Shown: positions 1 through 64,000 of the stretch, piece after piece
Numbering within the stretch: position 1 is the stretch's first letter
Layout: each line of letters opens with the position of its first letter
From: Dyadobacter sp.
GTDB taxonomy: Bacteria > Bacteroidota > Bacteroidia > Cytophagales > Spirosomataceae
Length of the DNA stretch: 64,000 bases
Reading direction: 5' to 3'
NCBI RefSeq assembly: GCF_017744695.1
Contig: NZ_JAGIAS010000006.1
Location: forward strand, 124,001-188,000
The notes under the pieces: generated by a model
Seen by the model: only the letters and a program-made list of their open reading frames with translations
Databases searched by the model: none
Told to the model about the DNA's origin: nothing
Position numbers and translations under genes: made by a program

Positions 1-362
1 AGGTCGTTCTTATAAGTGGTTTCGCGGCGACCGGTGATTTCCACCGTCTGGAGTTCCTGGGTGTTTTCTTCGGTGGTAATTTCCAGCGAATACATTTCGT
101 CCGCTTTGACGTGCACATTCCGGTTGATACGCTTGATACCCACGCCCGTACCCACCAACACGTAGTGGCCGGGAGCCAATGCTTTGAACTCAAAATCGCC
201 ATCGGCGTCCGTAAGCGTTCCCTGGCCTGTTCCTTTCAGGATCAGGTTGATGGATTCGGCCGGTTGACCCGCGGCGTTTCTAATATTGCCTTTGATCTGG
301 CCTGTTTGTGCAAAGGTGTTGAAGCAACAAAGGGAAAGGATGAGTAAACAAAATATCCTCAT
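1..362 (-). CDS. TonB-dependent siderophore-type receptor, N-terminal part (cut by window edge)
   Basis: Reading the minus strand from the ATG at 362 gives 120 codons running off the left edge. Residues 1-19 form a signal peptide ending in FAQ. The following ~80 residues are a carboxypeptidase-regulatory-like beta domain (GQIKGNIRNAAGQPAESINL..., with a TDADGDFEFKAL strand), as found at the start of Bacteroidota outer-membrane receptors. The last visible residues, VEITGRRETTYKND, match the stretch just before the plug of FecA/FhuA-like siderophore receptors, where a TonB-box-like segment and YKND recur. The likely role is energised uptake of a ferric chelate across the outer membrane. A strong promoter and a Fur-like site lie upstream. 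The plug and barrel are outside the window, so the substrate is unknown. Confidence 0.8.
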   Translation of the reverse strand, partial: MRIFCLLILSLCCFNTFAQTGQIKGNIRNAAGQPAESINLILKGTGQGTLTDADGDFEFKALAPGHYVLVGTGVGIKRINRNVHVKADEMYSLEITTEENTQELQTVEITGRRETTYKND

Positions 363-402
363 GATATTGGGTTAAATAAACTAGCTGTTGGCAAAACGCT
401 GT

Positions 403-433
403 CAAAAGTAGACTTATTTAGACCAATCCCAAA
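403..433 (-). promoter_or_regulatory. Bacteroidota sigma-A promoter of the TonB receptor gene
   Basis: On the minus strand, TTTG (433-430) is followed by exactly 19 bp and TACTTTTG (410-403). This is a full match to the Bacteroidota -33/-7 consensus. The predicted start near 398 leaves a leader of about 35 nt before the ATG at 362. Confidence 0.75.
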
Positions 434-450
434 TAATGATTTCTGTTATT
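432..450 (-). promoter_or_regulatory. Fur-box-like site overlapping the receptor -33 element
   Basis: The minus strand reads AATAACAGAAATCATTATT. By my count it matches the 19-bp enterobacterial Fur consensus (GATAATGATAATCATTATC) at 13 of 19 positions. It overlaps the -33 TTTG, where a repressor would block polymerase. The right half-site is strong and the left is weak. Bacteroidota Fur boxes are not well defined, so this is a candidate only. Confidence 0.4.
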
Positions 451-503
451 CTGCACTCATTTTTTAATTCGTTCTAATTGTTCAATTTTTTCTGCCAATA
501 CTT

Positions 504-550
504 TTATTGCCAATCAAATGTGGCTAAAAGTTACATTTGATTGGCAATAA
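504..550. terminator. Perfect 18-bp inverted repeat, terminator-like
   Basis: TTATTGCCAATCAAATGT (504-521) is repeated exactly inverted at 533-550, with an 11-nt loop. It lies 34 bp past the stop of the leftward epimerase gene and upstream of the receptor promoter. It fits a terminator for the epimerase gene, but the stem is AT-rich and no clear U-tract follows on the minus strand. It could instead be a protein-binding palindrome. Confidence 0.5.
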
Positions 551-584
551 AGTGCGTGAGGGTATTCGATGGACGGCTTATTGA

Positions 585-1412
585 CTATCCGAGGTTGGAC
601 TTAATGAAGGCAAGCCCGTCGCGCATCAGCTGTTCTTCCGAATCGAACATTTTGCGCCAGATGTTGGCCACCGGCAGTTTCGGACTGAATGCCTCGATGC
701 TGATCCAGCCATCGTAGTTAATATCGCGGATCGATTGGAACACGCCCTCCCAATCCACGTTGCCCTTACCGGGCGTCGAGCGATCATTTTCGGAAAGCTG
801 GATGAATGAAATGCGGTCGCCGGCCTTGCGGATGGTGTCGCCGATATTTTTCTCTTCGATATTTGCGTGGAACGTATCGAACATGATCTTGCAGTTCGGG
901 TGGTTCACCTCGTCCACGAAGCGGATGATCTCGTCGCCGCAGCTGGTCAGGTACAACTCGAAGCGGTTCAGGTATTCCAACCCAAGGGTAATGTCCAGCG
1001 ATTCGGCATAGTCTGCCACTTCGCGGATTCCCTCGATTCCCCATTGCCATTCTTCCTCAGTGGCCGGTTTGCCTGTAAAAACGCCCAGAGCGGAGTGATA
1101 TGGGCCCATCAGACGGCTGGCACCCAGTACGAGTGAGCAATCCAGCGCACTTTTCAAATGATCGATCGTGTGGCGGCGCATGGCCGGGTCGGTGCTGATG
1201 AGGTGTTCCGATGGTCCGCAGATCGTGTCGGTCTCACACACGAGGCCCAGGCTGTCGAGCTTTTGGCGGAATTTGAACCAATGCTCCGGATTTGTATTGA
1301 AAATAGGTACCTCGACACCGTCAAAACCGATCTCTTTAATGAGTTCGAGGGTAGGAAATAGTTTTTCGTCAATCTGGTTTCCCCACAAAAGGAGGTTCAT
1401 ACTGTACTTCAT
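585..1412 (-). CDS. Sugar phosphate isomerase/epimerase, D-tagatose/D-psicose 3-epimerase-like
   Basis: A 275-residue cytosolic TIM-barrel protein of the AP-endonuclease-2/xylose-isomerase-like superfamily. The usual metal ligands of ketose 3-epimerases (Glu152, Asp185, His211, Glu246 in characterised enzymes) align with a constant offset of six to Glu146 (LGLEYLNRFE), Asp179 (MFDTFHANIEE), Gln205 (FIQLSENDR) and Glu240 (ISIEAF). The third ligand, normally His, is therefore Gln here. The DTFHANIEE and SENDRSTPGKG blocks are characteristic of the family. I chose the ATG at 1412; an in-frame TTG one codon upstream is less likely. It is probably a C3 epimerase of a free keto-sugar, substrate unknown. 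It is a single-gene unit followed by the 504-550 inverted repeat. Confidence 0.8.
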   Translation of the reverse strand: MKYSMNLLLWGNQIDEKLFPTLELIKEIGFDGVEVPIFNTNPEHWFKFRQKLDSLGLVCETDTICGPSEHLISTDPAMRRHTIDHLKSALDCSLVLGASRLMGPYHSALGVFTGKPATEEEWQWGIEGIREVADYAESLDITLGLEYLNRFELYLTSCGDEIIRFVDEVNHPNCKIMFDTFHANIEEKNIGDTIRKAGDRISFIQLSENDRSTPGKGNVDWEGVFQSIRDINYDGWISIEAFSPKLPVANIWRKMFDSEEQLMRDGLAFIKSNLG

Positions 1413-1601
1413 CAAAATCGAATTTATCTCGCTGGCGAATGGATTAGGCGGGATGCAAATGCCCGTGTCTTTTCAGTATACAATCTTAAAGTAAAAAAGT
1501 ACTGTTCAATATACACGATTTGACGAGTAGTTAGCTGATATTGATAAGTTGACGTCTATTTACGTGAATATCTGGGTAAAATCGACTCATTGGACCAAAA
1601 C

Positions 1602-1637
1602 AAAAGTGGCGGCCTTTTGAAAAAGACCGCCACTTTA
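1602..1637 (-). terminator. Hairpin terminator downstream of the META-like lipoprotein gene
   Basis: A 15-bp stem with one mismatch (1602-1617 against 1622-1637; core AAAGTGGCGG/CCGCCACTTT) lies 22 bp after the lipoprotein stop codon. T-rich flanks on both strands suggest it can work in either direction. Confidence 0.75.
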
Positions 1638-1658
1638 TGAGCTTATGTTCAATGCATG

Positions 1659-2087
1659 TTACTGCACCCGGCTGAAAATGAGCTGGTTGTTATTTTCGTA
1701 ATACAGGATTAACCGATTGGTCTTCAAATCATACAGGTTTACACTCGGTAGCGCATTGACGAACAGGTTGCCCCAGCTCGTTTCCGCTCTTTCGGTACCA
1801 CCCCCGCCGATCTGGATCGTATTTTGCTGGGCGGTTTCGTAAAAGCCTGTAAGAATATTGGTGGAAGTAGTGCCTTCCAGCTCGCCTTTGTCTTTAAAAT
1901 TGAGACCTATATCCATCACTCCCTTTGTAGTAGCGGGTTTGCTGATGGTATCATCCTCCTGCACGATGCTCTCCAATTGCCATTTGCCGGTCAACTCCAG
2001 ATTGCTGCTGATTGTGGTAGTTTTTCCACAACCCGTTAGCAGCGAAAAAAACAGCACGGATGCTGTCGGAATTATAAGGGCTTTCAT
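1659..2087 (-). CDS. Small lipoprotein, META/HslJ-like fold
   Basis: A 142-residue protein with a lipoprotein signal peptide; the lipobox LLTGC puts the lipidated Cys at residue 20. The mature part begins LTGKWQLESI and continues with alternating short strands (IGLNFKDKGELEGTTSTNILTGFYE, then a C-terminal LILYYENNNQLIFSRV). This order of an initial W-x-L strand, a G-x-Y turn and a final F-x-R strand resembles META-domain (HslJ-like) and related lipocalin-like lipoproteins of Bacteroidota. It should sit in the envelope. It has its own terminator and runs divergently from the AraC gene. Its function is unknown, and the fold assignment is by eye. Confidence 0.65.
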   Translation of the reverse strand: MKALIIPTASVLFFSLLTGCGKTTTISSNLELTGKWQLESIVQEDDTISKPATTKGVMDIGLNFKDKGELEGTTSTNILTGFYETAQQNTIQIGGGGTERAETSWGNLFVNALPSVNLYDLKTNRLILYYENNNQLIFSRVQ

Positions 2088-2346
2088 ATGCGTAAATAAA
2101 TTTCAGAACTACCTATGATTGACATCGTACTCGCAAAAAAGGTTGCAAAAAAGTTGAGCGGCTCTATAAATCTACAAAAAATATGCCAGTCATCCGAGCA
2201 TGGACGGCATAATTTATAACGGTTCCAAGGCTGCTTTCTTTTACCGAAGGCTCAATCTATTTTTTGTGAATAAATGCGTCAAATGATCATATTTTGATAG
2301 TAATAATGTAATATTGCTGATCTTTTGGGTAAAATACTGACAGAAT

Positions 2347-3207
2347 ATGAAAGCGCCGATCCATAAAAATATCGAGAGCCAGGTCCGTACAGTGACGGTT
2401 CACGAGCTCAAAGAGCCTCATTTCGATCCCAACTGGCATTTTCATCCACACTACCAATTATTTACCGTTCTGGAGGGAACTGGCAAACGGTTGATAGGGG
2501 ATTCCATTCAAACTTTCGGTCCGGGCGATACGGTGTTTCTCGGTCCGGACGTACCACACCTTTGGCGCAGCGACCCGGCCTATTTCGAAACCGGTTCGCC
2601 GTTGATGACCCACGGTATTGTGCTTTATTTTCAGGAGGATTTTTTAGGGAAGGACTTTCTCGACAAGCCCGAAATGCTGGGGCTGCGCCAGTTACTGGCC
2701 GACTCCAAGCGAGGAATTGCCTACAAAGGCGCGCTCTCGGAACATATTCGCGAGGAGCTGGTGTCGCTCACGACCGTGGAAGGGTTTAAAGGCATCCTGC
2801 AACTGCTGACACTGCTCGACAAACTTGCGCATGACAACTCCGGGGAGTTCATTTCGAGCTATGGTTATGTGAACAACTTCAAAGTATCGGAAACCGAGCG
2901 AATGCAAAAAGTGCATAACTATGTGTTGCAGCATTTTTTCCAGGAAATCCGTCTCAGCGACGTCGCTTCCCTGGCCGGTATGACAGAAGCCGCATTTTGT
3001 CGCTATTTCAAAGCACGTTCGAATAAGACCTTCATCGATTTCGTAAACGAAATCCGCATCGGCCACGCCTGCAAACTACTCCTCGAAGACAAGTGGACCA
3101 TCGCACAGATCGCCTACGACAGCGGTTTCGATTCGCTATCGAATTTCAACAGGAATTTCAAGAAGTATATCGGGCACACGCCCCGGGAGTATAAGGGGAA
3201 TTATTAA
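2347..3207 (+). CDS. AraC family transcriptional regulator with N-terminal cupin
   Basis: A 286-residue regulator. Residues ~15-100 form an AraC-type cupin sensor (NWHFHPHYQLFTVLEGTG, then GDTVFLGPDVPHLW). Residues ~185-286 form the double helix-turn-helix (IRLSDVASLAGMTEAAFCRYFKARSNKTFIDFVNEIR and WTIAQIAYDSGFDSLSNFNRNFKKYIGHTPREYK). This resembles the sugar-responsive AraC regulators common in Bacteroidota. The nearby ketose epimerase is a plausible target, but no operator was identified. The stop codon overlaps that of the convergent antitoxin gene within a TTAA palindrome. Confidence 0.9.
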   Translation: MKAPIHKNIESQVRTVTVHELKEPHFDPNWHFHPHYQLFTVLEGTGKRLIGDSIQTFGPGDTVFLGPDVPHLWRSDPAYFETGSPLMTHGIVLYFQEDFLGKDFLDKPEMLGLRQLLADSKRGIAYKGALSEHIREELVSLTTVEGFKGILQLLTLLDKLAHDNSGEFISSYGYVNNFKVSETERMQKVHNYVLQHFFQEIRLSDVASLAGMTEAAFCRYFKARSNKTFIDFVNEIRIGHACKLLLEDKWTIAQIAYDSGFDSLSNFNRNFKKYIGHTPREYKGNY

Positions 3208-3548
3208 GAGAGATTCGACTCTTCGCTGGTCTCTCTTGTTGGAATACTGAATGTTTGCTGGTCGAAGGTAATATTGAATTGAATCTCAGCTCTTAATGCG
3301 CTGAACACTTTCAGGATAGTATCAATGGTTGCACTGTTTGCACCGTTTTCCAATTTAGAGATTTGCGCTTTTTGCACGCCGACCATTTCCCCAAGTTGTT
3401 CTTGGGTTAGATTGCGCTCTTTTCTCACCGCGCGTATCGTTCGTCCTAGTAAATCCATGCTCAAACGATGCTCAAAGGCATCTCGTCGCGGGGTACCTCT
3501 TACTCCTACATGCTTATCGATCATCTCGTCCAAAGTGTAGGTCTTCAT
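3204..3548 (-). CDS. HigA-type antitoxin, XRE family
   Basis: A helix-turn-helix antitoxin. Its core LGRTIRAVRKERNLTQEQLGEMVGVQKAQISKLENG is a complete Cro/CI-type HTH. I chose the start at 3548 (MKTYTLDEMIDKHVG, 114 residues) because homologues begin this way and an AAAAAGG motif precedes it at SD distance. Upstream in-frame ATGs at 3563 and 3584 exist, and the longest form would overlap the toxin gene by 17 bp. It should neutralise the toxin encoded just upstream and repress the shared promoter through the 3930-3947 palindrome. The toxin-first gene order is typical of higBA. Confidence 0.85.
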   Translation of the reverse strand: MKTYTLDEMIDKHVGVRGTPRRDAFEHRLSMDLLGRTIRAVRKERNLTQEQLGEMVGVQKAQISKLENGANSATIDTILKVFSALRAEIQFNITFDQQTFSIPTRETSEESNLS

Positions 3549-3567
3549 CGCTGCCTTTTTCATATGT

Positions 3568-3903
3568 CTAATGGCTTTTATCAAAGTATGAATTTCTGAT
3601 TCTTAAAGCACGCTGAATTTCGATAGGCGGAATCTTCCAGGATTTTTTAATAAAGCCGTGAGTTGCTACCACCAGCGTATTTTCAGCTTGCGTTTTATCC
3701 CAAAATGCCAAAAGCCGGATTTCCTTACCACCGCATTTGGTACGAAACTCCCAAACATATTGATGCACTTTTTTGAGGAGCCTGGGATCATTGGTTTGTG
3801 CGGCCAGCTTAATATTATAGAGCACTTTTTCCATCGTATGTGTATCAAGTGTTAATAGAAACCGATTGGCCTCTTCCAATATCAGTGTGTTGAAATAGCG
3901 CAT
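3568..3903 (-). CDS. HigB/Gp49-family (RelE superfamily) toxin
   Basis: A 111-residue basic protein. The block VWEFRTKCGGKEIRLLAFWDKTQ followed by LVVATHGFIKKSWKIPPIEIQRALR is the signature of phage-derived Gp49-like/HigB toxins (DUF891): W-E-[FL]-R, R-x-L, then H-G-F-x-K-K and P-x-x-E-I. Such proteins are ribosome-dependent mRNA interferases. It is the first gene of a two-gene unit with the HigA-type antitoxin, with a promoter and palindromic operator directly upstream. It appears intact. The activity is inferred from the family. Confidence 0.85.
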   Translation of the reverse strand: MRYFNTLILEEANRFLLTLDTHTMEKVLYNIKLAAQTNDPRLLKKVHQYVWEFRTKCGGKEIRLLAFWDKTQAENTLVVATHGFIKKSWKIPPIEIQRALRIRNSYFDKSH

Positions 3904-3915
3904 TGCTTCTTAAGA

Positions 3916-3923
3916 TAAAGATA
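3916..3923 (-). promoter_or_regulatory. -7 element of the toxin-antitoxin promoter
   Basis: The minus strand reads TATCTTTA, matching TAnnTTTG at 7 of 8 positions. A TTTC -33-like element lies about 20 bp upstream, inside the 3930-3947 palindrome region. Confidence 0.5.
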
Positions 3924-3929
3924 ATGTGT

Positions 3930-3947
3930 GTTTCTAAATTTGGAAAC
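3930..3947. promoter_or_regulatory. Palindromic operator candidate for the HigA antitoxin
   Basis: GTTTCTAAATTTGGAAAC is an 18-bp palindrome with 8 of 9 base pairs matched. It sits between the -33 and -7 elements of the toxin-antitoxin promoter. This is the expected placement and symmetry for autorepression by a dimeric XRE-type antitoxin. Confidence 0.6.
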
Positions 3948-3960
3948 TTTTAAATTATAA

Positions 3961-3998
3961 AAAAATCCTGACCAGCCAATGCTGCACCAGGATTTTTT
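3961..3998 (-). terminator. Hairpin terminator of the uxu operon
   Basis: AAAAATCCTG (3961-3970) pairs with CAGGATTTTT (3988-3997), leaving a 17-nt loop. It lies just after the stop of the leftward oxidoreductase gene at 4005. The A-rich arm gives a U-tract on the minus transcript. Confidence 0.65.
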
Positions 3999-4004
3999 AA
4001 AGGA

Positions 4005-5438
4005 TTAACCTTTCACATTATTAGTCCCATACTTCCCACGCTGCGGCCGTGAGAGCATTGCGGTAGCTTCCTTGTCATTAATGAATTGCTCCTTCTTTGG
4101 ATCCCATTTCACTTTACGACCGAGTTTCATAGCCGTGTGCGCGAGGAGGCACGCGGTACATGAGCGGTGCGCGATTTCGGCGTGGCTGATCGTCTGCTTG
4201 CCGCTTTGAATGCTTTCGATCCAGTTTTGGTGCTGCTCGGGGCTTTCGTACAAATGGATTTCATTGTCTCCGATTACCGAGCCAAGAATTTTGGGATCGC
4301 TGGCATAGAATGCTTTGTTTTCTTTTGCATTCTGAGCAGCCACGGGGTCGGAGGCAGTGACGCCCACATTGCCACGCGAGACAAATATCCAGCCATCTGT
4401 TCCTTCGAATTTTACGCCATTAGGATTGGTACCGCCGATTTCCATCACTACACCGTTTTCATATAATGCATTCACCAGAAAGTCGCCATGTACATCCCAG
4501 AGTCCAGAGCCTTTTGCAGGGAATGTCGCTTTGCCTTCTATCTCGATCGGGCCGGTGAGCTCGGTATCCATTCCCCAATGCGCGATATCAATGTGGTGCG
4601 AACCCCAGCCGGTGATCATACCCGCTCCGAATTGTTCGAGACGCAGCCAGCCCGGTCGATCGTTAATATCCGTTTGCGAATGCACGCGGTCCAATGTGTA
4701 ATAAACCTCCGGTGTTGAGCCGAGCCACATGTCGTAGTTCAGGTTAGACGGAACAGGCATTTGCGCCGTATTCCCGCCCGCAGGATCACCCGGAAGACCC
4801 ACGTATACTTTTTTGAGCTTTCCAATGCGGCCGTTGCGTACCAGCTCGCAGGTTCGCTTGAATTGCGGCCACGGGTTCATCGATCGCTGCTGGCTGCCCA
4901 ATTGGAAAATAACCCCCTTCTTCTTGATCATATCGGCCATCTGGCGGCCTTCGCGGATCGTGAGTGAGGTAGGTTTTTGCATATAAATATGCTTGCCTGC
5001 AACAGCTGCCTCCATGGCTGGCTGCGCATGCCAGTGGTCGGGCGTACTGATGATAACAGCGTCGATATCTTTACGACCCAGAATTTCGTGGTAATCGTCG
5101 TATGTTTTTACTTCAAGGTATTTCTCTTTTCCTGTGCGCTCGACATATTTCCGCTCAATCCATTCCTTACCTTTCGCGAGGCGGTTTTTATCCAGATCAG
5201 CTACGGCGATCACGTGTGCTGCTTCATTTTTAATTACTTCCGGCAAGTCGTGCGTGGAACCGATGCGGCCAAAGCCGATCTGCCCGATATTGATTTTGTT
5301 GCTCGGCGCATTCTTACCGAAAACAGTCGATGGTACGATGGTAGGGAACATCGATGCTGCGATAATGCCGGCTGTACCTTTTGCGGTGGCTTTCAGGAAT
5401 GACCTTCTGTCCTGATTTTGCTCCTTCTGATCTTTCAT
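4005..5438 (-). CDS. Gfo/Idh/MocA family oxidoreductase with Tat signal
   Basis: A 477-residue protein starting at MKDQKEQNQ. A longer reading frame extends to 5579, but the twin-arginine signal DRRSFLK (residues ~10-16) and hydrophobic stretch fit only the 5438 start. After the signal comes a Rossmann NAD(P)-binding domain (INIGQIGFGRIG). The cofactor/catalytic Lys motif reads MQKPTSLTIREG, with Q in place of the usual E of EKP. The substrate domain carries GWGSHHIDIAHWGMD. Exported members of this family act on glycosides or sugar acids in the periplasm. It is last of four co-directional genes, 41 bp after the ThuA-like gene, suggesting a role in the same sugar-acid pathway. The substrate is unknown. 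Confidence 0.85.
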   Translation of the reverse strand: MKDQKEQNQDRRSFLKATAKGTAGIIAASMFPTIVPSTVFGKNAPSNKINIGQIGFGRIGSTHDLPEVIKNEAAHVIAVADLDKNRLAKGKEWIERKYVERTGKEKYLEVKTYDDYHEILGRKDIDAVIISTPDHWHAQPAMEAAVAGKHIYMQKPTSLTIREGRQMADMIKKKGVIFQLGSQQRSMNPWPQFKRTCELVRNGRIGKLKKVYVGLPGDPAGGNTAQMPVPSNLNYDMWLGSTPEVYYTLDRVHSQTDINDRPGWLRLEQFGAGMITGWGSHHIDIAHWGMDTELTGPIEIEGKATFPAKGSGLWDVHGDFLVNALYENGVVMEIGGTNPNGVKFEGTDGWIFVSRGNVGVTASDPVAAQNAKENKAFYASDPKILGSVIGDNEIHLYESPEQHQNWIESIQSGKQTISHAEIAHRSCTACLLAHTAMKLGRKVKWDPKKEQFINDKEATAMLSRPQRGKYGTNNVKG

Positions 5439-5479
5439 GTTGTATGCAGATTTAGGATTGATGACTGATATGTTCGTGG

Positions 5480-6337
5480 TTATTTGGAGAGGGCGGGAAT
5501 GGCGTTTCGCACCGGATCCTGCGGGCTGGTCGCGTAGGCCTTGCTGTAATTTCTGGGCTTCTGTGGCCCGATCGCCCACTCAATGGCGCCGAGAATGTGC
5601 TTGCGCAAGTCTTCTTTCTCATAATCTTCCTTCTGATGCCCGAGTGAGGTGTAGAAGGAGCGGCCGCCATCGTATTCATGCCACCAGACTGACGGAAATA
5701 CATTTCCAAAGGTATCCAGCGCTTTTCCGGCAGGTTTTTGAATGGTTGAATGATCATTTACAGCCAGTACAGTCAGATTTACGCCGAGTTCTTTGATAAA
5801 ATAAAATTCGTCGATTTGCCGGGGCCATTCCTTGCCAAGATGGGCGAGCGATGGGTTCTTAGGATCCAGGATCTTAACTGAAAAACTCTGGCCCGGCTCA
5901 TGCCAGAAGAACGTTCCACCCAGGAGGTCCTTGAACCACCGCCATTTACGCTCCGTACCGGACGCCGAATGCAGTCCTACGAAGTTGCCGCCTGCCTGAA
6001 TATAACGCATGAGCGCAACCCGCTGCGCATCGGTGTCGAAAACGTCGTTGTTGGTATTCGAGAAAACCAGGCAATCGTACTGTTTAAGATTTTCATCGGT
6101 AAACTTCGACGGATCGGAAGTGGTGTCTACGGCAAATCCATTCTGTTTTCCCAGAGCGAGTATCGCTACTTTGGAATTGGCGATGTTGTCATGCACATAG
6201 CCCTTTCCGTTTTTGGTGTAAACCAGGATCTTGACCTTGTTCCATTTGATTTTCTGCGCGTGTGTGCTTATGGGCCCGCCCAGCCCGAAGAATAGCAGCC
6301 AGAGCAGGCATGTTGTCAGGATGTTTTGTTTTTTCAT
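5480..6337 (-). CDS. ThuA-like domain protein, secreted
   Basis: A 285-residue protein with an N-terminal signal peptide (hydrophobic core ~8-25, ending STHAQ). The rest is a ThuA/type-1 glutamine-amidotransferase-like fold: KILVYTKNGKGYVHDN, then YDCLVFSNTNNDVF, then a GGNFVGLHSASGTERKWRWFKDLLGG block and the C-terminal PSVWWHEYDGGRSFYTSLGHQKEDY. The last block is the hallmark of ThuA proteins tied to trehalose and other glycoside use. No classical Cys nucleophile is visible. It lies 24 bp after the SDR gene and 41 bp before the Gfo/Idh/MocA gene. ThuA and Gfo/Idh/MocA pairs recur in Bacteroidota keto-glycoside loci, and a similar partnership is inferred here. Confidence 0.8.
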   Translation of the reverse strand: MKKQNILTTCLLWLLFFGLGGPISTHAQKIKWNKVKILVYTKNGKGYVHDNIANSKVAILALGKQNGFAVDTTSDPSKFTDENLKQYDCLVFSNTNNDVFDTDAQRVALMRYIQAGGNFVGLHSASGTERKWRWFKDLLGGTFFWHEPGQSFSVKILDPKNPSLAHLGKEWPRQIDEFYFIKELGVNLTVLAVNDHSTIQKPAGKALDTFGNVFPSVWWHEYDGGRSFYTSLGHQKEDYEKEDLRKHILGAIEWAIGPQKPRNYSKAYATSPQDPVRNAIPALSK

Positions 6338-6361
6338 TGATTACGATAAGAAAAGGTTTGA

Positions 6362-7153
6362 CTAAAATCCGATAGAATTACCACCGTCCACAGGCAATGA
6401 AACGCCGGTAATGAATTTTGCGGCTTCCGAGCTAAGGAATACGGCTGTCCAGCCGATGTCGTCGGGTTTGCCCCAGGTGCCCATCGGCGTGCGGTCCATG
6501 GCTTTGTCACGCCGTGAAGGGTCGCCGTTCATGGCGGTAAGCATCATAGGCGTTTCAATGAAACCAGGTGCGATCGCGTTGACACGGACATTATAGGGCG
6601 AAAATTCGGTGGTTAACGCCTTCACCATCCCGCCAACGGCCGATTTTGACGCTGTATAAGCGACCACGCGGTCGATACCATACAATGCGGCCATGGAGGT
6701 GATCATCAGGATAGACCCGCGCTTGCGCTCCACCATTCGCTTTCCGCATTCGCGCGTAATCGAGAAAACAGCGTGAAGGTTGGTCTGGATCACGCGGTCG
6801 AAATCCTCGTCGGAGACTTCTACCGCATGTTTTTTCATGTTAATACCGGCATTGTTGACCAGGATATCGATTTCGCCTACCTGGGTTTCTATGGCTTCGA
6901 TTAGTCCCGGCAGCGATTTAAGGTCCGTAATATCGTTGACAAAATAGCGGGCATCCGTGCCGAGCTTAGGTAATGCTTCTTTTAAAACATCCTCGCGCCT
7001 GCCCGTTATCACCAGCTGTGCGCCCGCCTGTGCGAGGCATTGGGCAATGTAAAATCCAATGCCGCTTCCACCGCCTGTTACGAGGGCAATTTTGCCTCTC
7101 AGCGAGAAGACATTCAGTGATGGTATTGTTTCGATTTGACTATGAGTAGACAT
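6362..7153 (-). CDS. SDR family oxidoreductase, probable D-mannonate/gluconate-type dehydrogenase
   Basis: A 263-residue classical short-chain dehydrogenase. It has the NAD(P) motif TGGGSGIG, the NNAGIN motif, catalytic Ser in MITSMAALYG, catalytic YTASK, and the C-terminal PVDGGNSIGF. The closest named types are gluconate 5-dehydrogenase and KduD-like enzymes. It lies 24 bp after uxuA. I infer that it interconverts fructuronate and mannonate, the step next to mannonate dehydratase and the job of UxuB in enterobacteria. No UxuB homologue is present, so the SDR is a reasonable substitute. Substrate specificity cannot be read from sequence alone. Confidence 0.85.
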   Translation of the reverse strand: MSTHSQIETIPSLNVFSLRGKIALVTGGGSGIGFYIAQCLAQAGAQLVITGRREDVLKEALPKLGTDARYFVNDITDLKSLPGLIEAIETQVGEIDILVNNAGINMKKHAVEVSDEDFDRVIQTNLHAVFSITRECGKRMVERKRGSILMITSMAALYGIDRVVAYTASKSAVGGMVKALTTEFSPYNVRVNAIAPGFIETPMMLTAMNGDPSRRDKAMDRTPMGTWGKPDDIGWTAVFLSSEAAKFITGVSLPVDGGNSIGF

Positions 7154-7177
7154 TATTTTTAAATCTATAAACCTTGA

Positions 7178-8383
7178 TTAATATTCCCGGACTGACTGTG
7201 CGATGCTCATTTCCAGTCCTCTCAGCTCGGCCAGTGCTTTGAGCCGGCCGATCATGGAATAGCCGGGATAAGTCTTTTTGTGCAAATCGTCCAGCATTTG
7301 GAATCCGTGATCGGGACGCATCGGCAGCAGATTGTCGGCATAATGTGCTGCACCGCGGCGCAGCTCTTCCTGGTGTAGTGCTTTAACAACCTCGTACATA
7401 TCCACATCGCCATCCAGATGCGGTGCCTCGTGGAAATTGCGGTTGTCGTCTGCTTCTCGTTTGGTTGTTCTGAGATGGACGAAATGGATGCGGTCGCCTA
7501 GTCGCTGGATGATGCCCGACAGATCATTATCTGCCCGAACGCCCAGTGAGCCGGTGCAGAAGGTGATGCCATTGGCGCGTACATTACACGCATTCATGAG
7601 TTGCGTGAGATCGGCCTCTGTGCTCACCACCCGCGGCAAGCCTAGTAGCGGTCGCGGCGGATCGTCGGGGTGAATGCAGAGGTTGATGCCCAGCTCCTGT
7701 GCCAAAGGTGCTACCTGGCGGATAAAGTAGTAGAGGTTTTCGCGTAGCTCCTGGTCCCCGATTGCTGCATATGCATTGAGCAACTCCTGGAAATTCGCGA
7801 GTTCAAACGCCTCTTCCGAACCCGGCAGGCCCAATAAAACTGTGTTTGTCAATCCCTGGATATCTGCGGGCGACATGCTTTGCAATTTCAGCCTGGCCGA
7901 TTCGCGTACCTGCTCGTCGTAATCCGCTTCTGCACCCGGACGTTGGAGAATGTAGAGGTCGAACAATGCAAAATCCTCCCAGACAAACCGCAGCGTCTTA
8001 TGCCCCTCGGCGAATGTGTAGGAGAGGTCGGTACGTGACCAGTCGAGTACCGGCATGAAATTGTAGCACACCGTCCGGATTCCCTCCTCAGCCAGATTGC
8101 GCAACGACTGCTTATAGTTTTCGATGTATTGCTCGCGAGAAGGCAGGCCCTTCTTGATATGCTCGTGTACCGGGAGGCTCTCCACGACCAACCATTTCAG
8201 GGAAGTATACCGTTCATTACCTGCTTCAACCTGCGAGATCCTTTCCCGGATCGCATCTTTCGTCCAGACATCGCCAACCGGTACCTGGTGCAGCGCGGTA
8301 ACGACGCCACAGCATCCCGCCTGACGGATGTCCATCAGCGAAACCGGGTCATTCGGGCCGAACCAGCGCATTGTTTGAATCAT
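7178..8383 (-). CDS. uxuA: Mannonate dehydratase
   Basis: A 401-residue protein with the UxuA start MIQTMRWFGPNDPVSL and the conserved block AGCCGVVTALHQVPVGDVW. Further family blocks are NLCIHPDDPPRPLLGLPRVV, the GITFCTGSLG/NDL segment, IHFVHLRTTKRE, and LPMRPDHGFQMLDD. It dehydrates D-mannonate to 2-keto-3-deoxy-D-gluconate in the cytosolic hexuronate pathway. The His, Asp and Cys metal-site residues in these blocks are present and the length is normal. It is first of a four-gene leftward operon, divergent from a LacI repressor gene, with a consensus LacI-family operator 44-57 bp upstream of its start. Confidence 0.93.
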   Translation of the reverse strand: MIQTMRWFGPNDPVSLMDIRQAGCCGVVTALHQVPVGDVWTKDAIRERISQVEAGNERYTSLKWLVVESLPVHEHIKKGLPSREQYIENYKQSLRNLAEEGIRTVCYNFMPVLDWSRTDLSYTFAEGHKTLRFVWEDFALFDLYILQRPGAEADYDEQVRESARLKLQSMSPADIQGLTNTVLLGLPGSEEAFELANFQELLNAYAAIGDQELRENLYYFIRQVAPLAQELGINLCIHPDDPPRPLLGLPRVVSTEADLTQLMNACNVRANGITFCTGSLGVRADNDLSGIIQRLGDRIHFVHLRTTKREADDNRNFHEAPHLDGDVDMYEVVKALHQEELRRGAAHYADNLLPMRPDHGFQMLDDLHKKTYPGYSMIGRLKALAELRGLEMSIAQSVREY

Positions 8384-8426
8384 AACCGAATAGAATTTTT
8401 ATAAAAATATAAATATTATCTTGCAT

Positions 8427-8440
8427 TGTAACCGATTGCA
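8427..8440. promoter_or_regulatory. LacI-family operator in the uxuA-lacI intergenic region
   Basis: TGTAACCGATTGCA matches the general LacI/GalR-family operator TGNAANCGNTTNCA at every fixed position, with the central CG on the symmetry axis. It lies between the divergent uxuA operon and the LacI-type gene, so it probably mediates both operon control and autoregulation. Confidence 0.75.
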
Positions 8441-8552
8441 TTAACTTGCCGTAAATTTTGGCGACAGGGATTTCTGTTCAAAAAAGCCGCCAAGTTTAAA
8501 GCATACACAACAGACGGCGAATGCCCCTGTGATCCCTTACAAGAAAAGAATA

Positions 8553-9581
8553 ATGGAAAAGGAAATTACCATTTACGATCTCGCAAAAATACTCGCATTG
8601 TCGCCTGCAACCGTGAGTAGGGCGCTAAACGACCATCCCGCAATTAACGCGAAAACCAAGGTACTCATTGCGGAGAAGGCGGCCGAACTGGGGTACCGTT
8701 CCAATACCTTTGCGAGTCATTTGAGAACCCGTAAGACTAACACGCTGGGGGTCATTGTACCCAGGCTGAACAGTAATTTTATGTCGACGGTATTGGCCGG
8801 AATGGAGGAAGTAGCTAACAATTTCGGGTATAACTTGTTGATCAGCCAATCGCTGGAATCTGAATTGAAGGAGCAAGCCAACGCCAAAACGATGTTTAAC
8901 AGCCGTGTGGACGGTCTGCTGGTTTCGGTTGCCTACGACACCGATTCTTTTGAACATTTCTCCACTTTCATTAACCGCAATGTTCCGGTCTTGTTCTTTG
9001 ACCGCGTCATGGATCATCCGCAATGCGGCGCGGTGATCATCGATAACGAGCAGGCAGGCTACGACGCAACACGCCACTTGCTGGACCAAGGCTGCCGCAG
9101 GATCATGCACGTGACCGGAGACCTGCGAAGAAATGTGTATGCCGACCGTATGGAAGGTTTCAAGCGTGCAGTTGCCGGGCAGAATCTGCCGCTGGATAAT
9201 CGTCTTGTGATATCGACCGATCTGAGTCAGGAAGCGGGCAGGGCCATAGCAGAGCAAATTGATCAAACGGAAGAAAAGCCGGATGGCCTTTTTATCACCA
9301 ACGACCTTTGTGCGGCGATCTGCATGCAGGTTTTGAAGGAAAAAGGATATGCAATCCCGGAGGACATCGCCATCGTAGGTTTCAACAACGATCCCGTTTC
9401 GCAGGTAGTATCCCCGCAACTTACCACTGTTTTTTATCCCGGCTATCAGATGGGCAAGACGGCTATGACTACCATCATCGGCCAATTAAATGGTACCAAG
9501 CCGATGGATCATTCGGAACCACTTATCCTGCGCTCGGAACTGATTATCAGAAGGTCATCGATTCGGTTGGAGAAGTCGTAA
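8553..9581 (+). CDS. LacI family transcriptional regulator of the uxu operon
   Basis: A 342-residue regulator. The start MEKEITIYDLAK at 8553 is preferred over an upstream in-frame GTG (8529) because the HTH begins at once (IYDLAKILALSPATVSRALNDHPAINAKTK) with the hinge helix in TRKTNTLGVIVP. Residues ~60-340 are a periplasmic-binding-protein-like sensor (DGLFITNDLCAAICMQVLKEKGYAIPEDIAIVGFNNDP). It is divergent from uxuA and has a perfect family operator in the shared region. The likely effector is a hexuronate-pathway sugar acid, which is an inference from context. Confidence 0.92.
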   Translation: MEKEITIYDLAKILALSPATVSRALNDHPAINAKTKVLIAEKAAELGYRSNTFASHLRTRKTNTLGVIVPRLNSNFMSTVLAGMEEVANNFGYNLLISQSLESELKEQANAKTMFNSRVDGLLVSVAYDTDSFEHFSTFINRNVPVLFFDRVMDHPQCGAVIIDNEQAGYDATRHLLDQGCRRIMHVTGDLRRNVYADRMEGFKRAVAGQNLPLDNRLVISTDLSQEAGRAIAEQIDQTEEKPDGLFITNDLCAAICMQVLKEKGYAIPEDIAIVGFNNDPVSQVVSPQLTTVFYPGYQMGKTAMTTIIGQLNGTKPMDHSEPLILRSELIIRRSSIRLEKS

Positions 9582-9628
9582 ATTGCGTTACGTTCAACGT
9601 TTGCCAATCGCATTCTCCTGTAATTCAT

Positions 9629-9636
9629 TATTTTTG
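9629..9636 (+). promoter_or_regulatory. -7 promoter element for the Uma2-family gene
   Basis: TATTTTTG is an exact TAnnTTTG match 16 bp before the ATG at 9653. No TTTG stands at the preferred 19-bp distance; one at 9600-9603 is too far away. A short leader of roughly 13 nt would result. Confidence 0.4.
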
Positions 9637-9652
9637 AAAACAAAGCAGAAAC

Positions 9653-10207
9653 ATGGAAGCTGTGGCTGAAAGACTCTATTCACTGGAAGAATACTTCGCC
9701 TTTTGTGAAACTCATGAAGGTAGGTTTGAATTCGTCAACGGAGAAATCATAGAGATGGCAGGAGAAACAACTACTTCCAATCGCATTGCTGGCAATATAC
9801 ATTTCCAACTGCGAAGCATTTTGCAGAATGGGGCGTATGAATTCTATCAAAATGATGTAAAATTAAAGCTAGAAGACGGAAAGGTTGTGCGTCTTCCCGA
9901 TTTCATGATTTGCGAAGAAAAGGGTGATGCCGTTCGTTACACCACTTTTCCACTTCTGATCGTCGAAGTGCTGTCCGAAAGTACAGCCAAGACCGATCGC
10001 GTTGAAAAGCTCCGTGAGTACTCTTCTGATCCGTCGCTGCAATATTATCTCATAATCGAGCAGACGAAATGCCAAATCGAGATGTATGTCCGTGATGGCG
10101 AACGTTGGAATATTGAGTTTTACGACAAAATGGAAGATGTGGTTAAGCTACCGTATTTCAATGCAGAACTTTCACTAAGTGTAGTTTACCGAAAGGTCAA
10201 ATTCTAG
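9653..10207 (+). CDS. Uma2 family (DUF820) restriction-endonuclease-fold protein
   Basis: A 184-residue single-domain protein with the Uma2 layout: YSLEEYFAFCETHEGRFEFVNGEIIEMAG, then SNRIAGNIHFQLRSIL, then the PD-(D/E)xK core VRLPDFMICEE...FPLLIVEVLSEST, and later REYSSDPSLQYYLIIEQTKCQIEMY. The Asp in LPDF and Glu in VEVLS are the expected nuclease-site residues. The family is common in cyanobacteria and Bacteroidota. Its physiological role is unknown; some members are thought to belong to mobile or defence contexts, but nothing mobile is adjacent. Its stop overlaps that of the convergent DUF3748-like gene by four bases. Confidence 0.85.
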   Translation: MEAVAERLYSLEEYFAFCETHEGRFEFVNGEIIEMAGETTTSNRIAGNIHFQLRSILQNGAYEFYQNDVKLKLEDGKVVRLPDFMICEEKGDAVRYTTFPLLIVEVLSESTAKTDRVEKLREYSSDPSLQYYLIIEQTKCQIEMYVRDGERWNIEFYDKMEDVVKLPYFNAELSLSVVYRKVKF

Positions 10208-11574
10208 TTTAGGTTTAGCACAAACACCTGCTGCACGCCCTTCCCTGAATCGTTCTTAACCAACCGGTTAAACGCCAAAACCTTTCCATCCGCCGACCAG
10301 ACCAGATTACTTGGAGCAGCCTCCGATGGCTCGGTTAGTATCTGAATCCTTTCTTTAAACGGAGAGTCGCCAACTTCACAAAGCACAATACTCCCCTCAT
10401 AAACGTAAGTCACGTGCTTCCCATCGGGATGCCAGCGGAGGTTGCCCGTAATGTCGGAAGTGTATTCTGTGACCTGGCGCGGTTTGCCGCCGTTTGGCGA
10501 AATGGTGAAAATCTGATTGATACCCTTCGCATCTTTCGCCAGAAATGCCAGCTGGCTGCCGTCAGGTGACGAGCGAACAATGCCTGTGCAGCCCGGATGT
10601 GGAGTGTTTGCAGTAAATGTAAGGCGACGCTGAACTGCACCTTTCGGCGGCATCGGGAAGTCGGTGTTTGTCCCTTCCAGCGGCCCAAGGGGGCCGGGCT
10701 GGGTAATGTCTTCGGGAATATCGACGACGAAGACTTCCGGCGTATCATGGCCATTTTTGTCCTTTACAATGCCGAGAAAAGCCCTGGCTATCTGGCGGGT
10801 GCCATTTTGTGTAATATAGCCATTCGTTCCTACCCAGCTGTCGCTTGCAGCATGACTGATTTCATCGCTTCCCGGAGCAGGGTTAGGTACGACGCGTACG
10901 ACCAATGCGCTGAACCATTCTCCCGATACATTTTCGGTATTTTCATCCACTTTAACGGCCCTGATTTTTTTAGAAACACCGATCGTCCGCAGGTTACGTT
11001 TCTGGCCGGTCGAGTCTTCCAGCGCTTTCAGGATAGCGTCATTGTAAGTGTATCCGATCCATTGTCCGTCGCCACTCCACTCGTGCCGGTGGGTACCCCC
11101 GCGTAACGCACCGGGCGTGAATGGGGGCGTCACATCACGCGCATCCATGTACACGGGTACATTCGGACGGGCGTCGTGGATAATCACACCCGTCCGGCGC
11201 CATTGCTGGTAGGGGTTCTCCTTGGTGCTGGTAGAAAGGCCGTGAATGAAAACAACGGCGCTTTCCTTAGGGCCGTAACTCACTGCCCCGGCACCCGGGC
11301 CCCAAACGGCATTGTCTTTAATATCAAAAAGAACTTGTTTCTCTCCCGTTTCAATGTTCACACGCTCGATCCGCGCTGATTCTGCGATGCCGCCATCGTC
11401 GGTCCTGGTGTCGTACACGAGCCATTGCCCGTTGGGCGAAAAATTGTCGTTATTGTCCAGGTCGTGGTGGTAGGTCAGGTCGTGCGTGATCTGTTTTTCT
11501 GCTGTGTCTGTCTGGCAGGATTGCATGCTCAAAAATGTTAGGAACGTTAAAACCGGGATAGAAACAAGTCTCAT
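10204..11574 (-). CDS. DUF3748/YidR-like beta-propeller lipoprotein
   Basis: A 456-residue lipoprotein with lipobox SMQSC (Cys20). The mature part contains TolB/PD40-like propeller strands: NFSPNGQWLVYDTRTDDGG near the start, HEWSGDGQWIGYTYND in the middle, SSPDGSQLAFLAKDAKGINQIFTISPNGGKPRQVTEY and WSADGKVLAFNRLVKN near the end. The overall order and the GTHRHEW/GCTGIVRSSPDGS blocks match the DUF3748 (E. coli YidR) family, whose function is unknown. It is last in a five-gene leftward operon, starting 8 bp after the stop of the 739-residue gene, which implies a shared role with the deacetylase and the two propeller-helical proteins. Confidence 0.75.
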   Translation of the reverse strand: MRLVSIPVLTFLTFLSMQSCQTDTAEKQITHDLTYHHDLDNNDNFSPNGQWLVYDTRTDDGGIAESARIERVNIETGEKQVLFDIKDNAVWGPGAGAVSYGPKESAVVFIHGLSTSTKENPYQQWRRTGVIIHDARPNVPVYMDARDVTPPFTPGALRGGTHRHEWSGDGQWIGYTYNDAILKALEDSTGQKRNLRTIGVSKKIRAVKVDENTENVSGEWFSALVVRVVPNPAPGSDEISHAASDSWVGTNGYITQNGTRQIARAFLGIVKDKNGHDTPEVFVVDIPEDITQPGPLGPLEGTNTDFPMPPKGAVQRRLTFTANTPHPGCTGIVRSSPDGSQLAFLAKDAKGINQIFTISPNGGKPRQVTEYTSDITGNLRWHPDGKHVTYVYEGSIVLCEVGDSPFKERIQILTEPSEAAPSNLVWSADGKVLAFNRLVKNDSGKGVQQVFVLNLN

Positions 11575-11582
11575 GGGGAAAT

Positions 11583-13802
11583 CTACTTTTGAGGGCCGGT
11601 AATAATGCCGAGATAGCGGCCCATCCAGTAGGGGAGAAGCCAGATATCGCCGGCACTATGCTCACCGGAGCCATTGCCGCCGCTCCGGTCGAGGCTGAAC
11701 ATATTACCATTATGTCGTTGAATAGGACGTTCATCCGGCGGTAGCACCTCTTTGGTGGTTTGCTTGCGGAAATTAGGTTCAAGCTTTTCAATGTCCTTGC
11801 GGTGACTATTTTTGATTACCCAGTCGATCAGGTCCATCGGATGCTCCTGCAAATACCACACCGATTCGTTCAAGTCAAAATCTTTGGTGCCGGTTAAGGC
11901 CGTGAAGATATTCCAGGCACCTTCCTTTTCGGGACGTTCCGCTTGCCAGTGGTCGATAATCTGCTTTTTGTAGCTGGTTTTAAGCGTATCGTTGAAAGCA
12001 TAGCGGTAAAGTCCCCAGTAGCCGAGGAAGTACATTTCGTCGTCGGAGTGGTTCCAGCCGTCGGACATATGTTTCGCATGTTCGTCGGCATCCTCCGGTG
12101 CGCGGCCGATAATGCTCATAGGTCGCATCATGTTCTCGAAATAACCGTGTTTGGTCATCAGCTCGAATGCTTTCGCCTTGTACTTCTCCTTTTTGGTAAA
12201 ATGGTAAGCGGTTTGCAGCATAGCCACGATGTTGGACGAATTCAGCTTGCGGTCGCCGACATTGGTAGGGAATGCATTCACATAGTCGGGATGCCATTTA
12301 CCCCACATGGTAGGTTTGCCATCGTAGTCGATCAGGTACATGTCGTTTTTCACAATGTGCGACATGAGGGTATCAATGAGCATAACGGCCTGCTTCTTGA
12401 TTTTCGGGTCGTCGATCAGTTCCGCAGCTGCACCGAATGCGAAAATATGACCGATCACTTCATCGCTGCTGGTGGTTGACTTCCAGTCCCATTCCTTTTC
12501 GGGCGAATGTTGCCAGCGCTCGACATCGTGGAGTTCATTGATATGCCCCGCACGCTCATAGGAACGGGCCGGAAATCCTGCCACAGGGTTCACCGTGTAC
12601 AAGCGCTCCATAGCGTCCATCGACTCGCGGCAATTTTGCAGCGCATCGGGATCTTTGGTGACCGCATACCGGAAAATCTGGCCACCGAGGTACATGGATG
12701 TCCAAAGGCCGTCGTTGTCCGAGTCTTCAGTGTAGCCCGTCGACAAATCACCGTGATTCAGCCCGGTAAGTTGCGAGTTGAACCCGTTCCGGATGTGGCG
12801 CAACCTTACCTGCTGGTCAAATAGCTTAGCCTTCTCTTCCAAAGTCATCGATTTGAACTGGATTTGTCCCAAACCTTTGGTGGTTAAAACCAATACCGAG
12901 TTCTTCGGCCCTTTTTCTATATCCAAAACTGCATTGCCGGGCAGCCAGCGCTCACCGAAATAATAGTCGAATTTGCCGTCGGCGCGCAATGCGAATGCAC
13001 CCATATCGGAGCCAAACCATACTTTACCGTTCACCTCTTTCACAGCCGTAATCCTTGTTGCAGGCAATTTTCGGTTGATGTTGCCGGTTTGCTTTCCGGT
13101 TGGAATATCCAAAGAAAGGTAACCATCCAATGTTCCAATGATGATTTTGGTCTCTTTCGAGGCAATGTCAAATGCTGTGAAATCGGTGCCTGTGAGCACT
13201 TTGGTCAGCTTTTTGTCCTGAGCGCCCAGTTTATAAAGCGATTTGCTCCCCAAAACCCAGAACTGGTTTGCATTACCCTGAAATGCCAATCCGATCACAG
13301 AATCGTCCGGTAATTTGCCATTCCAGAGGCTTTTCGAGTCTTTAATCAATTCGAGCGAAGCGCCATCGGAAACGAGGAACGTAAAATCCTTGCCGCCTGC
13401 GAGCAAGCTGGCTTTGGGAAGGTTATGTTTTGAAAACAGCGTTCCGGCCCACGCATTGCTGAATACAACCTGGTCGGTGAGGTAAACAAGTTGATTTTCG
13501 TAAGAAACAAGGTTGCTGATGTTCTTGTCCTTCATGTAGCGGTAGTTCTGGTCGGGAACGACCTTGCCCGGGTACAGAAATTGCCCGGCGGAAGTGTGCC
13601 TGAGCCCTTCTTTCGCAAGCATTTGAATAATGCCATTGCGATCGGCGGCAACCTGTTGGAGTGAGCTCTGGGTGGTATCAGCATAATATTTGATGCTGAA
13701 ATCCTGCAAATAGGGCTTGTCTTTATGCACAGGCTGTACCTGCGCACGTGTGAACGTCGTGCCCATCAGTAAGAGGAGGGATAACGAAATGTGCTTTTGC
13801 AT
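11583..13802 (-). CDS. Exported propeller + alpha-helical domain protein, paralogue B
   Basis: A 739-residue protein with a signal peptide (residues 1-20, ending TRA-Q). Residues ~40-315 contain repeated propeller-type strands (GIIQMLAKEGL, NQFWVLGSKSLYKL, KVWFGSDMGAFAL). Residues ~330-739 look like an all-helical barrel. Four blocks are shared with the product of 14880-17123: DNDGLWT (362-368), TSSDE (444-448), DYDGKPTMW (492-500) and WLLPYWMGRYLG (721-732). The acidic clusters could form a metal or catalytic site, as in alpha/alpha-barrel glycan-active enzymes, but no known family was recognised. It starts 13 bp after the deacetylase stop. Unlike paralogue A, it lacks a lipobox and should be soluble in the periplasm or secreted. 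Confidence 0.7.
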   Translation of the reverse strand: MQKHISLSLLLLMGTTFTRAQVQPVHKDKPYLQDFSIKYYADTTQSSLQQVAADRNGIIQMLAKEGLRHTSAGQFLYPGKVVPDQNYRYMKDKNISNLVSYENQLVYLTDQVVFSNAWAGTLFSKHNLPKASLLAGGKDFTFLVSDGASLELIKDSKSLWNGKLPDDSVIGLAFQGNANQFWVLGSKSLYKLGAQDKKLTKVLTGTDFTAFDIASKETKIIIGTLDGYLSLDIPTGKQTGNINRKLPATRITAVKEVNGKVWFGSDMGAFALRADGKFDYYFGERWLPGNAVLDIEKGPKNSVLVLTTKGLGQIQFKSMTLEEKAKLFDQQVRLRHIRNGFNSQLTGLNHGDLSTGYTEDSDNDGLWTSMYLGGQIFRYAVTKDPDALQNCRESMDAMERLYTVNPVAGFPARSYERAGHINELHDVERWQHSPEKEWDWKSTTSSDEVIGHIFAFGAAAELIDDPKIKKQAVMLIDTLMSHIVKNDMYLIDYDGKPTMWGKWHPDYVNAFPTNVGDRKLNSSNIVAMLQTAYHFTKKEKYKAKAFELMTKHGYFENMMRPMSIIGRAPEDADEHAKHMSDGWNHSDDEMYFLGYWGLYRYAFNDTLKTSYKKQIIDHWQAERPEKEGAWNIFTALTGTKDFDLNESVWYLQEHPMDLIDWVIKNSHRKDIEKLEPNFRKQTTKEVLPPDERPIQRHNGNMFSLDRSGGNGSGEHSAGDIWLLPYWMGRYLGIITGPQK

Positions 13803-13815
13803 TGTATTGAGTTGG

Positions 13816-14865
13816 TTATTTAACTTTTTTCCTTCTTTCCATCACCTCTTTCCAGGTAGTCAGGATAATGCCTTCCGATCGGATGAATGCTTTCAAATCG
13901 GGATCTAGCATCGAAAGCATATCGGCATAGCGCGAGCCGCCGGAAGCGCTGATGTATTTGAAATCGTCCGTTATGTCGCTGCTGTGGACGATCATCATCG
14001 CCACGCCGGGTTGCATTTTGCGGATCGTTTCGATGAATTTCTGGGCTTTGTATTTGCCCCATTGCTCGGGCGTGACGTCGCCGCCCTCCGGCTTCCAGTC
14101 GCCGCTGATCGTGTGGAGGTCGTCGAGTACGGGCAGGCCGGCTGCCCATATTTTTTGCCCGAATTCCGCCGAGCGTTTGGTGATTTCAGGTTCGGGGAGC
14201 TCCATTCCGTCCTTCCATTTCCCTTCGGCTTTCAGCTTTTTGATCAATGGATTGTTCAGGCATTCTTTCAAAAGCCGATTATTACCGCCCGGGAACATCA
14301 CCGGAATGCCAAATTCAGCCCCCACTTTGATATATCTTTCCAGATAAGGAATATGCGCGAATAGTGTGCCCATGTGGGAATCCATATGGGTAGGTTTCAA
14401 ACCGAGCTTCAATGCCCGGCTTAGTTGAGCGCGTATTTCCTGTTCCACCACATCCGGGCTGGCATGCTTGATCACCTCTTCTACTTCGTGCCACATACAG
14501 CCCTCGTCGTCTACCAACCCTTCTGAATGCGCAATGCCGTTCAGCGGTGGCCAGCGGTAATCTTGCCATTCCGAAGTGAGTGTCAAATGCAGGCCGGCAT
14601 CCATCCCCGGGTTTGCTATGGCAAATTTGGCAAAGCTGGCTGCCCAGGGGCATGGCATCATTATGCTGCACGAGGTGGCAACGCCGTTCTGGATCGATTT
14701 TTTGGCCCCTTCATTCGAGTAACGGGACATTCCGGCGTCGTCTACGTGGAAAATAATGACCTTCGTGCCCTTTGGCCAGCCGAGTTTTTCGGCATAGGTC
14801 TGTTGTGCTGATGTTTCTTGCATAACCAGTAAAAGCAGGTTGATGAACAGAAGATAGGTCTTCAT
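13816..14865 (-). CDS. ChbG/YdjC-HpnK family carbohydrate deacetylase, exported
   Basis: A 349-residue protein from the ATG at 14865; a longer frame reaching 14916 would overlap the upstream gene. Residues 1-20 are a signal peptide. Expected metal and catalytic residues of YdjC-type deacetylases are visible: HVDDAG (His40, Asp42, Asp43), GLHLTLTSEW (His93) and THMDSHMG (His160, His164). Known ChbG enzymes remove the N-acetyl group from chitobiose-type sugars; HpnK acts in hopanoid synthesis. A signal peptide is unusual relative to cytosolic ChbG and points to a periplasmic substrate. It lies between the two paralogous propeller-helical genes (gaps of 14 and 13 bp), so it probably acts on the same glycan. 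Confidence 0.82.
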   Translation of the reverse strand: MKTYLLFINLLLLVMQETSAQQTYAEKLGWPKGTKVIIFHVDDAGMSRYSNEGAKKSIQNGVATSCSIMMPCPWAASFAKFAIANPGMDAGLHLTLTSEWQDYRWPPLNGIAHSEGLVDDEGCMWHEVEEVIKHASPDVVEQEIRAQLSRALKLGLKPTHMDSHMGTLFAHIPYLERYIKVGAEFGIPVMFPGGNNRLLKECLNNPLIKKLKAEGKWKDGMELPEPEITKRSAEFGQKIWAAGLPVLDDLHTISGDWKPEGGDVTPEQWGKYKAQKFIETIRKMQPGVAMMIVHSSDITDDFKYISASGGSRYADMLSMLDPDLKAFIRSEGIILTTWKEVMERRKKVK

Positions 14866-14879
14866 ATCGAATGTAGTTT

Positions 14880-17123
14880 CTATTTTGAAATCATTCCCAA
14901 ATACCGGCCCATCCAATAAGGCAGGAGCCAGAAAACCGGCTCACGTTCTACCTGCGGATTACCCCCCGATACTGTCCAGGGGTTCTTGTCCCAACGGACG
15001 GTGAGCCTTATGCTGGCGGGCTGCAGTTCATTTATTTGTTCGTCTTCGAGAACCGGTGTACGCACTATCTGAATATCCTCCCTCTTCCGGTGATCGATCG
15101 GCCAGTCCACCAGATCCAGCGGCGTATCGATCAGAAAATCCACGGAGTTTTTTAGCTCAACTTTCTTATCCAGGCATTCGCTATAAATAAAGTTAATCAG
15201 CGGGTTATGGTCACCCTTGCGTTTCGCGAACCATTCTTCCAGGTGGTTTTTGTAAAATTTCAACCGCTCGGGATCCTGCTCGCAACGGATCAGGATCGGG
15301 TAGAGATATGCTTGCAGTACCACATCGAAATAGATGAACCAGGCGGGATTTTGTTTCGTCACCTCTTTCATATTGTCGAGATAATGCTCGTTTTCGATCA
15401 ACCGCAGGTATTCGTTTTGATACCTGGCATTGCCCGTCATGAAATGCGCCAGTTTCAGGAATGCGAGCATTTCCATCGAATTCTGGTTGCGGTCGGGCAG
15501 CCATTCCGGATCGCGGTTCAGTTGGTCCGGCGACCACACCGACCAACGCGTGGGCTTGCCGTCCACATCCGCGAAATTCAGGTTATGCTGCATCAGGTAA
15601 TCGACAATCCTGCCTACGTGCGCGGCGATGACTTTCTTTTCTGCGGCGTCTGCCACGAGCGTATAGTAATGGTAATAGCCAAACATATGCCCGCACATTT
15701 CATCGCTGCTTGTATCGCCTTTCCACAGCCACTTTTTGTCGGCCGACAAATGCCAACGCGTTTCTAGGGGTTTGAACCGCGGTTCTTTCACGAGCTCGTC
15801 CGCTCGCTCGCGTTCCGTGTACGTGCGGTTGCCGTCGTGCATGTGCGTCCAGGTAGCGGGTATGATCGTACGTGCGAAGAAGCCGTTGGTGCCCGTCACT
15901 TCCTGCAACGATTTCAGAAAGCCGAATGCTTTTTTAGCATTCTCCTTTGCAATAGGGTCCTTTGTAGCGGCATAGCGGAAGCTTTCCATCGCCAGGTAGT
16001 TGCCGGTAAATTCGCCGTCGTTGTCGTCATCTTCCGGTTCCCAGGTTGTCGTATCGCCGGGAACGCGCAAATGTGCCTGCCCCGCGATCCACGGCGCTCG
16101 TATATGTCGCTTCATTAGCACATCATAAAAGAATGTGTTCTTGGACGCCAGCGTCATATCCCGCTTTTTAATGGCACTCACACCCCGCGGCGTAGCTATC
16201 CATGCATTGCCTTCTTTGTCAAATGCAATATCATTGACCTGATCATCCAGCAGCCATCTTCTCGAAAACAGCAACGAACGCCCACCATCTTTCCGGAAAC
16301 GTACCACGCCTGTTTGCGTGCCGACCCACATCGAACTGTCGGGCGCAAGACGCACCGCCGTGATGTACGTGGAAGGAATGCCGTCGGTTGTCCGCAGCTC
16401 CGATTCCTTTTTGCCATTGTCCTGAACGGTAATCCCACCGAGGCCTCCGATCCAAAGCTTTCCGTCGTAATGGTATGCCAAACCTTTGGTATAGGCAGCT
16501 ATCAGCCCGTCGGTTTTGTAGGTATGTGTTAATTCCGAGGGTGTCCAGTGATAAAGTCCTACGTCGGAGGCTATCCATAATCCGTCGTTCCGGTCGCTGA
16601 TCACATCGCGGACAGATTTTGCTATGGCTGCTTTTTGTAAAGTAAAACCACTCGCATTACCCGTCCAAAAACCATTGGGGCCGATAGCGTGGATCTTGCC
16701 CGCTGCCGTGCAAATCGCAGAAATAGGACCAATCGGCCCATTCGCCTTTGTAATTGTGCCGTCCTGGCATTGGTATAGACCGTTCCAGGTGCCCAGCCAT
16801 ATAATGCCGGCAGAATCCTGCGCGAGGGCGTACGACGGCCCACTTTCGTGCCCGTCGAGCATGGGTACCCAATTACGGTCATTCTTCATTTTTCGAAAAA
16901 CGCCTTTTGCCGTGGCCGCCCAAATATCGCCGTTGCGATCGGGTAAAACGGCCCGCACATCGTTGCCTTCCATGGGAAAAGCCTCATGATATTCCTGAAT
17001 GAACGTCTCGTCCTGGTAAAAGGACGGATCGTTATCAACCGTTCTATCGTTCCGGCAAGACCAGAGCAAGGGCATGAGGCCGCAAAGCAGCCGGGCAATC
17101 AGTCGTTTTTCCGGATGTCGCAT
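14880..17123 (-). CDS. Propeller + alpha-helical domain lipoprotein, paralogue A
   Basis: A 747-residue lipoprotein with lipobox LLWSC (Cys23). Residues ~50-325 hold seven or so propeller repeats of the two-component-regulator type (GDIWAATAKGVF, GIIWLGTWNGLY, DGLWIASDVGLYHW, GKLWIGGLGGI, SSMWVGTQTGV, GNAWIATPRGV). Residues ~340-747 are helical. Signature blocks shared with paralogue B are DNDGEFT (367-373), TSSDE (471-475), DVDGKPTRW (519-527) and WLLPYWMGRYLG (732-743). Its ATG overlaps the stop of the kinase/HAD gene by one base (TGATG), a sign of translational coupling. The helical domain may bind or cleave a glycan, with the propeller as a recognition module. No catalytic function is established. 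Confidence 0.72.
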   Translation of the reverse strand: MRHPEKRLIARLLCGLMPLLWSCRNDRTVDNDPSFYQDETFIQEYHEAFPMEGNDVRAVLPDRNGDIWAATAKGVFRKMKNDRNWVPMLDGHESGPSYALAQDSAGIIWLGTWNGLYQCQDGTITKANGPIGPISAICTAAGKIHAIGPNGFWTGNASGFTLQKAAIAKSVRDVISDRNDGLWIASDVGLYHWTPSELTHTYKTDGLIAAYTKGLAYHYDGKLWIGGLGGITVQDNGKKESELRTTDGIPSTYITAVRLAPDSSMWVGTQTGVVRFRKDGGRSLLFSRRWLLDDQVNDIAFDKEGNAWIATPRGVSAIKKRDMTLASKNTFFYDVLMKRHIRAPWIAGQAHLRVPGDTTTWEPEDDDNDGEFTGNYLAMESFRYAATKDPIAKENAKKAFGFLKSLQEVTGTNGFFARTIIPATWTHMHDGNRTYTERERADELVKEPRFKPLETRWHLSADKKWLWKGDTSSDEMCGHMFGYYHYYTLVADAAEKKVIAAHVGRIVDYLMQHNLNFADVDGKPTRWSVWSPDQLNRDPEWLPDRNQNSMEMLAFLKLAHFMTGNARYQNEYLRLIENEHYLDNMKEVTKQNPAWFIYFDVVLQAYLYPILIRCEQDPERLKFYKNHLEEWFAKRKGDHNPLINFIYSECLDKKVELKNSVDFLIDTPLDLVDWPIDHRKREDIQIVRTPVLEDEQINELQPASIRLTVRWDKNPWTVSGGNPQVEREPVFWLLPYWMGRYLGMISK

Positions 17124-19048
17124 CAGGCTTCAGCGTAATTTTCGCTTTCCTGAAACAGCAGGCTGATCAGTTTTTTATGTTGCGAGAAATCGGGGATCAG
17201 GAACTGGGCACCTGCGCGTACGAGTCGCGGGCGCTTGGCCGGGTTATGTCCGAAGCGCTGCACTTCGTTGCTGGTAATACCCACTGAAATACCTCCGGCA
17301 CGACGCCCCTCGCGGATTTCGTCAGGACCGTCACCGAATACCGCCAGTTCCTTCCCTTGCAGATTGTTGTCGCGGATGATCTTCTCGATCACCATTTTCT
17401 TCGAAAACTTGGTGTAATCGCGCAATGCACCATAAATACCCCCATCGAATAAGTCGGCATAACCGAGCATCCGGGCTTCGTTTTTTACATCTTCGGCATC
17501 GGTACCACTCGCGAGGTACATCGTTACGCCGCGCTCTTTGAGCTGTTTCAGGAATTCAACGGCGCCTTTCAGGGTGTAATCTTCCTGGCCGAGCTCCCCG
17601 TTGGCGAGTTTTTCCATGCGTTTGTTCACCATTTCCATCAGGCCATCGTTGTAAATTTCCTTGTACTGGAATTTGTCCAGGATCTGCTCTTCGGGAACAA
17701 AGCCGAATTCGCGCACAAGATTCACCAAGCCTTCCATTTGGTAAATGGTCTGGATACCCGTCGTTTTGTGTATGAATGCTTTACATTCTTCCTGCACTTT
17801 ATGGAATGTACCCGCGTCGATGGTATCATATTGCTTGCCGAGAATGGATTTCATCATCACCGGCTCCATAATTTCTTCCCATCCCTGCCGGAGCGAGCTA
17901 ATCGTACCGTCGTGATCGAAAACGGCATAGCGTATATGTCCGAGTTTGTCGAGGATCTCGGGTACACATATTTCGAACTCCGTTTCGGGATAGTAAACCG
18001 CGGCACGCTCGTTTTCGGCCAGGTCAGCATTGTAAATGTAGTCGGGGTCTTTGGCTACCACGGCGATCTCTTCGCCGGTCGCCGTACCGGTTGTAAACAG
18101 CTTTTGTACCGTTACTGCCGCGGCAAAATTGCCGAAGAGCGCCGCTTCCGCCGGAGATAACCCTGCTGCCAGACAAAGCGTAATGGCGCTGATCGCCGTA
18201 TCTCCCGCACCCACGGTATCGAGCTTGCCTTTCAGCTGAATGCCGGGTACCTCGTGGTAGCCGGCTTCGTCGAATGCGATAATGCCGCGTTCTCCGCAAG
18301 TCACGAATACCGGCTTTCGGTACCGGGCAAATATTTCCGCACCGTAACCTTTTACATCGCTCACCGGTACGTTTTCACCCGGCGCCACGTCCAACCCGTT
18401 CAAAGAAGCAATTTCGCGGTCGTTGCATTTCAGGCAGGTGTTTTTGAAGCTGTCGTTGAAATGCCGCGAATCCAGCATCACGATTTTGTCGGGATATTGA
18501 TTGAAAAGGGCATTCACATCGTCGATGAACGAAGTGTTGGTAATGCTTCCGGTTACCTGTTGATTAAAAATCAATGCATCACATTCCTGCAATGCTTTTT
18601 CAAGCGCAGCCACGAGTTGCCGGTCGGTCTCGATACTCCTTATATTATATACACCGAAATCGATGCGCGGCTCTTCCTGGCCCTCTACCAGCCGTTTGAG
18701 GTAACTATATGTATTGAAATTTTCTTTCTGGACAATGAATGCGCTCGTGTCTGCACCAAGCTGTTGGAGCTGTGCCATGAGTTCCCGCCCCTGCATATCG
18801 TCGCCTACGGCACCAATGACCCTGATCCCCGCAGGCTTCAGGGCGGCAAGGTTGGCCACGACATTCCCGGCGCCTCCCGGCGTATAGTAATGGCGGGCAA
18901 CGGCCTGGGCCTGCAAACCGGTTTCAATGGAAACTTCAGAAGTGCGGTCGTCCATGACCCAGTAGGAGTCGAGACAGAAGTCGCCATATACAGCGACCTG
19001 GGCGGCGGAGATTTTCTCCAGTATCTGGTTGATGCGGCTTTGATCCAT
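17123..19048 (-). CDS. Fused PfkB-type sugar kinase and HAD phosphatase
   Basis: A 641-residue cytosolic protein from the ATG at 19048 (an in-frame TTG lies two codons upstream). Residues ~10-325 form a ribokinase/PfkB domain resembling the heptose-kinase part of RfaE/HldE: YGDFCLDSYWVMDD, TPGGAGNVVANLAAL, and the anion-hole motif DTVGAGDT (catalytic Asp283). Residues ~370-640 form a HAD hydrolase: FDHDGT (Asp378 nucleophile, Asp380 acid), YLASGTD and VFGDGPDEIREGRRAGG. HldE instead carries a nucleotidyltransferase, and the phosphatase partner GmhB is separate, so this kinase-HAD pairing is unusual. As first gene of the operon it may process a sugar released by the exported proteins. The substrate is unknown. 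Confidence 0.82.
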   Translation of the reverse strand: MDQSRINQILEKISAAQVAVYGDFCLDSYWVMDDRTSEVSIETGLQAQAVARHYYTPGGAGNVVANLAALKPAGIRVIGAVGDDMQGRELMAQLQQLGADTSAFIVQKENFNTYSYLKRLVEGQEEPRIDFGVYNIRSIETDRQLVAALEKALQECDALIFNQQVTGSITNTSFIDDVNALFNQYPDKIVMLDSRHFNDSFKNTCLKCNDREIASLNGLDVAPGENVPVSDVKGYGAEIFARYRKPVFVTCGERGIIAFDEAGYHEVPGIQLKGKLDTVGAGDTAISAITLCLAAGLSPAEAALFGNFAAAVTVQKLFTTGTATGEEIAVVAKDPDYIYNADLAENERAAVYYPETEFEICVPEILDKLGHIRYAVFDHDGTISSLRQGWEEIMEPVMMKSILGKQYDTIDAGTFHKVQEECKAFIHKTTGIQTIYQMEGLVNLVREFGFVPEEQILDKFQYKEIYNDGLMEMVNKRMEKLANGELGQEDYTLKGAVEFLKQLKERGVTMYLASGTDAEDVKNEARMLGYADLFDGGIYGALRDYTKFSKKMVIEKIIRDNNLQGKELAVFGDGPDEIREGRRAGGISVGITSNEVQRFGHNPAKRPRLVRAGAQFLIPDFSQHKKLISLLFQESENYAEA

Positions 19049-19620
19049 GAGCAAAGGTTGGTCTGGATTTAGGATAAAATGGATATGGATATTGAGCTGT
19101 TTTTGGGTAATACGGCCGATGCAGGAAGGAGGGCTATCGCGTCGCCGGCGATTTGCGGCAAATGTTACAAAATTGTTAAATACGGCAGTGGGAAAACGAT
19201 GCCCGAACTACCCGTTGTTTCTAAGTATTTTTCACTAAGAACTAACTGTAAATGAGGAAATATGTAATAAATGATAAGTTACTATTATGTTATGATTAAA
19301 TCGTACAATGGTGCGCAAAATGACGATATTTTTACGCAGTTTGCGATTCAAATTTTAGATTCAGCGGTGTAGATTTATCAAACAATTACAAATACGCCGC
19401 GCAATACAAAACATCACCGAATGTTTCGAAGGCAGAATTTTCCGCTGCCGGGGTGATGTTGGAAACAACTTTATTTTAATACCTGACTGATTACCTATTA
19501 ATGTTAAAAAGAATTTGATGCCGAATAATAAATAGGATCAAACCAAGAATAAAAGTTTTTTAATTGATAAAATAATCTCTTTACCTAGTCCCCTTTTCTA
19601 TAAAGCTAAACTGTACGACT
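19049..19620. other. 572-bp intergenic region between the kinase/HAD operon and the sigma factor gene
   Basis: An AT-rich non-coding stretch between divergent genes, so it must hold both promoters. No exact TAnnTTTG promoter was found on either strand. One structured segment stands out: CATCACC (19412-19418) pairs with GGTGATG (19452-19458), with GGCAG (19431-19435) pairing with CTGCC (19445-19449) inside. This could fold as a nested hairpin in the sigma factor leader. No credible ORF was seen. Confidence 0.5.
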
Positions 19621-20160
19621 GTGGCCTATCCCGACGAAAATACCCTGATCAGAGTGACGCAAGGCGACGAAGCAGCCTTTGCAGAGTTGTATAATCACTA
19701 CAAAACACCTGCACTGCGGTTTACGGTTTCACTGCTCAAAGACGAGGAAGAAGCTGAGAACATGGTTCAGGACGTGTTTATCAAGATTTGGGTGAGGCGC
19801 ACCCAGATCAAGCCGGACTATAATTTCAACTCATACCTGTTCACCTGCCTGCGCAATATGGCGTTCGACCATTTTAAAAAGCTTGAAAAGAGCGAGCAGT
19901 TGCGTAAGCATTATATGGAAGCGATCCGCGCTGCCGGGGAGGACGAGAGGGAAGAAGCCGAAAGAAGGCTGTCTGTCGTGCAGGCGGCTGTCGAATCGTT
20001 GTCGATCAAGCGCCGGCAGATTTTAAAACTGAATATTGAAGAAGGGAAATCCTATCAGGAAATAGCGGAGTTTTTGAGAATATCCAAAAATACAGTGAAG
20101 AACCAATTGGTGAAAGCAAAACAGATCCTGCGCGAAAAAGTAGATCTGGCAACGATATAG
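19621..20160 (+). CDS. ECF RNA polymerase sigma-70 factor, Bacteroidota family
   Basis: A 179-residue sigma factor starting at GTG (no nearby ATG fits). Region 2 covers ALRFTVSLLKDEEEAENMVQDVFIKIWVRR; region 4 is the HTH SYQEIAEFLRISKNTVKNQLVKAKQILRE. Such factors in Bacteroidota usually pair with a FecR-type anti-sigma gene and a TonB receptor. Here the next gene is an unrelated convergent lipoprotein, so it is an orphan ECF factor. It has its own terminator at 20202-20237 and an unusually long upstream region. Its regulon is unknown. Confidence 0.88.
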   Translation: MAYPDENTLIRVTQGDEAAFAELYNHYKTPALRFTVSLLKDEEEAENMVQDVFIKIWVRRTQIKPDYNFNSYLFTCLRNMAFDHFKKLEKSEQLRKHYMEAIRAAGEDEREEAERRLSVVQAAVESLSIKRRQILKLNIEEGKSYQEIAEFLRISKNTVKNQLVKAKQILREKVDLATI

Positions 20161-20201
20161 CACCCGGGTTAGTCCAGCATTACATATTCCTAAAACCTTG
20201 A

Positions 20202-20237
20202 AAAGCAGAAGCACCCACGCTTCTGCTTTCCTTTTTT
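20202..20237 (+). terminator. Rho-independent terminator of the sigma factor gene
   Basis: AAAGCAGAAGC (20202-20212) and GCTTCTGCTTT (20219-20229) form a perfect 11-bp stem with a 6-nt loop. It is followed by CCTTTTTTGGG and lies 41 bp after the stop codon. Confidence 0.85.
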
Positions 20238-20241
20238 GGGC

Positions 20242-20856
20242 CTATTTCATACCATTCAACTTGCCGAGGTCGATGGCCTTTAAAGCCCCTTTCAGCTGAT
20301 CGACGCTCAGGTTGTTTCCTTCCACATTCACAACGTAGCGGTCGGCAACCAGCACATTGATTTCGCCGGATTTGCTTTCGTTGTTATATTTCTCAAAAGC
20401 CTTGTAGCCTTCGATTGTCGTAGTTTTTTCGTAGCCGGTGGTGGTTTCTTTATCAATTTCGGCGATAGACCAGGCCGCGAGCGCCATCGTGGATACGCCG
20501 GCGATGCCTCCTGTGTCCACGATTTCTACGTCGAGCGATTCATCGGAGCTTCCTTTATATTTGGCCTGGGCGGTTGAAACCGTGAAACCCATTGCGCCGG
20601 TTTTCTCGCCGGTCGATTCGGTGCGGCTCATACCGGCCAGGGTTTCGGGCAAAAGGTCTTTCAGCTTGCGGAAATCCACCGGGTCCACGGCCTTGCGGTC
20701 GCCCATTTCCTTGGCTTTATCGGCAATAGCCTGAAGAGCATCGGCCGGGCTGTCGGCGGCGGCTTTTTCTTCGGCTTCTTTTTCTTCCTGTTTGCTTCCG
20801 CAACTGGTCAAGAGAAGGGCGCATGAAAGAAATGCGGCTATAAAGGATGTTTTCAT
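20242..20856 (-). CDS. Uncharacterised lipoprotein
   Basis: A 204-residue protein with lipobox LLTSC (Cys19). A charged Glu/Lys linker (KQEEKEAEEKAAADS) follows, then a globular part from ~residue 60: VDFRKLKDLLPETLAGMSRTE, a strand-rich MGFTVSTAQAKY...SLDVEIVDTGG segment, a short helix (STMALAAWSIAEID), and YEKTTTIEGYKAFEKYNN ending VADRYVVNVEGNNLSVDQLKGALKAIDLGKL. The last part looks like an envelope domain with a final amphipathic helix. I do not recognise the family. It is a single gene between convergent sigma and co-directional lgt units, presumably on the periplasmic face of a membrane. Confidence 0.75.
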   Translation of the reverse strand: MKTSFIAAFLSCALLLTSCGSKQEEKEAEEKAAADSPADALQAIADKAKEMGDRKAVDPVDFRKLKDLLPETLAGMSRTESTGEKTGAMGFTVSTAQAKYKGSSDESLDVEIVDTGGIAGVSTMALAAWSIAEIDKETTTGYEKTTTIEGYKAFEKYNNESKSGEINVLVADRYVVNVEGNNLSVDQLKGALKAIDLGKLNGMK

Positions 20857-20938
20857 CTGACAATTGTTAGAGTTGTTTCAAACTAATTACAATGTAATGA
20901 AAACACCGCACTGATGCACGCCTACTTGCGTGCGAGGA

Positions 20939-21769
20939 TCAGCTGGCGACTTCCGTAGGGTTCTGCCGGGAACGGATAATGAAGAACAAGCCGAGGAGTA
21001 CAGCCGGAATGCTCAATAGCTGCCCCATATTCAGTGAATAATTGGCTTCGAAGGCTTCCTGGTTTTCTTTCAGGAATTCGTACAGGAAGCGTAATGTAAA
21101 CACCCATACGAGGAACACTCCGACCATTAGCCCGCGCGGCGTGGCTGCCTTGTATTTGTTCCAGATCGCGATCAGGATGAACGTGAGGATGAAGCAGCTA
21201 ATGGATTCGTAGAGCTGCGCCGGATGACGCGGGATTTGCAGAAACTCGGTATTTTGCTTGAAAATAAATGCCCAGGGCACATCAGAAGGTTTTCCGACGA
21301 TCTCGGAGTTCATCAGGTTACCGAAGCGAATGAACGAGCCGCCTAATGCAAAGGTGATGGTCAGGCGGTCGGTTACCCAGAAGAACGTTTGACCGGTACC
21401 TGCCCGCGAGCGTGAGTAAAGCAAGAGCCCGATCACCGTTCCGATCACCGCCCCATGGCTCGCAAGCCCGGCGTAGGGAGGTAATATCACTTCCAGGGGA
21501 TTTTTAAACAGCACTTCCGGTTCATAGAAAAGGAAATGGCCTACACGGGCGCCGATGACGATCGAAAGCACCATATAAAGCGTGAGCGAGTCGATATCTT
21601 CCAGCGTCTTTCCTTCTTTCTTGAAAATATAGATCATAATTTGCTGGCCGATCAGAAAGCCGGCAGCGAAGAGGAGACCATACCAACGGACAGGGAAGGG
21701 ACCAAAGCCGGCGATTTCCGGAATGGTGAAGATTTCGGGACTGACGTCCCACATGATATATGAAAGCAT
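20939..21769 (-). CDS. lgt: Prolipoprotein diacylglyceryl transferase
   Basis: A 276-residue polytopic inner-membrane enzyme that moves diacylglyceryl from phosphatidylglycerol to the lipobox Cys of prolipoproteins. The Lgt signature IRFGNLMNSEIVGKPSDVPW is intact, with the essential Arg and Asn/Glu residues. An earlier block, YAGLASHGAVIGTVIGLLLY, carries the conserved His, and RHPAQLYES is the third family motif. It is consistent with the many lipoproteins encoded here. The start at 21769 (MLSYIMWDV) gives normal length; M6 at 21754 is an alternative. It is divergent from yidD, with an exact -7 element upstream. Confidence 0.95.
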   Translation of the reverse strand: MLSYIMWDVSPEIFTIPEIAGFGPFPVRWYGLLFAAGFLIGQQIMIYIFKKEGKTLEDIDSLTLYMVLSIVIGARVGHFLFYEPEVLFKNPLEVILPPYAGLASHGAVIGTVIGLLLYSRSRAGTGQTFFWVTDRLTITFALGGSFIRFGNLMNSEIVGKPSDVPWAFIFKQNTEFLQIPRHPAQLYESISCFILTFILIAIWNKYKAATPRGLMVGVFLVWVFTLRFLYEFLKENQEAFEANYSLNMGQLLSIPAVLLGLFFIIRSRQNPTEVAS

Positions 21770-21789
21770 GCGTTTGTGGTGTTAATGGT

Positions 21790-21820
21790 CAAATATACTA
21801 ATATGAGACAAGACGCGAAA
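21790..21820 (-). promoter_or_regulatory. Promoter of lgt
   Basis: On the minus strand, TTTC (21820-21817), 19 bp, then TATATTTG (21797-21790). This is an exact -7 and a three-of-four -33 match. The predicted leader before the ATG at 21769 is about 17 nt. Confidence 0.65.
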
Positions 21821-22029
21821 TGAAATTTTTACTCATAGCCCTGGTACGGTTTTATCAGGCGGTACTTTCGCCATATTTACCGAATTCGTGCCGCTATACA
21901 CCCACCTGTTCACAATACATGATCGAGGCCGTGCAGAAACATGGCCCGTTCAAAGGCGGCTGGATGGGACTGAAACGCATTGCACGATGCCATCCCTGGG
22001 GTGGTCACGGCCACGACCCGGTACCCTAA
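21820..22029 (+). CDS. yidD: Membrane protein insertion efficiency factor
   Basis: A complete 69-residue YidD protein: [38 protein letters not shown], then [24 protein letters not shown]. The three Cys of CRYTPTC and ARC and the HPWGGxGxDPVP tail are diagnostic. It is thought to assist YidC/Oxa1-dependent insertion near the inner membrane. In many bacteria it lies between rnpA and yidC; here it stands alone, divergent from lgt and convergent with the MoxR ATPase gene. Confidence 0.95.
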
Positions 22030-22030
22030 A

Positions 22031-22984
22031 TTACCCGATGGCAACCTTTCGGAGAATGGAATCGATGATGGTCATGGTGCGTACGCCATCGGCTTCGGCT
22101 TCATAGTTGAGCAGAATACGATGGTTCATAATGTCGGGGGCGAGTTCTTTGATGTCCTCGGGCAGCACATAATCGCGGCCTTCGAGGTAAGCCAGTGCTT
22201 TTGCCGCGCGATTGAGGTAAATCGTAGCCCGCGGCGACGCTCCGAACTGGATGTAGCGCGCCTCGTCACGAAGTCCGTAGTCGAGCGGGCGGCGGGTGGC
22301 AAATACCAGTTCGATAATGTAGCGTTCGAGGGTATCGGAGATATTGACCTTGTTGACTTCGTCGCGAATTGCGAAAATTTCTTCTTTATTTAAAATCGGC
22401 CGGATTTTGTATTCATAATTAATATCCGACATCCGGCGCATGACTTCCAGCTCCTTCATCTTGTCGAGGTAATCGACGTAGACTTTCATCATGAACCGGT
22501 CGATCTGGGCTTCCGGTAGCGGATAAGTACCTTCTTGTTCCACCGGGTTTTGGGTGGCGAGTACTACAAAGGGGCGGTCGAGGAGAAACGTTTCGTCGCC
22601 GATCGTGACTTGCCTTTCCTGCATCGCTTCGAGCAATGCGGATTGCACCTTGGCCGGGGAGCGGTTCACCTCGTCGGCCAGGATGAGGTTGGAGAAAATA
22701 GGCCCTTTTTTGACCTCGTAATCGCCTATTTTGGGTTTATAGATCATCGTCCCGATCAAATCCGCGGGAAGCAGGTCGGGTGTGAACTGAATGCGCTTGA
22801 ATTCCAGGTGGAGCACTTTGGCCATGACGTTGATGGTCAAAGTTTTGGCCAGTCCCGGGACGCCTTCGAGGAGGATGTGACCACCGGTAAAAAGGCCTAT
22901 CAGCAGTCGGTTCAGGAGCTTGTCCTGGCCCACAACTACCTTGCCCATTTCATCCAGCACCTCCCTGATTTTTTCTATGTACAT
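22031..22984 (-). CDS. MoxR family AAA+ ATPase
   Basis: A 317-residue AAA_3-type ATPase. Walker A is GHILLEGVPGLAKT, Walker B is SNLILADEVNRSPAKVQSALLEAMQE, and the sensor block is PFVVLATQNPVEQEGTYPLPEAQIDRFM. The C-terminal lid contains ASPRATIYLNRAAKALA. MoxR proteins act as chaperones in maturation of metalloenzymes or complexes, often with DUF58 and VWA-domain proteins. Here the upstream gene is prmC, 27 bp away, and no DUF58 gene is in range. The start MYIEKIREVLDEMGKVVVGQD is standard. Confidence 0.92.
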   Translation of the reverse strand: MYIEKIREVLDEMGKVVVGQDKLLNRLLIGLFTGGHILLEGVPGLAKTLTINVMAKVLHLEFKRIQFTPDLLPADLIGTMIYKPKIGDYEVKKGPIFSNLILADEVNRSPAKVQSALLEAMQERQVTIGDETFLLDRPFVVLATQNPVEQEGTYPLPEAQIDRFMMKVYVDYLDKMKELEVMRRMSDINYEYKIRPILNKEEIFAIRDEVNKVNISDTLERYIIELVFATRRPLDYGLRDEARYIQFGASPRATIYLNRAAKALAYLEGRDYVLPEDIKELAPDIMNHRILLNYEAEADGVRTMTIIDSILRKVAIG

Positions 22985-23011
22985 GAAAATTGGGTCAAAA
23001 TTTTAAATGGA

Positions 23012-23872
23012 TCAGGCCCAGATAGCTCTTACAAAGCGGTCCTTACCATTGATATCACGAAGGATTTCCACGTTTTTGTAATTCCTTTCTTCAAAAACTT
23101 TTTTGGTTTCCGCACCGAAATGCTCATTGATCTCGACATAGCATTTGCCGTGCTGTTTCAAATGGTGTACGCCAAAATCCGCGATGGCTTTGTAGAAAAG
23201 CAGCGGGTCGCTGTCCTCCACAAACAGCGCCTCGTGCGGCTCGAAACGGAGCACATTCGGACGCATGCTTTCAGCCTCGGAATAGGTCACATAGGGCGGG
23301 TTGCTGACCAGGCAGTCGAACTGTACGATGTTGCCGGGTAGCGGGAATGTCACGTTGAGCATATCCTGCTTCGCGAATGTCACATCGGCGATGAGCTGGC
23401 GGGCGTTTTCCTTCGCTACTTCCAGCGCTTCGTCCGACACGTCCCACGCATGTACGCTCACGTGCGGGAGAAAGCGCGCGAGTACGATGGCAATACAGCC
23501 GCTGCCGGTTCCGATGTCGAGAATAGAGATGTTCTTGTCGGGCTCCGCATAGTCGCGTGTCACCATTTGCACCAGCTCTTCGGTTTCGGGGCGCGGGATG
23601 AGCACTGCCGAAGAAACGCGGAATTCGAGGCCGCAAAATTCGGTGGAGCCGATGATATGCTGAACGGGCTCGTTGTTGTTCAGTCGTTTGATAATGTTAT
23701 CCCAGTCGGGCTGAGCCGTGGTGTCGGCGATCGGGCGGTCCACCAGCACGTCGATATTGCGGAGGCGCATATAATGCTCCAACAGCATAAACGAGATTGC
23801 CTGAGCCTCTTTTTCCGGATAAACTGTGATGTTTTTTACTATATATAAATAAAGCTGGCGTGCGGAAGTCAT
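23012..23872 (-). CDS. prmC: Peptide chain release factor N5-glutamine methyltransferase
   Basis: A 286-residue SAM-dependent methyltransferase that modifies the Gln of the GGQ motif in release factors. SAM motif I is ISILDIGTGSGCIAIVLAR, and the catalytic NPPY motif is CLVSNPPYVTYSE, preceded by the HemK N-terminal helical domain with VQHIIGSTEFCGLEF and VLIPRPETEELV. I chose the ATG at 23872 (MTSARQLYLY); a GTG two codons upstream (23878) is possible. It is first in a two-gene unit with moxR and divergent from ribD. Confidence 0.93.
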   Translation of the reverse strand: MTSARQLYLYIVKNITVYPEKEAQAISFMLLEHYMRLRNIDVLVDRPIADTTAQPDWDNIIKRLNNNEPVQHIIGSTEFCGLEFRVSSAVLIPRPETEELVQMVTRDYAEPDKNISILDIGTGSGCIAIVLARFLPHVSVHAWDVSDEALEVAKENARQLIADVTFAKQDMLNVTFPLPGNIVQFDCLVSNPPYVTYSEAESMRPNVLRFEPHEALFVEDSDPLLFYKAIADFGVHHLKQHGKCYVEINEHFGAETKKVFEERNYKNVEILRDINGKDRFVRAIWA

Positions 23873-23929
23873 TTTCACTGATTTTGATCCAATGTCGGAA
23901 AGTTAGCAAATTATGGGAACTCCCGAAAG

Positions 23930-23958
23930 TTGAGTTTAAAAGGGCATTTGTATTTTTG
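23930..23958 (+). promoter_or_regulatory. Promoter of ribD, placed for a leaderless transcript
   Basis: TATTTTTG (23951-23958) is an exact -7 match, and a TTG (23930-23932) lies 18 bp upstream. The -7 box ends only 4 bp before the ATG at 23963, so transcription should start at or next to the first codon. Confidence 0.5.
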
Positions 23959-23962
23959 CCAC

Positions 23963-25027
23963 ATGGAGACGCACAATCAATGGATGGAACGAGCCCTGCT
24001 GCTCGCTGAATATGGCCGTGGCGCAGTGAGCCCGAACCCGATGGTGGGCTGTGTGATCGTTCATGAAGGCCGGATTATAGGTGAAGGCTGGCATCGTGCG
24101 TACGGCGGTCCACACGCGGAAGTACGGGCGATCGAGGATGCGGACGCTAAGGGTAATTCGCATTTGCTGCCACAAGCAACGGCGTATGTTACACTGGAAC
24201 CTTGCTCGCATACCGGCAAAACCCCTCCGTGTGCTGATCTGCTTGTGAGCCGCCAACTGAAAAAAGTGGTCATTTGCAATGATGATCCTAACCCATTAGT
24301 TTCCGGCAGGGGCATTCACAGAATGCGCGAAGCCGGCATTGAAGTGGAACGCCATGTGCTGGAATCGCGCGGGTTGGAGCTGAACAAGCGTTTTTTTACA
24401 GCGATGACCCTCAAAAGACCTTACATTATCCTTAAATGGGCCGAAACGGCAGATGGATTTCTGGGCTATGAGGCGGGCGATCCTGTGCAGATCAGCGGGG
24501 CGTTGTCAGGTATGCGCGTTCACCAATGGCGTACCGAAGAGGATGCCATTATGGTAGGTTATAAAACCGCATTGATGGATAATCCACGGCTTAATGTGCG
24601 GCATTGGGCAGGAACGAACCCGGTTAGGATCGTTACCGACCGGCGGCTGCAACTGCCTCCGCAACTTCATTTGCTCGATAATTCGCAAAGTACAATCGTC
24701 GTCAACTACGATCGCGAAACCGAAATCCCGGCAGAGCCCGAACGCTTTGCATTACCTTCGACGGCTTATTTGAAAGTTAGTCGGGAAAGTGACGAAATAG
24801 CGCAACTGTTGGAAGGCCTGCACCGGCGTAAGATACAATCGGTATTGGTTGAAGGAGGTGCCGCGGTGATCAACGCATTCCTGGAAAGCGGTTTGTGGGA
24901 TGAAATCAGGCGCTGCCAGGGTACACTGGCCATCGGCAACGGCGTCGCAGCTCCTGCTCCCCGGGGCTTGTTCAAAGGTTCGGAGCAAATCGGCGATGAT
25001 TTGTGGACTTACTACAACCGGACTTAA
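23963..25027 (+). CDS. ribD: Bifunctional riboflavin biosynthesis deaminase/reductase
   Basis: A 354-residue enzyme with two domains. Residues ~5-145 are the zinc deaminase (SPNPMVGCVIVHEG, PHAEVRAIEDA with the catalytic Glu, and LEPCSHTGKTPPCADLL with the Cys ligands). Residues ~150-354 are the reductase (RPYIILKWAETADGFLG, GYKTALMDNPRLNVRHW, VLVEGGAAVINAFLESGLWDE). Together they convert the GTP-derived pyrimidine to 5-amino-6-ribitylamino-uracil 5-phosphate. An upstream in-frame TTG (23930) exists, but METHNQWMERAL at 23963 is the family start and follows the promoter directly. Its stop overlaps the aroE stop by four bases. Confidence 0.95.
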   Translation: METHNQWMERALLLAEYGRGAVSPNPMVGCVIVHEGRIIGEGWHRAYGGPHAEVRAIEDADAKGNSHLLPQATAYVTLEPCSHTGKTPPCADLLVSRQLKKVVICNDDPNPLVSGRGIHRMREAGIEVERHVLESRGLELNKRFFTAMTLKRPYIILKWAETADGFLGYEAGDPVQISGALSGMRVHQWRTEEDAIMVGYKTALMDNPRLNVRHWAGTNPVRIVTDRRLQLPPQLHLLDNSQSTIVVNYDRETEIPAEPERFALPSTAYLKVSRESDEIAQLLEGLHRRKIQSVLVEGGAAVINAFLESGLWDEIRRCQGTLAIGNGVAAPAPRGLFKGSEQIGDDLWTYYNRT

Positions 25028-25797
25028 ATACTCCAGAGATTTTCCTCGGTCGTCCAGATCTCCCAGGCTTTTTCAGCCTGCAATTCCAGCATTTTCAGCC
25101 CGTTCATCGTAGCGGCACCCTGTTCGCTGCCTTTTTTCAGAAACAGTGTTTCGGCAGGGTTGTACACGAGGTCGTACAGGTAGTGGCTTCTTGTAACCCA
25201 CTGATAAGGGATCAGGGGGCATTCTTCCGTTTTGGGGAAAGTTCCCAATGGGGTCGTATTGATAATCAGCCGGTGGTTTTCGATGATTTCCTGGGTAAGT
25301 CCTTCATACGCTACGCAGTCGTCGCTTTTTTGGCGGGAAACCAGCGTATACTCCATTTCCAGGTCTTTTAACGCAACCTGCACCGCCTTGGCTGCACCGC
25401 CGTTACCGAGCACCAACGCCTTGATGTTTTTGCAGGATTCGCCCCGCTTATCAAACCATTCCACAAGCGATTGCTGAAAACCGTAGTAATCCGTATTGAA
25501 ACCTTTCGTGCTGCCGTCGGCGTAAATTTTGATCGTATTCACAGCTCCTATGCGCTCGGCTGAGGCGTCGTCGAGGTCGTCGAGATAAGCGATCACATCC
25601 TTTTTATAAGGGATTGTCACGTTCAATCCGCGTAGGTCGTGCTTCTTTTTCAGCAATTCGGGCAATTCTTCCAGGGATTTCATCTCAAAAAGTTCATAGC
25701 TGCTCTCTTTGATTTTCTCTCTGACGAATTTGTCCGTGAAATATCGCTTTGAAAAAGAGTGCGTAAGCGGGTATCCGATCAGGCCGTATAAGTTCAT
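25024..25797 (-). CDS. aroE: Shikimate dehydrogenase
   Basis: A 257-residue AroE. The substrate domain contains YGLIGYPLTHSFSKRYF, the catalytic Lys lies in GLNVTIPYKKDVIAYLDDL, and Asn/Asp ligands follow in AVNTIK and GFNTDYYGF. The NADP domain has ALVLGNGGAAKAVQVALKD and INTTPLGTFPK. It reduces 3-dehydroshikimate in aromatic amino acid synthesis. Length is at the short end for the family, but all motifs are present. It is convergent with ribD, sharing overlapping stop codons in TTAA. Confidence 0.93.
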   Translation of the reverse strand: MNLYGLIGYPLTHSFSKRYFTDKFVREKIKESSYELFEMKSLEELPELLKKKHDLRGLNVTIPYKKDVIAYLDDLDDASAERIGAVNTIKIYADGSTKGFNTDYYGFQQSLVEWFDKRGESCKNIKALVLGNGGAAKAVQVALKDLEMEYTLVSRQKSDDCVAYEGLTQEIIENHRLIINTTPLGTFPKTEECPLIPYQWVTRSHYLYDLVYNPAETLFLKKGSEQGAATMNGLKMLELQAEKAWEIWTTEENLWSI

Positions 25798-26053
25798 AAG
25801 GATGCGTGCAACAACGGTAAAAATTAGGGCTGCTAAGTTATACCAGCCACCTGCTAATTACAAACGCGTACCGAATTAGGACGGGGTAAATTCGCGTATA
25901 CGATCTAGGGTTTGCATGCTGGTACTGCCTCATCGGGCTGTGTCTCAGCTGGTTTTATGGGCAGGTTAATTTATATTAAACAATGGCCGAATTAATTTGC
26001 ATAATTAGGTGGAATGAAGTAGAATTACCTATCCTTTATCTGTACCAAAAATT

Positions 26054-29000
26054 ATGAAGTGGAAAAATCTTTACTACACACTATTGCTAGCGAGCTTGTT
26101 GACTGGCCATGTTAAAGGTCAAAAGCGTCAGGACTACCAAATTCTCCTCAAAAGTGGTTCAATTCTACCCGAGCGAAATATTTCATCGGCATCCGGTCGC
26201 TCCAATGCGGCATTCAGGCTTTCGACCGCCGGGCAGAAGTCCTTCGTAGTAATCCAATTCGACGACATTCCCAGCGAAGAAGAGCGACAGGAATTGAGGC
26301 GTGAGGGTATCGAACTTCTTGAATATCTGCCAAATTATGCCTACACGGCGACGATAGCGGCAGGTAGTAATCCCGGGGCGTTGGCAAGAACCAAAGGAAG
26401 GGCCATCGTGGAGCTAAGCGCTGAGCAAAAAATGCAGCCCGGGCTTGCCAGCGGTAATATTCCGTCCCATGCATTTTCGGGGCCTGCAACCATCGACTTG
26501 TGGATCAGCTATCCTAAATCTTTCAGTTATGAGGAGGTACAGGCTGCATTGCGAAGCCGGCAATACGAACTGGTTTCGGACCAGTACAAAAACTACCAGA
26601 TCCTAACCGTCAGAGTGCCGGTGAAGGAGTTGAAAACACTTGCCGGGCAACCATTTGTGCAATACGTACAGGCAGTGCCGCAGCCAGATCGTCAGTTGAA
26701 TAATAAAAGTACTATCAATGGCCGGGCGAATGTTTTGAAATCGGCCCTTCCCGGGAACAGGAATCTGTCAGGAGCGGGGGTAGTTGTCGGGATCGGTGAC
26801 GAATCCAATCCCTTACGGCATGTGGATTTCAATAGCCGGATCATCAACAGGGCACCTATTGACGCCGGTTCGCACGGTCTTCACGTAATGGGTACCATGG
26901 CGGGGGCAGGCATTATGGATGAGCGTTACGCGGGCTACGCGCCCAAAGCGACGGTTGTAGCTCAAAGCTATTCGTCGATTCTGGCGTATGCGCCCCAGTA
27001 TGTGCAGGATTTTGGCATGGTTATCACCAATAATTCGTACGGATCGGACGTGATTACTTGCGAAACAAACGGGGCCTATGACCTCTACTCGTACATTCTG
27101 GACCAGCAGGCTTTCGAAATGCCTTACCTGCAACATGTTTTTGCCGCTGGAAACAGCGGTTCCACCACCTGCGCACCGTTTGCTGTGGGTTTTGGAACTG
27201 TTTTGGGAGGGTACCAGACGGCGAAAAATGTCATCACCGTCGGCGCTACCGGCGAAACTGGCGGACTTGTGGCGAACTCAAGTCGTGGGCCGGTAAAAGA
27301 TGGCAGATTGAAGCCGGAAATTACCGCCCAGGGAAGTGGTATTATGTCCACGATTCCTGTTAACCTGTATGGCAGCGGAAGCGGGACAAGTATGGCTACC
27401 CCGGCTGTGTCGGGAGGGTTAGCAATGCTGTATGAGCGGTACCGGCAGCTGAACGGAAACCAGAATCCCAAGAATGGTTTGATGAAAGCGCTGCTGGTGA
27501 ACGGCGCCGTCGACAAAGGGAACGAAGGGCCCGACTATCGATTCGGGTACGGGTGGCTGAACTTGCTCCGTTCAGTCAAGATGCTCGAGTCGCAGAGTTA
27601 TACGACAGGCCAGGTTGCGCATCAGGCAACCAATACTTTTTCCATCAACGTCCCGGCCAATACGGCTCGGGTTAAAGTAATGCTGTATTGGAACGATCCG
27701 GCAGGTAGTACGCTGGCTTCTCAAAACCTGGTTCACAATCTTGATCTTCAGGTAACAACCCCTTCCTCTAATACAATCCTTCCCCAACTACTCAATCCGG
27801 CTGCCGGCAGTGTCGATAATGCGGCGACTACCGGTGTTGATAACCGCAATAATATGGAACAGGTGGTGATCAACAGTCCGGCAGCGGGCAACTACGCTGT
27901 CTCCGTTAAGGGAACCACCGTAGGGCAATCGCCGTCTCAGGAGTATTTTGTGGTTTATGATATCATCCCCAATTCACTGGCCATTACCAATCCGATGGGT
28001 GGAGAGCGGCTGAAAGACGGCGACCCGATGTACATTTCATGGGATGCTTTCGGGAACAGTGCCAGTACCTTCACCGTGCAATACAGCGGCAATAATGGCA
28101 TAGTATGGACAAATATTTCGACCACGGTGGCGGCGGGTACCAGCCAGCTTGCATGGTCCGTACCGGTGGGTATGCGCTCGGATAAGGTGCGTGTGCGGGT
28201 GATCCAGAACAGCACGGGCGCGCAGAGTATTTCCGAACCTTTCACGGTGATCGGAGTACCGAGTGTCACGCTATCGGCGCTGCAATGCGAAGGCTACATT
28301 TCGTTGGACTGGACAGCCGTAACAGGTGCGACGGACTACGAGGTAATGATGCTGAAAGGAAAAGAAATGGTGCCCGTGGCCATTACCTCCGGAATTACGT
28401 ATGCTTTGGGCGGATTAGTGAAAGATTCAACTTACTACGTTTCCGTAAGGGCACGCGTGAATGGGCAACCCGGGCGCCGGGCACTGGCCATTTCGCGGAA
28501 GCCGGATACCGGTACATGCGCCGGCAGCATTTCAGACAATGACCTCAAAATAGAATCCATCGTGACGCCGGCGTCGTCGGGCCGGAAAAATACCTCGACA
28601 GAACTGAGCGGAACTGTTTTTGCCAAAATCAGAATCAAGAACCTCGATGATGTGGATTTCAATGGCTCGCTGGACGTAGGGTACGAACTCAATGGTGTGG
28701 GCGTACCGGTCGAAACGATCACGCCTTTTATTGAAAAAGGAAAGACTTACGATCACACCTTCGCAGTGGGCGCCAATTTGTCCAATCCCGGGGACTATAA
28801 TTTCAAAGTATTTATCCATAGCAATTCGGATAATGTTTCCGCGAACGATACGCTGGTGAAGCTTTTCAGGCAGCTACCCAACGACCAGCTGGCATTGCCA
28901 TTTAATGATGACATGGAGAACCTGCCTGTACAGAATGTCACCGTTGCACAAATGGGGCTTACAGGGGATGGGCGATACGATTTCAACGCCGACACCGACG

Positions 29001-31444
29001 CCGGAAGGATCAGGACGTTTATCAACACCGGTTTGGCGGCGTCCGGTCAGAAAGCGTTGACGCTCGATGCGAACCGGGCGTATTCGGCGGGTAACACGAG
29101 TTATCTGACAGGCACTTTCAACCTGGCGGGATACAATATCAATACCGATGATTTGCGGCTGGTATTTTCGTATAAAAACCACGGGCAGAAAACGAACAGT
29201 AACAATAAAGTATGGATAAGGGGCAAGGACACCGACGCCTGGATCGAGGCTTATGATCTTTTTGCAAACCAGAACCTCACGACCCAGGGATATAAGACCA
29301 CCCCTCCGCTCGAAGTAAGTGCGCTGCTTTCGGCAAATGCGAAAAATTTCTCGTCGAGCTTCCAGGTCCGTTGGGGGCAATGGGGGAAAATGATCACTTC
29401 CGATTACAGCAACGGGGCCGGCTATTCCTTTGACGACATCCGCATTGTTTCGGTGATCGACGATATTCAGATGCTGGCATTGCTTGCACCGCCTACGGAA
29501 AGTTGTGGGTTGAGTAATGCGGAAACGATCGCTATCCGCATCCGGAACAGCTCCGCGCGGGATATTTCCAACTTGCCAATCGCATTGTCGCTGCCAAATG
29601 GCACGATACTCCGTGACACGATCGCATCAATTGCCAAGCGTACGACCATCGATTTTACTTTCGGTCCCAAGGCCGATCTTTCGGCGGTGGGTGCATTAAA
29701 CCTCAAAGCCTGGTCGGAATTGACGACAGACAGCTTCCGGGATAATGACACGCTGGCCGTTAAAGTCTTCAATGCGCCGGTGCTGAGCTCATTCCCTTAT
29801 CTTGAAAATTTTGAAAATGGTGACGGCTTCTGGAGTGCCAAGGGTACGAATAGCTCGTGGAAATGGGGTACCCCGACTTCGAGTGCATTGAACCAGGCGG
29901 CGAGCGGAACGAAAGTCTGGAAGACTAACCTTGCGGGGGGATATAATGATAAGGAGGAATCGTATCTGTACTCGCCCTGCTTCAATGTAAGTAGTCTGGC
30001 TTCGCCCATGTTGAGTTTCAGCGCAGCCATTGACCTGGAAGTGTGCGAGCCTACGCCTTGCGATTACGTGTACATCGAATATTCCGGAAATGGTGGTCCG
30101 TGGACGCGCCTGGGTGCGGTGGGGCAGGGGACCAACTGGTATAACAAAACCTATTCAGGGAACGGGGCCTGGGCTATGCAGGACTACCTTCGCTGGCACG
30201 TGGCGAGTATGGCGCTGCCTACCGGGTTTGTTAACCTCAAACTGCGTTTTGTGCTGATTTCCGACGGTTTTACCCACCGCGAAGGAATCGCCCTGGACGA
30301 CATTCACATTTTTGACGGGATTGCACCGATCCTCGACAATGCCGGCGGAGTGGCTACTCAGCAGGTTTCCGGTTCGGGTTGGGTGAACTTTACGAGCAGC
30401 GGGAAACTGATAGCGTCCATTAACCCGAATGGGCAGAATATGGGTAATACCGAAATACAGTCGTATCTGAACACGGTAGGGGTCAGAAATGGCAATGGAC
30501 AGTATTATCTCGACAGAAATTTCACGGTAAAACCGGCTAACAGCGAGCTCGCGAACCTGGCGACCGTCCGGTTCTACTTCCTCGAAACCGAAAGTGAGGC
30601 GTTGATCAATGCTGTGGGCTGCGGGACTTGCGGCAAACCTGTGAATCCGTTTGAGCTTGGTATTTCCAAATACCGGAATGCTCCCAACCCGTCGAAAGAG
30701 GATGGCTCACTAGCCAATAGTACCGAAGGCGGGTGGTCGTTTCACCCGGCGGGGGAAGTGACGATCGTTCCGTACGACAAAGGATATTATGCCGAAATGA
30801 AGTTGAAATCTTTTTCGGAATTCTGGCTTTCGAAAGGATTTGTGGGAAACCCGGGTGCTTTGCCTGTTGAACTGGTGAGTTTCAATGCCCGGAAAAAGCA
30901 GAACGACGGACAATCGAAAGACGTGCTGCTGGAATGGGAAACTGCTTCCGAAGAAAATTTCGATCATTTCGATATTGAAGTGGCTACCGGTGACGAGGCT
31001 TACCGGCAAGGAAAATTCGTCCGGCTGGCGCAGGTTTCCGGGGAGGGTAATTTGAAAAGCGGCCGGAAATACGAATACACAGACCAGTTGCCAGGCAAAT
31101 GGGGAACTTTGTATTACAGGCTAAAAATGATGGATATCGACAGTACTTACCAATATTCCCGCGTACGATCGGTCACTTTCGAAGCGCAATCCGAATGGTC
31201 GGTTTATCCTAACCCGTCCAAAGGCGTTTTCTACCTGGGCGACGAGGTTCCTGCAAGCCGCTCGGTGTCCGTGAATGTGTATGACCTGCAAGGAAGAATT
31301 TTAAAGCAACTCGGCGGTGAGACATTGAATGCAGCTCCGAAACGCCACGTTGATCTGTCAGGCCGCGAGTTTGAAGAGGGAATATATGTGCTGGAAGTAG
31401 TGAATGGAGAAACAAAACAGGCATTCCAGGTGTTGAAAAACTGA
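26054..31444 (+). CDS. Giant secreted S8 subtilase with T9SS sorting domain
   Basis: A 1796-residue exported protease with an N-terminal signal peptide (ends VKG-Q). Residues ~25-210 look like a propeptide region. The S8 domain (~235-510) has Asp249 (VGIGDES), His274 (SHGLHVMGT), oxyanion Asn367 (AAGNSG) and Ser446 (GTSMATPAVSG). Downstream are a P-domain-like region (~510-640), fibronectin-III-like modules (~640-820), CARDB-like modules (~830-930 and ~1135-1240), and MAM/jelly-roll-like segments (~950-1130, ~1245-1420). The last ~75 residues (YPNPSKGVFYLG ... GIYVLEVVNG) form a type A T9SS C-terminal domain, so it should be secreted across the outer membrane and may be surface-bound. It is a single-gene unit. 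The domain assignments outside S8 and the C-terminus are tentative. Confidence 0.88.
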   Translation: MKWKNLYYTLLLASLLTGHVKGQKRQDYQILLKSGSILPERNISSASGRSNAAFRLSTAGQKSFVVIQFDDIPSEEERQELRREGIELLEYLPNYAYTATIAAGSNPGALARTKGRAIVELSAEQKMQPGLASGNIPSHAFSGPATIDLWISYPKSFSYEEVQAALRSRQYELVSDQYKNYQILTVRVPVKELKTLAGQPFVQYVQAVPQPDRQLNNKSTINGRANVLKSALPGNRNLSGAGVVVGIGDESNPLRHVDFNSRIINRAPIDAGSHGLHVMGTMAGAGIMDERYAGYAPKATVVAQSYSSILAYAPQYVQDFGMVITNNSYGSDVITCETNGAYDLYSYILDQQAFEMPYLQHVFAAGNSGSTTCAPFAVGFGTVLGGYQTAKNVITVGATGETGGLVANSSRGPVKDGRLKPEITAQGSGIMSTIPVNLYGSGSGTSMATPAVSGGLAMLYERYRQLNGNQNPKNGLMKALLVNGAVDKGNEGPDYRFGYGWLNLLRSVKMLESQSYTTGQVAHQATNTFSINVPANTARVKVMLYWNDPAGSTLASQNLVHNLDLQVTTPSSNTILPQLLNPAAGSVDNAATTGVDNRNNMEQVVINSPAAGNYAVSVKGTTVGQSPSQEYFVVYDIIPNSLAITNPMGGERLKDGDPMYISWDAFGNSASTFTVQYSGNNGIVWTNISTTVAAGTSQLAWSVPVGMRSDKVRVRVIQNSTGAQSISEPFTVIGVPSVTLSALQCEGYISLDWTAVTGATDYEVMMLKGKEMVPVAITSGITYALGGLVKDSTYYVSVRARVNGQPGRRALAISRKPDTGTCAGSISDNDLKIESIVTPASSGRKNTSTELSGTVFAKIRIKNLDDVDFNGSLDVGYELNGVGVPVETITPFIEKGKTYDHTFAVGANLSNPGDYNFKVFIHSNSDNVSANDTLVKLFRQLPNDQLALPFNDDMENLPVQNVTVAQMGLTGDGRYDFNADTDAGRIRTFINTGLAASGQKALTLDANRAYSAGNTSYLTGTFNLAGYNINTDDLRLVFSYKNHGQKTNSNNKVWIRGKDTDAWIEAYDLFANQNLTTQGYKTTPPLEVSALLSANAKNFSSSFQVRWGQWGKMITSDYSNGAGYSFDDIRIVSVIDDIQMLALLAPPTESCGLSNAETIAIRIRNSSARDISNLPIALSLPNGTILRDTIASIAKRTTIDFTFGPKADLSAVGALNLKAWSELTTDSFRDNDTLAVKVFNAPVLSSFPYLENFENGDGFWSAKGTNSSWKWGTPTSSALNQAASGTKVWKTNLAGGYNDKEESYLYSPCFNVSSLASPMLSFSAAIDLEVCEPTPCDYVYIEYSGNGGPWTRLGAVGQGTNWYNKTYSGNGAWAMQDYLRWHVASMALPTGFVNLKLRFVLISDGFTHREGIALDDIHIFDGIAPILDNAGGVATQQVSGSGWVNFTSSGKLIASINPNGQNMGNTEIQSYLNTVGVRNGNGQYYLDRNFTVKPANSELANLATVRFYFLETESEALINAVGCGTCGKPVNPFELGISKYRNAPNPSKEDGSLANSTEGGWSFHPAGEVTIVPYDKGYYAEMKLKSFSEFWLSKGFVGNPGALPVELVSFNARKKQNDGQSKDVLLEWETASEENFDHFDIEVATGDEAYRQGKFVRLAQVSGEGNLKSGRKYEYTDQLPGKWGTLYYRLKMMDIDSTYQYSRVRSVTFEAQSEWSVYPNPSKGVFYLGDEVPASRSVSVNVYDLQGRILKQLGGETLNAAPKRHVDLSGREFEEGIYVLEVVNGETKQAFQVLKN

Positions 31445-31533
31445 TGTAACCCTTGCTATCCTCCAAAAAATCCTGCTGATGCAGCATATTGGCAGGCAAA
31501 AGCGAATAGCTTTACAACAGACCGCTTTTTCTA

Positions 31534-32517
31534 ATGAATGTCATGAACAAAGTTTTACTGATCCTTTGCCTCTTTACACTCGCCGATTCTTATGCTCAAA
31601 CCGGAAGACCGGTCAATTCGCTGATCCTCGATACCGATATTGGTCCGGATTACGATGACGTAGGGGCGATGGCCGTTATGCACGCATTAGCCGACAAAGG
31701 GGAGGTAAAACCGCTGGCGGTGATTTCTTCCAATAAAAATGAATTGGTAGTACCTACTATTGAAATCCTCAATACCTACTTCGGCCGCCCCGAATTGCCT
31801 ACCGGTGCCCCCAAGGGAAAAGGAGCCAGTTTCGGCGCCACTCAAAAATGGCCGGAAATGCTGGTGGAAAAGTACCCGCACAAAATTGCCAAAACATCGG
31901 ATGCGCCGGATGCTGTGGAAACTTATCGGAAGATCCTCGCCAGGCAGCCTGATCAGAGTGTCACCATTGTTACCGTTGGCTTCCTGACCAATCTAGCAGA
32001 TTTGCTGGACTCCGCGCCGGATGCCAATTCACAGCTGTCGGGGGTTAACCTTGTCCGCAAGAAGGTAAAGCAACTCGTGTCGATGGCGGGCAGCTTTCCG
32101 AAAGGACGTGAATATAATGTGCTGGTCGACTCAGTCGCGTCGGGCAAAGTCTTTGCCGAATGGCCTACTGAAATCCTTTTCAGCGGTCTTGAAATTGGGA
32201 GAGAAATAAAAACGGGCAAGCGCGTCATCGCTAATGAAAGCCTGAAAAGTCCGGTGAAAGATGTTTTCGCGATGGCCATGCCATTGTCCAAAGGCGATGC
32301 AGATGGCCGGATGAGCTGGGACCAAACGGCGGTGTTGGTGGCTGTCCGGGGAATTCAGCCTTATTTTGGTGTAAAGCGCGGGAGAATCATCGTTGACGGA
32401 GGTAATAACAGCTGGCAGGACGACCCCATGGGCCCGCACGCGTACCTGACGCCCAACATGCCCTTCGAACAGCTGACTGCGCTGATCGAAGGACTGATGA
32501 TGTGGCAGGGGAAATAG
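31534..32517 (+). CDS. Secreted nucleoside hydrolase-like protein
   Basis: A 327-residue protein with a signal peptide (ends SYA-Q). The mature N-terminus carries LILDTDIGPDYDDVGAM, the calcium-binding Asp cluster of inosine-uridine nucleoside hydrolases (Asp33, Asp35, Asp42, Asp43). The family form is usually DTDPGxDDA; here IGPDYDD has one extra residue, a variant of secreted relatives. Later blocks TIVTVGFLTNLADLL and MSWDQTAVLVAV also fit, the latter holding the C-terminal Asp ligand. It may release ribose or hydrolyse other N- or O-glycosidic links outside the cytoplasm. It adjoins the amino-sugar locus but is separated from it by a convergent gene. Confidence 0.85.
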   Translation: MNVMNKVLLILCLFTLADSYAQTGRPVNSLILDTDIGPDYDDVGAMAVMHALADKGEVKPLAVISSNKNELVVPTIEILNTYFGRPELPTGAPKGKGASFGATQKWPEMLVEKYPHKIAKTSDAPDAVETYRKILARQPDQSVTIVTVGFLTNLADLLDSAPDANSQLSGVNLVRKKVKQLVSMAGSFPKGREYNVLVDSVASGKVFAEWPTEILFSGLEIGREIKTGKRVIANESLKSPVKDVFAMAMPLSKGDADGRMSWDQTAVLVAVRGIQPYFGVKRGRIIVDGGNNSWQDDPMGPHAYLTPNMPFEQLTALIEGLMMWQGK

Positions 32518-32520
32518 GTT

Positions 32521-33333
32521 TTAAACCACCATGGAACTATCGCTTTTGGCGGCTGGTGTATCTCCCGCCGCCATTTTTATTTTATCAAAATCCGCATTCA
32601 GTTTCTGGACAAAAAGCGCTACATCGAAGCTGTGTACGACGATGTTCGCCCCTTCTTTCATCCATTGGATCTGCCTTTCGGGTTCGAGCGAGAAGTGGAT
32701 GCCGATGGCTAACCCTTTGGCACGTGTGGTGCGGATAATGTAGGAAACGGCTTTCTCAAACTCCGGATGGTCGTATTGCTCGGGTAATCCAAGGCTTACC
32801 GACAAATCGTGCGGGCCGATGAAAACAGCATCCAGCCCCGGTACCGACAGTAATGCATCCAGGTTATCCATCGCCGGAACGCTTTCGATATTAGCAATGC
32901 AGATATTTCCCGCATTGTATTTTGCCACGTAGTCCCGCATATTTTCGGGCACTGGCACGGCCCCGCTCAGGTAATCCTGTAAAACCTCGCCTTTCAGTGG
33001 CCGGTATTTGGTAGCACCGACCAGTTCCGTTACCTGCGCCGTTGATTCGAGATAGGGAGCTACGATGCCTTTTGCACCCGCATCGATGGCCTGGCAGGCA
33101 AGATATGGATCGGGGCACGGAATGCGGACGATGGGTGTAATGCCCAAATGCCGGAATTGCTGGCATAATGTGGCCATTTCCGTTCTGCCCAGGGGGATGT
33201 GCTCGGTATCGATGAATACAAAGTCGACGCCGGTTTTCTTCACAGCTGCGGGCCACATCGGGCCGGTGGAGGTAATGCAGGTGCCGTACACATTGCCCCC
33301 GCTTTTCAGTTTTTCAAGTAATGTGGATTCCAT
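32521..33333 (-). CDS. HpcH/HpaI family aldolase
   Basis: A 270-residue class II metal-dependent aldolase, started at MESTLLEKLKSGG (33333) because the longer frame overlaps the upstream gene. Blocks seen are DFVFIDTEHIPLGR (base site), IVRIPCPDPYLACQAIDAGAKGIVAPYLES, IANIESVPAMDNLDALLSVPGLDAVFIGPHDLSVSLG (metal-binding Glu and Asp) and GIHFSLEPERQIQWMKEGANIVVHSFD. The family cleaves 2-keto-3-deoxy acids into pyruvate and an aldehyde. It lies 14 bp after the glycosidase-like gene, so it probably handles an acid sugar from the same glycan. The exact substrate is unknown. Confidence 0.85.
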   Translation of the reverse strand: MESTLLEKLKSGGNVYGTCITSTGPMWPAAVKKTGVDFVFIDTEHIPLGRTEMATLCQQFRHLGITPIVRIPCPDPYLACQAIDAGAKGIVAPYLESTAQVTELVGATKYRPLKGEVLQDYLSGAVPVPENMRDYVAKYNAGNICIANIESVPAMDNLDALLSVPGLDAVFIGPHDLSVSLGLPEQYDHPEFEKAVSYIIRTTRAKGLAIGIHFSLEPERQIQWMKEGANIVVHSFDVALFVQKLNADFDKIKMAAGDTPAAKSDSSMVV

Positions 33334-33347
33334 CGTGAGATCTTCAA

Positions 33348-35768
33348 TTATTGTTTCATCAACCATATTTCCGTCACCTGCGAGCCGCGCTCGCCCTCGC
33401 CGCAGGTCCATTCAAAAACGACTTTGCCGTCGGCAGTGGCTGCTTTGGGTACATTGAATTCGAATGTGGGCTGTTCGCCGGTTTGGATAAAATCGTGGAT
33501 TGTCTGGCCGTCGTCGGTGGTCATGCGCATACGCGAGCGGAAGCGGCCTGTGTAGGAAATGCGGATTCGGTAAGTAGCATCGGGGTCGAGGTTGTCGTAA
33601 CGGATTTGCAATGGCTGGTCGTAGAGGGTTTTGGCCTGCTTCATCCAGGCGCGCGGGGTTATCTGTCCTTTGAAACCGGTGGCCTGAATTTCATCCACCC
33701 ATTCTTCTCCCACCAAGCCGACGCCGAAACCGATCCGGGGCGATTGCAAACTACCCGGATCTTGCTCCCAGGACAGGGCCGGAACCACCCGATACCAGCT
33801 TTCCGGATCGCCGAAATGGTCGTAAAACCCACCCGGGCCCGGGTCTGTGCGATGCAACAGCTGATCGATTTCCCGCAGCATTTCGGCCTCGCTGGTCAGC
33901 TTTTCAATCCTTTTGAATTGATCCAGCAAGTAGGGTGCATCGTTCAGCGGCATGTTGATCAGATCCACAAAATTACCGCGGCCGGACATGGCGCCGTGTT
34001 TTTTCATAGTCAGCTGTGCACCGATGCTTTTGAATAGTGAATCGGCCAGGTCGTAGCATTTTTGCTGATGATCCGGAAGGATACGTTCTTTCCAGGCCTT
34101 TTCCAACAGACCCTCTGCATTGCGTATCGCTTTCACGGCCCCGGACGTGCCGGCAGATGCCAGTGCGCGTCGGGCTTGTTGTTCCAGTTCAAGTTCGTAA
34201 ATCAGCCGCTGGCGGGTGTAATCGTCAAAATAAGCCCGGATCAGCCCCATCTGGAACCTTGGATTTTGCATTAATTTCAAAGGCGCATTCTTTTCTATTG
34301 ACTGCCATTGGCGGAGCGTAATGCCGATCCCGTCATTGTCGACTACCTCGCCGCGCCAGTTCTTTTCAAGGTCGACGATCGCCTGTGCGCCTGTTTCCTT
34401 ATATCCAGGGCCGAAAAAGAGCCTGGAATAGTCGCGCAAGGTCTCGATGACCGGCATTTCCGGGTCCCAATCCTGATCGCTCCACACAAACTTATTGACA
34501 TCGTCGTTGGTACCTTCAGAGTAGCTTACACTGCCGATCCCGTATTGATCCAGTGCATTGTGGATGGCTTTTTCATCAAATGGACGCGGGTTGATGCTCT
34601 CGCGCCCGAGCGTCATCGCCCACGCGAGGTCCCAATGCGGTACCGGATATTGCGCCGAGTAGTTATGCGTGATGTCGGGATAATGCCGGATCGGGATCGA
34701 AGGTTTAAGCATCTCCCTGATCTTCTGTACCGGAATTTTTACCCATGGCCCGAATACTACGCCACCAAACCAGGGATATTCCTTATTCGCATGACTGAAA
34801 AACGCGTCGAACCATTTTTGGGTTGGACGAAATACCTGGGGCGAAACCCAGATTTTGGCTTTTGGATGGTATTTCTGTAATAAGGCCGCTTCTTTTTCCA
34901 GCCATGCGAAAAGTACGTCGGGTTCCAATTCGCCCGGATCACCCGCGGGTACGAACAGACCGTCGAGTTTGGGCAAACTTGCAAATACCTGGTCGCGCTC
35001 GGCGAGTTCCTTTGCGATGGAATCCGGGTGGGTGTAGTTTTTACCCATATTCGGGTACCACATCGATACCTCGAGACCATATGATTTGCAAATGCGCGAT
35101 TGCTCGACGATCATTTGTGCGGCAGATATTTTCATATGCGGGCTGGTAGCGTCGTCGTCCGTGCGAGGCGGAAGGATTTCAATCGTGTTAGCACCAAACA
35201 GCGCCAGTTCGCGGATGTACTGGTCGAAACCGGCAACGGTGAATGCATCATAGGCATTGGTTTTGGGGCGGTAACCGAGCTGGTGGCCGCGCATCGGGTA
35301 CCGTGGACTGGTGCTGATCGCCAGCCGGCCATCAATCTGCAATTTGCCGCTGGTCATTTCCGCTTTCCTTAGGAACCGACCGACGCCGTATAATATCCCC
35401 CGGGCATCTTTTCCGGCAATAATTATGGTGTTCGAGGGACCCACGACCAGTTTGAAACCCTCACTTTTTGATTCGGGTAATGTGGAAACGGCATTTCTGT
35501 ATGGCTCCGGCAATTTGCCTAGCTCGCTCTCGGATACGACCAGGATCACATTTCCGTTTTTCAGCAGTTTTTTGGCTACGGGTAGTTTGATACCCGTCCG
35601 CTTTTCGACCTCATTTTGCAAAACTTCGATGCTTCGGAACAATGTAGTTTTGTCGTTCGGACTGAAAATCTGGCTTTTGGATAAATCAATGGATTGCGAA
35701 AAGGCGAAGCCGGTCCGCAGGGTTACAATCAGAAGGATCAGGAATCGAAAAGATGTTCTGTAAGGCAT
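33348..35768 (-). CDS. GH20b-domain glycoside-hydrolase-like protein, family unassigned
   Basis: An 806-residue exported protein (signal peptide to ~residue 24). Residues ~25-145 resemble the GH20b zincin-like domain that precedes catalytic barrels in GH20, GH67 and GH84 enzymes. Residues ~155-480 look like a TIM barrel starting PMRGHQLGYRPKTNAYDAF, with ELALFGANTIEILPPRTDDD. An acidic motif AGDPGE (Asp277, Glu280) falls where GH20 has its Asp-Glu pair. A helical part (~480-640) and a C-terminal beta domain (~650-806) follow. It may be an exo-acting glycosidase of a family I cannot name. It lies between the membrane acyltransferase gene (4-bp gap) and the aldolase gene. Confidence 0.7.
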   Translation of the reverse strand: MPYRTSFRFLILLIVTLRTGFAFSQSIDLSKSQIFSPNDKTTLFRSIEVLQNEVEKRTGIKLPVAKKLLKNGNVILVVSESELGKLPEPYRNAVSTLPESKSEGFKLVVGPSNTIIIAGKDARGILYGVGRFLRKAEMTSGKLQIDGRLAISTSPRYPMRGHQLGYRPKTNAYDAFTVAGFDQYIRELALFGANTIEILPPRTDDDATSPHMKISAAQMIVEQSRICKSYGLEVSMWYPNMGKNYTHPDSIAKELAERDQVFASLPKLDGLFVPAGDPGELEPDVLFAWLEKEAALLQKYHPKAKIWVSPQVFRPTQKWFDAFFSHANKEYPWFGGVVFGPWVKIPVQKIREMLKPSIPIRHYPDITHNYSAQYPVPHWDLAWAMTLGRESINPRPFDEKAIHNALDQYGIGSVSYSEGTNDDVNKFVWSDQDWDPEMPVIETLRDYSRLFFGPGYKETGAQAIVDLEKNWRGEVVDNDGIGITLRQWQSIEKNAPLKLMQNPRFQMGLIRAYFDDYTRQRLIYELELEQQARRALASAGTSGAVKAIRNAEGLLEKAWKERILPDHQQKCYDLADSLFKSIGAQLTMKKHGAMSGRGNFVDLINMPLNDAPYLLDQFKRIEKLTSEAEMLREIDQLLHRTDPGPGGFYDHFGDPESWYRVVPALSWEQDPGSLQSPRIGFGVGLVGEEWVDEIQATGFKGQITPRAWMKQAKTLYDQPLQIRYDNLDPDATYRIRISYTGRFRSRMRMTTDDGQTIHDFIQTGEQPTFEFNVPKAATADGKVVFEWTCGEGERGSQVTEIWLMKQ

Positions 35769-35771
35769 GGG

Positions 35772-36872
35772 TTAGAGCTTAATGAAAATCCGTTTTTTAT
35801 AGAGCAGATAAGCCGGAATGAAATTGATACACACAAAAAAGAGCGCGTAAAGCATGCTGGCCAAGCGCGGGTCCATTCCCGTTTGCGACAATGCGGCAAC
35901 AGCATGATGGTTCAAAGTATCGCCGCCGGCAGGCATAATGTAAAATAACAATGCAAGAATATCGGCCAGAACGTACGCGGCAATCGCATTGGCCCCGAAA
36001 ATGACACCTGGCATAGTGCCGCGCTTGCGCCCTCGAATGTCGATCAGGAAATACAATGCACCAAGCAGCATGGAAGCGAAACCGGAAGTTACCAGTACAA
36101 AAGAGCTGGTCCAGAGGTTTTCATTGGTAGGGAAAATCAGGTTCCAGAAATAGCCCAAAGCGGCGCTGGCAAAGCCTGCGGTTAGCAGGTAGTTGCTCTT
36201 TTCGTTGGGAGATAGCGGCAGGAGCATCAATTGGCCTGCGAGTATGCCGGTAATGGTGGTTGCGATGGACGGAAATGTGCTCAAAATCCCTTCGGGGTCC
36301 CAGTTACCCTGCCACATTTTGCCTGGCAAGTATTGCTGGTCGATCCACGCAGCGAGGTTCACACCCGGTTCGAGCATGACCTTACCAATGCCGGGCGTCG
36401 GGATGGTGGTCAAGCCGAGCCAGTAGAGCAGGAGAATGGTAATGGCCAGGCCGAGTTGTTGCTTCCAGTTGGTATTTAAGAAAAGGATCGCGCACACGAG
36501 AAACACGATCGCGATGCGGTGGAGTGTGCCGGTGTAGCGCAGATTGGCGAAGTTGAAATCGGGCAGCATATTGAGTAACATGCCAACTGCAAATATTTTC
36601 AGCGAGCGGATGATGATCTTGCGGTACAATTCACCCTTCGGCGCACGCCGTTTCTTGGAATAGGCCAATGCAATGGAAACGCCGACGATAAAAAGGAAAG
36701 TAGGCGCGATGAGGTCCGTAAATGTCAGTCCGTTCCACCGGGTATGGCGGAGCGTGGGAAACACAAAATCCTCGTGTCCCGGGAAATTAACCATGATCAT
36801 TGCCGCAATGGTAAACCCACGCATTGCGTCCAGCGAGAGTAATCGAGACGAAGGGACAGAGGGGTTTTCCAT
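35772..36872 (-). CDS. HGSNAT-like (DUF5009) multipass membrane acyltransferase
   Basis: A 366-residue protein with about ten membrane spans. It opens RLLSLDAMRGFTIAAMIMVNFPG, the signature of the heparan-alpha-glucosaminide N-acetyltransferase/YeiB-like family, followed by LTFTDLIAPTFLFIVGVSIALAYSKK and TLHRIAIVFLVCAILF. Human HGSNAT acetylates terminal glucosamine using cytosolic acetyl-CoA. Bacteroidota homologues are common in glycan-degradation loci, so acetylation of a sugar end before hydrolysis by an N-acetylhexosaminidase is a plausible role. It is the first gene of the leftward arm, divergent from the GH20 gene. Confidence 0.85.
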   Translation of the reverse strand: MENPSVPSSRLLSLDAMRGFTIAAMIMVNFPGHEDFVFPTLRHTRWNGLTFTDLIAPTFLFIVGVSIALAYSKKRRAPKGELYRKIIIRSLKIFAVGMLLNMLPDFNFANLRYTGTLHRIAIVFLVCAILFLNTNWKQQLGLAITILLLYWLGLTTIPTPGIGKVMLEPGVNLAAWIDQQYLPGKMWQGNWDPEGILSTFPSIATTITGILAGQLMLLPLSPNEKSNYLLTAGFASAALGYFWNLIFPTNENLWTSSFVLVTSGFASMLLGALYFLIDIRGRKRGTMPGVIFGANAIAAYVLADILALLFYIMPAGGDTLNHHAVAALSQTGMDPRLASMLYALFFVCINFIPAYLLYKKRIFIKL

Positions 36873-36904
36873 ATCAGCTGTTTATAGGGTTATGTACGGC
36901 GAGG

Positions 36905-36941
36905 GGGTGCAAAAGGGCTACTCCCGACGCTTTTTGCACCC
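36905..36941. repeat. Inverted repeat in the divergent acyltransferase/GH20 promoter region
   Basis: GGGTGCAAAA (36905-36914) pairs exactly with TTTTGCACCC (36932-36941) across a 17-nt loop. The placement between divergent genes argues for a regulatory element rather than a terminator. Confidence 0.5.
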
Positions 36942-36973
36942 TTCACTAGTATATTTTACGCAATTGTCAGTAA

Positions 36974-36993
36974 TTAGGAAGTTGTATTCCTAA
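36974..36993. promoter_or_regulatory. Palindromic operator candidate upstream of the GH20 gene
   Basis: TTAGGAAGTTGTATTCCTAA has perfect 7-bp arms (TTAGGAA/TTCCTAA) and a 6-bp centre. It lies 36 bp before the GH20 start codon. It may bind the XylR-type regulator encoded at the end of the same gene run. Confidence 0.5.
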
Positions 36994-37028
36994 CACCGGA
37001 AAAATCATCCCCCAGCCTTTTTGACCTT

Positions 37029-39635
37029 ATGAAGAAACTACTCCCGCTTTCGCTTCTCCTGTGTGGTATGCTGCTGATCGCAGGCTGCAAAAGATCAGGC
37101 GATGTAACCAAGGAACAAGCCGAGAAAATCGCGGTTTCCTGGAAGCTTGTCAGCAATTTTACGGAACCTGATGGTACGTTTAAAGCACAGTTTACGATCC
37201 GCAACGGGAGTGATTTTACGCTGGACGGTTCAAACTGGAAACTGTTTTGGAATATGTCGCCGCGGCCGATCCAGTCCAACAAAACGCCGGAGCCGGCGGT
37301 AGTGAAGCATATCAACGGCGACTGGTACCAGATGGTACCGGCAAAGGATTTTATCATGCGCCCGAAGGATTCGATGACCATTACCTACACGGGCACGGAA
37401 GGGGTGATCAAGGAAACGGATGCGCCGCTGGGCTTGTATTTTGTGTTTTATGATGATGAGGGCAAGGAAAAGAGCATCGTTGAGGTAGCAGACTATGCCA
37501 TCGAGCCATTCACTACCAAGGAGCAGATCCTTCGCGGCAAAATGGATTTGAAAGAGGTGCCGACGGCCGAAACGCGTTATAAGGCAAACACCGCCTTTAC
37601 AAAACTGGGCGAAGAGCAGCTTTTGAAAATCATCCCAAGCCCGGTAAAACTCGTTCCTGCTGCTGGTACATTCACATTAACCGGTAAAACGAATGTATTC
37701 TACCAGGAAGGGCTCGAAAGCGAGGCCAGATACCTGATCAGCAAATTGAAAACGCTCACCGGTACCGACCTGCCGATCCGGGCCGGCTTGCCTAATAAAG
37801 GTTCTTCGGAAGAGGCGGCCATTGTTTTGAAAACAGGTAAAGTAGCGGTGAATGGCATTTCCAGCGAAGCATACAATCTCAATATTGGTCAAACAGGCAT
37901 TACGATCGAGGGGAGCGATGCCGCAGGCGTATTTTACGGCGTTCAAAGTCTTTTGCAACTCGCTCCGACAGACGCTTATCAGAAGCCTGTCGCTTCGGTG
38001 GGCTTTGCATACGTGCAGGTGCAGGACGCGCCACGATTTCAGTTCAGGAGTTTGCACCTGGATGTAGCACGTAACTTCCAGACGAAGGAATCGGTGAAAC
38101 GCATAATCGACCTGCTTTCATCTTATAAGGTCAACCATTTATTGCTTTATACTACCGAGGACGAAGGTTGGCGGATCGAGATCGACGGCCTGCCGGAACT
38201 TACACAGGTAGGCGCGCAACGCCAGCACACGTCGGGTATGAATGCGAACGCATTGCACCCGGGCTATGGGTCGGGACCGGTCGCCAACGAGAAAGGCAAG
38301 CATGGAAGCGGCTATTACACCAAGGCTGATTTCATTGAAATACTTAAATATGCCCATGAGCGGCACATCAAAATCATCCCTGAACTGAACTTCCCGGGCC
38401 ACGCATTGGCGGCTATCAAATCGATGGAGGCGAGGTATGAGCGGTTGATGAAGGAAGGCAAAGAAAAGGAGGCGAATGAGTACCGTCTGATCGATCCGGA
38501 TGATAAGTCGGTTTACATTTCGGCACAAGGGTACAAGAACAATGTCGTGAGCGTCGCGCGTGAATCGACCTACAATTTCTTTGTGAAAGTGGTGGATGAA
38601 ATCGCGAAACTGTACGAGCAGGCGGGTTTGAAAATGGATACTTTCCACACCGGCGGCGACGAGGTGGCGGATGGTGTGTGGACGAAATCGCCGATGGCAG
38701 CCAAGCTGTTGCAGGAACATCCCGAGGTGAAAGGGCCGCGCTATTTGCAATCTTACTTTTTCAGGAAACTTCTGCCTATGCTCGAAAAACGTAACCTGAA
38801 AGTGCATGGCTGGGAAGAGGTGGCATTGAATAAAACGGAAACGGGCGCTTATCTCGCCAATCCGGAGTTCGTCGGGCACGAGGTGTATCCGTACGTTTGG
38901 AACAATGTGTATGATGTGGATCTGGGTAATCGACTGGCGAACGCCGGCTATCCGGTGGTGCTATGTAATGTGACCAACTTCTATTTCGACATGTCGTACA
39001 ACAACGATCCCAAGGAACCGGGCCTGTATTGGGGCGGGTTTGTAGATACCCGCGACAACTGGGCATTTGCGCCATTCAATATGTTCCGTACCACCGAGGA
39101 AACCGCTATGGGCAAGCCGATGAAGGAGGAGTTTGTGGGGAAACAGCAGATGAAACCCGAGGCGCGTAAGAACGTTTATGGTATCGAGGCACAGCTCTGG
39201 AGCGAGACAATCAAGGGACGTGATATGATGGAGTATTCGATCCTGCCTAAGCTTTTGGGCTTTTCCGAGAGCGCCTGGGCAGCCGAAAGGAAGTGGGAAA
39301 ACGTAGCCGACGATGCGGCCAGAAAGGCAATGATGGCCGAAGGGTGGAATATTTTTGCAAACTCGATAGCCCAAAAGCATCTCCCGAGACTAAAGTATAT
39401 CAACGGGGGCTATCATTACCGCTTGCCTCAACCGGGCGCGATCATAGAAAACGGAATGTTGAAAGCGAATGTGGAACTGCCAGGCCTGGCAATCCGCTAC
39501 ACGACCGACGGCTCCGAGCCTACCGAGACTTCGCAACTTTACGAAAGCCCTGTGAAAGTCTCGGGTACTGTTACGCTGAAAAGCTTCGATCTGGCCGGAC
39601 GATCGAGCCGCAGCAGTGTAGTGACAGCCCGTTGA
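37029..39635 (+). CDS. Beta-N-acetylhexosaminidase, GH20 lipoprotein
   Basis: An 868-residue lipoprotein (lipobox LIAGC, Cys20). Residues ~35-170 form an N-terminal carbohydrate-binding domain (CHB_HEX type: WKLVSNFTEPDGTFKAQFTIRN), ~195-335 a GH20b domain, ~340-780 the catalytic barrel, and the last ~75 residues a C-terminal beta domain (AIRYTTDGSEPTETSQLYES). The catalytic pair is Asp544-Glu545 in FHTGGDEVADG, which together support substrate-assisted cleavage of GlcNAc or GalNAc. FRSLHLDVARNFQ and LWSETIKG are further active-site blocks. It should release N-acetylhexosamine outside the cytoplasm for the carrier and kinase encoded downstream (gap 47 bp to the kinase). Confidence 0.95.
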   Translation: MKKLLPLSLLLCGMLLIAGCKRSGDVTKEQAEKIAVSWKLVSNFTEPDGTFKAQFTIRNGSDFTLDGSNWKLFWNMSPRPIQSNKTPEPAVVKHINGDWYQMVPAKDFIMRPKDSMTITYTGTEGVIKETDAPLGLYFVFYDDEGKEKSIVEVADYAIEPFTTKEQILRGKMDLKEVPTAETRYKANTAFTKLGEEQLLKIIPSPVKLVPAAGTFTLTGKTNVFYQEGLESEARYLISKLKTLTGTDLPIRAGLPNKGSSEEAAIVLKTGKVAVNGISSEAYNLNIGQTGITIEGSDAAGVFYGVQSLLQLAPTDAYQKPVASVGFAYVQVQDAPRFQFRSLHLDVARNFQTKESVKRIIDLLSSYKVNHLLLYTTEDEGWRIEIDGLPELTQVGAQRQHTSGMNANALHPGYGSGPVANEKGKHGSGYYTKADFIEILKYAHERHIKIIPELNFPGHALAAIKSMEARYERLMKEGKEKEANEYRLIDPDDKSVYISAQGYKNNVVSVARESTYNFFVKVVDEIAKLYEQAGLKMDTFHTGGDEVADGVWTKSPMAAKLLQEHPEVKGPRYLQSYFFRKLLPMLEKRNLKVHGWEEVALNKTETGAYLANPEFVGHEVYPYVWNNVYDVDLGNRLANAGYPVVLCNVTNFYFDMSYNNDPKEPGLYWGGFVDTRDNWAFAPFNMFRTTEETAMGKPMKEEFVGKQQMKPEARKNVYGIEAQLWSETIKGRDMMEYSILPKLLGFSESAWAAERKWENVADDAARKAMMAEGWNIFANSIAQKHLPRLKYINGGYHYRLPQPGAIIENGMLKANVELPGLAIRYTTDGSEPTETSQLYESPVKVSGTVTLKSFDLAGRSSRSSVVTAR

Positions 39636-39682
39636 CCGAACTGATCGTTTAACGCAGCTTACAGCTCAACTCCTCACCGTCG

Positions 39683-40513
39683 ATGAACATTGGTGTAGAT
39701 CTCGGCGGCACGAACATTCGTGCCGGCATCGAGTCGGGTGGCCATATTACCCGGCAAAATCAGACATTACTGGCCAATAAACATTCACTGTCGGCAACAC
39801 TTGACCAACTGATGGATGTGATCCGTCCGCTGACGGCCTACCCCGTAAAGGGCATAGGCATTGGGGTGCCTTCGGTCGTGGATGTGAGCAAGGGCATTGT
39901 TTATAATGTCATGAATATCCCCTCCTGGGAAGAGGTCGCATTGCGTGATATTGTGGAAAAGGAATTCAATCTGCCGGTTTCTGTAAATAATGACGTGAAT
40001 TGCTTCATACTCGGCGAGCACCGGTTCGGACTGGCGAGGAAATTCCGGTCGGTGATCGGGATGGCGATTGGCACAGGGCTGGGCTCGGGCATTATCATCG
40101 ATAACCATTTGTATGCGGGAAAGAATTGCGGGGCAGGGGAGATCGGGATGCTGCCTTACAAGGATTCAATACTGGAAAACTATGTATGCAGCCGGTTTTT
40201 CGAAGATTCCCTGGGTATCGATGCATTTGCAGCGCACGAGGCGGCATTGAAAGGTAGCAGGGAGGCCATTGAAGTCTGGGAAGAATTCGGGGTACACCTG
40301 GGTGCGGTGATCAAGGCGATCATGTACACCTACGACCCCGAGGCGATCGTCATGGGCGGTTCCATTGCGAAGGCCAACCGGTTTTTTCAGGATAGCATGC
40401 TGGACAGCATTCAGGATTTCGCATATCCCGAATCTTTGAAAAGGCTGACACTACTGCTATCCGAAAACGAGAATATTGCATTGCTGGGTGCTGCGGCACT
40501 GCTCGACGATTGA
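39683..40513 (+). CDS. ROK family sugar kinase
   Basis: A 276-residue ROK protein without an HTH domain, so a kinase rather than a repressor. The phosphate-binding start is MNIGVDLGGTNIRAGIESG, the catalytic Asp is in VSVNNDVNCFILGEHRFG, and the second phosphate loop is IGTGLGSGIIIDNHLYAGKNCGAGEIGMLPY. The canonical Cys-rich zinc motif of many ROK kinases is not evident (only a partial ENYVCSRFF). The context (GH20 enzyme upstream, sugar MFS carrier downstream) suggests phosphorylation of imported N-acetylhexosamine or glucose. No signal peptide is present. Confidence 0.88.
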   Translation: MNIGVDLGGTNIRAGIESGGHITRQNQTLLANKHSLSATLDQLMDVIRPLTAYPVKGIGIGVPSVVDVSKGIVYNVMNIPSWEEVALRDIVEKEFNLPVSVNNDVNCFILGEHRFGLARKFRSVIGMAIGTGLGSGIIIDNHLYAGKNCGAGEIGMLPYKDSILENYVCSRFFEDSLGIDAFAAHEAALKGSREAIEVWEEFGVHLGAVIKAIMYTYDPEAIVMGGSIAKANRFFQDSMLDSIQDFAYPESLKRLTLLLSENENIALLGAAALLDD

Positions 40514-40563
40514 TGTAATGCAGTTTTAAATTAAATTAGGCTACCAAACCACGCGCAGCCCTC

Positions 40564-41820
40564 ATGCAAAGGAATATTTTCATCGTAGTACTGATCTTCC
40601 TGATCTTTTTCGTCATTTCGTTTCTGACCAACATTCTCGGTCCGATTATCCCCGACATTGTCAAAAGCTTCGATCTGAGCATCGGATTGGCGGGTTTCCT
40701 GCCTTTTGCATTCTTCGTCGCTTATGGAGTGATGTCGATTCCGGCGGGGTTGATGGTGGAGAAATTCGGCGAAAAGGTAATGTTAATTGGCGCGTTCCTG
40801 CTGGCATTCGGGGGCGCATTACTCTTTGCATTGATACCAGGTTTTGCTATCGCACTATTTTCCTTGTTCCTGATCGGCATTGGAATGGCCATTTTGCAGG
40901 TAGTCATTAATCCGCTTTTGCGAGTTTCGGGCGGGGAGGAGAAGTTTGCATTCTATTCAGTACTGGCGCAGCTGTTTTTTGGCGCGGCATCGTTCCTGAG
41001 CCCGTTGCTTTACAGTTATCTTGTGCTAAATGTGCATTCAGACAACTCCGGTTTTTTGATTGATATATTAAATGGATTGGTCCCCGAAAACCTGAAATGG
41101 GTTTCGCTGTACTGGGTTTTCGCGGCGATTGCCCTGGCGATGGTGGTGGTGATAGCAGTTGTAAAATTCCCGAAAGTAGAACTGCTGGAAGATGAGCGGA
41201 TTGACGTGGGCAAGTCGTTTGGCGAACTGGCGGCGAACAAGCTGGTATGGTTGTTCTTCCTCGGCATATTTGCGTATGTGGGTACGGAGCAGGGCATTGC
41301 CAACTGGATTTCCCAATTCTTACAAACTTACCACGAGGTGGATCCGGCCACGACCGGCGCTTCGGTTATTTCTTATTTCTGGGGCCTGCTTACCATCGGT
41401 TGTTTCCTTGGATTGATATTATTGAAAATCTTCGATAGCCGGAAAGTGCTTATTTTCTTCACTTGCGGCGGCATTGCATCGCTTCTGATGGCCCTTTTTG
41501 GTTCGAAAGGAATGGCGCTGATAGGCTTTCCAATGGCTGGTTTTTTTGCCTCAGTCATGTATTCGGTGATATTCTCACTGGCATTGAACTCGGTACCAAG
41601 GCATCACGGGACGTTTTCCGGTATTCTTTGTGCGGGTATCGCAGGTGGCGCGGTAGTTCCGCTGATCGTCGGCGGCCTGGGAGAATTGGTAGGGCTGCGT
41701 TTCGCCATGCTTTTCCTGTTAATTCCACTGGGCTATATTTTGAGTATCGGCATGTGGGCCAAACCGCTGGTCAATAATGAAACGGTATCGAGCGTGAAGG
41801 AGCTGTTCAAGCTTGGTTGA
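40564..41820 (+). CDS. Sugar MFS transporter, FucP/NagP-like
   Basis: A 418-residue transporter with 12 predicted spans. The order resembles the FHS/FucP family: FLTNILGPIIPDIVKSFDLSIGLAGFLPFAFFVAYGVMSIPAGLMVEKFGEK, then LLRVSGGEEKFAFYSVLAQLFFGAASFLSP, and FAYVGTEQGIANWISQFL in the second half. Members take up fucose, glucose or N-acetylglucosamine by proton symport. Given the GH20 hexosaminidase and ROK kinase it most likely carries an N-acetylhexosamine across the inner membrane. It starts 50 bp after the kinase stop and is followed 12 bp on by the regulator gene. Confidence 0.9.
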   Translation: MQRNIFIVVLIFLIFFVISFLTNILGPIIPDIVKSFDLSIGLAGFLPFAFFVAYGVMSIPAGLMVEKFGEKVMLIGAFLLAFGGALLFALIPGFAIALFSLFLIGIGMAILQVVINPLLRVSGGEEKFAFYSVLAQLFFGAASFLSPLLYSYLVLNVHSDNSGFLIDILNGLVPENLKWVSLYWVFAAIALAMVVVIAVVKFPKVELLEDERIDVGKSFGELAANKLVWLFFLGIFAYVGTEQGIANWISQFLQTYHEVDPATTGASVISYFWGLLTIGCFLGLILLKIFDSRKVLIFFTCGGIASLLMALFGSKGMALIGFPMAGFFASVMYSVIFSLALNSVPRHHGTFSGILCAGIAGGAVVPLIVGGLGELVGLRFAMLFLLIPLGYILSIGMWAKPLVNNETVSSVKELFKLG

Positions 41821-41832
41821 AAGGGTATTTAT

Positions 41833-42993
41833 ATGTACAAAATCATTCTCCTGCTCGACTTTGCCGAAGAATACAGTAAGAGCCTGATGAAGGGGATCAA
41901 TGCGTATTCCAGGGAGTTTGGGCCGTGGATCTTCTGCCGGATGCCACTTTTCCACCGTGAGACGATCGGGATCGACGGTATCCTGAAATGGGCGCTGGAA
42001 TGGGGGGCGGACGGTATCGTCGGGCAACTATATAATAAGGAGATCGACAAGATCGTACGAGCCGGGATCCCGGTCATTGCGCAGGATTTCAAGGAACGTT
42101 TTACCGAAATTCCCAACATTACGGGTGCCTACCATGAAGCCGGGCAAATGGGCGCCGATTACTTTCTCAAAAAAGGTTTTACGAATTTCGCCTTTTACGG
42201 TTTCAACGACATCGTATGGTCACGCGAGCGTGCGGAAGGGTTTGAAGAGCATTTGCGCAGGAAAGGGCACAAAGTGCATTACTTCGAGCACAAAAAGTCG
42301 CGGTCGACGGAGCTTTGGTATTATAAACCCAGCTCGCTGAGCCGCTGGCTGAAATCACTGCCCAAGCCGATCGGCCTGATGACTTGCGACGATAACCAGG
42401 GCCAGCATATCACCGAGGCTTGCAGGCACGTGGGCATACGCATACCCGAGGAGGTAGCCGTGCTCGGGGTGGATAACGATGAGATGATCTGCGATCTCTC
42501 CGATCCGCCGCTTTCGAGCATCGCGCTGGATGTGGAAAAGGGGGGCTATGACGCAGCAAAACTGCTCGATTACATGATCAAGCATGGCATGAAAGACTAT
42601 TACGATGTGATAGTACGCCCCACCCAGGTCATAACCCGCCATTCAACGGACATTTATGCGACTGCCGATGACCACATCGCTTCATCATTGAAATACATCC
42701 ACCAGAACATCGACAAAAACCTGCATGTGGATGAGGTTGTGAAGCAGGTACCGCTGTCGCGCCGGGCACTGGAAAAGCGTTTTCTGGAAATTACGGGTTA
42801 CCCGATTTATAAATATATTTTCAATCTGCGTATCGAGAAATTCACGCAAAAATTGCTCGATACCGACATGTCGGTGTTTGAAATTGCGCTGGATATGGGG
42901 CTGGGGGATAGCAAAAATATAGCCCGCCAATTCAGGCAGGCTAAGGGGTGTAGTCCGAGTGCTTATCGGAACAAGTATCTTGCGGGGAAATGA
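41833..42993 (+). CDS. XylR-type regulator: PBP-like sensor fused to AraC HTH
   Basis: A 386-residue regulator. Residues ~5-275 form a LacI/PBP-like sugar sensor (KIILLLDFAEEYSKSLMKGINAYSREFGPW, ADGIVGQLYNKE, PIGLMTCDDNQGQHITEACRHVGIRIPEEVAVLGVDND). Residues ~285-386 are an AraC-type double HTH (HVDEVVKQVPLSRRALEKRFLEITGYPIYKYIFNLR, SVFEIALDMGLGDSKNIARQFRQAKGCSPSAYRNKY). The layout matches E. coli XylR. It is the last gene of the rightward run, 12 bp after the transporter, so it is probably the local regulator sensing a sugar from this pathway. Confidence 0.9.
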   Translation: MYKIILLLDFAEEYSKSLMKGINAYSREFGPWIFCRMPLFHRETIGIDGILKWALEWGADGIVGQLYNKEIDKIVRAGIPVIAQDFKERFTEIPNITGAYHEAGQMGADYFLKKGFTNFAFYGFNDIVWSRERAEGFEEHLRRKGHKVHYFEHKKSRSTELWYYKPSSLSRWLKSLPKPIGLMTCDDNQGQHITEACRHVGIRIPEEVAVLGVDNDEMICDLSDPPLSSIALDVEKGGYDAAKLLDYMIKHGMKDYYDVIVRPTQVITRHSTDIYATADDHIASSLKYIHQNIDKNLHVDEVVKQVPLSRRALEKRFLEITGYPIYKYIFNLRIEKFTQKLLDTDMSVFEIALDMGLGDSKNIARQFRQAKGCSPSAYRNKYLAGK

Positions 42994-43002
42994 GGTTTGT
43001 GA

Positions 43003-43105
43003 AGTTTCGAGTTTATGAGTTTAGAGTTTATGAGTTTAGAGTTTAGAGTTTAGAGTTTTGAACTTTCAACTCTGAACTCATAAACTCTCAACTCTTAACT
43101 CAAAA
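43003..43105. repeat. GAGTTTA tandem repeat with an inverted partner
   Basis: About 60 bp of degenerate GAGTTTA/GAGTTTAT units (43010-43060) is followed by a roughly complementary run of AACTC/TAAACTC units (43061-43105). The whole can fold into a long imperfect hairpin. It lies between the convergent XylR-type and M13 peptidase genes and may act as a bidirectional terminator. Confidence 0.6.
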
Positions 43106-43111
43106 GCTCCA

Positions 43112-45151
43112 CTACCAGATCACAATCCGCGACGAATCCGGCAGTACCATCTTGCTCCCGGCGCCGCAGCTCCATGCCGCCTGAAACTCCTTCAAATGCG
43201 GCAACGGACCATTGATGCGGTCGCGGGCAGGAGAATGCGGGTCGGTTTGTACCTGGTTGCGCAATGCCTCGTCGGTGGTGTTCATATGCCAAACCTGCGC
43301 CCAGCCGAGGAAGAAACGTTGTTTCCAGGTAAACCCGTCGATCGGAGCCGGCTCCTTGCCGTTGAATGATTTCTCCAAAGCATAATAGGCCAATGTCAAA
43401 CCACCAAGGTCGGCTACGTTCTCGCCGATGGTCAATGCACCGTTGATTTTAAAGCCTGGTAGCGCTTCAATGCCGCTGAAATAGTCGATGTAACGTTTGG
43501 TCAGCTTGTCGAAATTAGCCCGGTCGGCGGCGGTCCACCAGTTTTTCAGGTTACCCTCATCGTCGAATTGCGAGCCCTGGTCGTCGAAACCGTGGGTGAA
43601 CTCATGCCCGATTACGGCAATGATACCGCCATAGTTGATCGCATCATCGGCATTACGGTTATAGAACGGCGGTTGCAGAATACCGGCCGGGAACACCACC
43701 TCGTTGTTCAGCGGGTTGTAATAGGCATTCACGGTTTGCGGTGTCATAAGCCATTCCTTCTTGTCGACTTCCTTGCCGATTTTCTCGATATTTTCTTTAT
43801 GCTGGAACAGCGATGCCTCGATTACGTTCTCAAAAAGCTTATCCGGTGCGATTTTGATCGATGAATAATCCTTCCATTTGTCGGGATAGCCAATTTTGTA
43901 GGTAAATGCTTTGAGCTTCTTGTGCGCTTTGGCCTTGGTGGAGTCGCTCATCCAGGTCAGCTTGTCGATGCGCTCGCCGTACACAGTGCGCACGTTTTCG
44001 ATCATTTCGGAAACCTTCTTCTTGTCCTCTTCAGGGAAGTATTTCTTGACAAACAACTTACCTAGCGGCATACCGAGCAGGCCATCGGTAGAACGTATCG
44101 CGCGCTCCACGCGGCCTTTTTGCTGCTTGGTACCACGCATTACGGTCGCAAAGAAGCGGAAATCCTCCTGATCGAACTTCCTGGGCAGGTAACCTGCGAA
44201 GTTTGAGAGCAACTGCCATTTGGTATACAGTTTCAAAGTCGCGATCGGCGTTGCTTTCAGAAGTTTGTTCAGATTCTGGAGGTAAGGCTTATTCTGGACT
44301 ACAAGTGTGTCGGTCTTGATATCCTGTTTATCCGCAAATGTCTTCTGGTCGAAATCCGGGATCAGCTTCTCAAAATCGGCGAAAGCCATTTTGTTGTAAG
44401 TCTTCACCGGGTCGCGCAGCTCCACATTAGTCAGTTGCAGTTTCGCGACTTTAGTTTCGAAATCAAGGATCGTCTGGCCCGGGTTAGCGTCGGGGAAGCC
44501 GGCCATTGAGAACATTTTATCGATATGCTTCACAAACTCACCGCGCACTTTCACCGTGCTGGAATCGGTGCGATCGTAATAGCTGCGCTCACCGAGGCTA
44601 AGGCCGTCCTGTCCCTGGTAGAGGATATTGACTTTACTGTTTCTCAAATCTCCTTCCACACCGAAACCGGTCACCGTTTCCACACCCACCTTCTGCATTT
44701 CGCCGGCTACGGCTGCGAGGTCTTTCAGCGAAGCCACCGCATTGATTTTGTCGAGATAGGGTTTCAAAGGATCCAGCGCACGTTTCTCGACCGTTGCGGT
44801 ATCGAGGAACGACTGATAATAGTCGGCGATCTGCTGCTCTTCGGTGCCATTCTTGCGGTCCTGAACTTTGGTAATCTCTTCGATGATGCCTTTCAGGCGA
44901 ACTTCCTTATTCTCTTTGTCCAGTATCCCGAAAGCGCCCCAACGGCTTTCGGTGCCGGGGATCGGGTTTTTCTTTTTCCAGCCGCCGTTGGCGTAGGCAT
45001 CGAAGTCGTCGCAGGCTTTGGCTGTCGAGTCGAGCGAGCTCACATCGAAGCCGGGTACTTTGGTGGTGTCGGTTTCCTCCTTTTCTTTTTTACATCCTGC
45101 CAGGCTCACTACAAGGGCCAAAGCGGCAGCACGGAATGCGGCTGATTTCAT
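43112..45151 (-). CDS. M13 family (neprilysin/PepO-like) metallopeptidase lipoprotein
   Basis: A 679-residue lipoprotein (lipobox LAGC, Cys20). The zinc site is intact: HEFTH at residues 516-520 in VIGHEFTHGFDDQGSQFD, with the third ligand in ENVADLGGL, and the substrate-binding block NAYYNPLNNEVVFPAGILQPPF just before. The family start (DFDAYANGGWKKKNPIPGTESRWGAF) and the C-terminal DPHSPARDRINGPL are normal. It cleaves short peptides on the outside of the inner membrane or at the outer membrane. It follows a POT peptide carrier gene by 38 bp on the same strand, suggesting peptide use as nutrients. Confidence 0.94.
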   Translation of the reverse strand: MKSAAFRAAALALVVSLAGCKKEKEETDTTKVPGFDVSSLDSTAKACDDFDAYANGGWKKKNPIPGTESRWGAFGILDKENKEVRLKGIIEEITKVQDRKNGTEEQQIADYYQSFLDTATVEKRALDPLKPYLDKINAVASLKDLAAVAGEMQKVGVETVTGFGVEGDLRNSKVNILYQGQDGLSLGERSYYDRTDSSTVKVRGEFVKHIDKMFSMAGFPDANPGQTILDFETKVAKLQLTNVELRDPVKTYNKMAFADFEKLIPDFDQKTFADKQDIKTDTLVVQNKPYLQNLNKLLKATPIATLKLYTKWQLLSNFAGYLPRKFDQEDFRFFATVMRGTKQQKGRVERAIRSTDGLLGMPLGKLFVKKYFPEEDKKKVSEMIENVRTVYGERIDKLTWMSDSTKAKAHKKLKAFTYKIGYPDKWKDYSSIKIAPDKLFENVIEASLFQHKENIEKIGKEVDKKEWLMTPQTVNAYYNPLNNEVVFPAGILQPPFYNRNADDAINYGGIIAVIGHEFTHGFDDQGSQFDDEGNLKNWWTAADRANFDKLTKRYIDYFSGIEALPGFKINGALTIGENVADLGGLTLAYYALEKSFNGKEPAPIDGFTWKQRFFLGWAQVWHMNTTDEALRNQVQTDPHSPARDRINGPLPHLKEFQAAWSCGAGSKMVLPDSSRIVIW

Positions 45152-45189
45152 TTTTGTGATGTATTTGTTTTTGAAGTATATAAAAAGAC

Positions 45190-46683
45190 TTAGTGAATAC
45201 CGCCCATCCAGCCTTTGATCGGTTTCCAGAACACGAGCAGGATCAGACCGAAAATGGTCGTAATAATAGCCACCTGGTTAAACAATGCCGGCATTTGCAG
45301 GATATTCGATTCGTCGAAGCCACCTGCGAAGAGGCCGGCGATGAGGTTCCCAAGAGCCGCTCCAACAAACCAGATACCCATTAATTGGCTGAGGTAACGC
45401 TTAGGGGCTAATTTAGTATAGGAGCTCAACCCAACGGGGCTTACACAGAGTTCACCGATGGTATGCAGGAAATATGTGAATGTCAGAAAGAACGGAGACG
45501 CCAGTTCGCCTTTAACTGCAATATTGGAAGCAGCGACCATGACAAAAAAGCTAAGGCCTAGTAAAATCAGACCCGTGGCAAACTTTACAGGAGTTGAAGG
45601 ATTCTTGCCTTGCGAAGATAGTCTAATCCACAAGCTTGCTAACATTGGCGCAAAAATCAATACAAATGCTGGTTGGAAATTTTGGAACCAGCTCGACGGA
45701 ACTTCCCAGCCGCCGATCATGCGTTGGGTGTGTCGTTCTGCGAAGATTTGCAATGAAGTTCCCGCTTGCTCATAGCCTGCCCAGAATAATGCAATTGCCA
45801 GAAACAGGATAATCAGAACGACGATGCGAAATTGCTCAACACGGGTAAGTCCGCCAGCGACGAGAATGTAGAGAAAGTATGCCGTGGCAATAGAAACGAT
45901 GATAACACCTGCACCCTGAGCAAGACCTTGCGCTGTTGTCATATCTATTACATTAAAGTATTGAAGCGCAACAAGGAAAATGACCAGCAATGCGATCAGT
46001 CCATAGCCCAGCATACTATTTGTGCCTGACTGTGTGTTTTCCAAAGCCGATGTGTCTGTTTTGGCAGAAGGAACTTCGCCCAGTCCTCTCAAATACTTTG
46101 CTCCACCGATTTTGAAAACAATCAAACCGAATAACATTCCAACGGCGGCAGCTCCGAAGCCAGCATGCCAGTCGACTCTCTCTCCCAGATAGCCAACCAG
46201 AAGAATCCCGAAAAATGATCCGAGATTGATTCCAATGTAAAAAATGGAAAATGCGGCATCACGACGTGCACCACCTTCGGGATAGAGTTCACTCACAATG
46301 GAGCTGATATTCGGTTTAAGAAGCCCGGTTCCAATAGCGACAGTGGCCAGTCCAAGGAAAAATATCGCGCTTCCTGCGGGAACAGCCAGAATAATGTGGC
46401 CCAACATGATGATAATGCCGCCATACCATATAGCCTTTTTTTGTCCCAAAACATTATCGGCGAGCCAGCCACCAGGCAATGTGAGCAAATAAACTGAGCT
46501 TGTATAAAGCCCGTAGACGGCTGTGCCTTCCGCTGCGCTCATTCCCATTCCGCCGTTGATATTATCGAGGAGGAAAAGTAGTAGAATCGCTCGCATGCCA
46601 TAGTAGCTGAAGCGTTCCCACATTTCGGCAAATGATAAGACAAACAGTCCCGTAGGGTGTTTTTGGGAAATCTGTGAAGACAT
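45190..46683 (-). CDS. POT family proton-coupled peptide transporter
   Basis: A 497-residue carrier with about 14 membrane spans. The PTR2 signature is present at the start (FAEMWERFSYYGMRAILLLFL, where E-x-x-E-R-F-x-Y-Y is the proton-coupling motif) and again in FSIFYIGINLGSFFGILLVGYLGE. It imports di- and tripeptides. The start MSSQISQKHPTGLFVLS is standard. It lies upstream of the M13 peptidase gene in an apparent two-gene unit, so extracytoplasmic peptide trimming and uptake are probably linked. Confidence 0.94.
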   Translation of the reverse strand: MSSQISQKHPTGLFVLSFAEMWERFSYYGMRAILLLFLLDNINGGMGMSAAEGTAVYGLYTSSVYLLTLPGGWLADNVLGQKKAIWYGGIIIMLGHIILAVPAGSAIFFLGLATVAIGTGLLKPNISSIVSELYPEGGARRDAAFSIFYIGINLGSFFGILLVGYLGERVDWHAGFGAAAVGMLFGLIVFKIGGAKYLRGLGEVPSAKTDTSALENTQSGTNSMLGYGLIALLVIFLVALQYFNVIDMTTAQGLAQGAGVIIVSIATAYFLYILVAGGLTRVEQFRIVVLIILFLAIALFWAGYEQAGTSLQIFAERHTQRMIGGWEVPSSWFQNFQPAFVLIFAPMLASLWIRLSSQGKNPSTPVKFATGLILLGLSFFVMVAASNIAVKGELASPFFLTFTYFLHTIGELCVSPVGLSSYTKLAPKRYLSQLMGIWFVGAALGNLIAGLFAGGFDESNILQMPALFNQVAIITTIFGLILLVFWKPIKGWMGGIH

Positions 46684-46776
46684 AGAAAGAGAAGTGTTTT
46701 ATTTGGTTTTTGGGGTTGTAAACAGTTGTTTTTATCGTGCAAGATAGGAATTATGGGTAAATATCAATCAATCATC

Positions 46777-46816
46777 AAAATAAAAGCGGTAGCAGTTTGT
46801 AATGACTGCTACCGCT
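46777..46816 (-). terminator. Rho-independent terminator of the coiled-coil protein gene
   Basis: AGCGGTAGCAGT (46785-46796) and ACTGCTACCGCT (46805-46816) form a perfect 12-bp stem. On the minus strand it is followed by TTTTATTTTG and lies 25 bp after the stop codon at 46842. Confidence 0.85.
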
Positions 46817-46841
46817 ATGAACAAACGGTTTAACGACTGGA

Positions 46842-47750
46842 TTATTTAACGGAGAATGACCCTTCACCGATTGAAAATCCTTCGGAATAAAGCTCGATGG
46901 TGTACCTGCCCGACGTGAACGGCGCGTCGCGGTCGTACATAATACTTACGTCCTGATTGTTGTTGGAATACAACACATCCTTGCTGATGGTATAGCCCTG
47001 TTCCTGCCCGTTGTACTGGAAAACGCCGGACCCGGTTTTGGTATCCGAAATAGTAGCCCCGCTTGGATCGATGATGCGGAGATAGATGGTTTTATTGTCT
47101 GTCGCGGTGAGCGGGTTCTTTTCGAGAATGAAGTCCACACGCACCTTATCCACTCTTTTCGATTTCACATTTTCGCCCTCGCGCACCTTGCCCTTCGACG
47201 ATACCGCGTACACCTTCACGTTACGTGCGCGCAGGGCTGCGGCCATGGTTACCTTCGATTCGAGTTCGGTATTTTGGGCTTGTACCCCGCTTAGCGAATC
47301 GCGTACTGCCTGGCGGCTGGTCTGTAACTCGTTTCGTTCTTGCGTAAGGCCTTCGTTTTGACTGATCAGCTGCTGGTTTTCTTCCCGGAGCTGCGCGATC
47401 TCAGTGTCCTTTTTGGTGAGAAATTCCTCATATTCCTTGATTTTTCGACCCATGTTCGTATTGCCTTTGCGTAATGCGGCGCGGTCGCTTTCGAGGGAAG
47501 CCTTTACTTTTTGTAGTTCGGCGATATCGCCACCGAGGTTCTGTACTTCGAGAATGCGAGCGTCGAGCTGTTTGGAGATCGAATCCAGCTTGATTTCGGA
47601 GGCCGCCAGTTCCTGAACCCGGGCTGTCAGGTCAGTTTCCTGCTTTTGGGTAATGTTGTGTTCTTTATAATAAAGGTATCCGAACACTGCTGCCAGGATG
47701 GTCATCAGGATCAATCCGACTACCAGACCGGTATTGCTTTTCCTTTCCAT
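46842..47750 (-). CDS. Membrane-anchored coiled-coil protein, uncharacterised
   Basis: A 302-residue protein with one N-terminal transmembrane segment (residues ~9-27, TGLVVGLILMTILAAVFGYLYY). A long heptad-rich coiled coil (~30-165; ELAASEIKLDSISKQLDARILEVQNLGG, EFLTKKDTEIAQLREENQQL) follows. The C-terminal beta domain (~175-302) contains RVDFILEKNPLTATDNKTIYLRIIDPSGATI and GRYTIELYSEGFSIGEGSFSVK, which resembles an Ig-like fold. The topology places the coiled coil and beta domain outside the cytoplasm. I recognise no named family. Bacteroidota proteins of this shape are widespread but uncharacterised. It is a single-gene unit with a strong terminator. Confidence 0.8.
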   Translation of the reverse strand: MERKSNTGLVVGLILMTILAAVFGYLYYKEHNITQKQETDLTARVQELAASEIKLDSISKQLDARILEVQNLGGDIAELQKVKASLESDRAALRKGNTNMGRKIKEYEEFLTKKDTEIAQLREENQQLISQNEGLTQERNELQTSRQAVRDSLSGVQAQNTELESKVTMAAALRARNVKVYAVSSKGKVREGENVKSKRVDKVRVDFILEKNPLTATDNKTIYLRIIDPSGATISDTKTGSGVFQYNGQEQGYTISKDVLYSNNNQDVSIMYDRDAPFTSGRYTIELYSEGFSIGEGSFSVK

Positions 47751-47839
47751 AAAACTTCGTTTAGGTTTTGGTGATATAGTTTATGGAATATGTACAAAAA
47801 AGCATGCCACTAGTATACGTCGCCCCGGGGTCACAAAAG

Positions 47840-47876
47840 AAAAGCGGATAGAAGACCAAATGCTTCTGCCCGCTTT
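47840..47876 (-). terminator. Hairpin terminator of the lemA-TPM operon
   Basis: AAAGCGG...GAAG (47841-47854) pairs with CTTCT..CCGCTTT (47863-47876), with a small internal mismatch. It lies 23 bp after the TPM gene stop at 47899, and the A-rich flank gives U residues on the minus transcript. Confidence 0.7.
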
Positions 47877-47898
47877 CATATATGGATCGTTTGGAATG

Positions 47899-48681
47899 CT
47901 AATAATCACCGCCAGCGCCGCCACCTCCAAAGCTACCGCCTCCGAATCCACCAAAGCCTCCACCGTCACCACCTCCGAAACCACCACCCCAATTGCCCGA
48001 GCTGCTGCCGCGGCCCGAATGCGTGGTGTACGGAAAGAATATCGGTGGAATGCCGATATCGCGATAGCCACGGTTACCGCCTCCGCCGCCCCGGTTGCGA
48101 AAAATGATGATCATGATAATAATGAATATGATCACCACAATCAACAATGGCGAGAAATCACCGCCGTCACCGCTGTCCTGCCTCGGATCGGCTTTGTATT
48201 CGCCCGAAGCGTATTTGAATATCATATCGACGCCGTCACTCAGGCCCTGGTAAAACTGCCCGGCCTTGAACTGCGGCGTGATCACCTGCGATACAATGCG
48301 TTTGGCAATGGCGTCGGGGATTGCGCCTTCGAGGCCGTAGCCGGTAGCGATAAACACTTTCCGCTCCTTCGGTGCCCAGAGCAGTACGATACCATTGTTT
48401 TTACCTTTCTGGCCGACGCCCCATTCGGTACCGAGTTTGAATGCGTAATCGGCAATAGGGTAGTCGCCCAATGTCGGTACGGTCACGATCACGATCTGGG
48501 AGGAAGTGGAGTCGTTGTAAGCCACGAGTTTCTGTTCCAGCATTTGCCGCTCATTGGGGCTAAGCTGATTGGCAAGGTCATTGACGAGCCTTGGCGGATC
48601 GGGCTTGGGTGGAATATCCTGCGCCTGCACGCCGGCAAACGCCGCGATCACAAGCAATAGGTAAATGATGAATTGCTTCAT
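47899..48681 (-). CDS. TPM-domain membrane protein with glycine-rich tail
   Basis: A 260-residue protein. A signal peptide (residues 1-20, ending VQA-Q) leads into a TPM_phosphatase domain (~30-150: RLVNDLANQLSPNERQMLEQKLVAYNDSTSSQIVIVTVPTLGDYPIADYAFKLG, then GIVLLWAPKERKVFIATGYGLEGAIPD). One transmembrane helix follows (LLIVVIIFIIIMIIIF), then a Gly-rich tail (GGGFGGGDGGGFGGFGGGSFGGGGAGG). This is the usual layout of YgcG-like proteins. TPM domains have been linked to photosystem repair and phosphatase activity in plants; their bacterial role is unclear. It is third in the lemA-TPM-TPM set, 3 bp after its neighbour. Confidence 0.9.
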   Translation of the reverse strand: MKQFIIYLLLVIAAFAGVQAQDIPPKPDPPRLVNDLANQLSPNERQMLEQKLVAYNDSTSSQIVIVTVPTLGDYPIADYAFKLGTEWGVGQKGKNNGIVLLWAPKERKVFIATGYGLEGAIPDAIAKRIVSQVITPQFKAGQFYQGLSDGVDMIFKYASGEYKADPRQDSGDGGDFSPLLIVVIIFIIIMIIIFRNRGGGGGNRGYRDIGIPPIFFPYTTHSGRGSSSGNWGGGFGGGDGGGFGGFGGGSFGGGGAGGDY

Positions 48682-48684
48682 AGT

Positions 48685-49128
48685 TTATTGGCCGAACGAA
48701 ATATCATCCGGAAGTTCGTTGATGTCGCCGGACTGGTAGGGGAAGTGTTTTTTTAGTTGCAATCCCGCTTCCAGGATGCCGTGGCGAAGCCCTTCCTTGA
48801 ATTCACCTGCCTTGAAGTGGTTCCGAAGAAGCTCTTTGGTGCTGTCCCAAAACGTGGCCGAGACTTTTTCGTCGATCCCCTTATCCCCCAATACCGCGAA
48901 TTTGCGGTCTTCGTATGCGAGGTAAAACAATACCCCGTTACGTTCGGCGGTTTCGTGCAATTGGAGGAACAGGAACACTTCCTTGGCCCGTTCCATGACG
49001 TCAGGAAGAGGGCATTTCTTCTCGATATGCACTTTCACTTCCCCGGAAGTCTGTTTTTCTGCTTCCTGAATTGCCTCAATAATGTATTGCTGCTCCTCGT
49101 CGGTGAAAAATAGGGATTCGGTTGCCAT
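48685..49128 (-). CDS. TPM-domain protein, short form
   Basis: A 147-residue protein made almost only of a TPM domain: LFFTDEEQQYIIEAIQEAEKQTSGEVKVHIEKKCPLPDVMERAKEVFLFLQLHETAERNGVLFYLAYEDRKFAVLGDKGIDEKV, then FKEGLRHGILEAGLQLKKHFPY. No signal peptide or membrane span is visible, so it may be cytosolic, unlike the larger TPM partner. It lies between lemA (gap 65 bp containing a hairpin) and the long TPM gene. Its conserved partnership with LemA is well known in Bacteroidota, but its biochemical activity is not. Confidence 0.88.
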   Translation of the reverse strand: MATESLFFTDEEQQYIIEAIQEAEKQTSGEVKVHIEKKCPLPDVMERAKEVFLFLQLHETAERNGVLFYLAYEDRKFAVLGDKGIDEKVSATFWDSTKELLRNHFKAGEFKEGLRHGILEAGLQLKKHFPYQSGDINELPDDISFGQ

Positions 49129-49161
49129 GGGGCGGGTTGATACGGATGGAAGAAAAACATT

Positions 49162-49187
49162 GCGCCGGACTTGAAATGGCCCGGCGC
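49162..49187 (-). terminator. Intercistronic hairpin between lemA and the TPM genes
   Basis: GCGCCGG (49162-49168) pairs with CCGGCGC (49181-49187) over a 12-nt loop, followed on the minus strand by AATGTTTTTCTT. It is a probable partial terminator or mRNA-processing hairpin that would lower TPM expression relative to lemA. Confidence 0.5.
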
Positions 49188-49193
49188 TAAAAA

Positions 49194-49775
49194 TTAGAAT
49201 TGTACGGTAGGCGCTTTTTCTGAACCCGGTGCGGCTGTGAAGTAGCCTTTCTGGGAGAAACCGAACACCCCGGCGAAGAGGTTGGTCGGGAAGGTGCGCA
49301 CTTCCTGGTTATAGTCCTTCACCACCGTGTTGAACTTGCCACGTTCCACGGTAATGCGGTTTTCGGTGCCTTCGAGCTGGGCTTGCAGTTCGAGGAAGTT
49401 CTGGTTGGCTTTCAGTTGCGGATATTGTTCAACCGAAACAAGCAGGCGGGACAACGAACCGCTCAACTGATCCTGTGCCGCCTGGAACTTGGCGATGTTT
49501 TCAGGGGTAAGCTGATCGGCATTGATCGTGGTTTGCGTCGCTTTGCTACGCGCTTCGATCACGGCTGTCAATGTGCTTTTTTCGAAATCGGCAGCACCTT
49601 TAACGGTGTTCACCAGGTTAGGAATAAGGTCGGCGCGGCGCTGGTACTGGCTTTCCACTCCGGCCCACGATTCCTTCACGACCTCATCTTTCTGTACGAG
49701 GCCATTATATTTACCGCAGCCAACAAATCCTAGAATCAGAACAACGACGATAACTGCAATGAGTCCTTTTGACAT
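49194..49775 (-). CDS. lemA: LemA family protein
   Basis: A 193-residue LemA. An N-terminal transmembrane segment (residues ~4-20, GLIAVIVVVLILGFVGC) is followed by the helical bundle: YNGLVQKDEVVKESWAGVESQYQRRADLIPNLVNTVKGAADFEKSTLTAVIEARSKAT, then SRLLVSVEQYPQLKANQNFLELQAQLEGTENRITVERGKFNTVVKDYNQEVRTFPTNLFA. These are the strongest family blocks. LemA proteins are membrane-anchored and of unclear function. The GC at the end of the membrane segment resembles a lipobox (FVGC), so it may instead be a lipoprotein. It is first of the lemA-TPM-TPM operon. Confidence 0.93.
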   Translation of the reverse strand: MSKGLIAVIVVVLILGFVGCGKYNGLVQKDEVVKESWAGVESQYQRRADLIPNLVNTVKGAADFEKSTLTAVIEARSKATQTTINADQLTPENIAKFQAAQDQLSGSLSRLLVSVEQYPQLKANQNFLELQAQLEGTENRITVERGKFNTVVKDYNQEVRTFPTNLFAGVFGFSQKGYFTAAPGSEKAPTVQF

Positions 49776-49819
49776 TTTAATATTCAGTTTAGAGTTATTG
49801 AATGTGGTTCAAAGTTGAC

Positions 49820-49827
49820 CAAAGCTA
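49820..49827 (-). promoter_or_regulatory. -7 promoter element of the lemA operon
   Basis: The minus strand reads TAGCTTTG, an exact TAnnTTTG match about 45 bp before the lemA ATG. No TTTG stands at the expected -33 position. Confidence 0.5.
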
Positions 49828-49922
49828 GCAAAATCTTTAAGAAAAACTACATAACCGGTTCCCTGAGCCAATATTGCCCTCATAGAGCGGGATGGCGGGT
49901 TTTTAAGTAAAAATCAAGTAAA

Positions 49923-51113
49923 TTAACCTTCTCCGACACCTGCTATGTTATTCCAGCGGCCCCAGTTGACGGACGCTTCGTAGTCCAGCAGCAGGCTTTC
50001 AAAGAACATCGCACCCCACGTCCAGTTAATGTCCAGACCATCGACGAGGTATCTCGCGGCCGACTCGCGTTCCGAGGCCGTAATGAAACCGGTAGTATTT
50101 AGCTTCCGGATAATATCATTTATTGTCTGGTCTTCGGTTTCTCCTTTCGTCCATTTTTCAAATGCAGCATTGTCATTCTTCCAGCGGCGATTGAAATGAT
50201 GTTTTACACCACTCGGTTTGAACATCCGCGGGCCGAACCGGAGCAATGTCCAATGCAGGAACTCTCTTCTGAGCAAGTTAGTGATAATGGCATCTTCCGT
50301 TACGGCGTGCGACTGGGCTGTTTTTACGCTACGATAAATATAGGATGCCGATATGCAGCCCAGCGATAACCAGTCGGAAAGCCGGGTGTCGGTAAGGGGC
50401 TCTGCGGATGTGTAGGTAATGTCCTTTTTAACATATTGCTCCACATATTCTTTCAAAACAGCCAATGCATGCGTTTCTCCGCCAGTTGACACACCGGAGG
50501 CTTTCGAGGGTATTTCATTTGGGTCGATCCCGAGTTCCGGCAAGCCGGGAATGGCGCCTGCTTCGAAATCGGCCGGCAATGTGATCGTTTCCGGCGTCGG
50601 AAACTGGTCTTTTATTTTCAGATCGTTGCTTAGCAGCCGTTCAAATTCGGGAAAGCCGGACGGTAGCTTGGATACGGGAAATGGCAAGTCGGTTGCACTG
50701 ATTATCGTATCCATCCAAAAGAGCTTAATGTCTACGTTCGCCGTTTTGAGATTTTTACTTAATGAAGATTCAATGCGGGTTTCCTGGGGTGCTATTTCCT
50801 TACTTGTGTAGACGTAATCGGCATTGTAATCTTCGGCCAGTTTGGCAACGATCTCTTCGGGCTTACCTGTGCGGATGAGCAGGTCGCCGCCTTTTTGCCG
50901 GATATTTTCGCGAAGTTCGGCAACGGATTCAATCAGAAACCTAGCTCGTAATGCGCCCGTTCTGCGGAAGCCGAGTTTTGTTTTTTCGAATTGACGGGGA
51001 TCAAAAACATATACGGGGATAATTTCGTCGGCGGAACCGGCGGCAGCGGAAAGTGCCTGGTTGTCCTTTAACCTCAAATCATTCCTGAACCAATAGATGA
51101 TGCGACGGGCCAT
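49923..51113 (-). CDS. DASH-type cryptochrome/photolyase, short C-terminus
   Basis: A 396-residue photolyase/cryptochrome. Residues ~1-165 are the photolyase N-terminal domain (IIYWFRNDLRLKDNQAL, VYVFDPRQFEKTKLGFRRTGALRARFLIESVAEL, a DASH-like start). The FAD domain follows with GGETHALAVL, LSDWLSLGCISASYIY, LLRREFLHWTLLRFGPRMF and GLDINWTWGAMFFESLLLDYEASVNWGRWNNIAGVG. The protein stops two residues after AGVG, where DASH proteins normally continue for about 35-40 residues (xDPRxxRxFNPxxQ...). No remnant of that tail is readable in any frame downstream. It may repair single-stranded cyclobutane dimers or act as a light sensor; the missing tail leaves activity uncertain. Confidence 0.85.
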   Translation of the reverse strand: MARRIIYWFRNDLRLKDNQALSAAAGSADEIIPVYVFDPRQFEKTKLGFRRTGALRARFLIESVAELRENIRQKGGDLLIRTGKPEEIVAKLAEDYNADYVYTSKEIAPQETRIESSLSKNLKTANVDIKLFWMDTIISATDLPFPVSKLPSGFPEFERLLSNDLKIKDQFPTPETITLPADFEAGAIPGLPELGIDPNEIPSKASGVSTGGETHALAVLKEYVEQYVKKDITYTSAEPLTDTRLSDWLSLGCISASYIYRSVKTAQSHAVTEDAIITNLLRREFLHWTLLRFGPRMFKPSGVKHHFNRRWKNDNAAFEKWTKGETEDQTINDIIRKLNTTGFITASERESAARYLVDGLDINWTWGAMFFESLLLDYEASVNWGRWNNIAGVGEG

Positions 51114-51193
51114 TAATACAAACTGATAAGTACTCTTTGGGAAATATTAAGATATGCAAGTATACGAAAAATGAATCGGGCAAATAATAGGAA

Positions 51194-51232
51194 AAAGCCC
51201 GCTGCGAAATCGATCGGTTCGCAGCGGGCTTT
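51194..51232 (-). terminator. Rho-independent terminator of the PorE-like gene
   Basis: AAAGCCCGCTGCGAA (51194-51208) and TTCGCAGCGGGCTTT (51218-51232) form a perfect 15-bp stem. On the minus strand it is followed by TTCC and an AT-rich run. It lies 16 bp after the stop codon at 51249. Confidence 0.85.
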
Positions 51233-51248
51233 CCTATGGCTGGTTAAA

Positions 51249-53270
51249 TCAATAGCTCAGGATTGTGAATTCAGTACGACGGTTGCGTTGGTGTTCTTCC
51301 TCTGTTTTGGCATTAGGGATAATAAGCTCCCGTTCGCCGTATCCCTTGGCTTCCATTCGCTCCGCTGCGATGCCTTTGGAGTTCAGATACGCCACGGCCG
51401 ACTCCGCGCGGTTTTGCGAGAGGGTCATGTTATAGGCGTCGGTTGCGCGCGCATCCGTATGTGAGCTCAGTTCGATTGTCATCGTCGGGTTGTCTTTCAG
51501 GATTTGAACAAGCTTGTCGAGCTCCACTGCGGCATCCGGGCGGATATTGTATTTGTTCAAATCATAGTAGATGTTTTCGAGAACGAAGGTTTTGTTCAGT
51601 TCCAGCTTGTCGAGCTTGATGGTCACATTGAATGTCGTATCCGTTAATTCTTTGGTCAGGAATATCGGTGGAATGTTGCGGCCCGACATCGAGAATGGCT
51701 CGCGTTTGCTGATATAGCCTTTACGCTGAACGAGTAGTTGATAGGATTGACCTTCTTCCACCGGCTGTCTGCCAAACTTGCCATCTTTGGCAGTCGGGAA
51801 TTCGGCGATTTGGGTATCCGAAGTATCAGGTAGAATGTGCACCACCGCCGAATCGATCGGGGTAGGGGTTTCGCCATTTGCCAGAACAGTTCCGCCAAGG
51901 AAGTAGCGTACTACTTTTCGCTTACCGTTAATGAAGTTGGGGTTATTCGGATTAAGCGGGTCGTTCGGGTCGGTATGTTTCGCAATTTTTGTTGTGTCCT
52001 CTTCTTCCGGTCCGGCGAAGTAATAAATGTCGTCGTCACCCTTGCCGCCGTCGCGGTTCGATGCGAAAAAGCCCTTGTTCAGATTTTGATAAAATACTAA
52101 TCCAAAATCGTCCTGCGGGCTATTGAAAGGCAGCCCCATGTTTTCGATGGTGATAACTCCCTGTGTTCTGGTCGCTGAAAACAGGTCGAGCTTCCCGAGG
52201 CCGGGGTGGCCGTCCGATGCAAAATAGAGCTTTCCGCCTTCTGCCACATAAGGGAACATGTCGTCACCGGGGGTATTAATATCTCTCCCCATATTCACCG
52301 GGCGGCTGAACCGGCCCGACGCATCCATGTTAGTGCGGTAAATGTCGATGCCGCCTACGCCGCCGGCTCGGTTAGATGCGAAGTAAAGCGTTTTGCCGTC
52401 ACGCGAGAAGGCGGGCGAGCCATCCCAGGCGAGGGAGTCGTTGATAGGCAGGATTGCGGGAGGCGTCCATTGGCCATTGATATTGCGGCTCATATACAAG
52501 TCCACATCCACACCGCCGTTCTTTTTGCCGGTGTTACCTCTTGCGAAAACCAGCGTTTTGCCGTCGGGCGAGAATGCAGGTGAGCCTTCGTTGGCGTCGG
52601 GCGAGAAAATGTCCTGGCTAAAAACAACCGGGTTGCCCTGTGTATTGCCTGCGTCGGACGCGATATTGATTTTATAAAGACCCAGCATTGGCTGGCCGTT
52701 GTTCTTGTAGATTTTTTCTTTTTTGGAAGAAGAGAAAACCAGTTCGTTACCGACCACAGTGGGTGAAAACTCGGAGCCGGCTGTGTTCAGCGGAAGGTCT
52801 TTCAACTCTACTTCCATTTTGGTGGTTTTCAACCGGTCGGCGATTTTAAGGATCTCCACCTCGCGCAATGCACGTTCCTGTAAGTTCTGCGGGACGCCCT
52901 GGCTTTTCGCGAATTCAGAAAACTGGGCGGAAGCGCCGGCATAGTCCCCAGTTGTTTTCAATGCATAAGCATATTGAAAACGGGCGTCGGCATTGGTAAT
53001 ACCTCCGTCTAGCGCTTTTTTATAGTAGGGGACTGCCTCCTTGAAGCGGTTGGAGAGGCGGTACGACTCGGCGATCATATAGCTGGTCTGTACCGGTTCT
53101 ATATCGGCTTCGGCAGCCTTCTGGAAACCTTTGATGGCGAGGTCATATTCTCCGTTTGCAAATTTCTTTTGGCCGTCTTTATATGCCTGCATCGCCGAGT
53201 TGCAGCCGGACAAGTATACACAAATGGCAAAACAAACTATGAGAGTAAAGTAACTCCGGATAAGTTTCAT
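51249..53270 (-). CDS. PorE-like lipoprotein: TPR, PD40 propeller, CRD-like and OmpA domains
   Basis: A 673-residue lipoprotein from MKLIRSYF at 53270 (a longer frame reaches 53336); lipobox YLSGC, Cys23. Domain order: TPR repeats (~25-130), a WD40-like PD40 beta-propeller (~165-440; SPAFSPDGKTLVFARGN, SPAFSRDGKTLYFASNRAGGVGGID, YVAEGGKLYFASDG), a carboxypeptidase-regulatory-like domain (~470-545) and an OmpA C-terminal peptidoglycan-binding domain (~560-673; TIELSSHTDARATDAYNMTLSQNRAESAVAYL). This is the layout of PorE, an outer-membrane lipoprotein that anchors the type IX secretion machinery to peptidoglycan. Paralogues with other roles exist in Bacteroidota, so the assignment is tentative. 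Confidence 0.85.
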   Translation of the reverse strand: MKLIRSYFTLIVCFAICVYLSGCNSAMQAYKDGQKKFANGEYDLAIKGFQKAAEADIEPVQTSYMIAESYRLSNRFKEAVPYYKKALDGGITNADARFQYAYALKTTGDYAGASAQFSEFAKSQGVPQNLQERALREVEILKIADRLKTTKMEVELKDLPLNTAGSEFSPTVVGNELVFSSSKKEKIYKNNGQPMLGLYKINIASDAGNTQGNPVVFSQDIFSPDANEGSPAFSPDGKTLVFARGNTGKKNGGVDVDLYMSRNINGQWTPPAILPINDSLAWDGSPAFSRDGKTLYFASNRAGGVGGIDIYRTNMDASGRFSRPVNMGRDINTPGDDMFPYVAEGGKLYFASDGHPGLGKLDLFSATRTQGVITIENMGLPFNSPQDDFGLVFYQNLNKGFFASNRDGGKGDDDIYYFAGPEEEDTTKIAKHTDPNDPLNPNNPNFINGKRKVVRYFLGGTVLANGETPTPIDSAVVHILPDTSDTQIAEFPTAKDGKFGRQPVEEGQSYQLLVQRKGYISKREPFSMSGRNIPPIFLTKELTDTTFNVTIKLDKLELNKTFVLENIYYDLNKYNIRPDAAVELDKLVQILKDNPTMTIELSSHTDARATDAYNMTLSQNRAESAVAYLNSKGIAAERMEAKGYGERELIIPNAKTEEEHQRNRRTEFTILSY

Positions 53271-53473
53271 AATGTAAAGTATAAAATCAAACGATTCGAC
53301 GCGCACTGGGTTTCTGAAAACAATACTAATAAACAACGATTGGAAATAAAATTCAGGATACTATATAGGAAGAATTTTATTCGAAAAATGAGCATTTCAC
53401 GATTTTCTGCTGCATTTACCGCCCGAACCCGCCATTTCTCCAAAACCCAACGGTTACATAACCAACTATTCTC

Positions 53474-53562
53474 CGACCATTTCCCGACAACAACCTGACT
53501 ATTTTCGACTACTTCTTGACAACTCCTGACTATTTCCTGACCACTTCCTGACAACCTCTGAC
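53474..53562. repeat. Nine-unit YGAC tandem array with 10-11 bp period
   Basis: YGAC (TGAC or CGAC) begins at 53474, 53485, 53496, 53506, 53517, 53527, 53538, 53549 and 53559. The spacings are 11, 11, 10, 11, 10, 11, 11 and 10 bp, a mean of 10.6 bp. The units are variants of YGACNANTTCC; on the minus strand they read GTCAGGAANTG. The array ends 39 bp before the rpsL -33 element. Confidence 0.85.
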
Positions 53563-53601
53563 GCGGAATGGTAGAAAATGGATAAAAAAAGTTGTTAACG
53601 G

Positions 53602-53632
53602 TTTGTAAATCAAGGATGGTTTATTACTTTTG
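53602..53632 (+). promoter_or_regulatory. Promoter of rpsL-rpsG
   Basis: TTTG (53602-53605), 19 bp, TACTTTTG (53625-53632): a full Bacteroidota promoter match, followed by CAGTCCG. The leader to the rpsL ATG at 53708 is about 70 nt. Confidence 0.8.
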
Positions 53633-53672
53633 CAGTCCGATTTTTCGGGAAAAGTGTTTATATAACAAACGA

Positions 53673-53688
53673 CCGGTTTGCTAACCGG
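53673..53688 (+). promoter_or_regulatory. Leader hairpin of rpsL
   Basis: CCGGTT-TGCT-AACCGG is a perfect 6-bp hairpin with a tetraloop in the 5' leader, 19 bp before the start codon. It is a candidate site for translational feedback by a ribosomal protein such as S7 or S12. Confidence 0.4.
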
Positions 53689-53707
53689 ATCAAAATCAAA
53701 TTGTTAA

Positions 53708-54121
53708 ATGCCTACTATTTCACAATTAGTCCGTAAAGGTAGAGAGACCATTACATGGAAATCCAAGTCTCCGGCTTTGGATTCATGCCCTCAGCGCAGG
53801 GGCGTGTGCACCCGGGTGTACACTACTACGCCTAAGAAGCCAAACTCGGCGCTTCGTAAAGTAGCCCGTGTTCGTCTGTCGAACAACAAGGAGGTGAATG
53901 CCTACATCCCAGGTGAAGGCCACAACCTGCAAGAGCACTCGATCGTATTGATCCGCGGTGGTCGTGTGAAGGATTTGCCAGGTGTTCGTTACCACATCAT
54001 CCGTGGTGCATTGGATACCGCAGGTGTTAACGGACGTAAACAACGTCGTTCTAAATACGGTGCTAAGCGCCCGAAACCAGGACAAGCTCCGGCAGCACCA
54101 GTAAAAGGTAAGAAAAAATAA
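53708..54121 (+). CDS. rpsL: 30S ribosomal protein S12
   Basis: A 137-residue S12. It starts [12 protein letters not shown] and contains [87 protein letters not shown]. The Lys in TPKKPNSA and the Lys in GGRVKDLPG are the wild-type residues whose substitution gives streptomycin resistance elsewhere. The Asp of VKDLPG is the site of methylthiolation in some bacteria. S12 sits at the decoding centre. It is first of a two-gene unit with rpsG (120-bp spacer). Confidence 0.98.
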
Positions 54122-54241
54122 AAAGTAACTCTCTCTGCTTTTATTAAGTAATTCAATTCTTATAAAAGGGAAGTAATCCTGATCATTACCTCAGGGTGAA
54201 TAAGTTGCAAAACGAAACCTCGTTAAAAACATTAAGACAAA

Positions 54242-54709
54242 ATGAGAAAGTCGAAACCTAAAAAGAGATATATCCTTCCTGATCCGAAGTTCCGGGACGT
54301 ACAGGTTACCAAATTCGTTAACAACCTGATGTACGAAGGAAAGAAGAGTATCGCATTCACTATTTTCTACGACGCATTGGAGTTGGTTGAGAAAAAAACC
54401 AGCGAAAGCGGCCTGGAAACTTGGAGAAAAGCATTGAACAATGTGACTCCTTCTGTTGAGGTTAAAAGCCGCCGTGTAGGTGGTGCTACCTTCCAGGTTC
54501 CTACCGAAGTTCGTCCTGAGCGTAAGCAGTCACTGGGCATGAAATGGTTGATCAACTACGCACGTAAGCGTGGTGAGAAAACCATGGTTGACCGTCTGGC
54601 TGGCGAAATCATCGCTGCTGCGAAAGGTGAAGGTGCCGCTGTGAAGAAGAAAGACGATACGCACCGTATGGCAGATGCCAACAAGGCGTTCTCGCACTTC
54701 CGTTTCTAA
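54242..54709 (+). CDS. rpsG: 30S ribosomal protein S7
   Basis: A 155-residue S7, the assembly initiator of the 30S head. Blocks include [126 protein letters not shown]. The length and C-terminus are normal for bacteria. It is followed after 25 bp by a strong terminator, so fusA is transcribed separately. Confidence 0.98.
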
Positions 54710-54734
54710 GCAGAAGCGCAGACATAAATTATGG

Positions 54735-54768
54735 TCGGGAGCCCGGTTTATCCGGGTTCCCGATTTTT
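54735..54768 (+). terminator. Terminator of rpsL-rpsG
   Basis: TCGGGAGCCCGG (54735-54746) pairs with CCGGGTTCCCGA (54752-54763) with one G-U pair. TTTTTATTTT follows. Confidence 0.88.
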
Positions 54769-54804
54769 ATTTTAGTGGTTTTGAGAAAAATAACTTTTCC
54801 TTAA

Positions 54805-54835
54805 TTGTTTTTATAATCAACAATTTATACTTTTG
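54805..54835 (+). promoter_or_regulatory. Promoter of fusA
   Basis: TTGT (54805-54808), 19 bp, then TACTTTTG (54828-54835), an exact -7 match. The leader to the fusA ATG at 54938 is about 100 nt. Confidence 0.7.
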
Positions 54836-54937
54836 CGCTCTGAATTTTCAAAACCAGCACTTTACGCTAAGAGGAAAGTTCGAACAGCTTCGCATTGAAT
54901 TGCACTTTGAATATAAAAAAACACATCACCATCTGTC

Positions 54938-57058
54938 ATGGCACGTGATTTAAGATTAACAAGAAACATAGGTATTGCTGCGCACATTGATGCCGGTAAA
55001 ACAACGACAACGGAGCGTATCCTTTACTACGCAGGGGTTAGCCACAAAATCGGAGAGGTGCACGATGGTGCTGCTACGATGGACTGGATGGAGCAGGAGC
55101 AGGAGCGTGGTATCACTATTACATCCGCTGCTACGACTGTTAACTGGAACTACCGCAACGAAAAATACCACATCAACATCATCGATACTCCGGGACACGT
55201 TGACTTCACCGTTGAAGTAAACCGTTCTCTTCGTGTATTGGATGGTCTTGTGTTCCTTTTCAGTGCAGTAGATGGTGTTGAGCCTCAGTCTGAAACAAAC
55301 TGGCGCCTTGCTAACAACTATAATGTAGCACGTATCGGTTTCGTGAACAAAATGGACCGTTCAGGTGCTGACTTCCTGAAAGTTTGCAACCAGGTGAAAG
55401 AAATGTTGGGCAGCTACGCTGTACCTCTTCAATTGCCTATCGGTGCAGAAGATACTTTCCGCGGCGTGGTCGACCTGGTTAACTTCCGCGGTATCGAGTG
55501 GAACGAAGCTGATAAAGGTATGACTTTCACCGAGGTGCCTATTCCTGACGATATGTTGGAAGAAGCTACCGAATGGAGAGAGAAATTGCTCGAAGCGGTT
55601 GCTGAGTTCGACGAGACTTTGATGGAGAAATATTTCGAAGATCCTAACTCGATCACAGAAGACGAAATCCTTGCTGCATTGCGCGCTGCGACGATCAGCA
55701 TGAAGATCGTTCCGATGGTTTGCGGTTCTTCTTTCAAAAACAAAGGCGTTCAAACGATGCTGGATTACGTGATGGCTATCCTGCCTTCACCTTTGGATCG
55801 CGAAAACATCGTTGGTACAGATCCACGCACAGGTAACGAAATCAGCCGTAAGCCATCCGAAACAGATCCATTCTGTGCATTGGCATTCAAAATTGCAACT
55901 GACCCTTACGTAGGTCGCCTTTGCTTCATCCGTTCTTACTCGGGTGTACTTGAGTCAGGTTCTTATGTATTGAACAACCGTTCAGGTAACAAAGAGCGTA
56001 TCTCCCGTATTTTCCAAATGCACGCTAACAAGCAAAATCAAATCGACAAGCTGGAAGCAGGTGACATTGGTGCGGTAGTAGGTTTCAAAGATATCAAGAC
56101 AGGAGATACCCTTTCAGAAGAAAAATCACCGATCATCCTCGAATCAATGGTGTTCCCAGAGCCGGTAATCGGTTATGCGATCGAGCCTAAGAAAGCGGCT
56201 GACAGCGATAACTTCTCGAAAGCAATCACCAAGCTGATTGAAGAAGATCCAACCCTCCAGGTTGAATCTAACGAAGAGACTGGTCAGACGATCATCAAAG
56301 GGATGGGTGAGCTTCACCTTGAAATCATCATCGACCGTATGCGTCGTGAGTTCAAAGTGGAAGTAAACCAGGGTGCTCCTCAGGTTGCTTACAAAGAGAT
56401 CCTTACCAAGAACTACGAACACCGCGAGGTTTACAAGAAACAAACGGGTGGTCGCGGTAAATTCGCCGATATCGTATTCGAAATCGGACCACGTGACGAC
56501 AACGAAGAAGGCAAAGAGCCGAAACAAGGTTTGCAGTTTGTGAACGAAGTGGTAGGTGGTGCTATCCCTCGCGAATTCATCGCTCCTGTACAGAAAGGTT
56601 TCGAAGCTGCGATGATCAACGGCGCGCTTGCAGGATATCCATTGGATTCGATGAAAGTGCGTTTGTTCCACGGTTCATTCCACGATGTCGATTCAGATTC
56701 ACTCTCTTTCGAATTGGCTGCTAAGCTTGGTTTTAAAGAAGCTGCTCGTCACGCCGGATCGAAATTGATGGAGCCTATCATGCACGTGGAAGTTCTGACT
56801 CCGGACGAATACACAGGTCCTATCACAGGTGACTTGAACCGTCGCCGTGGTATCATGCGCGGTATGGACACCCGTAACGGTGCGCAGGTGATCAAGGCTG
56901 ATGTGCCTTTGTCAGAATTGTTCGGTTATGTAACTGATCTTCGTACAATGTCATCAGGCCGTGCTACTGCTTCTTTGACATTCGCTTACTACGAAATCGT
57001 TCCGAATAACATCGCTGAGGGTGTTATCGAGAAGGCGAAAGGTCTCGTTAAAGCTTAA
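54938..57058 (+). CDS. fusA: Elongation factor G
   Basis: A 706-residue translational GTPase. Motifs of the G domain: [22 protein letters not shown] (P loop), [12 protein letters not shown] (switch region), [14 protein letters not shown] and NKMDRSGAD. Domain II onward includes [31 protein letters not shown] (domain III/IV boundary), and [34 protein letters not shown] (domain V). It drives tRNA-mRNA translocation and, with RRF, ribosome recycling. It is its own transcription unit, with promoter, long leader and downstream hairpin. No tuf gene follows, in contrast to the enterobacterial str operon. Confidence 0.98.
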
Positions 57059-57065
57059 TAAAACG

Positions 57066-57097
57066 AATGCGTTGCAGGAGCCATTCTGCAACGCATT
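57066..57097 (+). terminator. Hairpin downstream of fusA
   Basis: AATGCGTTGCAG (57066-57077) pairs perfectly with CTGCAACGCATT (57086-57097) over an 8-nt loop. It lies 8 bp after the fusA stop. The U-tract is short, so it may be a partial terminator or an mRNA-stabilising structure. Confidence 0.7.
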
Positions 57098-57192
57098 TCT
57101 GATGATATAGCCTGTGAAGTAAATGGTTCTTTTGCAGGTGTAATTGCCGGGGTCACCGGCGAGATTTTCTGAACCGGAAACAAACCAATACA

Positions 57193-57498
57193 ATGAATCA
57201 AAAGATCCGTATCAAACTTCGGTCATTCGACCACAACTTGGTTGACAAGTCAGCTGAGAAAATTGTTAAGGCAGTAAAGGCAACAGGCGCGGTAGTAAGC
57301 GGTCCTATTCCTTTGCCTACAAAGACAGAGAAATTCACTGTTCTTCGTTCGCCGCACGTTAACAAGAAATCAAGAGAGCAGTTCCAGCTTTGTACTTACA
57401 AGCGTTTGGTGGACATCTTCTCTACAAGTGCAAAAACGGTAGACGCCCTGATGAAGCTCGAATTGCCAAGCGGCGTTGACGTAGAGATCAAAGTTTAG
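57193..57498 (+). CDS. rpsJ: 30S ribosomal protein S10
   Basis: A 101-residue S10, slightly trimmed relative to many bacteria. It contains [100 protein letters not shown]10 is a 30S head protein and, as NusE, a transcription-antitermination partner. It is separated from fusA by a hairpin and from rplC by a strong terminator, so it is nearly a single-gene unit. Its promoter is not obvious; TTCTTTTG (6-7 of 8) lies near 57128. Confidence 0.98.
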
Positions 57499-57633
57499 CA
57501 ATACCGGCTTATTCATTTAAGTCATCACATAAATTGGATGAAGGTCCGGGTTCCTCTGGAAACCACATCTGAACTCAGAAAAGCCTGACAGGCACGTAGT
57601 TAGATGCGGTATCAGTCAGCTTCTCGAAAAATG
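57499..57633 (+). other. Spacer between rpsJ and its terminator
   Basis: A 135-bp non-coding stretch that ends in a strong terminator. A small hairpin GGTT-CCTCTGG-AACC lies near 57550-57564. It could be a long 3' UTR of rpsJ or contain a small RNA that uses the same terminator. No ORF was found. Confidence 0.4.
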
Positions 57634-57665
57634 AGGTCAGATGTTCGTTCATCTGACCTTTTTTG
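57634..57665 (+). terminator. Terminator between rpsJ and rplC
   Basis: AGGTCAGATG (57634-57643) and CATCTGACCT (57650-57659) form a perfect 10-bp stem with loop TTCGTT. A run of six T follows. Confidence 0.92.
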
Positions 57666-57720
57666 CTGATTATCAGCGAGAAATATTTTTAGGCTGCTAG
57701 GATATAAAAATCGTTTTTTC

Positions 57721-57728
57721 TACCTTTG
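57721..57728 (+). promoter_or_regulatory. -7 element of the rplC (S10-region) operon promoter
   Basis: TACCTTTG is an exact TAnnTTTG match followed by CAGTCCG, the same downstream bases as at the rpsL promoter. The -33 region holds no TTTG but is T-rich nearby. The leader to the rplC ATG at 57781 is about 48 nt. Confidence 0.7.
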
Positions 57729-57780
57729 CAGTCCGTTTTAAAGATTAAGGGGTTTTACCTGCTAAATTTAAATTTCAAAC

Positions 57781-58401
57781 ATGTCTGGTTTAATTGGTAA
57801 AAAAATCGGAATGACTAGTTTGTACAATGCTGACGGGCAGGCTCTGGCATGTACTGTGATCCAAGCTGGTCCTTGTGTTGTAACACAAGTTAGGTCCGAA
57901 GAAAAGGATGGCTATAAGGCTATCCAGTTAGGTTTTGGTGAGAAGAAAGAAAAGAACACCTCCCAGCCTCTGATTGGCCACTTCAAGAAAGCCAACACGA
58001 CTCCCAAACAAAAATTGGTTGAGTTCAAGGAATTCGAAGTGGAACATGAACTTGGAACTTCATTGTCCGTACAGGACATCTTTGAAGAAGGCGAGTTTGT
58101 TGACGTAGTAGGATCTGCCAAAGGTCGTGGTTTCCAAGGTGTTGTAAAACGTCACGGATTCGGCGGGGTAGGTGGTCAGACGCACGGTCAGCACAACAGG
58201 GCCCGTCACCCAGGTTCGATTGGTGCTTGTTCATTCCCATCACGCGTATTCAAAGGTATCCGTATGGGTGGACGCATGGGTAACAATCGTGTAAAGATTC
58301 AGAATTTGCGTATTCTGAAAGTGATACCTGAGCAGAACATTCTTGTTGTGAGTGGCTCGGTACCTGGTTCAAAGAATTCATTTCTAATCATTGAGAAGTA
58401 G
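57781..58401 (+). CDS. rplC: 50S ribosomal protein L3
   Basis: A 206-residue L3. It opens [18 protein letters not shown] and has the central block [60 protein letters not shown], which includes the loop that reaches toward the peptidyl-transferase centre. It is an early 50S assembly protein. It is first of the long ribosomal operon that continues past the right edge; rplD starts 5 bp after its stop. Confidence 0.98.
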
Positions 58402-58406
58402 TACCA

Positions 58407-59036
58407 ATGGAACTGTCCGTATTAAATATAAAAGGAGAAGATACCGGCAAGAAGGTAAACGTGTCCGAGGAAGTATTCGGCATCGAGCCTAACACGCACG
58501 CTATCTATCTCGATGTAAAGCTTTACCTGGCCAACCAGCGTCAGGGAACGCACAAATCAAAGGAGCGTGCAGAGGTTAGCCTCTCAACACGCAAGCTGAA
58601 ACGCCAGAAGGGAACCGGCGGTGCTCGTGCGGGTAGCATGAAGTCACCAGTGTTCGTAGGTGGTGGTCGTATTTTCGGTCCACGCCCACGTACTTATGGT
58701 TTCAAGCTGAACAAGAAAGTAAAAGCGCTGGCGCGCAAATCTGCGCTTTCAGTGAAAGCTGCTTCTTCCGCTATCTCTGTTTTGGAAGCCTTCACTTTCG
58801 ATGCTCCTAAAACAAAGTCTTACTTGAATGTTTTGAATTCCCTTTCTCTGGTGAACACCAAAACATTATTGATCCTTCCTGAGATCGATAACAATGTATA
58901 CCTGTCAAGCCGTAACATTCCAAAAGCGAAAGTTACTACTGTTGACTCGGTAAATACATATGACCTGATGAATGCAGACCGTCTTCTGATTAGTGAATCT
59001 GCTATTTCTATTTTGGAAACCCAATTGAACAAATAA
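58407..59036 (+). CDS. rplD: 50S ribosomal protein L4
   Basis: A 209-residue L4. Diagnostic blocks are [76 protein letters not shown], which forms the extended loop in the exit tunnel. In enterobacteria L4 also represses its own operon; nothing here shows whether that holds. It lies 5 bp after rplC and 2 bp before rplW. Confidence 0.98.
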
Positions 59037-59038
59037 CA

Positions 59039-59326
59039 ATGAGTGTACTGAAACGTCCGATTATAACCGAAAAGGTAACGGCTCAGGGTGGTCAAGGTAA
59101 ATACGCTTTCGAAGTCTCCCTTACTGCAAACAAGGTAGAGATCAAGAAAGCTGTTGAGAAACTGTTCGGGGTTACCGTAGAAAGCGTTCACACCATGCGT
59201 AGCATTGGTAAAAGCAAATCCCGCACATCGGGAGGTAAGTTTGTCACTGGAAAAACGTCAACGATCAAAAAGGCGATCATCACAGTAGCCGAAGGCGAAG
59301 CCATCGATATCTACGGTGAAGCCTAG
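59039..59326 (+). CDS. rplW: 50S ribosomal protein L23
   Basis: A 95-residue L23: LKRPIITEKVTAQGGQGKYAFEVSLTANKVEIKKAVEKLFGVTVESVHTMRSIGKSKSRTSGGKFVTGKTSTIKKAIITVAEGEAIDIYGEA. L23 lies at the exit of the peptide tunnel and docks trigger factor and SRP. The family start and RSIGKSKSR loop are normal. Confidence 0.97.
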   Translation: MSVLKRPIITEKVTAQGGQGKYAFEVSLTANKVEIKKAVEKLFGVTVESVHTMRSIGKSKSRTSGGKFVTGKTSTIKKAIITVAEGEAIDIYGEA

Positions 59327-59363
59327 TTGAACGATTTCAAATCATTAGACGAGTTAATAGCAA

Positions 59364-60191
59364 ATGGCAGTTAAAAAATTAAAACCTACAAGTGCTGGTC
59401 AGCGTTTCCGCTCGGCTCCTACATTCGAGGAGATCACCGCGTCGAAACCTGAGAAGAGTCTTCTGGAACCCATCAAGAGAACAGGTGGTCGTAACAGCCA
59501 GGGACATCGTACCATGCGATATATTGGTGGCGGTCACAAGAAAAAATACCGCGTTATCGACTTCAAAAGAAATCGTTTTGATGCTCCCGCTACTGTCCTT
59601 ACGATCGAATACGATCCAAACCGTTCAGCGCGTATCGCCCTGATCCAGTTTGAGGACCAAGAAAAACGTTACATCATCGCTCCGAACGGCCTGAAAGTTG
59701 GACAAGTTATCGTGTCAGGCAATTCAGTAGCTCCTGAGGTTGGAAATGCCCTACCATTGGGATCTATGCCTGTCGGTACGATTGTACACAACATTGAATT
59801 GACTCCCGGTAAAGGTGGTCAGTTTGCAAGAAGCGCCGGTGCTTACGCGCAGCTGGTAGCGAGAGAAGGTGGTAAATATGCCGTATTGAAAATGCCTTCT
59901 GGCGAAATGCGTATGGTATTGGCTACTTGTATCGCAACAGTTGGAGTTGTTTCAAACGCCAGCCACATGAACGTTTCGCTTGGAAAAGCGGGCCGCAGAA
60001 GATGGTTGGGACGTCGTCCACGCGTACGTGGTGTTGCTATGAACCCTGTTGATCACCCGATGGGTGGTGGTGAAGGCCGTTCGTCAGGAGGTCAGCCTCG
60101 TTCTAGAAATGGTCAGTTCGCGAAAGGTCTCAAGACACGTAACCGCAACAAGCATTCTGAGAAATTGATTATCAGCCGTCGTAAAAAATAA
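59364..60191 (+). CDS. rplB: 50S ribosomal protein L2
   Basis: A 275-residue L2. Key blocks are [91 protein letters not shown] and the C-terminal [29 protein letters not shown]. The last includes the conserved His of [12 protein letters not shown] near the peptidyl-transferase centre. It is a core protein of the 50S subunit, joining domains near the centre. Confidence 0.98.
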
Positions 60192-60198
60192 GTAGAAC

Positions 60199-60477
60199 AT
60201 GGCACGCTCATTAAAAAAAGGACCATATATCGACTTTCGTCTCGAAGCCAAAGTTGAAACGATGAACAACTCGTCGCGTAAATCTGTCATCAAGACCTGG
60301 TCGCGGCGCTCAATGATTTCGCCTGATTTTATCGGGCACACATTTGCAGTTCACAACGGAAACAAGTTTATCCCGGTTTACGTGACTGAAAACATGGTAG
60401 GACACAAACTGGGCGAGTTCTCTCCAACCCGTAACTTCCGTGGCCACACCGCAAAAAAAGATAAAGGAAGAAAATAA
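60199..60477 (+). CDS. rpsS: 30S ribosomal protein S19
   Basis: A 92-residue S19: [91 protein letters not shown]. The [22 protein letters not shown] block and C-terminal [12 protein letters not shown] are the family signature. It lies in the 30S head, 7 bp after rplB. Confidence 0.98.
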
Positions 60478-60527
60478 TTTGTCGACGTAGCTGGTCCTAA
60501 CGGACGAGCCGATATCTGAAAAGAAAC

Positions 60528-60902
60528 ATGGAAGCAAGAGCTATATTAAAAGACGTGCCTACCTCTCCTCGCAAGATGAGATTGGTGGCCGACATGATTC
60601 GCGGACAGAAGGTCAGCAAAGCGTTGGCACTTTTGAAATTCCAACCGAGAGCTTCATCGCCGGTTTTGCACAAAGTTCTTCTTTCTGCCGTTGCCAACTG
60701 GCAGCAACAGAATGAGGGATCGAAACTGGAAGACGCTGACCTGATCGTTAAAACCGTTTTCATCGACGGTGGACGTATGTTGAAGCGTTTGCGCCCTGCA
60801 CCCCAGGGACGGGCACACAGAATCCGTAAGCGTTCCAACCACATCACAATCGTGGTAGACGACGCATCGGTGTCAGTAAATGAAGCATCAATCGAATCAT
60901 AA
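60528..60902 (+). CDS. rplV: 50S ribosomal protein L22
   Basis: A 124-residue L22: ARAILKDVPTSPRKMRLVADMIRGQKVSKALALLKFQPRASSPVLHKVLLSAVANWQQ, then the hairpin-loop block VFIDGGRMLKRLRPAPQGRAHRIRKRSNHITIVVDD. The loop extends into the exit tunnel and is a known macrolide-resistance site; it appears wild-type. A 50-bp spacer separates it from rpsS. Confidence 0.98.
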   Translation: MEARAILKDVPTSPRKMRLVADMIRGQKVSKALALLKFQPRASSPVLHKVLLSAVANWQQQNEGSKLEDADLIVKTVFIDGGRMLKRLRPAPQGRAHRIRKRSNHITIVVDDASVSVNEASIES

Positions 60903-60921
60903 GTAAAACGATCTATTTCGA

Positions 60922-61746
60922 ATGGGACAAAAGGTTAATCCGATAGGTCTAAGACTAGGAATTGTTAGAGGATGGGAATCTAGCTGGTACGGAGGAAAAG
61001 ACTTCTCTGACAAACTGGTTGAAGACGAGAAAATCCGTAACTACATCAAAGCACGTATCCCGAAAGGATCGATTTCAAAAGTAGTTATCGAACGTACATT
61101 GAAGCGCATCACATTGACGATCCACACTGCCCGTCCGGGTATCGTGATCGGAAAAGGTGGTAGCGAAGTTGATAAAATCAAAGAAGAGCTTAAAAAGATT
61201 ACAGGAAAAGATGTTCAGATCAACATCTACGAAATCAAACGTCCTGAAATCGATGCGAAACTGGTAGGCGAGGCAATCGCTCAGCAATTGCAGGCTCGTA
61301 TCTCTTACCGTCGTGCAATGAAGCAATCGATCGCTTCTGCAATGCGTGTAGGAACACAAGGAATCAAAATTCGTTTGGCAGGTCGTCTGGGTGGTGCTGA
61401 AATGGCCCGTACAGAAGAATACAAAGAAGGGCGTATTCCTTTGCATACATTGAGAGCGGACATCGATTACGCTATCTCCGAAGCACAAACTATCTACGGT
61501 AAGATCGGTATTAAAGTATGGATCTTCAAAGGTGAATTGTACGGAAAGCGTGACTTGACTCCAAGCGCAGCTACTGCGGCATCCGACAGAGCTGAAAGAA
61601 GCGCACAAGGCGGCGAGCGTGGCAACGATCGCGGCGGACGTGGCGACAGAAGAGGCGGTCGTGACAGAAACGACGGCGCTCCACGTGGCGAAGGAGGAGG
61701 CGGTGATGCAGATCGTCGCAAACGCAACAAGAACAAGAAGAAGTAA
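60922..61746 (+). CDS. rpsC: 30S ribosomal protein S3 with arginine/glycine-rich tail
   Basis: A 274-residue S3, about 40 longer than E. coli S3. The standard part includes [34 protein letters not shown], the KH domain ([69 protein letters not shown]) and [32 protein letters not shown]. The tail from ~residue 222 is low complexity: acidic/basic then R/G/D-rich, ending KRNKNKKK. It would reach from the 30S surface near the mRNA entry tunnel, where S3 has helicase activity. Confidence 0.97.
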
Positions 61747-61790
61747 TCAGATACTTTCCGGTATCAAACCGGTTCAAATAGATTAGAATC

Positions 61791-62219
61791 ATGTTACAGC
61801 CGAAAAGGACAAAATTTCGCAAACAACAAAAGAACAAAGGTTCGCACAACGGTCTCGCGACCCGCGGACATGAGATCGCTTTTGGATCGTTTGCAATAAA
61901 GGCACTGGAACCAGGTTGGTTGACTGCTCGTCAGATCGAAGCAGCTCGTATCTCGGTAACACGTGCGATGAAACGCGAAGGTCAGGTTTGGATCCGTGTA
62001 TTCCCTGACAAACCGATTACCAAGAAACCTGCAGAGGTTCGTATGGGTAAAGGTAAAGGTGCACCTGAGTATTGGGTAGCTCCTGTTAAGCCTGGAACTA
62101 TCATTTTCGAAGCGACTGGTGTAGCGCTGGATACTGCAAACGAAGCATTGCGTTTGGCTGCACAAAAGTTGCCAATTAAGACAAGGTTCGTCGTACGCCG
62201 GGATTATCAGGAATCATAG
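61791..62219 (+). CDS. rplP: 50S ribosomal protein L16
   Basis: A 142-residue L16: [110 protein letters not shown]. The [12 protein letters not shown] block is the family signature. It binds tRNA near the 50S A site. It starts 44 bp after rpsC. Confidence 0.98.
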
Positions 62220-62258
62220 TAGTCCGAACGTATTTAGAACCGCTAATTATCAAAAGCA

Positions 62259-62453
62259 ATGACTAGTAAAGAAATAAAGAATCTGTCGCAGGATCAGCTT
62301 AAAGAGCAGATCGCCCAAGAGAGAGAGCGCTTACTCCGGTTGAAATTTGCGCATGCTATTTCTCCAATTGAGAACCCTCTGCGTATTCGCGCCTCACGTA
62401 AGGAAATTGCAAGACTCTTAACCGAGCTGTCGGCTAAATCTAACCAACAGTAA
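62259..62453 (+). CDS. rpmC: 50S ribosomal protein L29
   Basis: A 64-residue L29, a two-helix protein near the exit-tunnel opening. The block [49 protein letters not shown] has the family pattern of a LRF-x-H-x-x-x-x-x-N-P-x-x-I-R-x-x-R-K-x-I-A-R core. The length is normal. Confidence 0.95.
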
Positions 62454-62467
62454 ACAGTTTAGAAATT

Positions 62468-62731
62468 ATGGAGGCAACAGTAAGAAATTTACGTAAAGAG
62501 AGAATTGGCAAAGTGGTGAGCAACAAAATGGACAAGTCCTGTGTGATCACCGTAGTGCGTAAAGTGAAGCACGAGAAGTATGGTAAGTTTATGACTAAAA
62601 CTACCAAACTGATGGTTCACGACGAAACAAACCAGGTTGGTATCGGCGATACTATCCGTGTAATGGAAACTCGTCCGCTTAGCAAAAACAAGCGTTGGAG
62701 ATTAGTAGAAATCCTTGAAAGAGCGAAGTAA
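62468..62731 (+). CDS. rpsQ: 30S ribosomal protein S17
   Basis: An 87-residue S17 with [85 protein letters not shown]. The [18 protein letters not shown] block is the family signature. It is a primary 16S rRNA-binding OB-fold protein. It is 14 bp after rpmC and 2 bp before rplN. Confidence 0.97.
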
Positions 62732-62733
62732 TC

Positions 62734-63102
62734 ATGGTACAACAAGAATCAAGACTGTCAGTAGCCGATAACAGTGGCGCGAAAGAAGTACTCGTAATCC
62801 GGGTATTGGGCGGAACTGGAAAGCGTTACGCTTCGGTGGGCGATAAGATCGTCGTGACAGTGAAATCCGCTCTGTCTTCGAGCAACATGAAAAAAGGAAC
62901 GGTTTCCAAAGCCGTGGTTGTACGTACTAAAAAAGAGGTACGTCGCAAAGATGGAACTTACATCCGGTTTGAAGATAATGCGGCAGTTTTATTGAACAAC
63001 AATGACGAACCACGTGGTTCACGTATTTTCGGACCAGTTGCCCGCGAGTTGCGCGAGAAGCAGTTCATGAAAATCGTATCACTGGCACCAGAAGTGTTGT
63101 AA
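62734..63102 (+). CDS. rplN: 50S ribosomal protein L14
   Basis: A 122-residue L14: [121 protein letters not shown]. This is a full-length match to the family. It lies at the subunit interface. Confidence 0.98.
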
Positions 63103-63144
63103 GAAACATCAGTATTTCTTTAAACTGTTAAGAAGAATACCTCA

Positions 63145-63486
63145 ATGGAAAGTACAAATAAAAAAGCACCGGCAAAATTGCACGTTCGCAAAGGTGATAC
63201 CGTGAAAGTGATTTCAGGTAACGCAAAAGGCGAAACAGGCGTAATCACCAAGGTGCTTGTAGAAAAACAGAGAGCTACTGTGGAAGGTGTGAACATGATC
63301 ACCAAGCACGTTAAGCCAAACGCGCAGAACCCACAAGGAAGCATCGAAAAACGCGAAGGCGCAATTCACATCAGTAACCTGATGGTAGTGGATCCTAAGA
63401 CAGGTGAAGCTTCAAGAACCGGCCGTAAAGCGAACGACAAAGGAAAACTCCAACGCTATTCGAAAAAATCCGGAAACTTATTGTAA
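63145..63486 (+). CDS. rplX: 50S ribosomal protein L24
   Basis: A 113-residue L24. The KOW motif is near the start ([78 protein letters not shown]). It is an assembly initiator of the 50S subunit. A hydrophilic N-terminus ([11 protein letters not shown]) precedes the domain. It starts 42 bp after rplN. Confidence 0.97.
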
Positions 63487-63560
63487 TCCGGATTTGCCGA
63501 AAGCAGTTGATTTTTATAACCAAGCGCGTGGGTCGGCAATCCACATAATCACTTTCAAAC

Positions 63561-64000
63561 ATGGCGACGCCTAGATTAAAAGAGAAATACGTTAGCGAAA
63601 TCGTTTCGCAATTGAAGGGGAAATTCCAGTACAAATCAAGCATGCAGGTTCCCCGCTTGACAAAGATTGTTATCAACAAAGGTATCGGAGCTGCTGTGGC
63701 AGATAAGAAACTTGTTGACACCGGTGTGGAAGAGTTGAGCCTGATCACAGGACAGAAAGCGATAGCTACTATCTCCAAAAAGGCTGTTTCTAACTTCAAG
63801 TTGCGTGAAAACATGCCTATCGGAGCGAAAGTAACGCTTCGTGGTGACAAGATGTACGAATTCCTTGACCGCCTTACTACCATTGCAATGCCACGTGTAC
63901 GTGACTTCAAAGGTATCAGCGACAAAGGGTTCGATGGACGTGGAAATTATACGTTCGGTGTGAAGGAGCAAATTATTTTCCCTGAAATCAGCATCGAAAA
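63561..64000 (+). CDS. rplE: 50S ribosomal protein L5, cut by window edge
   Basis: An L5 start of 146 codons from the ATG at 63561, with the frame open to the right edge. It shows [140 protein letters not shown], which is the normal family sequence. About 40 residues are missing. L5 binds 5S rRNA in the central protuberance. A 74-bp spacer separates it from rplX. Confidence 0.97.

Follow-up and report, generated by a model that had tools for sequence, protein, structure and literature searches.

The window, that is the whole 64,000-nucleotide stretch of Dyadobacter sp. DNA that was analysed, contains a run of five genes on the minus strand in the order K-A-Y-B-D, the spacings of which (−1, 14, 13 and 8 bp, taken from ORF coordinates with stop codons included) are those given in the initial annotation. 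The last two features listed below lie upstream of K and were absent from that annotation.

17126–19048, minus strand: K, 641 aa (stop not counted), PfkB sugar kinase fused to a HAD phosphatase, cytosolic
14883–17123, minus strand: A, 747 aa (stop not counted), Reg_prop propeller and helical domain (the latter roughly residues 322–747), with a lipobox-like start
13819–14865, minus strand: Y, 349 aa from ATG (stop not counted), exported YdjC/ChbG-type protein
11586–13802, minus strand: B, 739 aa (stop not counted), exported paralogue of A with the same pairing of propeller and helical domain
10207–11574, minus strand: D, 456 aa (stop not counted), DUF3748 protein with TolB-like propeller repeats and a lipobox-like start
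19312–19347, minus strand: imperfect palindrome of 36 bp between the divergent ECF and K genes, a candidate for an operator or promoter element
19621–20160, plus strand: ECF sigma factor gene of the Bacteroidetes family TIGR02985, divergent from the operon

Family searches bore out the gene identities that had been proposed from the letters alone. Pfam recognised in K both PfkB (1.3e-26) and a HAD hydrolase (1.2e-12), assigned Y to YdjC (1.8e-54; PF04794, 185.9 bits against a cut-off of 29.7) and D to DUF3748 (1.7e-38; PF12566, 131.8 bits against 27), and detected Reg_prop propeller repeats in A (E 8.1e-20), those of B being found only below threshold (0.28). In the PDB the D profile retrieved propeller stretches, among them those of TolB and S9-peptidases, and otherwise a single odd weak match. 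A and B proved to be paralogues, as claimed, with 30% identity across 553 aligned positions (E 4e-64), and between them lies Y, the N-terminus of which, like that of B, resembles a Sec signal peptide when read by eye, the lipobox-like starts of A and D having been recognised in the same way. The operon in the window includes no member of any named glycosidase family.

Neither A nor B matched a named enzyme family above cut-off in Pfam or the curated family models, the Pfam scan yielding Reg_prop and sub-threshold matches alone and no transmembrane, YYY or kinase domain; profile searches with the two helical domains matched no PDB sequence. The Pfam GH127 model matched the helical domain in 5 of 34 members at E 0.018 (A residues 358–417), A itself scoring 14.5 bits and thus falling below the cut-off of 24.9, and the GH26 model matched 2 of the 34 at E 0.0088; with GH26 slightly ahead of GH127, these weak matches do not single out one family. 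Alignment by hhalign against a set of nine GH127 sequences gave the best of six comparisons (E 0.0029, 219 columns, probability 10.6%), values for the GH88 (one sequence only), GH92, PAP, BNR_2 and YdjC sets ranging from 0.045 to 0.55. Identification of A as the T9SS protein PorZ was rejected, since it scored 37 bits where the cut-off is 260 and its best stretch lies in the propeller. Across the phylum the helical domain was found in 7 of 395 genomes, that under study included.

Structure prediction followed by Foldseek, which the initial annotation had suggested as a means of recognising an alpha/alpha-barrel glycosidase or lyase site in the 747- and 739-residue products, gave a divided answer. 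Full-length models of A (pLDDT 92.3) and B (pLDDT 85.8) retrieved almost exclusively propellers when searched with Foldseek and VIA-align, and no family was returned for the helical domain, an outcome that tells against none; the hairpins of the A model, on the other hand, follow an order like that of an (alpha/alpha)6 fold, with loops of 28, 64, 26, 18, 2 and 63 residues on one face of the domain and turns of 2–5 residues on the opposite face. Seven acidic residues of A (D367, D369, D474, D519, D600, D670 and D683) were invariant among 47 full-length sequences, all of them being on the long-loop face, either in long loops or at helix starts just after them. Invariant residues overall were not significantly enriched there (27 of 41, against 225 of 417 positions; binomial P 0.08). 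These counts exclude one of the 48 available sequences (L083), which was ended by a contig edge; with that sequence retained, four acids were invariant and 17 of 25 invariant residues occupied the long-loop face. The helical domain of A and B is possibly a candidate (alpha/alpha)6-type glycosidase or lyase family unnamed in the libraries searched.

Residues D42, D43, H93, H164 and H294 of Y were identical across all 19 orthologues, the position of H294 having been assigned through an alignment with PDB entry 8jqe, which we take to be the structure of CmCBDA, instead of through ChbG. They are the counterparts of D10, D11, H61, H125 and H206, the metal and catalytic residues of K. pneumoniae ChbG (kpChbG) according to its published description (PMC9402603); CmCBDA is described in PMC8619855 as a GlcNAc deacetylase. 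In 150 genomes of the family, at least 42 of the 46 Y copies with ≥60% identity were located near an A/B-type or K gene, whereas none of the 89 remaining YdjC copies among the matches listed was so placed relative to the A/B-type and K genes listed on the same contigs, the nearest being 178 kb distant.

The kinase half of K was closest to the RfaE/HldE kinase domain among the curated models (1.6e-39), ribokinase being next (3.4e-19); its score of 135.9 bits with TIGR02198 was below the cut-off of 345 and does not identify it as an HldE heptose-7-phosphate kinase. Five stretches, which we take to be PfkB and HAD motifs, were identical in all 23 Dyadobacter orthologues. At least 31 of the 32 full-length copies of K in the 150 family genomes were within 6 kb of an A/B-type or Y gene on the same strand.

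The divergently transcribed ECF protein scored 126.5 bits with TIGR02985 against a cut-off of 126.4 and is conserved in position, as is appropriate to a PUL regulator. All 30 loci whose ECF protein is at least 64% identical have the palindrome between its gene and the operon, duplicate loci (L127 and L118, L130 and L117, L125 and L104) each being counted once; the predicted DNA fold of the element was unexceptional (z −1.31).

Close relatives of the locus are from Dyadobacter. Among 50 loci fetched by means of A, 23 were from this genus, and in these the presence of A is given by construction; D accompanied K, A and B in 22 of the 23, the exact five-gene order being retained in 9. Because it recurs in relatives, the arrangement is not a product of chance. 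The unbiased figures come from 17 same-genus genomes, the one under study included, with K found in all 17, A in 11 (missing from 6) and Y in 4. Y was thus missing from 13 of these genomes, as it was from 9 of the 23 Dyadobacter loci, which does not sustain the deacetylase as the central part of the system; the position between A and B has seen gains and losses of both Y and the sialidase-like BNR_2. Searches with A across the 150 family genomes gave matches above 1000 bits in 45, a larger count of 131 being set aside since it includes propeller-only matches.

Beyond the genus, Emticicia, Runella, Rhabdobacter and Arsenicibacter have parts of the locus next to an ECF sigma factor, SusC/SusD or both, accompanied by GH92 and BNR_2, and PUL-type loci were found both in the same family (G004) and in another (G311). 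A fuller locus in a same-family genome consists of ECF-SusC-SusD facing YdjC-BNR_2-A/B-type gene-GDPD-purple acid phosphatase-NagX-like-GH20; Chitinophagaceae carry SusC-SusD-PAP-A in three loci and SusC-SusD-A in two others; and a Runella-like genome (G031) has K-GH92-Y-BNR_2 as a single run separate from A-B. Taken together, the loci of A, B and Y relatives hold SusC/SusD, ECF factors, GH92, GH20, GH127, BNR_2 and NagX-like glucosamine N-acetyltransferases, neighbours which fit the breakdown of a HexNAc-containing glycan. (SusC was called by TIGR04056 in one copy and SusD by SusD-like_2 in three, the remainder by BLAST cluster.) The initial suggestion of a system directed at an N-acetylated glycan is accordingly strengthened by the GH20, NagX-like, YdjC and SusC/SusD context in relatives, and weakened as regards the part given to Y. 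A proposal of heparan breakdown, based on the HTCS-like propeller alone, was discarded, no sulfatase or PL family being found by Pfam in the selected neighbours scanned.

Within the window no frame of SusC size adjoins the operon, in agreement with the earlier statement that an adjacent SusC/D pair is lacking. An unlinked pair on another contig is about 75% identical to that adjacent to A-B in Runella. Of 41 Dyadobacter genomes, 13 had the matching SusD and 28 lacked it, which weakens the notion of a split PUL with SusC/SusD merely moved elsewhere; nor did this SusD track A, two genomes (G130 and G148) having SusD without an A orthologue and two others (G032 and G076) the converse.

We consider it about an even chance (probability roughly 0.5) that the operon supplies the enzymes of an ECF-associated, PUL-type glycan module which has become detached from SusC/SusD in Dyadobacter, with A and B as putative cleaving enzymes. 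A, probably anchored in the envelope, and the exported B would most likely cleave a HexNAc-containing oligosaccharide by means of a six-hairpin (alpha/alpha)6-type domain at the C-terminus, which the propeller would hold. Substituents would be trimmed by Y or, in relatives, by the sialidase-like BNR_2 protein encoded at the same place, with D as an accessory propeller lipoprotein; K would phosphorylate the released sugar in the cytosol, its HAD half perhaps removing another phosphate, and the ECF factor would control the operon. A bolder form of this proposal, which we regard as doubtful, is that A and B found a new family of propeller plus (alpha/alpha)6-barrel glycosidases or lyases within an undescribed class of PUL attacking HexNAc glycans that contain phosphate, for example teichoic-acid-like polymers. 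In relatives with fuller loci the new enzyme would then be joined by GH20, the NagX-like acetyltransferase, exported YdjC, GDPD, purple acid phosphatase and SusC/SusD, all governed by an ECF factor that has a palindromic site of its own; Dyadobacter would have kept a pared-down form that includes a dedicated kinase-phosphatase.

Other explanations have to be set against the preferred one. The nearness of the K kinase half to RfaE/HldE, a biosynthetic family, and the occurrence of K in every same-genus genome while SusD, Y and A vary would suit a role in envelope remodelling or biosynthesis, with K, as an HldA-like kinase plus phosphatase, making a sugar-phosphate precursor and A, B and D trimming or recycling the cell's own surface glycan; the company of K in the Runella-like genome (GH92, YdjC and BNR_2), the overlap of its reading frame with a GH78 rhamnosidase gene in one distant genome, and the SusC/SusD loci of A and B relatives nevertheless point to catabolism, and this explanation is judged rather unlikely. 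Slightly less probable still is that A and B are non-catalytic glycan binders or sensors, an HTCS-like propeller presenting a helical binding domain and signalling with the ECF factor. The propeller of A is indeed nearest to the HTCS periplasmic domains of BT4663, BT4673 and BT3049, and A is a likely lipoprotein encoded in an operon that adjoins the ECF gene, but the placing of its invariant acids, the occurrence of up to four A/B-type paralogues in one locus (L056), and the lack of a Pfam-matched transmembrane or kinase domain tell against this role.

That the genes are a loose assembly of independently useful functions, in which A and B have no substrate in common with Y, D or K, appears very improbable. 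Such an assembly would accommodate the coming and going of Y and BNR_2 between A and B, and the separation of K-GH92-Y-BNR_2 from A-B in the Runella-like genome, but the same partners reappear after that split and in other families, the ECF gene and its cis-element travel with the module, and the other YdjC copies among the matches listed lie elsewhere. In its large exported proteins, which belong to a conserved family that has no name and turns up repeatedly in glycan loci, the operon offers a direct lead towards a new family of carbohydrate-active enzymes; the recurring partners (deacetylase, sialidase-like protein, GH20, GH92 and phosphoesterases) narrow the candidate substrates, and the single-copy palindrome provides a handle on how the module is controlled, whether by the ECF factor or by a partner regulator.

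Searches of the open-access literature found no report pairing the propeller family with a glycoside hydrolase, or phosphomannan with GH92, and none linking YdjC with PUL, GH92 or Cyclobacterium marinum. With the ECF-controlled PULs of Bacteroidota, the relatives of the locus have in common an ECF sigma factor, SusC/SusD, exported hydrolases and lipoproteins; the locus in the window differs in that SusC/SusD are not adjacent and none of its main exported proteins reaches the cut-off of a named enzyme family. The likeness in sequence of the A helical domain to the catalytic domain of GH127 beta-L-arabinofuranosidases is weak and under every cut-off, and A carries in addition an N-terminal propeller. 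A Reg_prop propeller is common to A and the HTCS sensors BT4663, BT4673 and BT3049, but A and B each comprise one propeller plus a helical domain, with no YYY or kinase domain matched, and do not qualify as HTCS proteins. The RfaE/HldE heptose-7-phosphate kinase domain is the closest curated counterpart of the K kinase half, which is fused to a HAD phosphatase in place of the adenylyltransferase of HldE. Y, finally, shares its Pfam family and five active-site residues with the ChbG/YdjC chitooligosaccharide deacetylases (PDB 7vi8, 8jqe and 2e67), as represented by K. pneumoniae ChbG (PMC9402603), from which it differs in possessing a signal peptide and in belonging to a PUL-like operon.

The operon consists of five leftward genes separated by gaps of -1, 14, 13 and 8 bp, as the initial annotation had described, and that observation holds as a whole.

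Features of the operon and its upstream region
10207-11574, minus strand: D, DUF3748 protein
11586-13802, minus strand: B, 739-residue paralogue of A
13819-14865, minus strand: Y, exported YdjC/ChbG-type protein
14883-17123, minus strand: A, 747-residue propeller and helical protein
17126-19048, minus strand: K, kinase/phosphatase fusion
19312-19347, minus strand: 36-bp imperfect palindrome in the ECF sigma factor/K intergenic region, core TGCGTAAANNTATCNTCANTTTGCGCA
19621-20160, divergent: ECF sigma factor gene

Pfam searches bore out the proposed families of K, in which a PfkB kinase is joined to a HAD phosphatase, of Y (YdjC) and of D (DUF3748), and identified A as a Reg_prop propeller protein; B gave no Pfam match above cut-off, and the suggested paralogy of A and B was confirmed by 30% identity over 553 aligned positions. 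The residues named for ChbG in PMC9402603 (D10, D11, H61, H125 and H206) were all matched by alignment with counterparts in Y, which were retained in 19/19 Y orthologues, and the closest solved relative of Y was 8jqe ('YdjC family protein'). The motif stretches of K were identical in 23/23 Dyadobacter orthologues. Adjacent to the operon lies a set of uronate-type appearance (4005-8383, minus strand, and 8529-9581, plus strand), its members named by eye as an oxidoreductase, a ThuA-like protein, an SDR and a mannonate dehydratase-like protein, together with a LacI regulator gene that is divergently oriented; between this set and the operon lies a Uma2 gene (9653-10207). LacI and Uma2 were assigned by Pfam.

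Conservation of gene order was followed in 50 named loci, each of which contains A by construction because protein A served as the retrieval query. Close relatives were in Dyadobacter, and there the proposed five-gene order was retained in part: exactly K-A-Y-B-D in 9/23 loci, with other orders in 14, namely K-A-BNR_2-B-D (8/23), K-A-Y-BNR_2-B-D (4/23), K-A-Y-BNR_2-B (1/23) and K-A-B-D (1/23), BNR_2 being sialidase-like. K, A and B were thus present in all 23 of these A-retrieved loci, D in 22 and Y in 14. Within the stretches fetched, four Emticicia loci carried A-Y-BNR_2-B-D without K, three of them with a GH92 gene directly ahead of A (one by Pfam, the others by cluster); six Runella loci carried A-B, and Arsenicibacter and Rhabdobacter A-Y-BNR_2-B plus additional B copies. 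On the other side of the module, SusC and an ECF gene were found in the four Emticicia and five Runella loci. Rhabdobacter had SusC/SusD without an ECF match, and Arsenicibacter an ECF gene without a SusC/SusD cluster.

Among 150 family genomes, A matched above 1000 bits in 45 and K in 37 (full-length in 32, by the kinase half only in 5); in 17 same-genus genomes, own included, K occurred in 17, A in 11 and close Y in 4. At least 31/32 full-length K genes lay within 6 kb of an A/B-type gene (H) or Y, all on the same strand, and at least 42/46 close Y copies were near H or K; for the other YdjC copies this held in 0/89 cases among the matches listed, the nearest being 178 kb away. A second YdjC paralogue of the own genome (G000:C15:207536-208519) is 54% identical to Y; similar copies are widespread in the family, none near the module among the matches listed. 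Phylum-wide, the helical domain occurred in 7/395 genomes and K in 3/198, own included in each case, and protein A found further matches in a Hydrogenedentes MAG and a Verrucomicrobia MAG. The reading frame of a distant K (42%) overlaps a GH78 alpha-L-rhamnosidase gene (L140:4874-9554).

Alignment of 24 regions upstream of K revealed a near-invariant block at 19312-19347. This palindrome is kept across several genera, and the own genome has a single copy of it when up to 3 mismatches are tolerated. With up to 4 mismatches allowed, the core was located upstream of the ECF gene in a single orientation at 30/30 loci with an ECF at least 64% identical, at 2/5 with a more diverged ECF (55-57%) and at 0/1 (30%); Rhabdobacter L056 gave a match with 4 mismatches and no ECF match nearby. 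A control search with the pattern reversed found no match in 1.93 Mb. The palindrome may be an operator or promoter.

The helical profile (34 domains) matched no PDB sequence, and no PHROG was common to two members. Across the 34, the lowest Pfam E-values were 0.0088 for GH26 (2 members) and 0.018 for GH127 (5 members), a family for which A scored 14.5 bits with the cut-off at 24.9; hhalign gave E 0.0029 (probability 10.6%) with nine GH127-type sequences and E 0.045-0.55 with five other sets. Structure models reached pLDDT values of 92.3 (A) and 85.8 (B). In the former, the helices are connected in alternation by loops (28, 64, 26, 18, 2 and 63 residues) and turns (2, 2, 2, 3 and 5), assigned by hand from the DSSP listing, an arrangement known from six-hairpin (alpha/alpha)6 domains. 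Seven acids were invariant in 47 rows (one row cut by a contig end was left out), all on the long-loop face of this model; invariant residues of all kinds were not significantly enriched there (27/41, P 0.08). The modelled domain is a candidate (alpha/alpha)6 six-hairpin fold.

Glycan-related genes accompany the module in other genomes. One of the same family (G031) carries a single run K-GH92-Y-BNR_2, its A-B pair, resembling that of Runella, lying on another contig. Another (G004) carries, as one uninterrupted series, GH20, NagX-like (by BLAST cluster, with no Pfam match of its own), purple acid phosphatase (PAP), GDPD, H (66% identical to B), BNR_2 and Y, opposite ECF, SusC, SusD and PhoPQ_related. 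G311, of another family, carries SusC, SusD, PhoPQ_related, an unnamed gene, H, NagX-like (NCBIfam 1.2e-55, under cut-off) and type I phosphodiesterase, followed by FG-GAP, Y, BNR_2, an unnamed gene, two PAP and GDPD. G529 carries SusC, SusD, PhoPQ_related, BD-FAE, a GDPD-BD-FAE fusion, H and GH127, and G320 SusC, SusD, H, PAP, a DHDPS-family gene, BNR_2 and an SSF transporter. The order SusC-SusD-PAP-A recurred in three Chitinophagaceae loci and SusC-SusD-A in two others; further loci with A, Terrimonas L067 for example, had no SusC/SusD adjoining it. The own genome has a SusC/SusD pair (L149:11663-16699, G000:C2) about 75% identical to that adjoining A-B in Runella, with no module genes around it on that contig; its SusD is present in only 13/41 Dyadobacter genomes and does not follow A. 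A family of 776-809 residues adjoins H genes at L105:10402-12729 and L077:19467-21893, the former copy giving no Pfam match.

The initial annotation had proposed deacetylation and cleavage of an N-acetylated glycan; this interpretation is partly supported, deacetylation most likely being an accessory step. The operon most likely serves glycan breakdown through a module derived from a polysaccharide utilisation locus (PUL), with a candidate new enzyme family. No description of the gene set or the helical family was found in the literature searched; ECF control and Reg_prop propellers are, according to PMC3243724, already known as PUL-related features.
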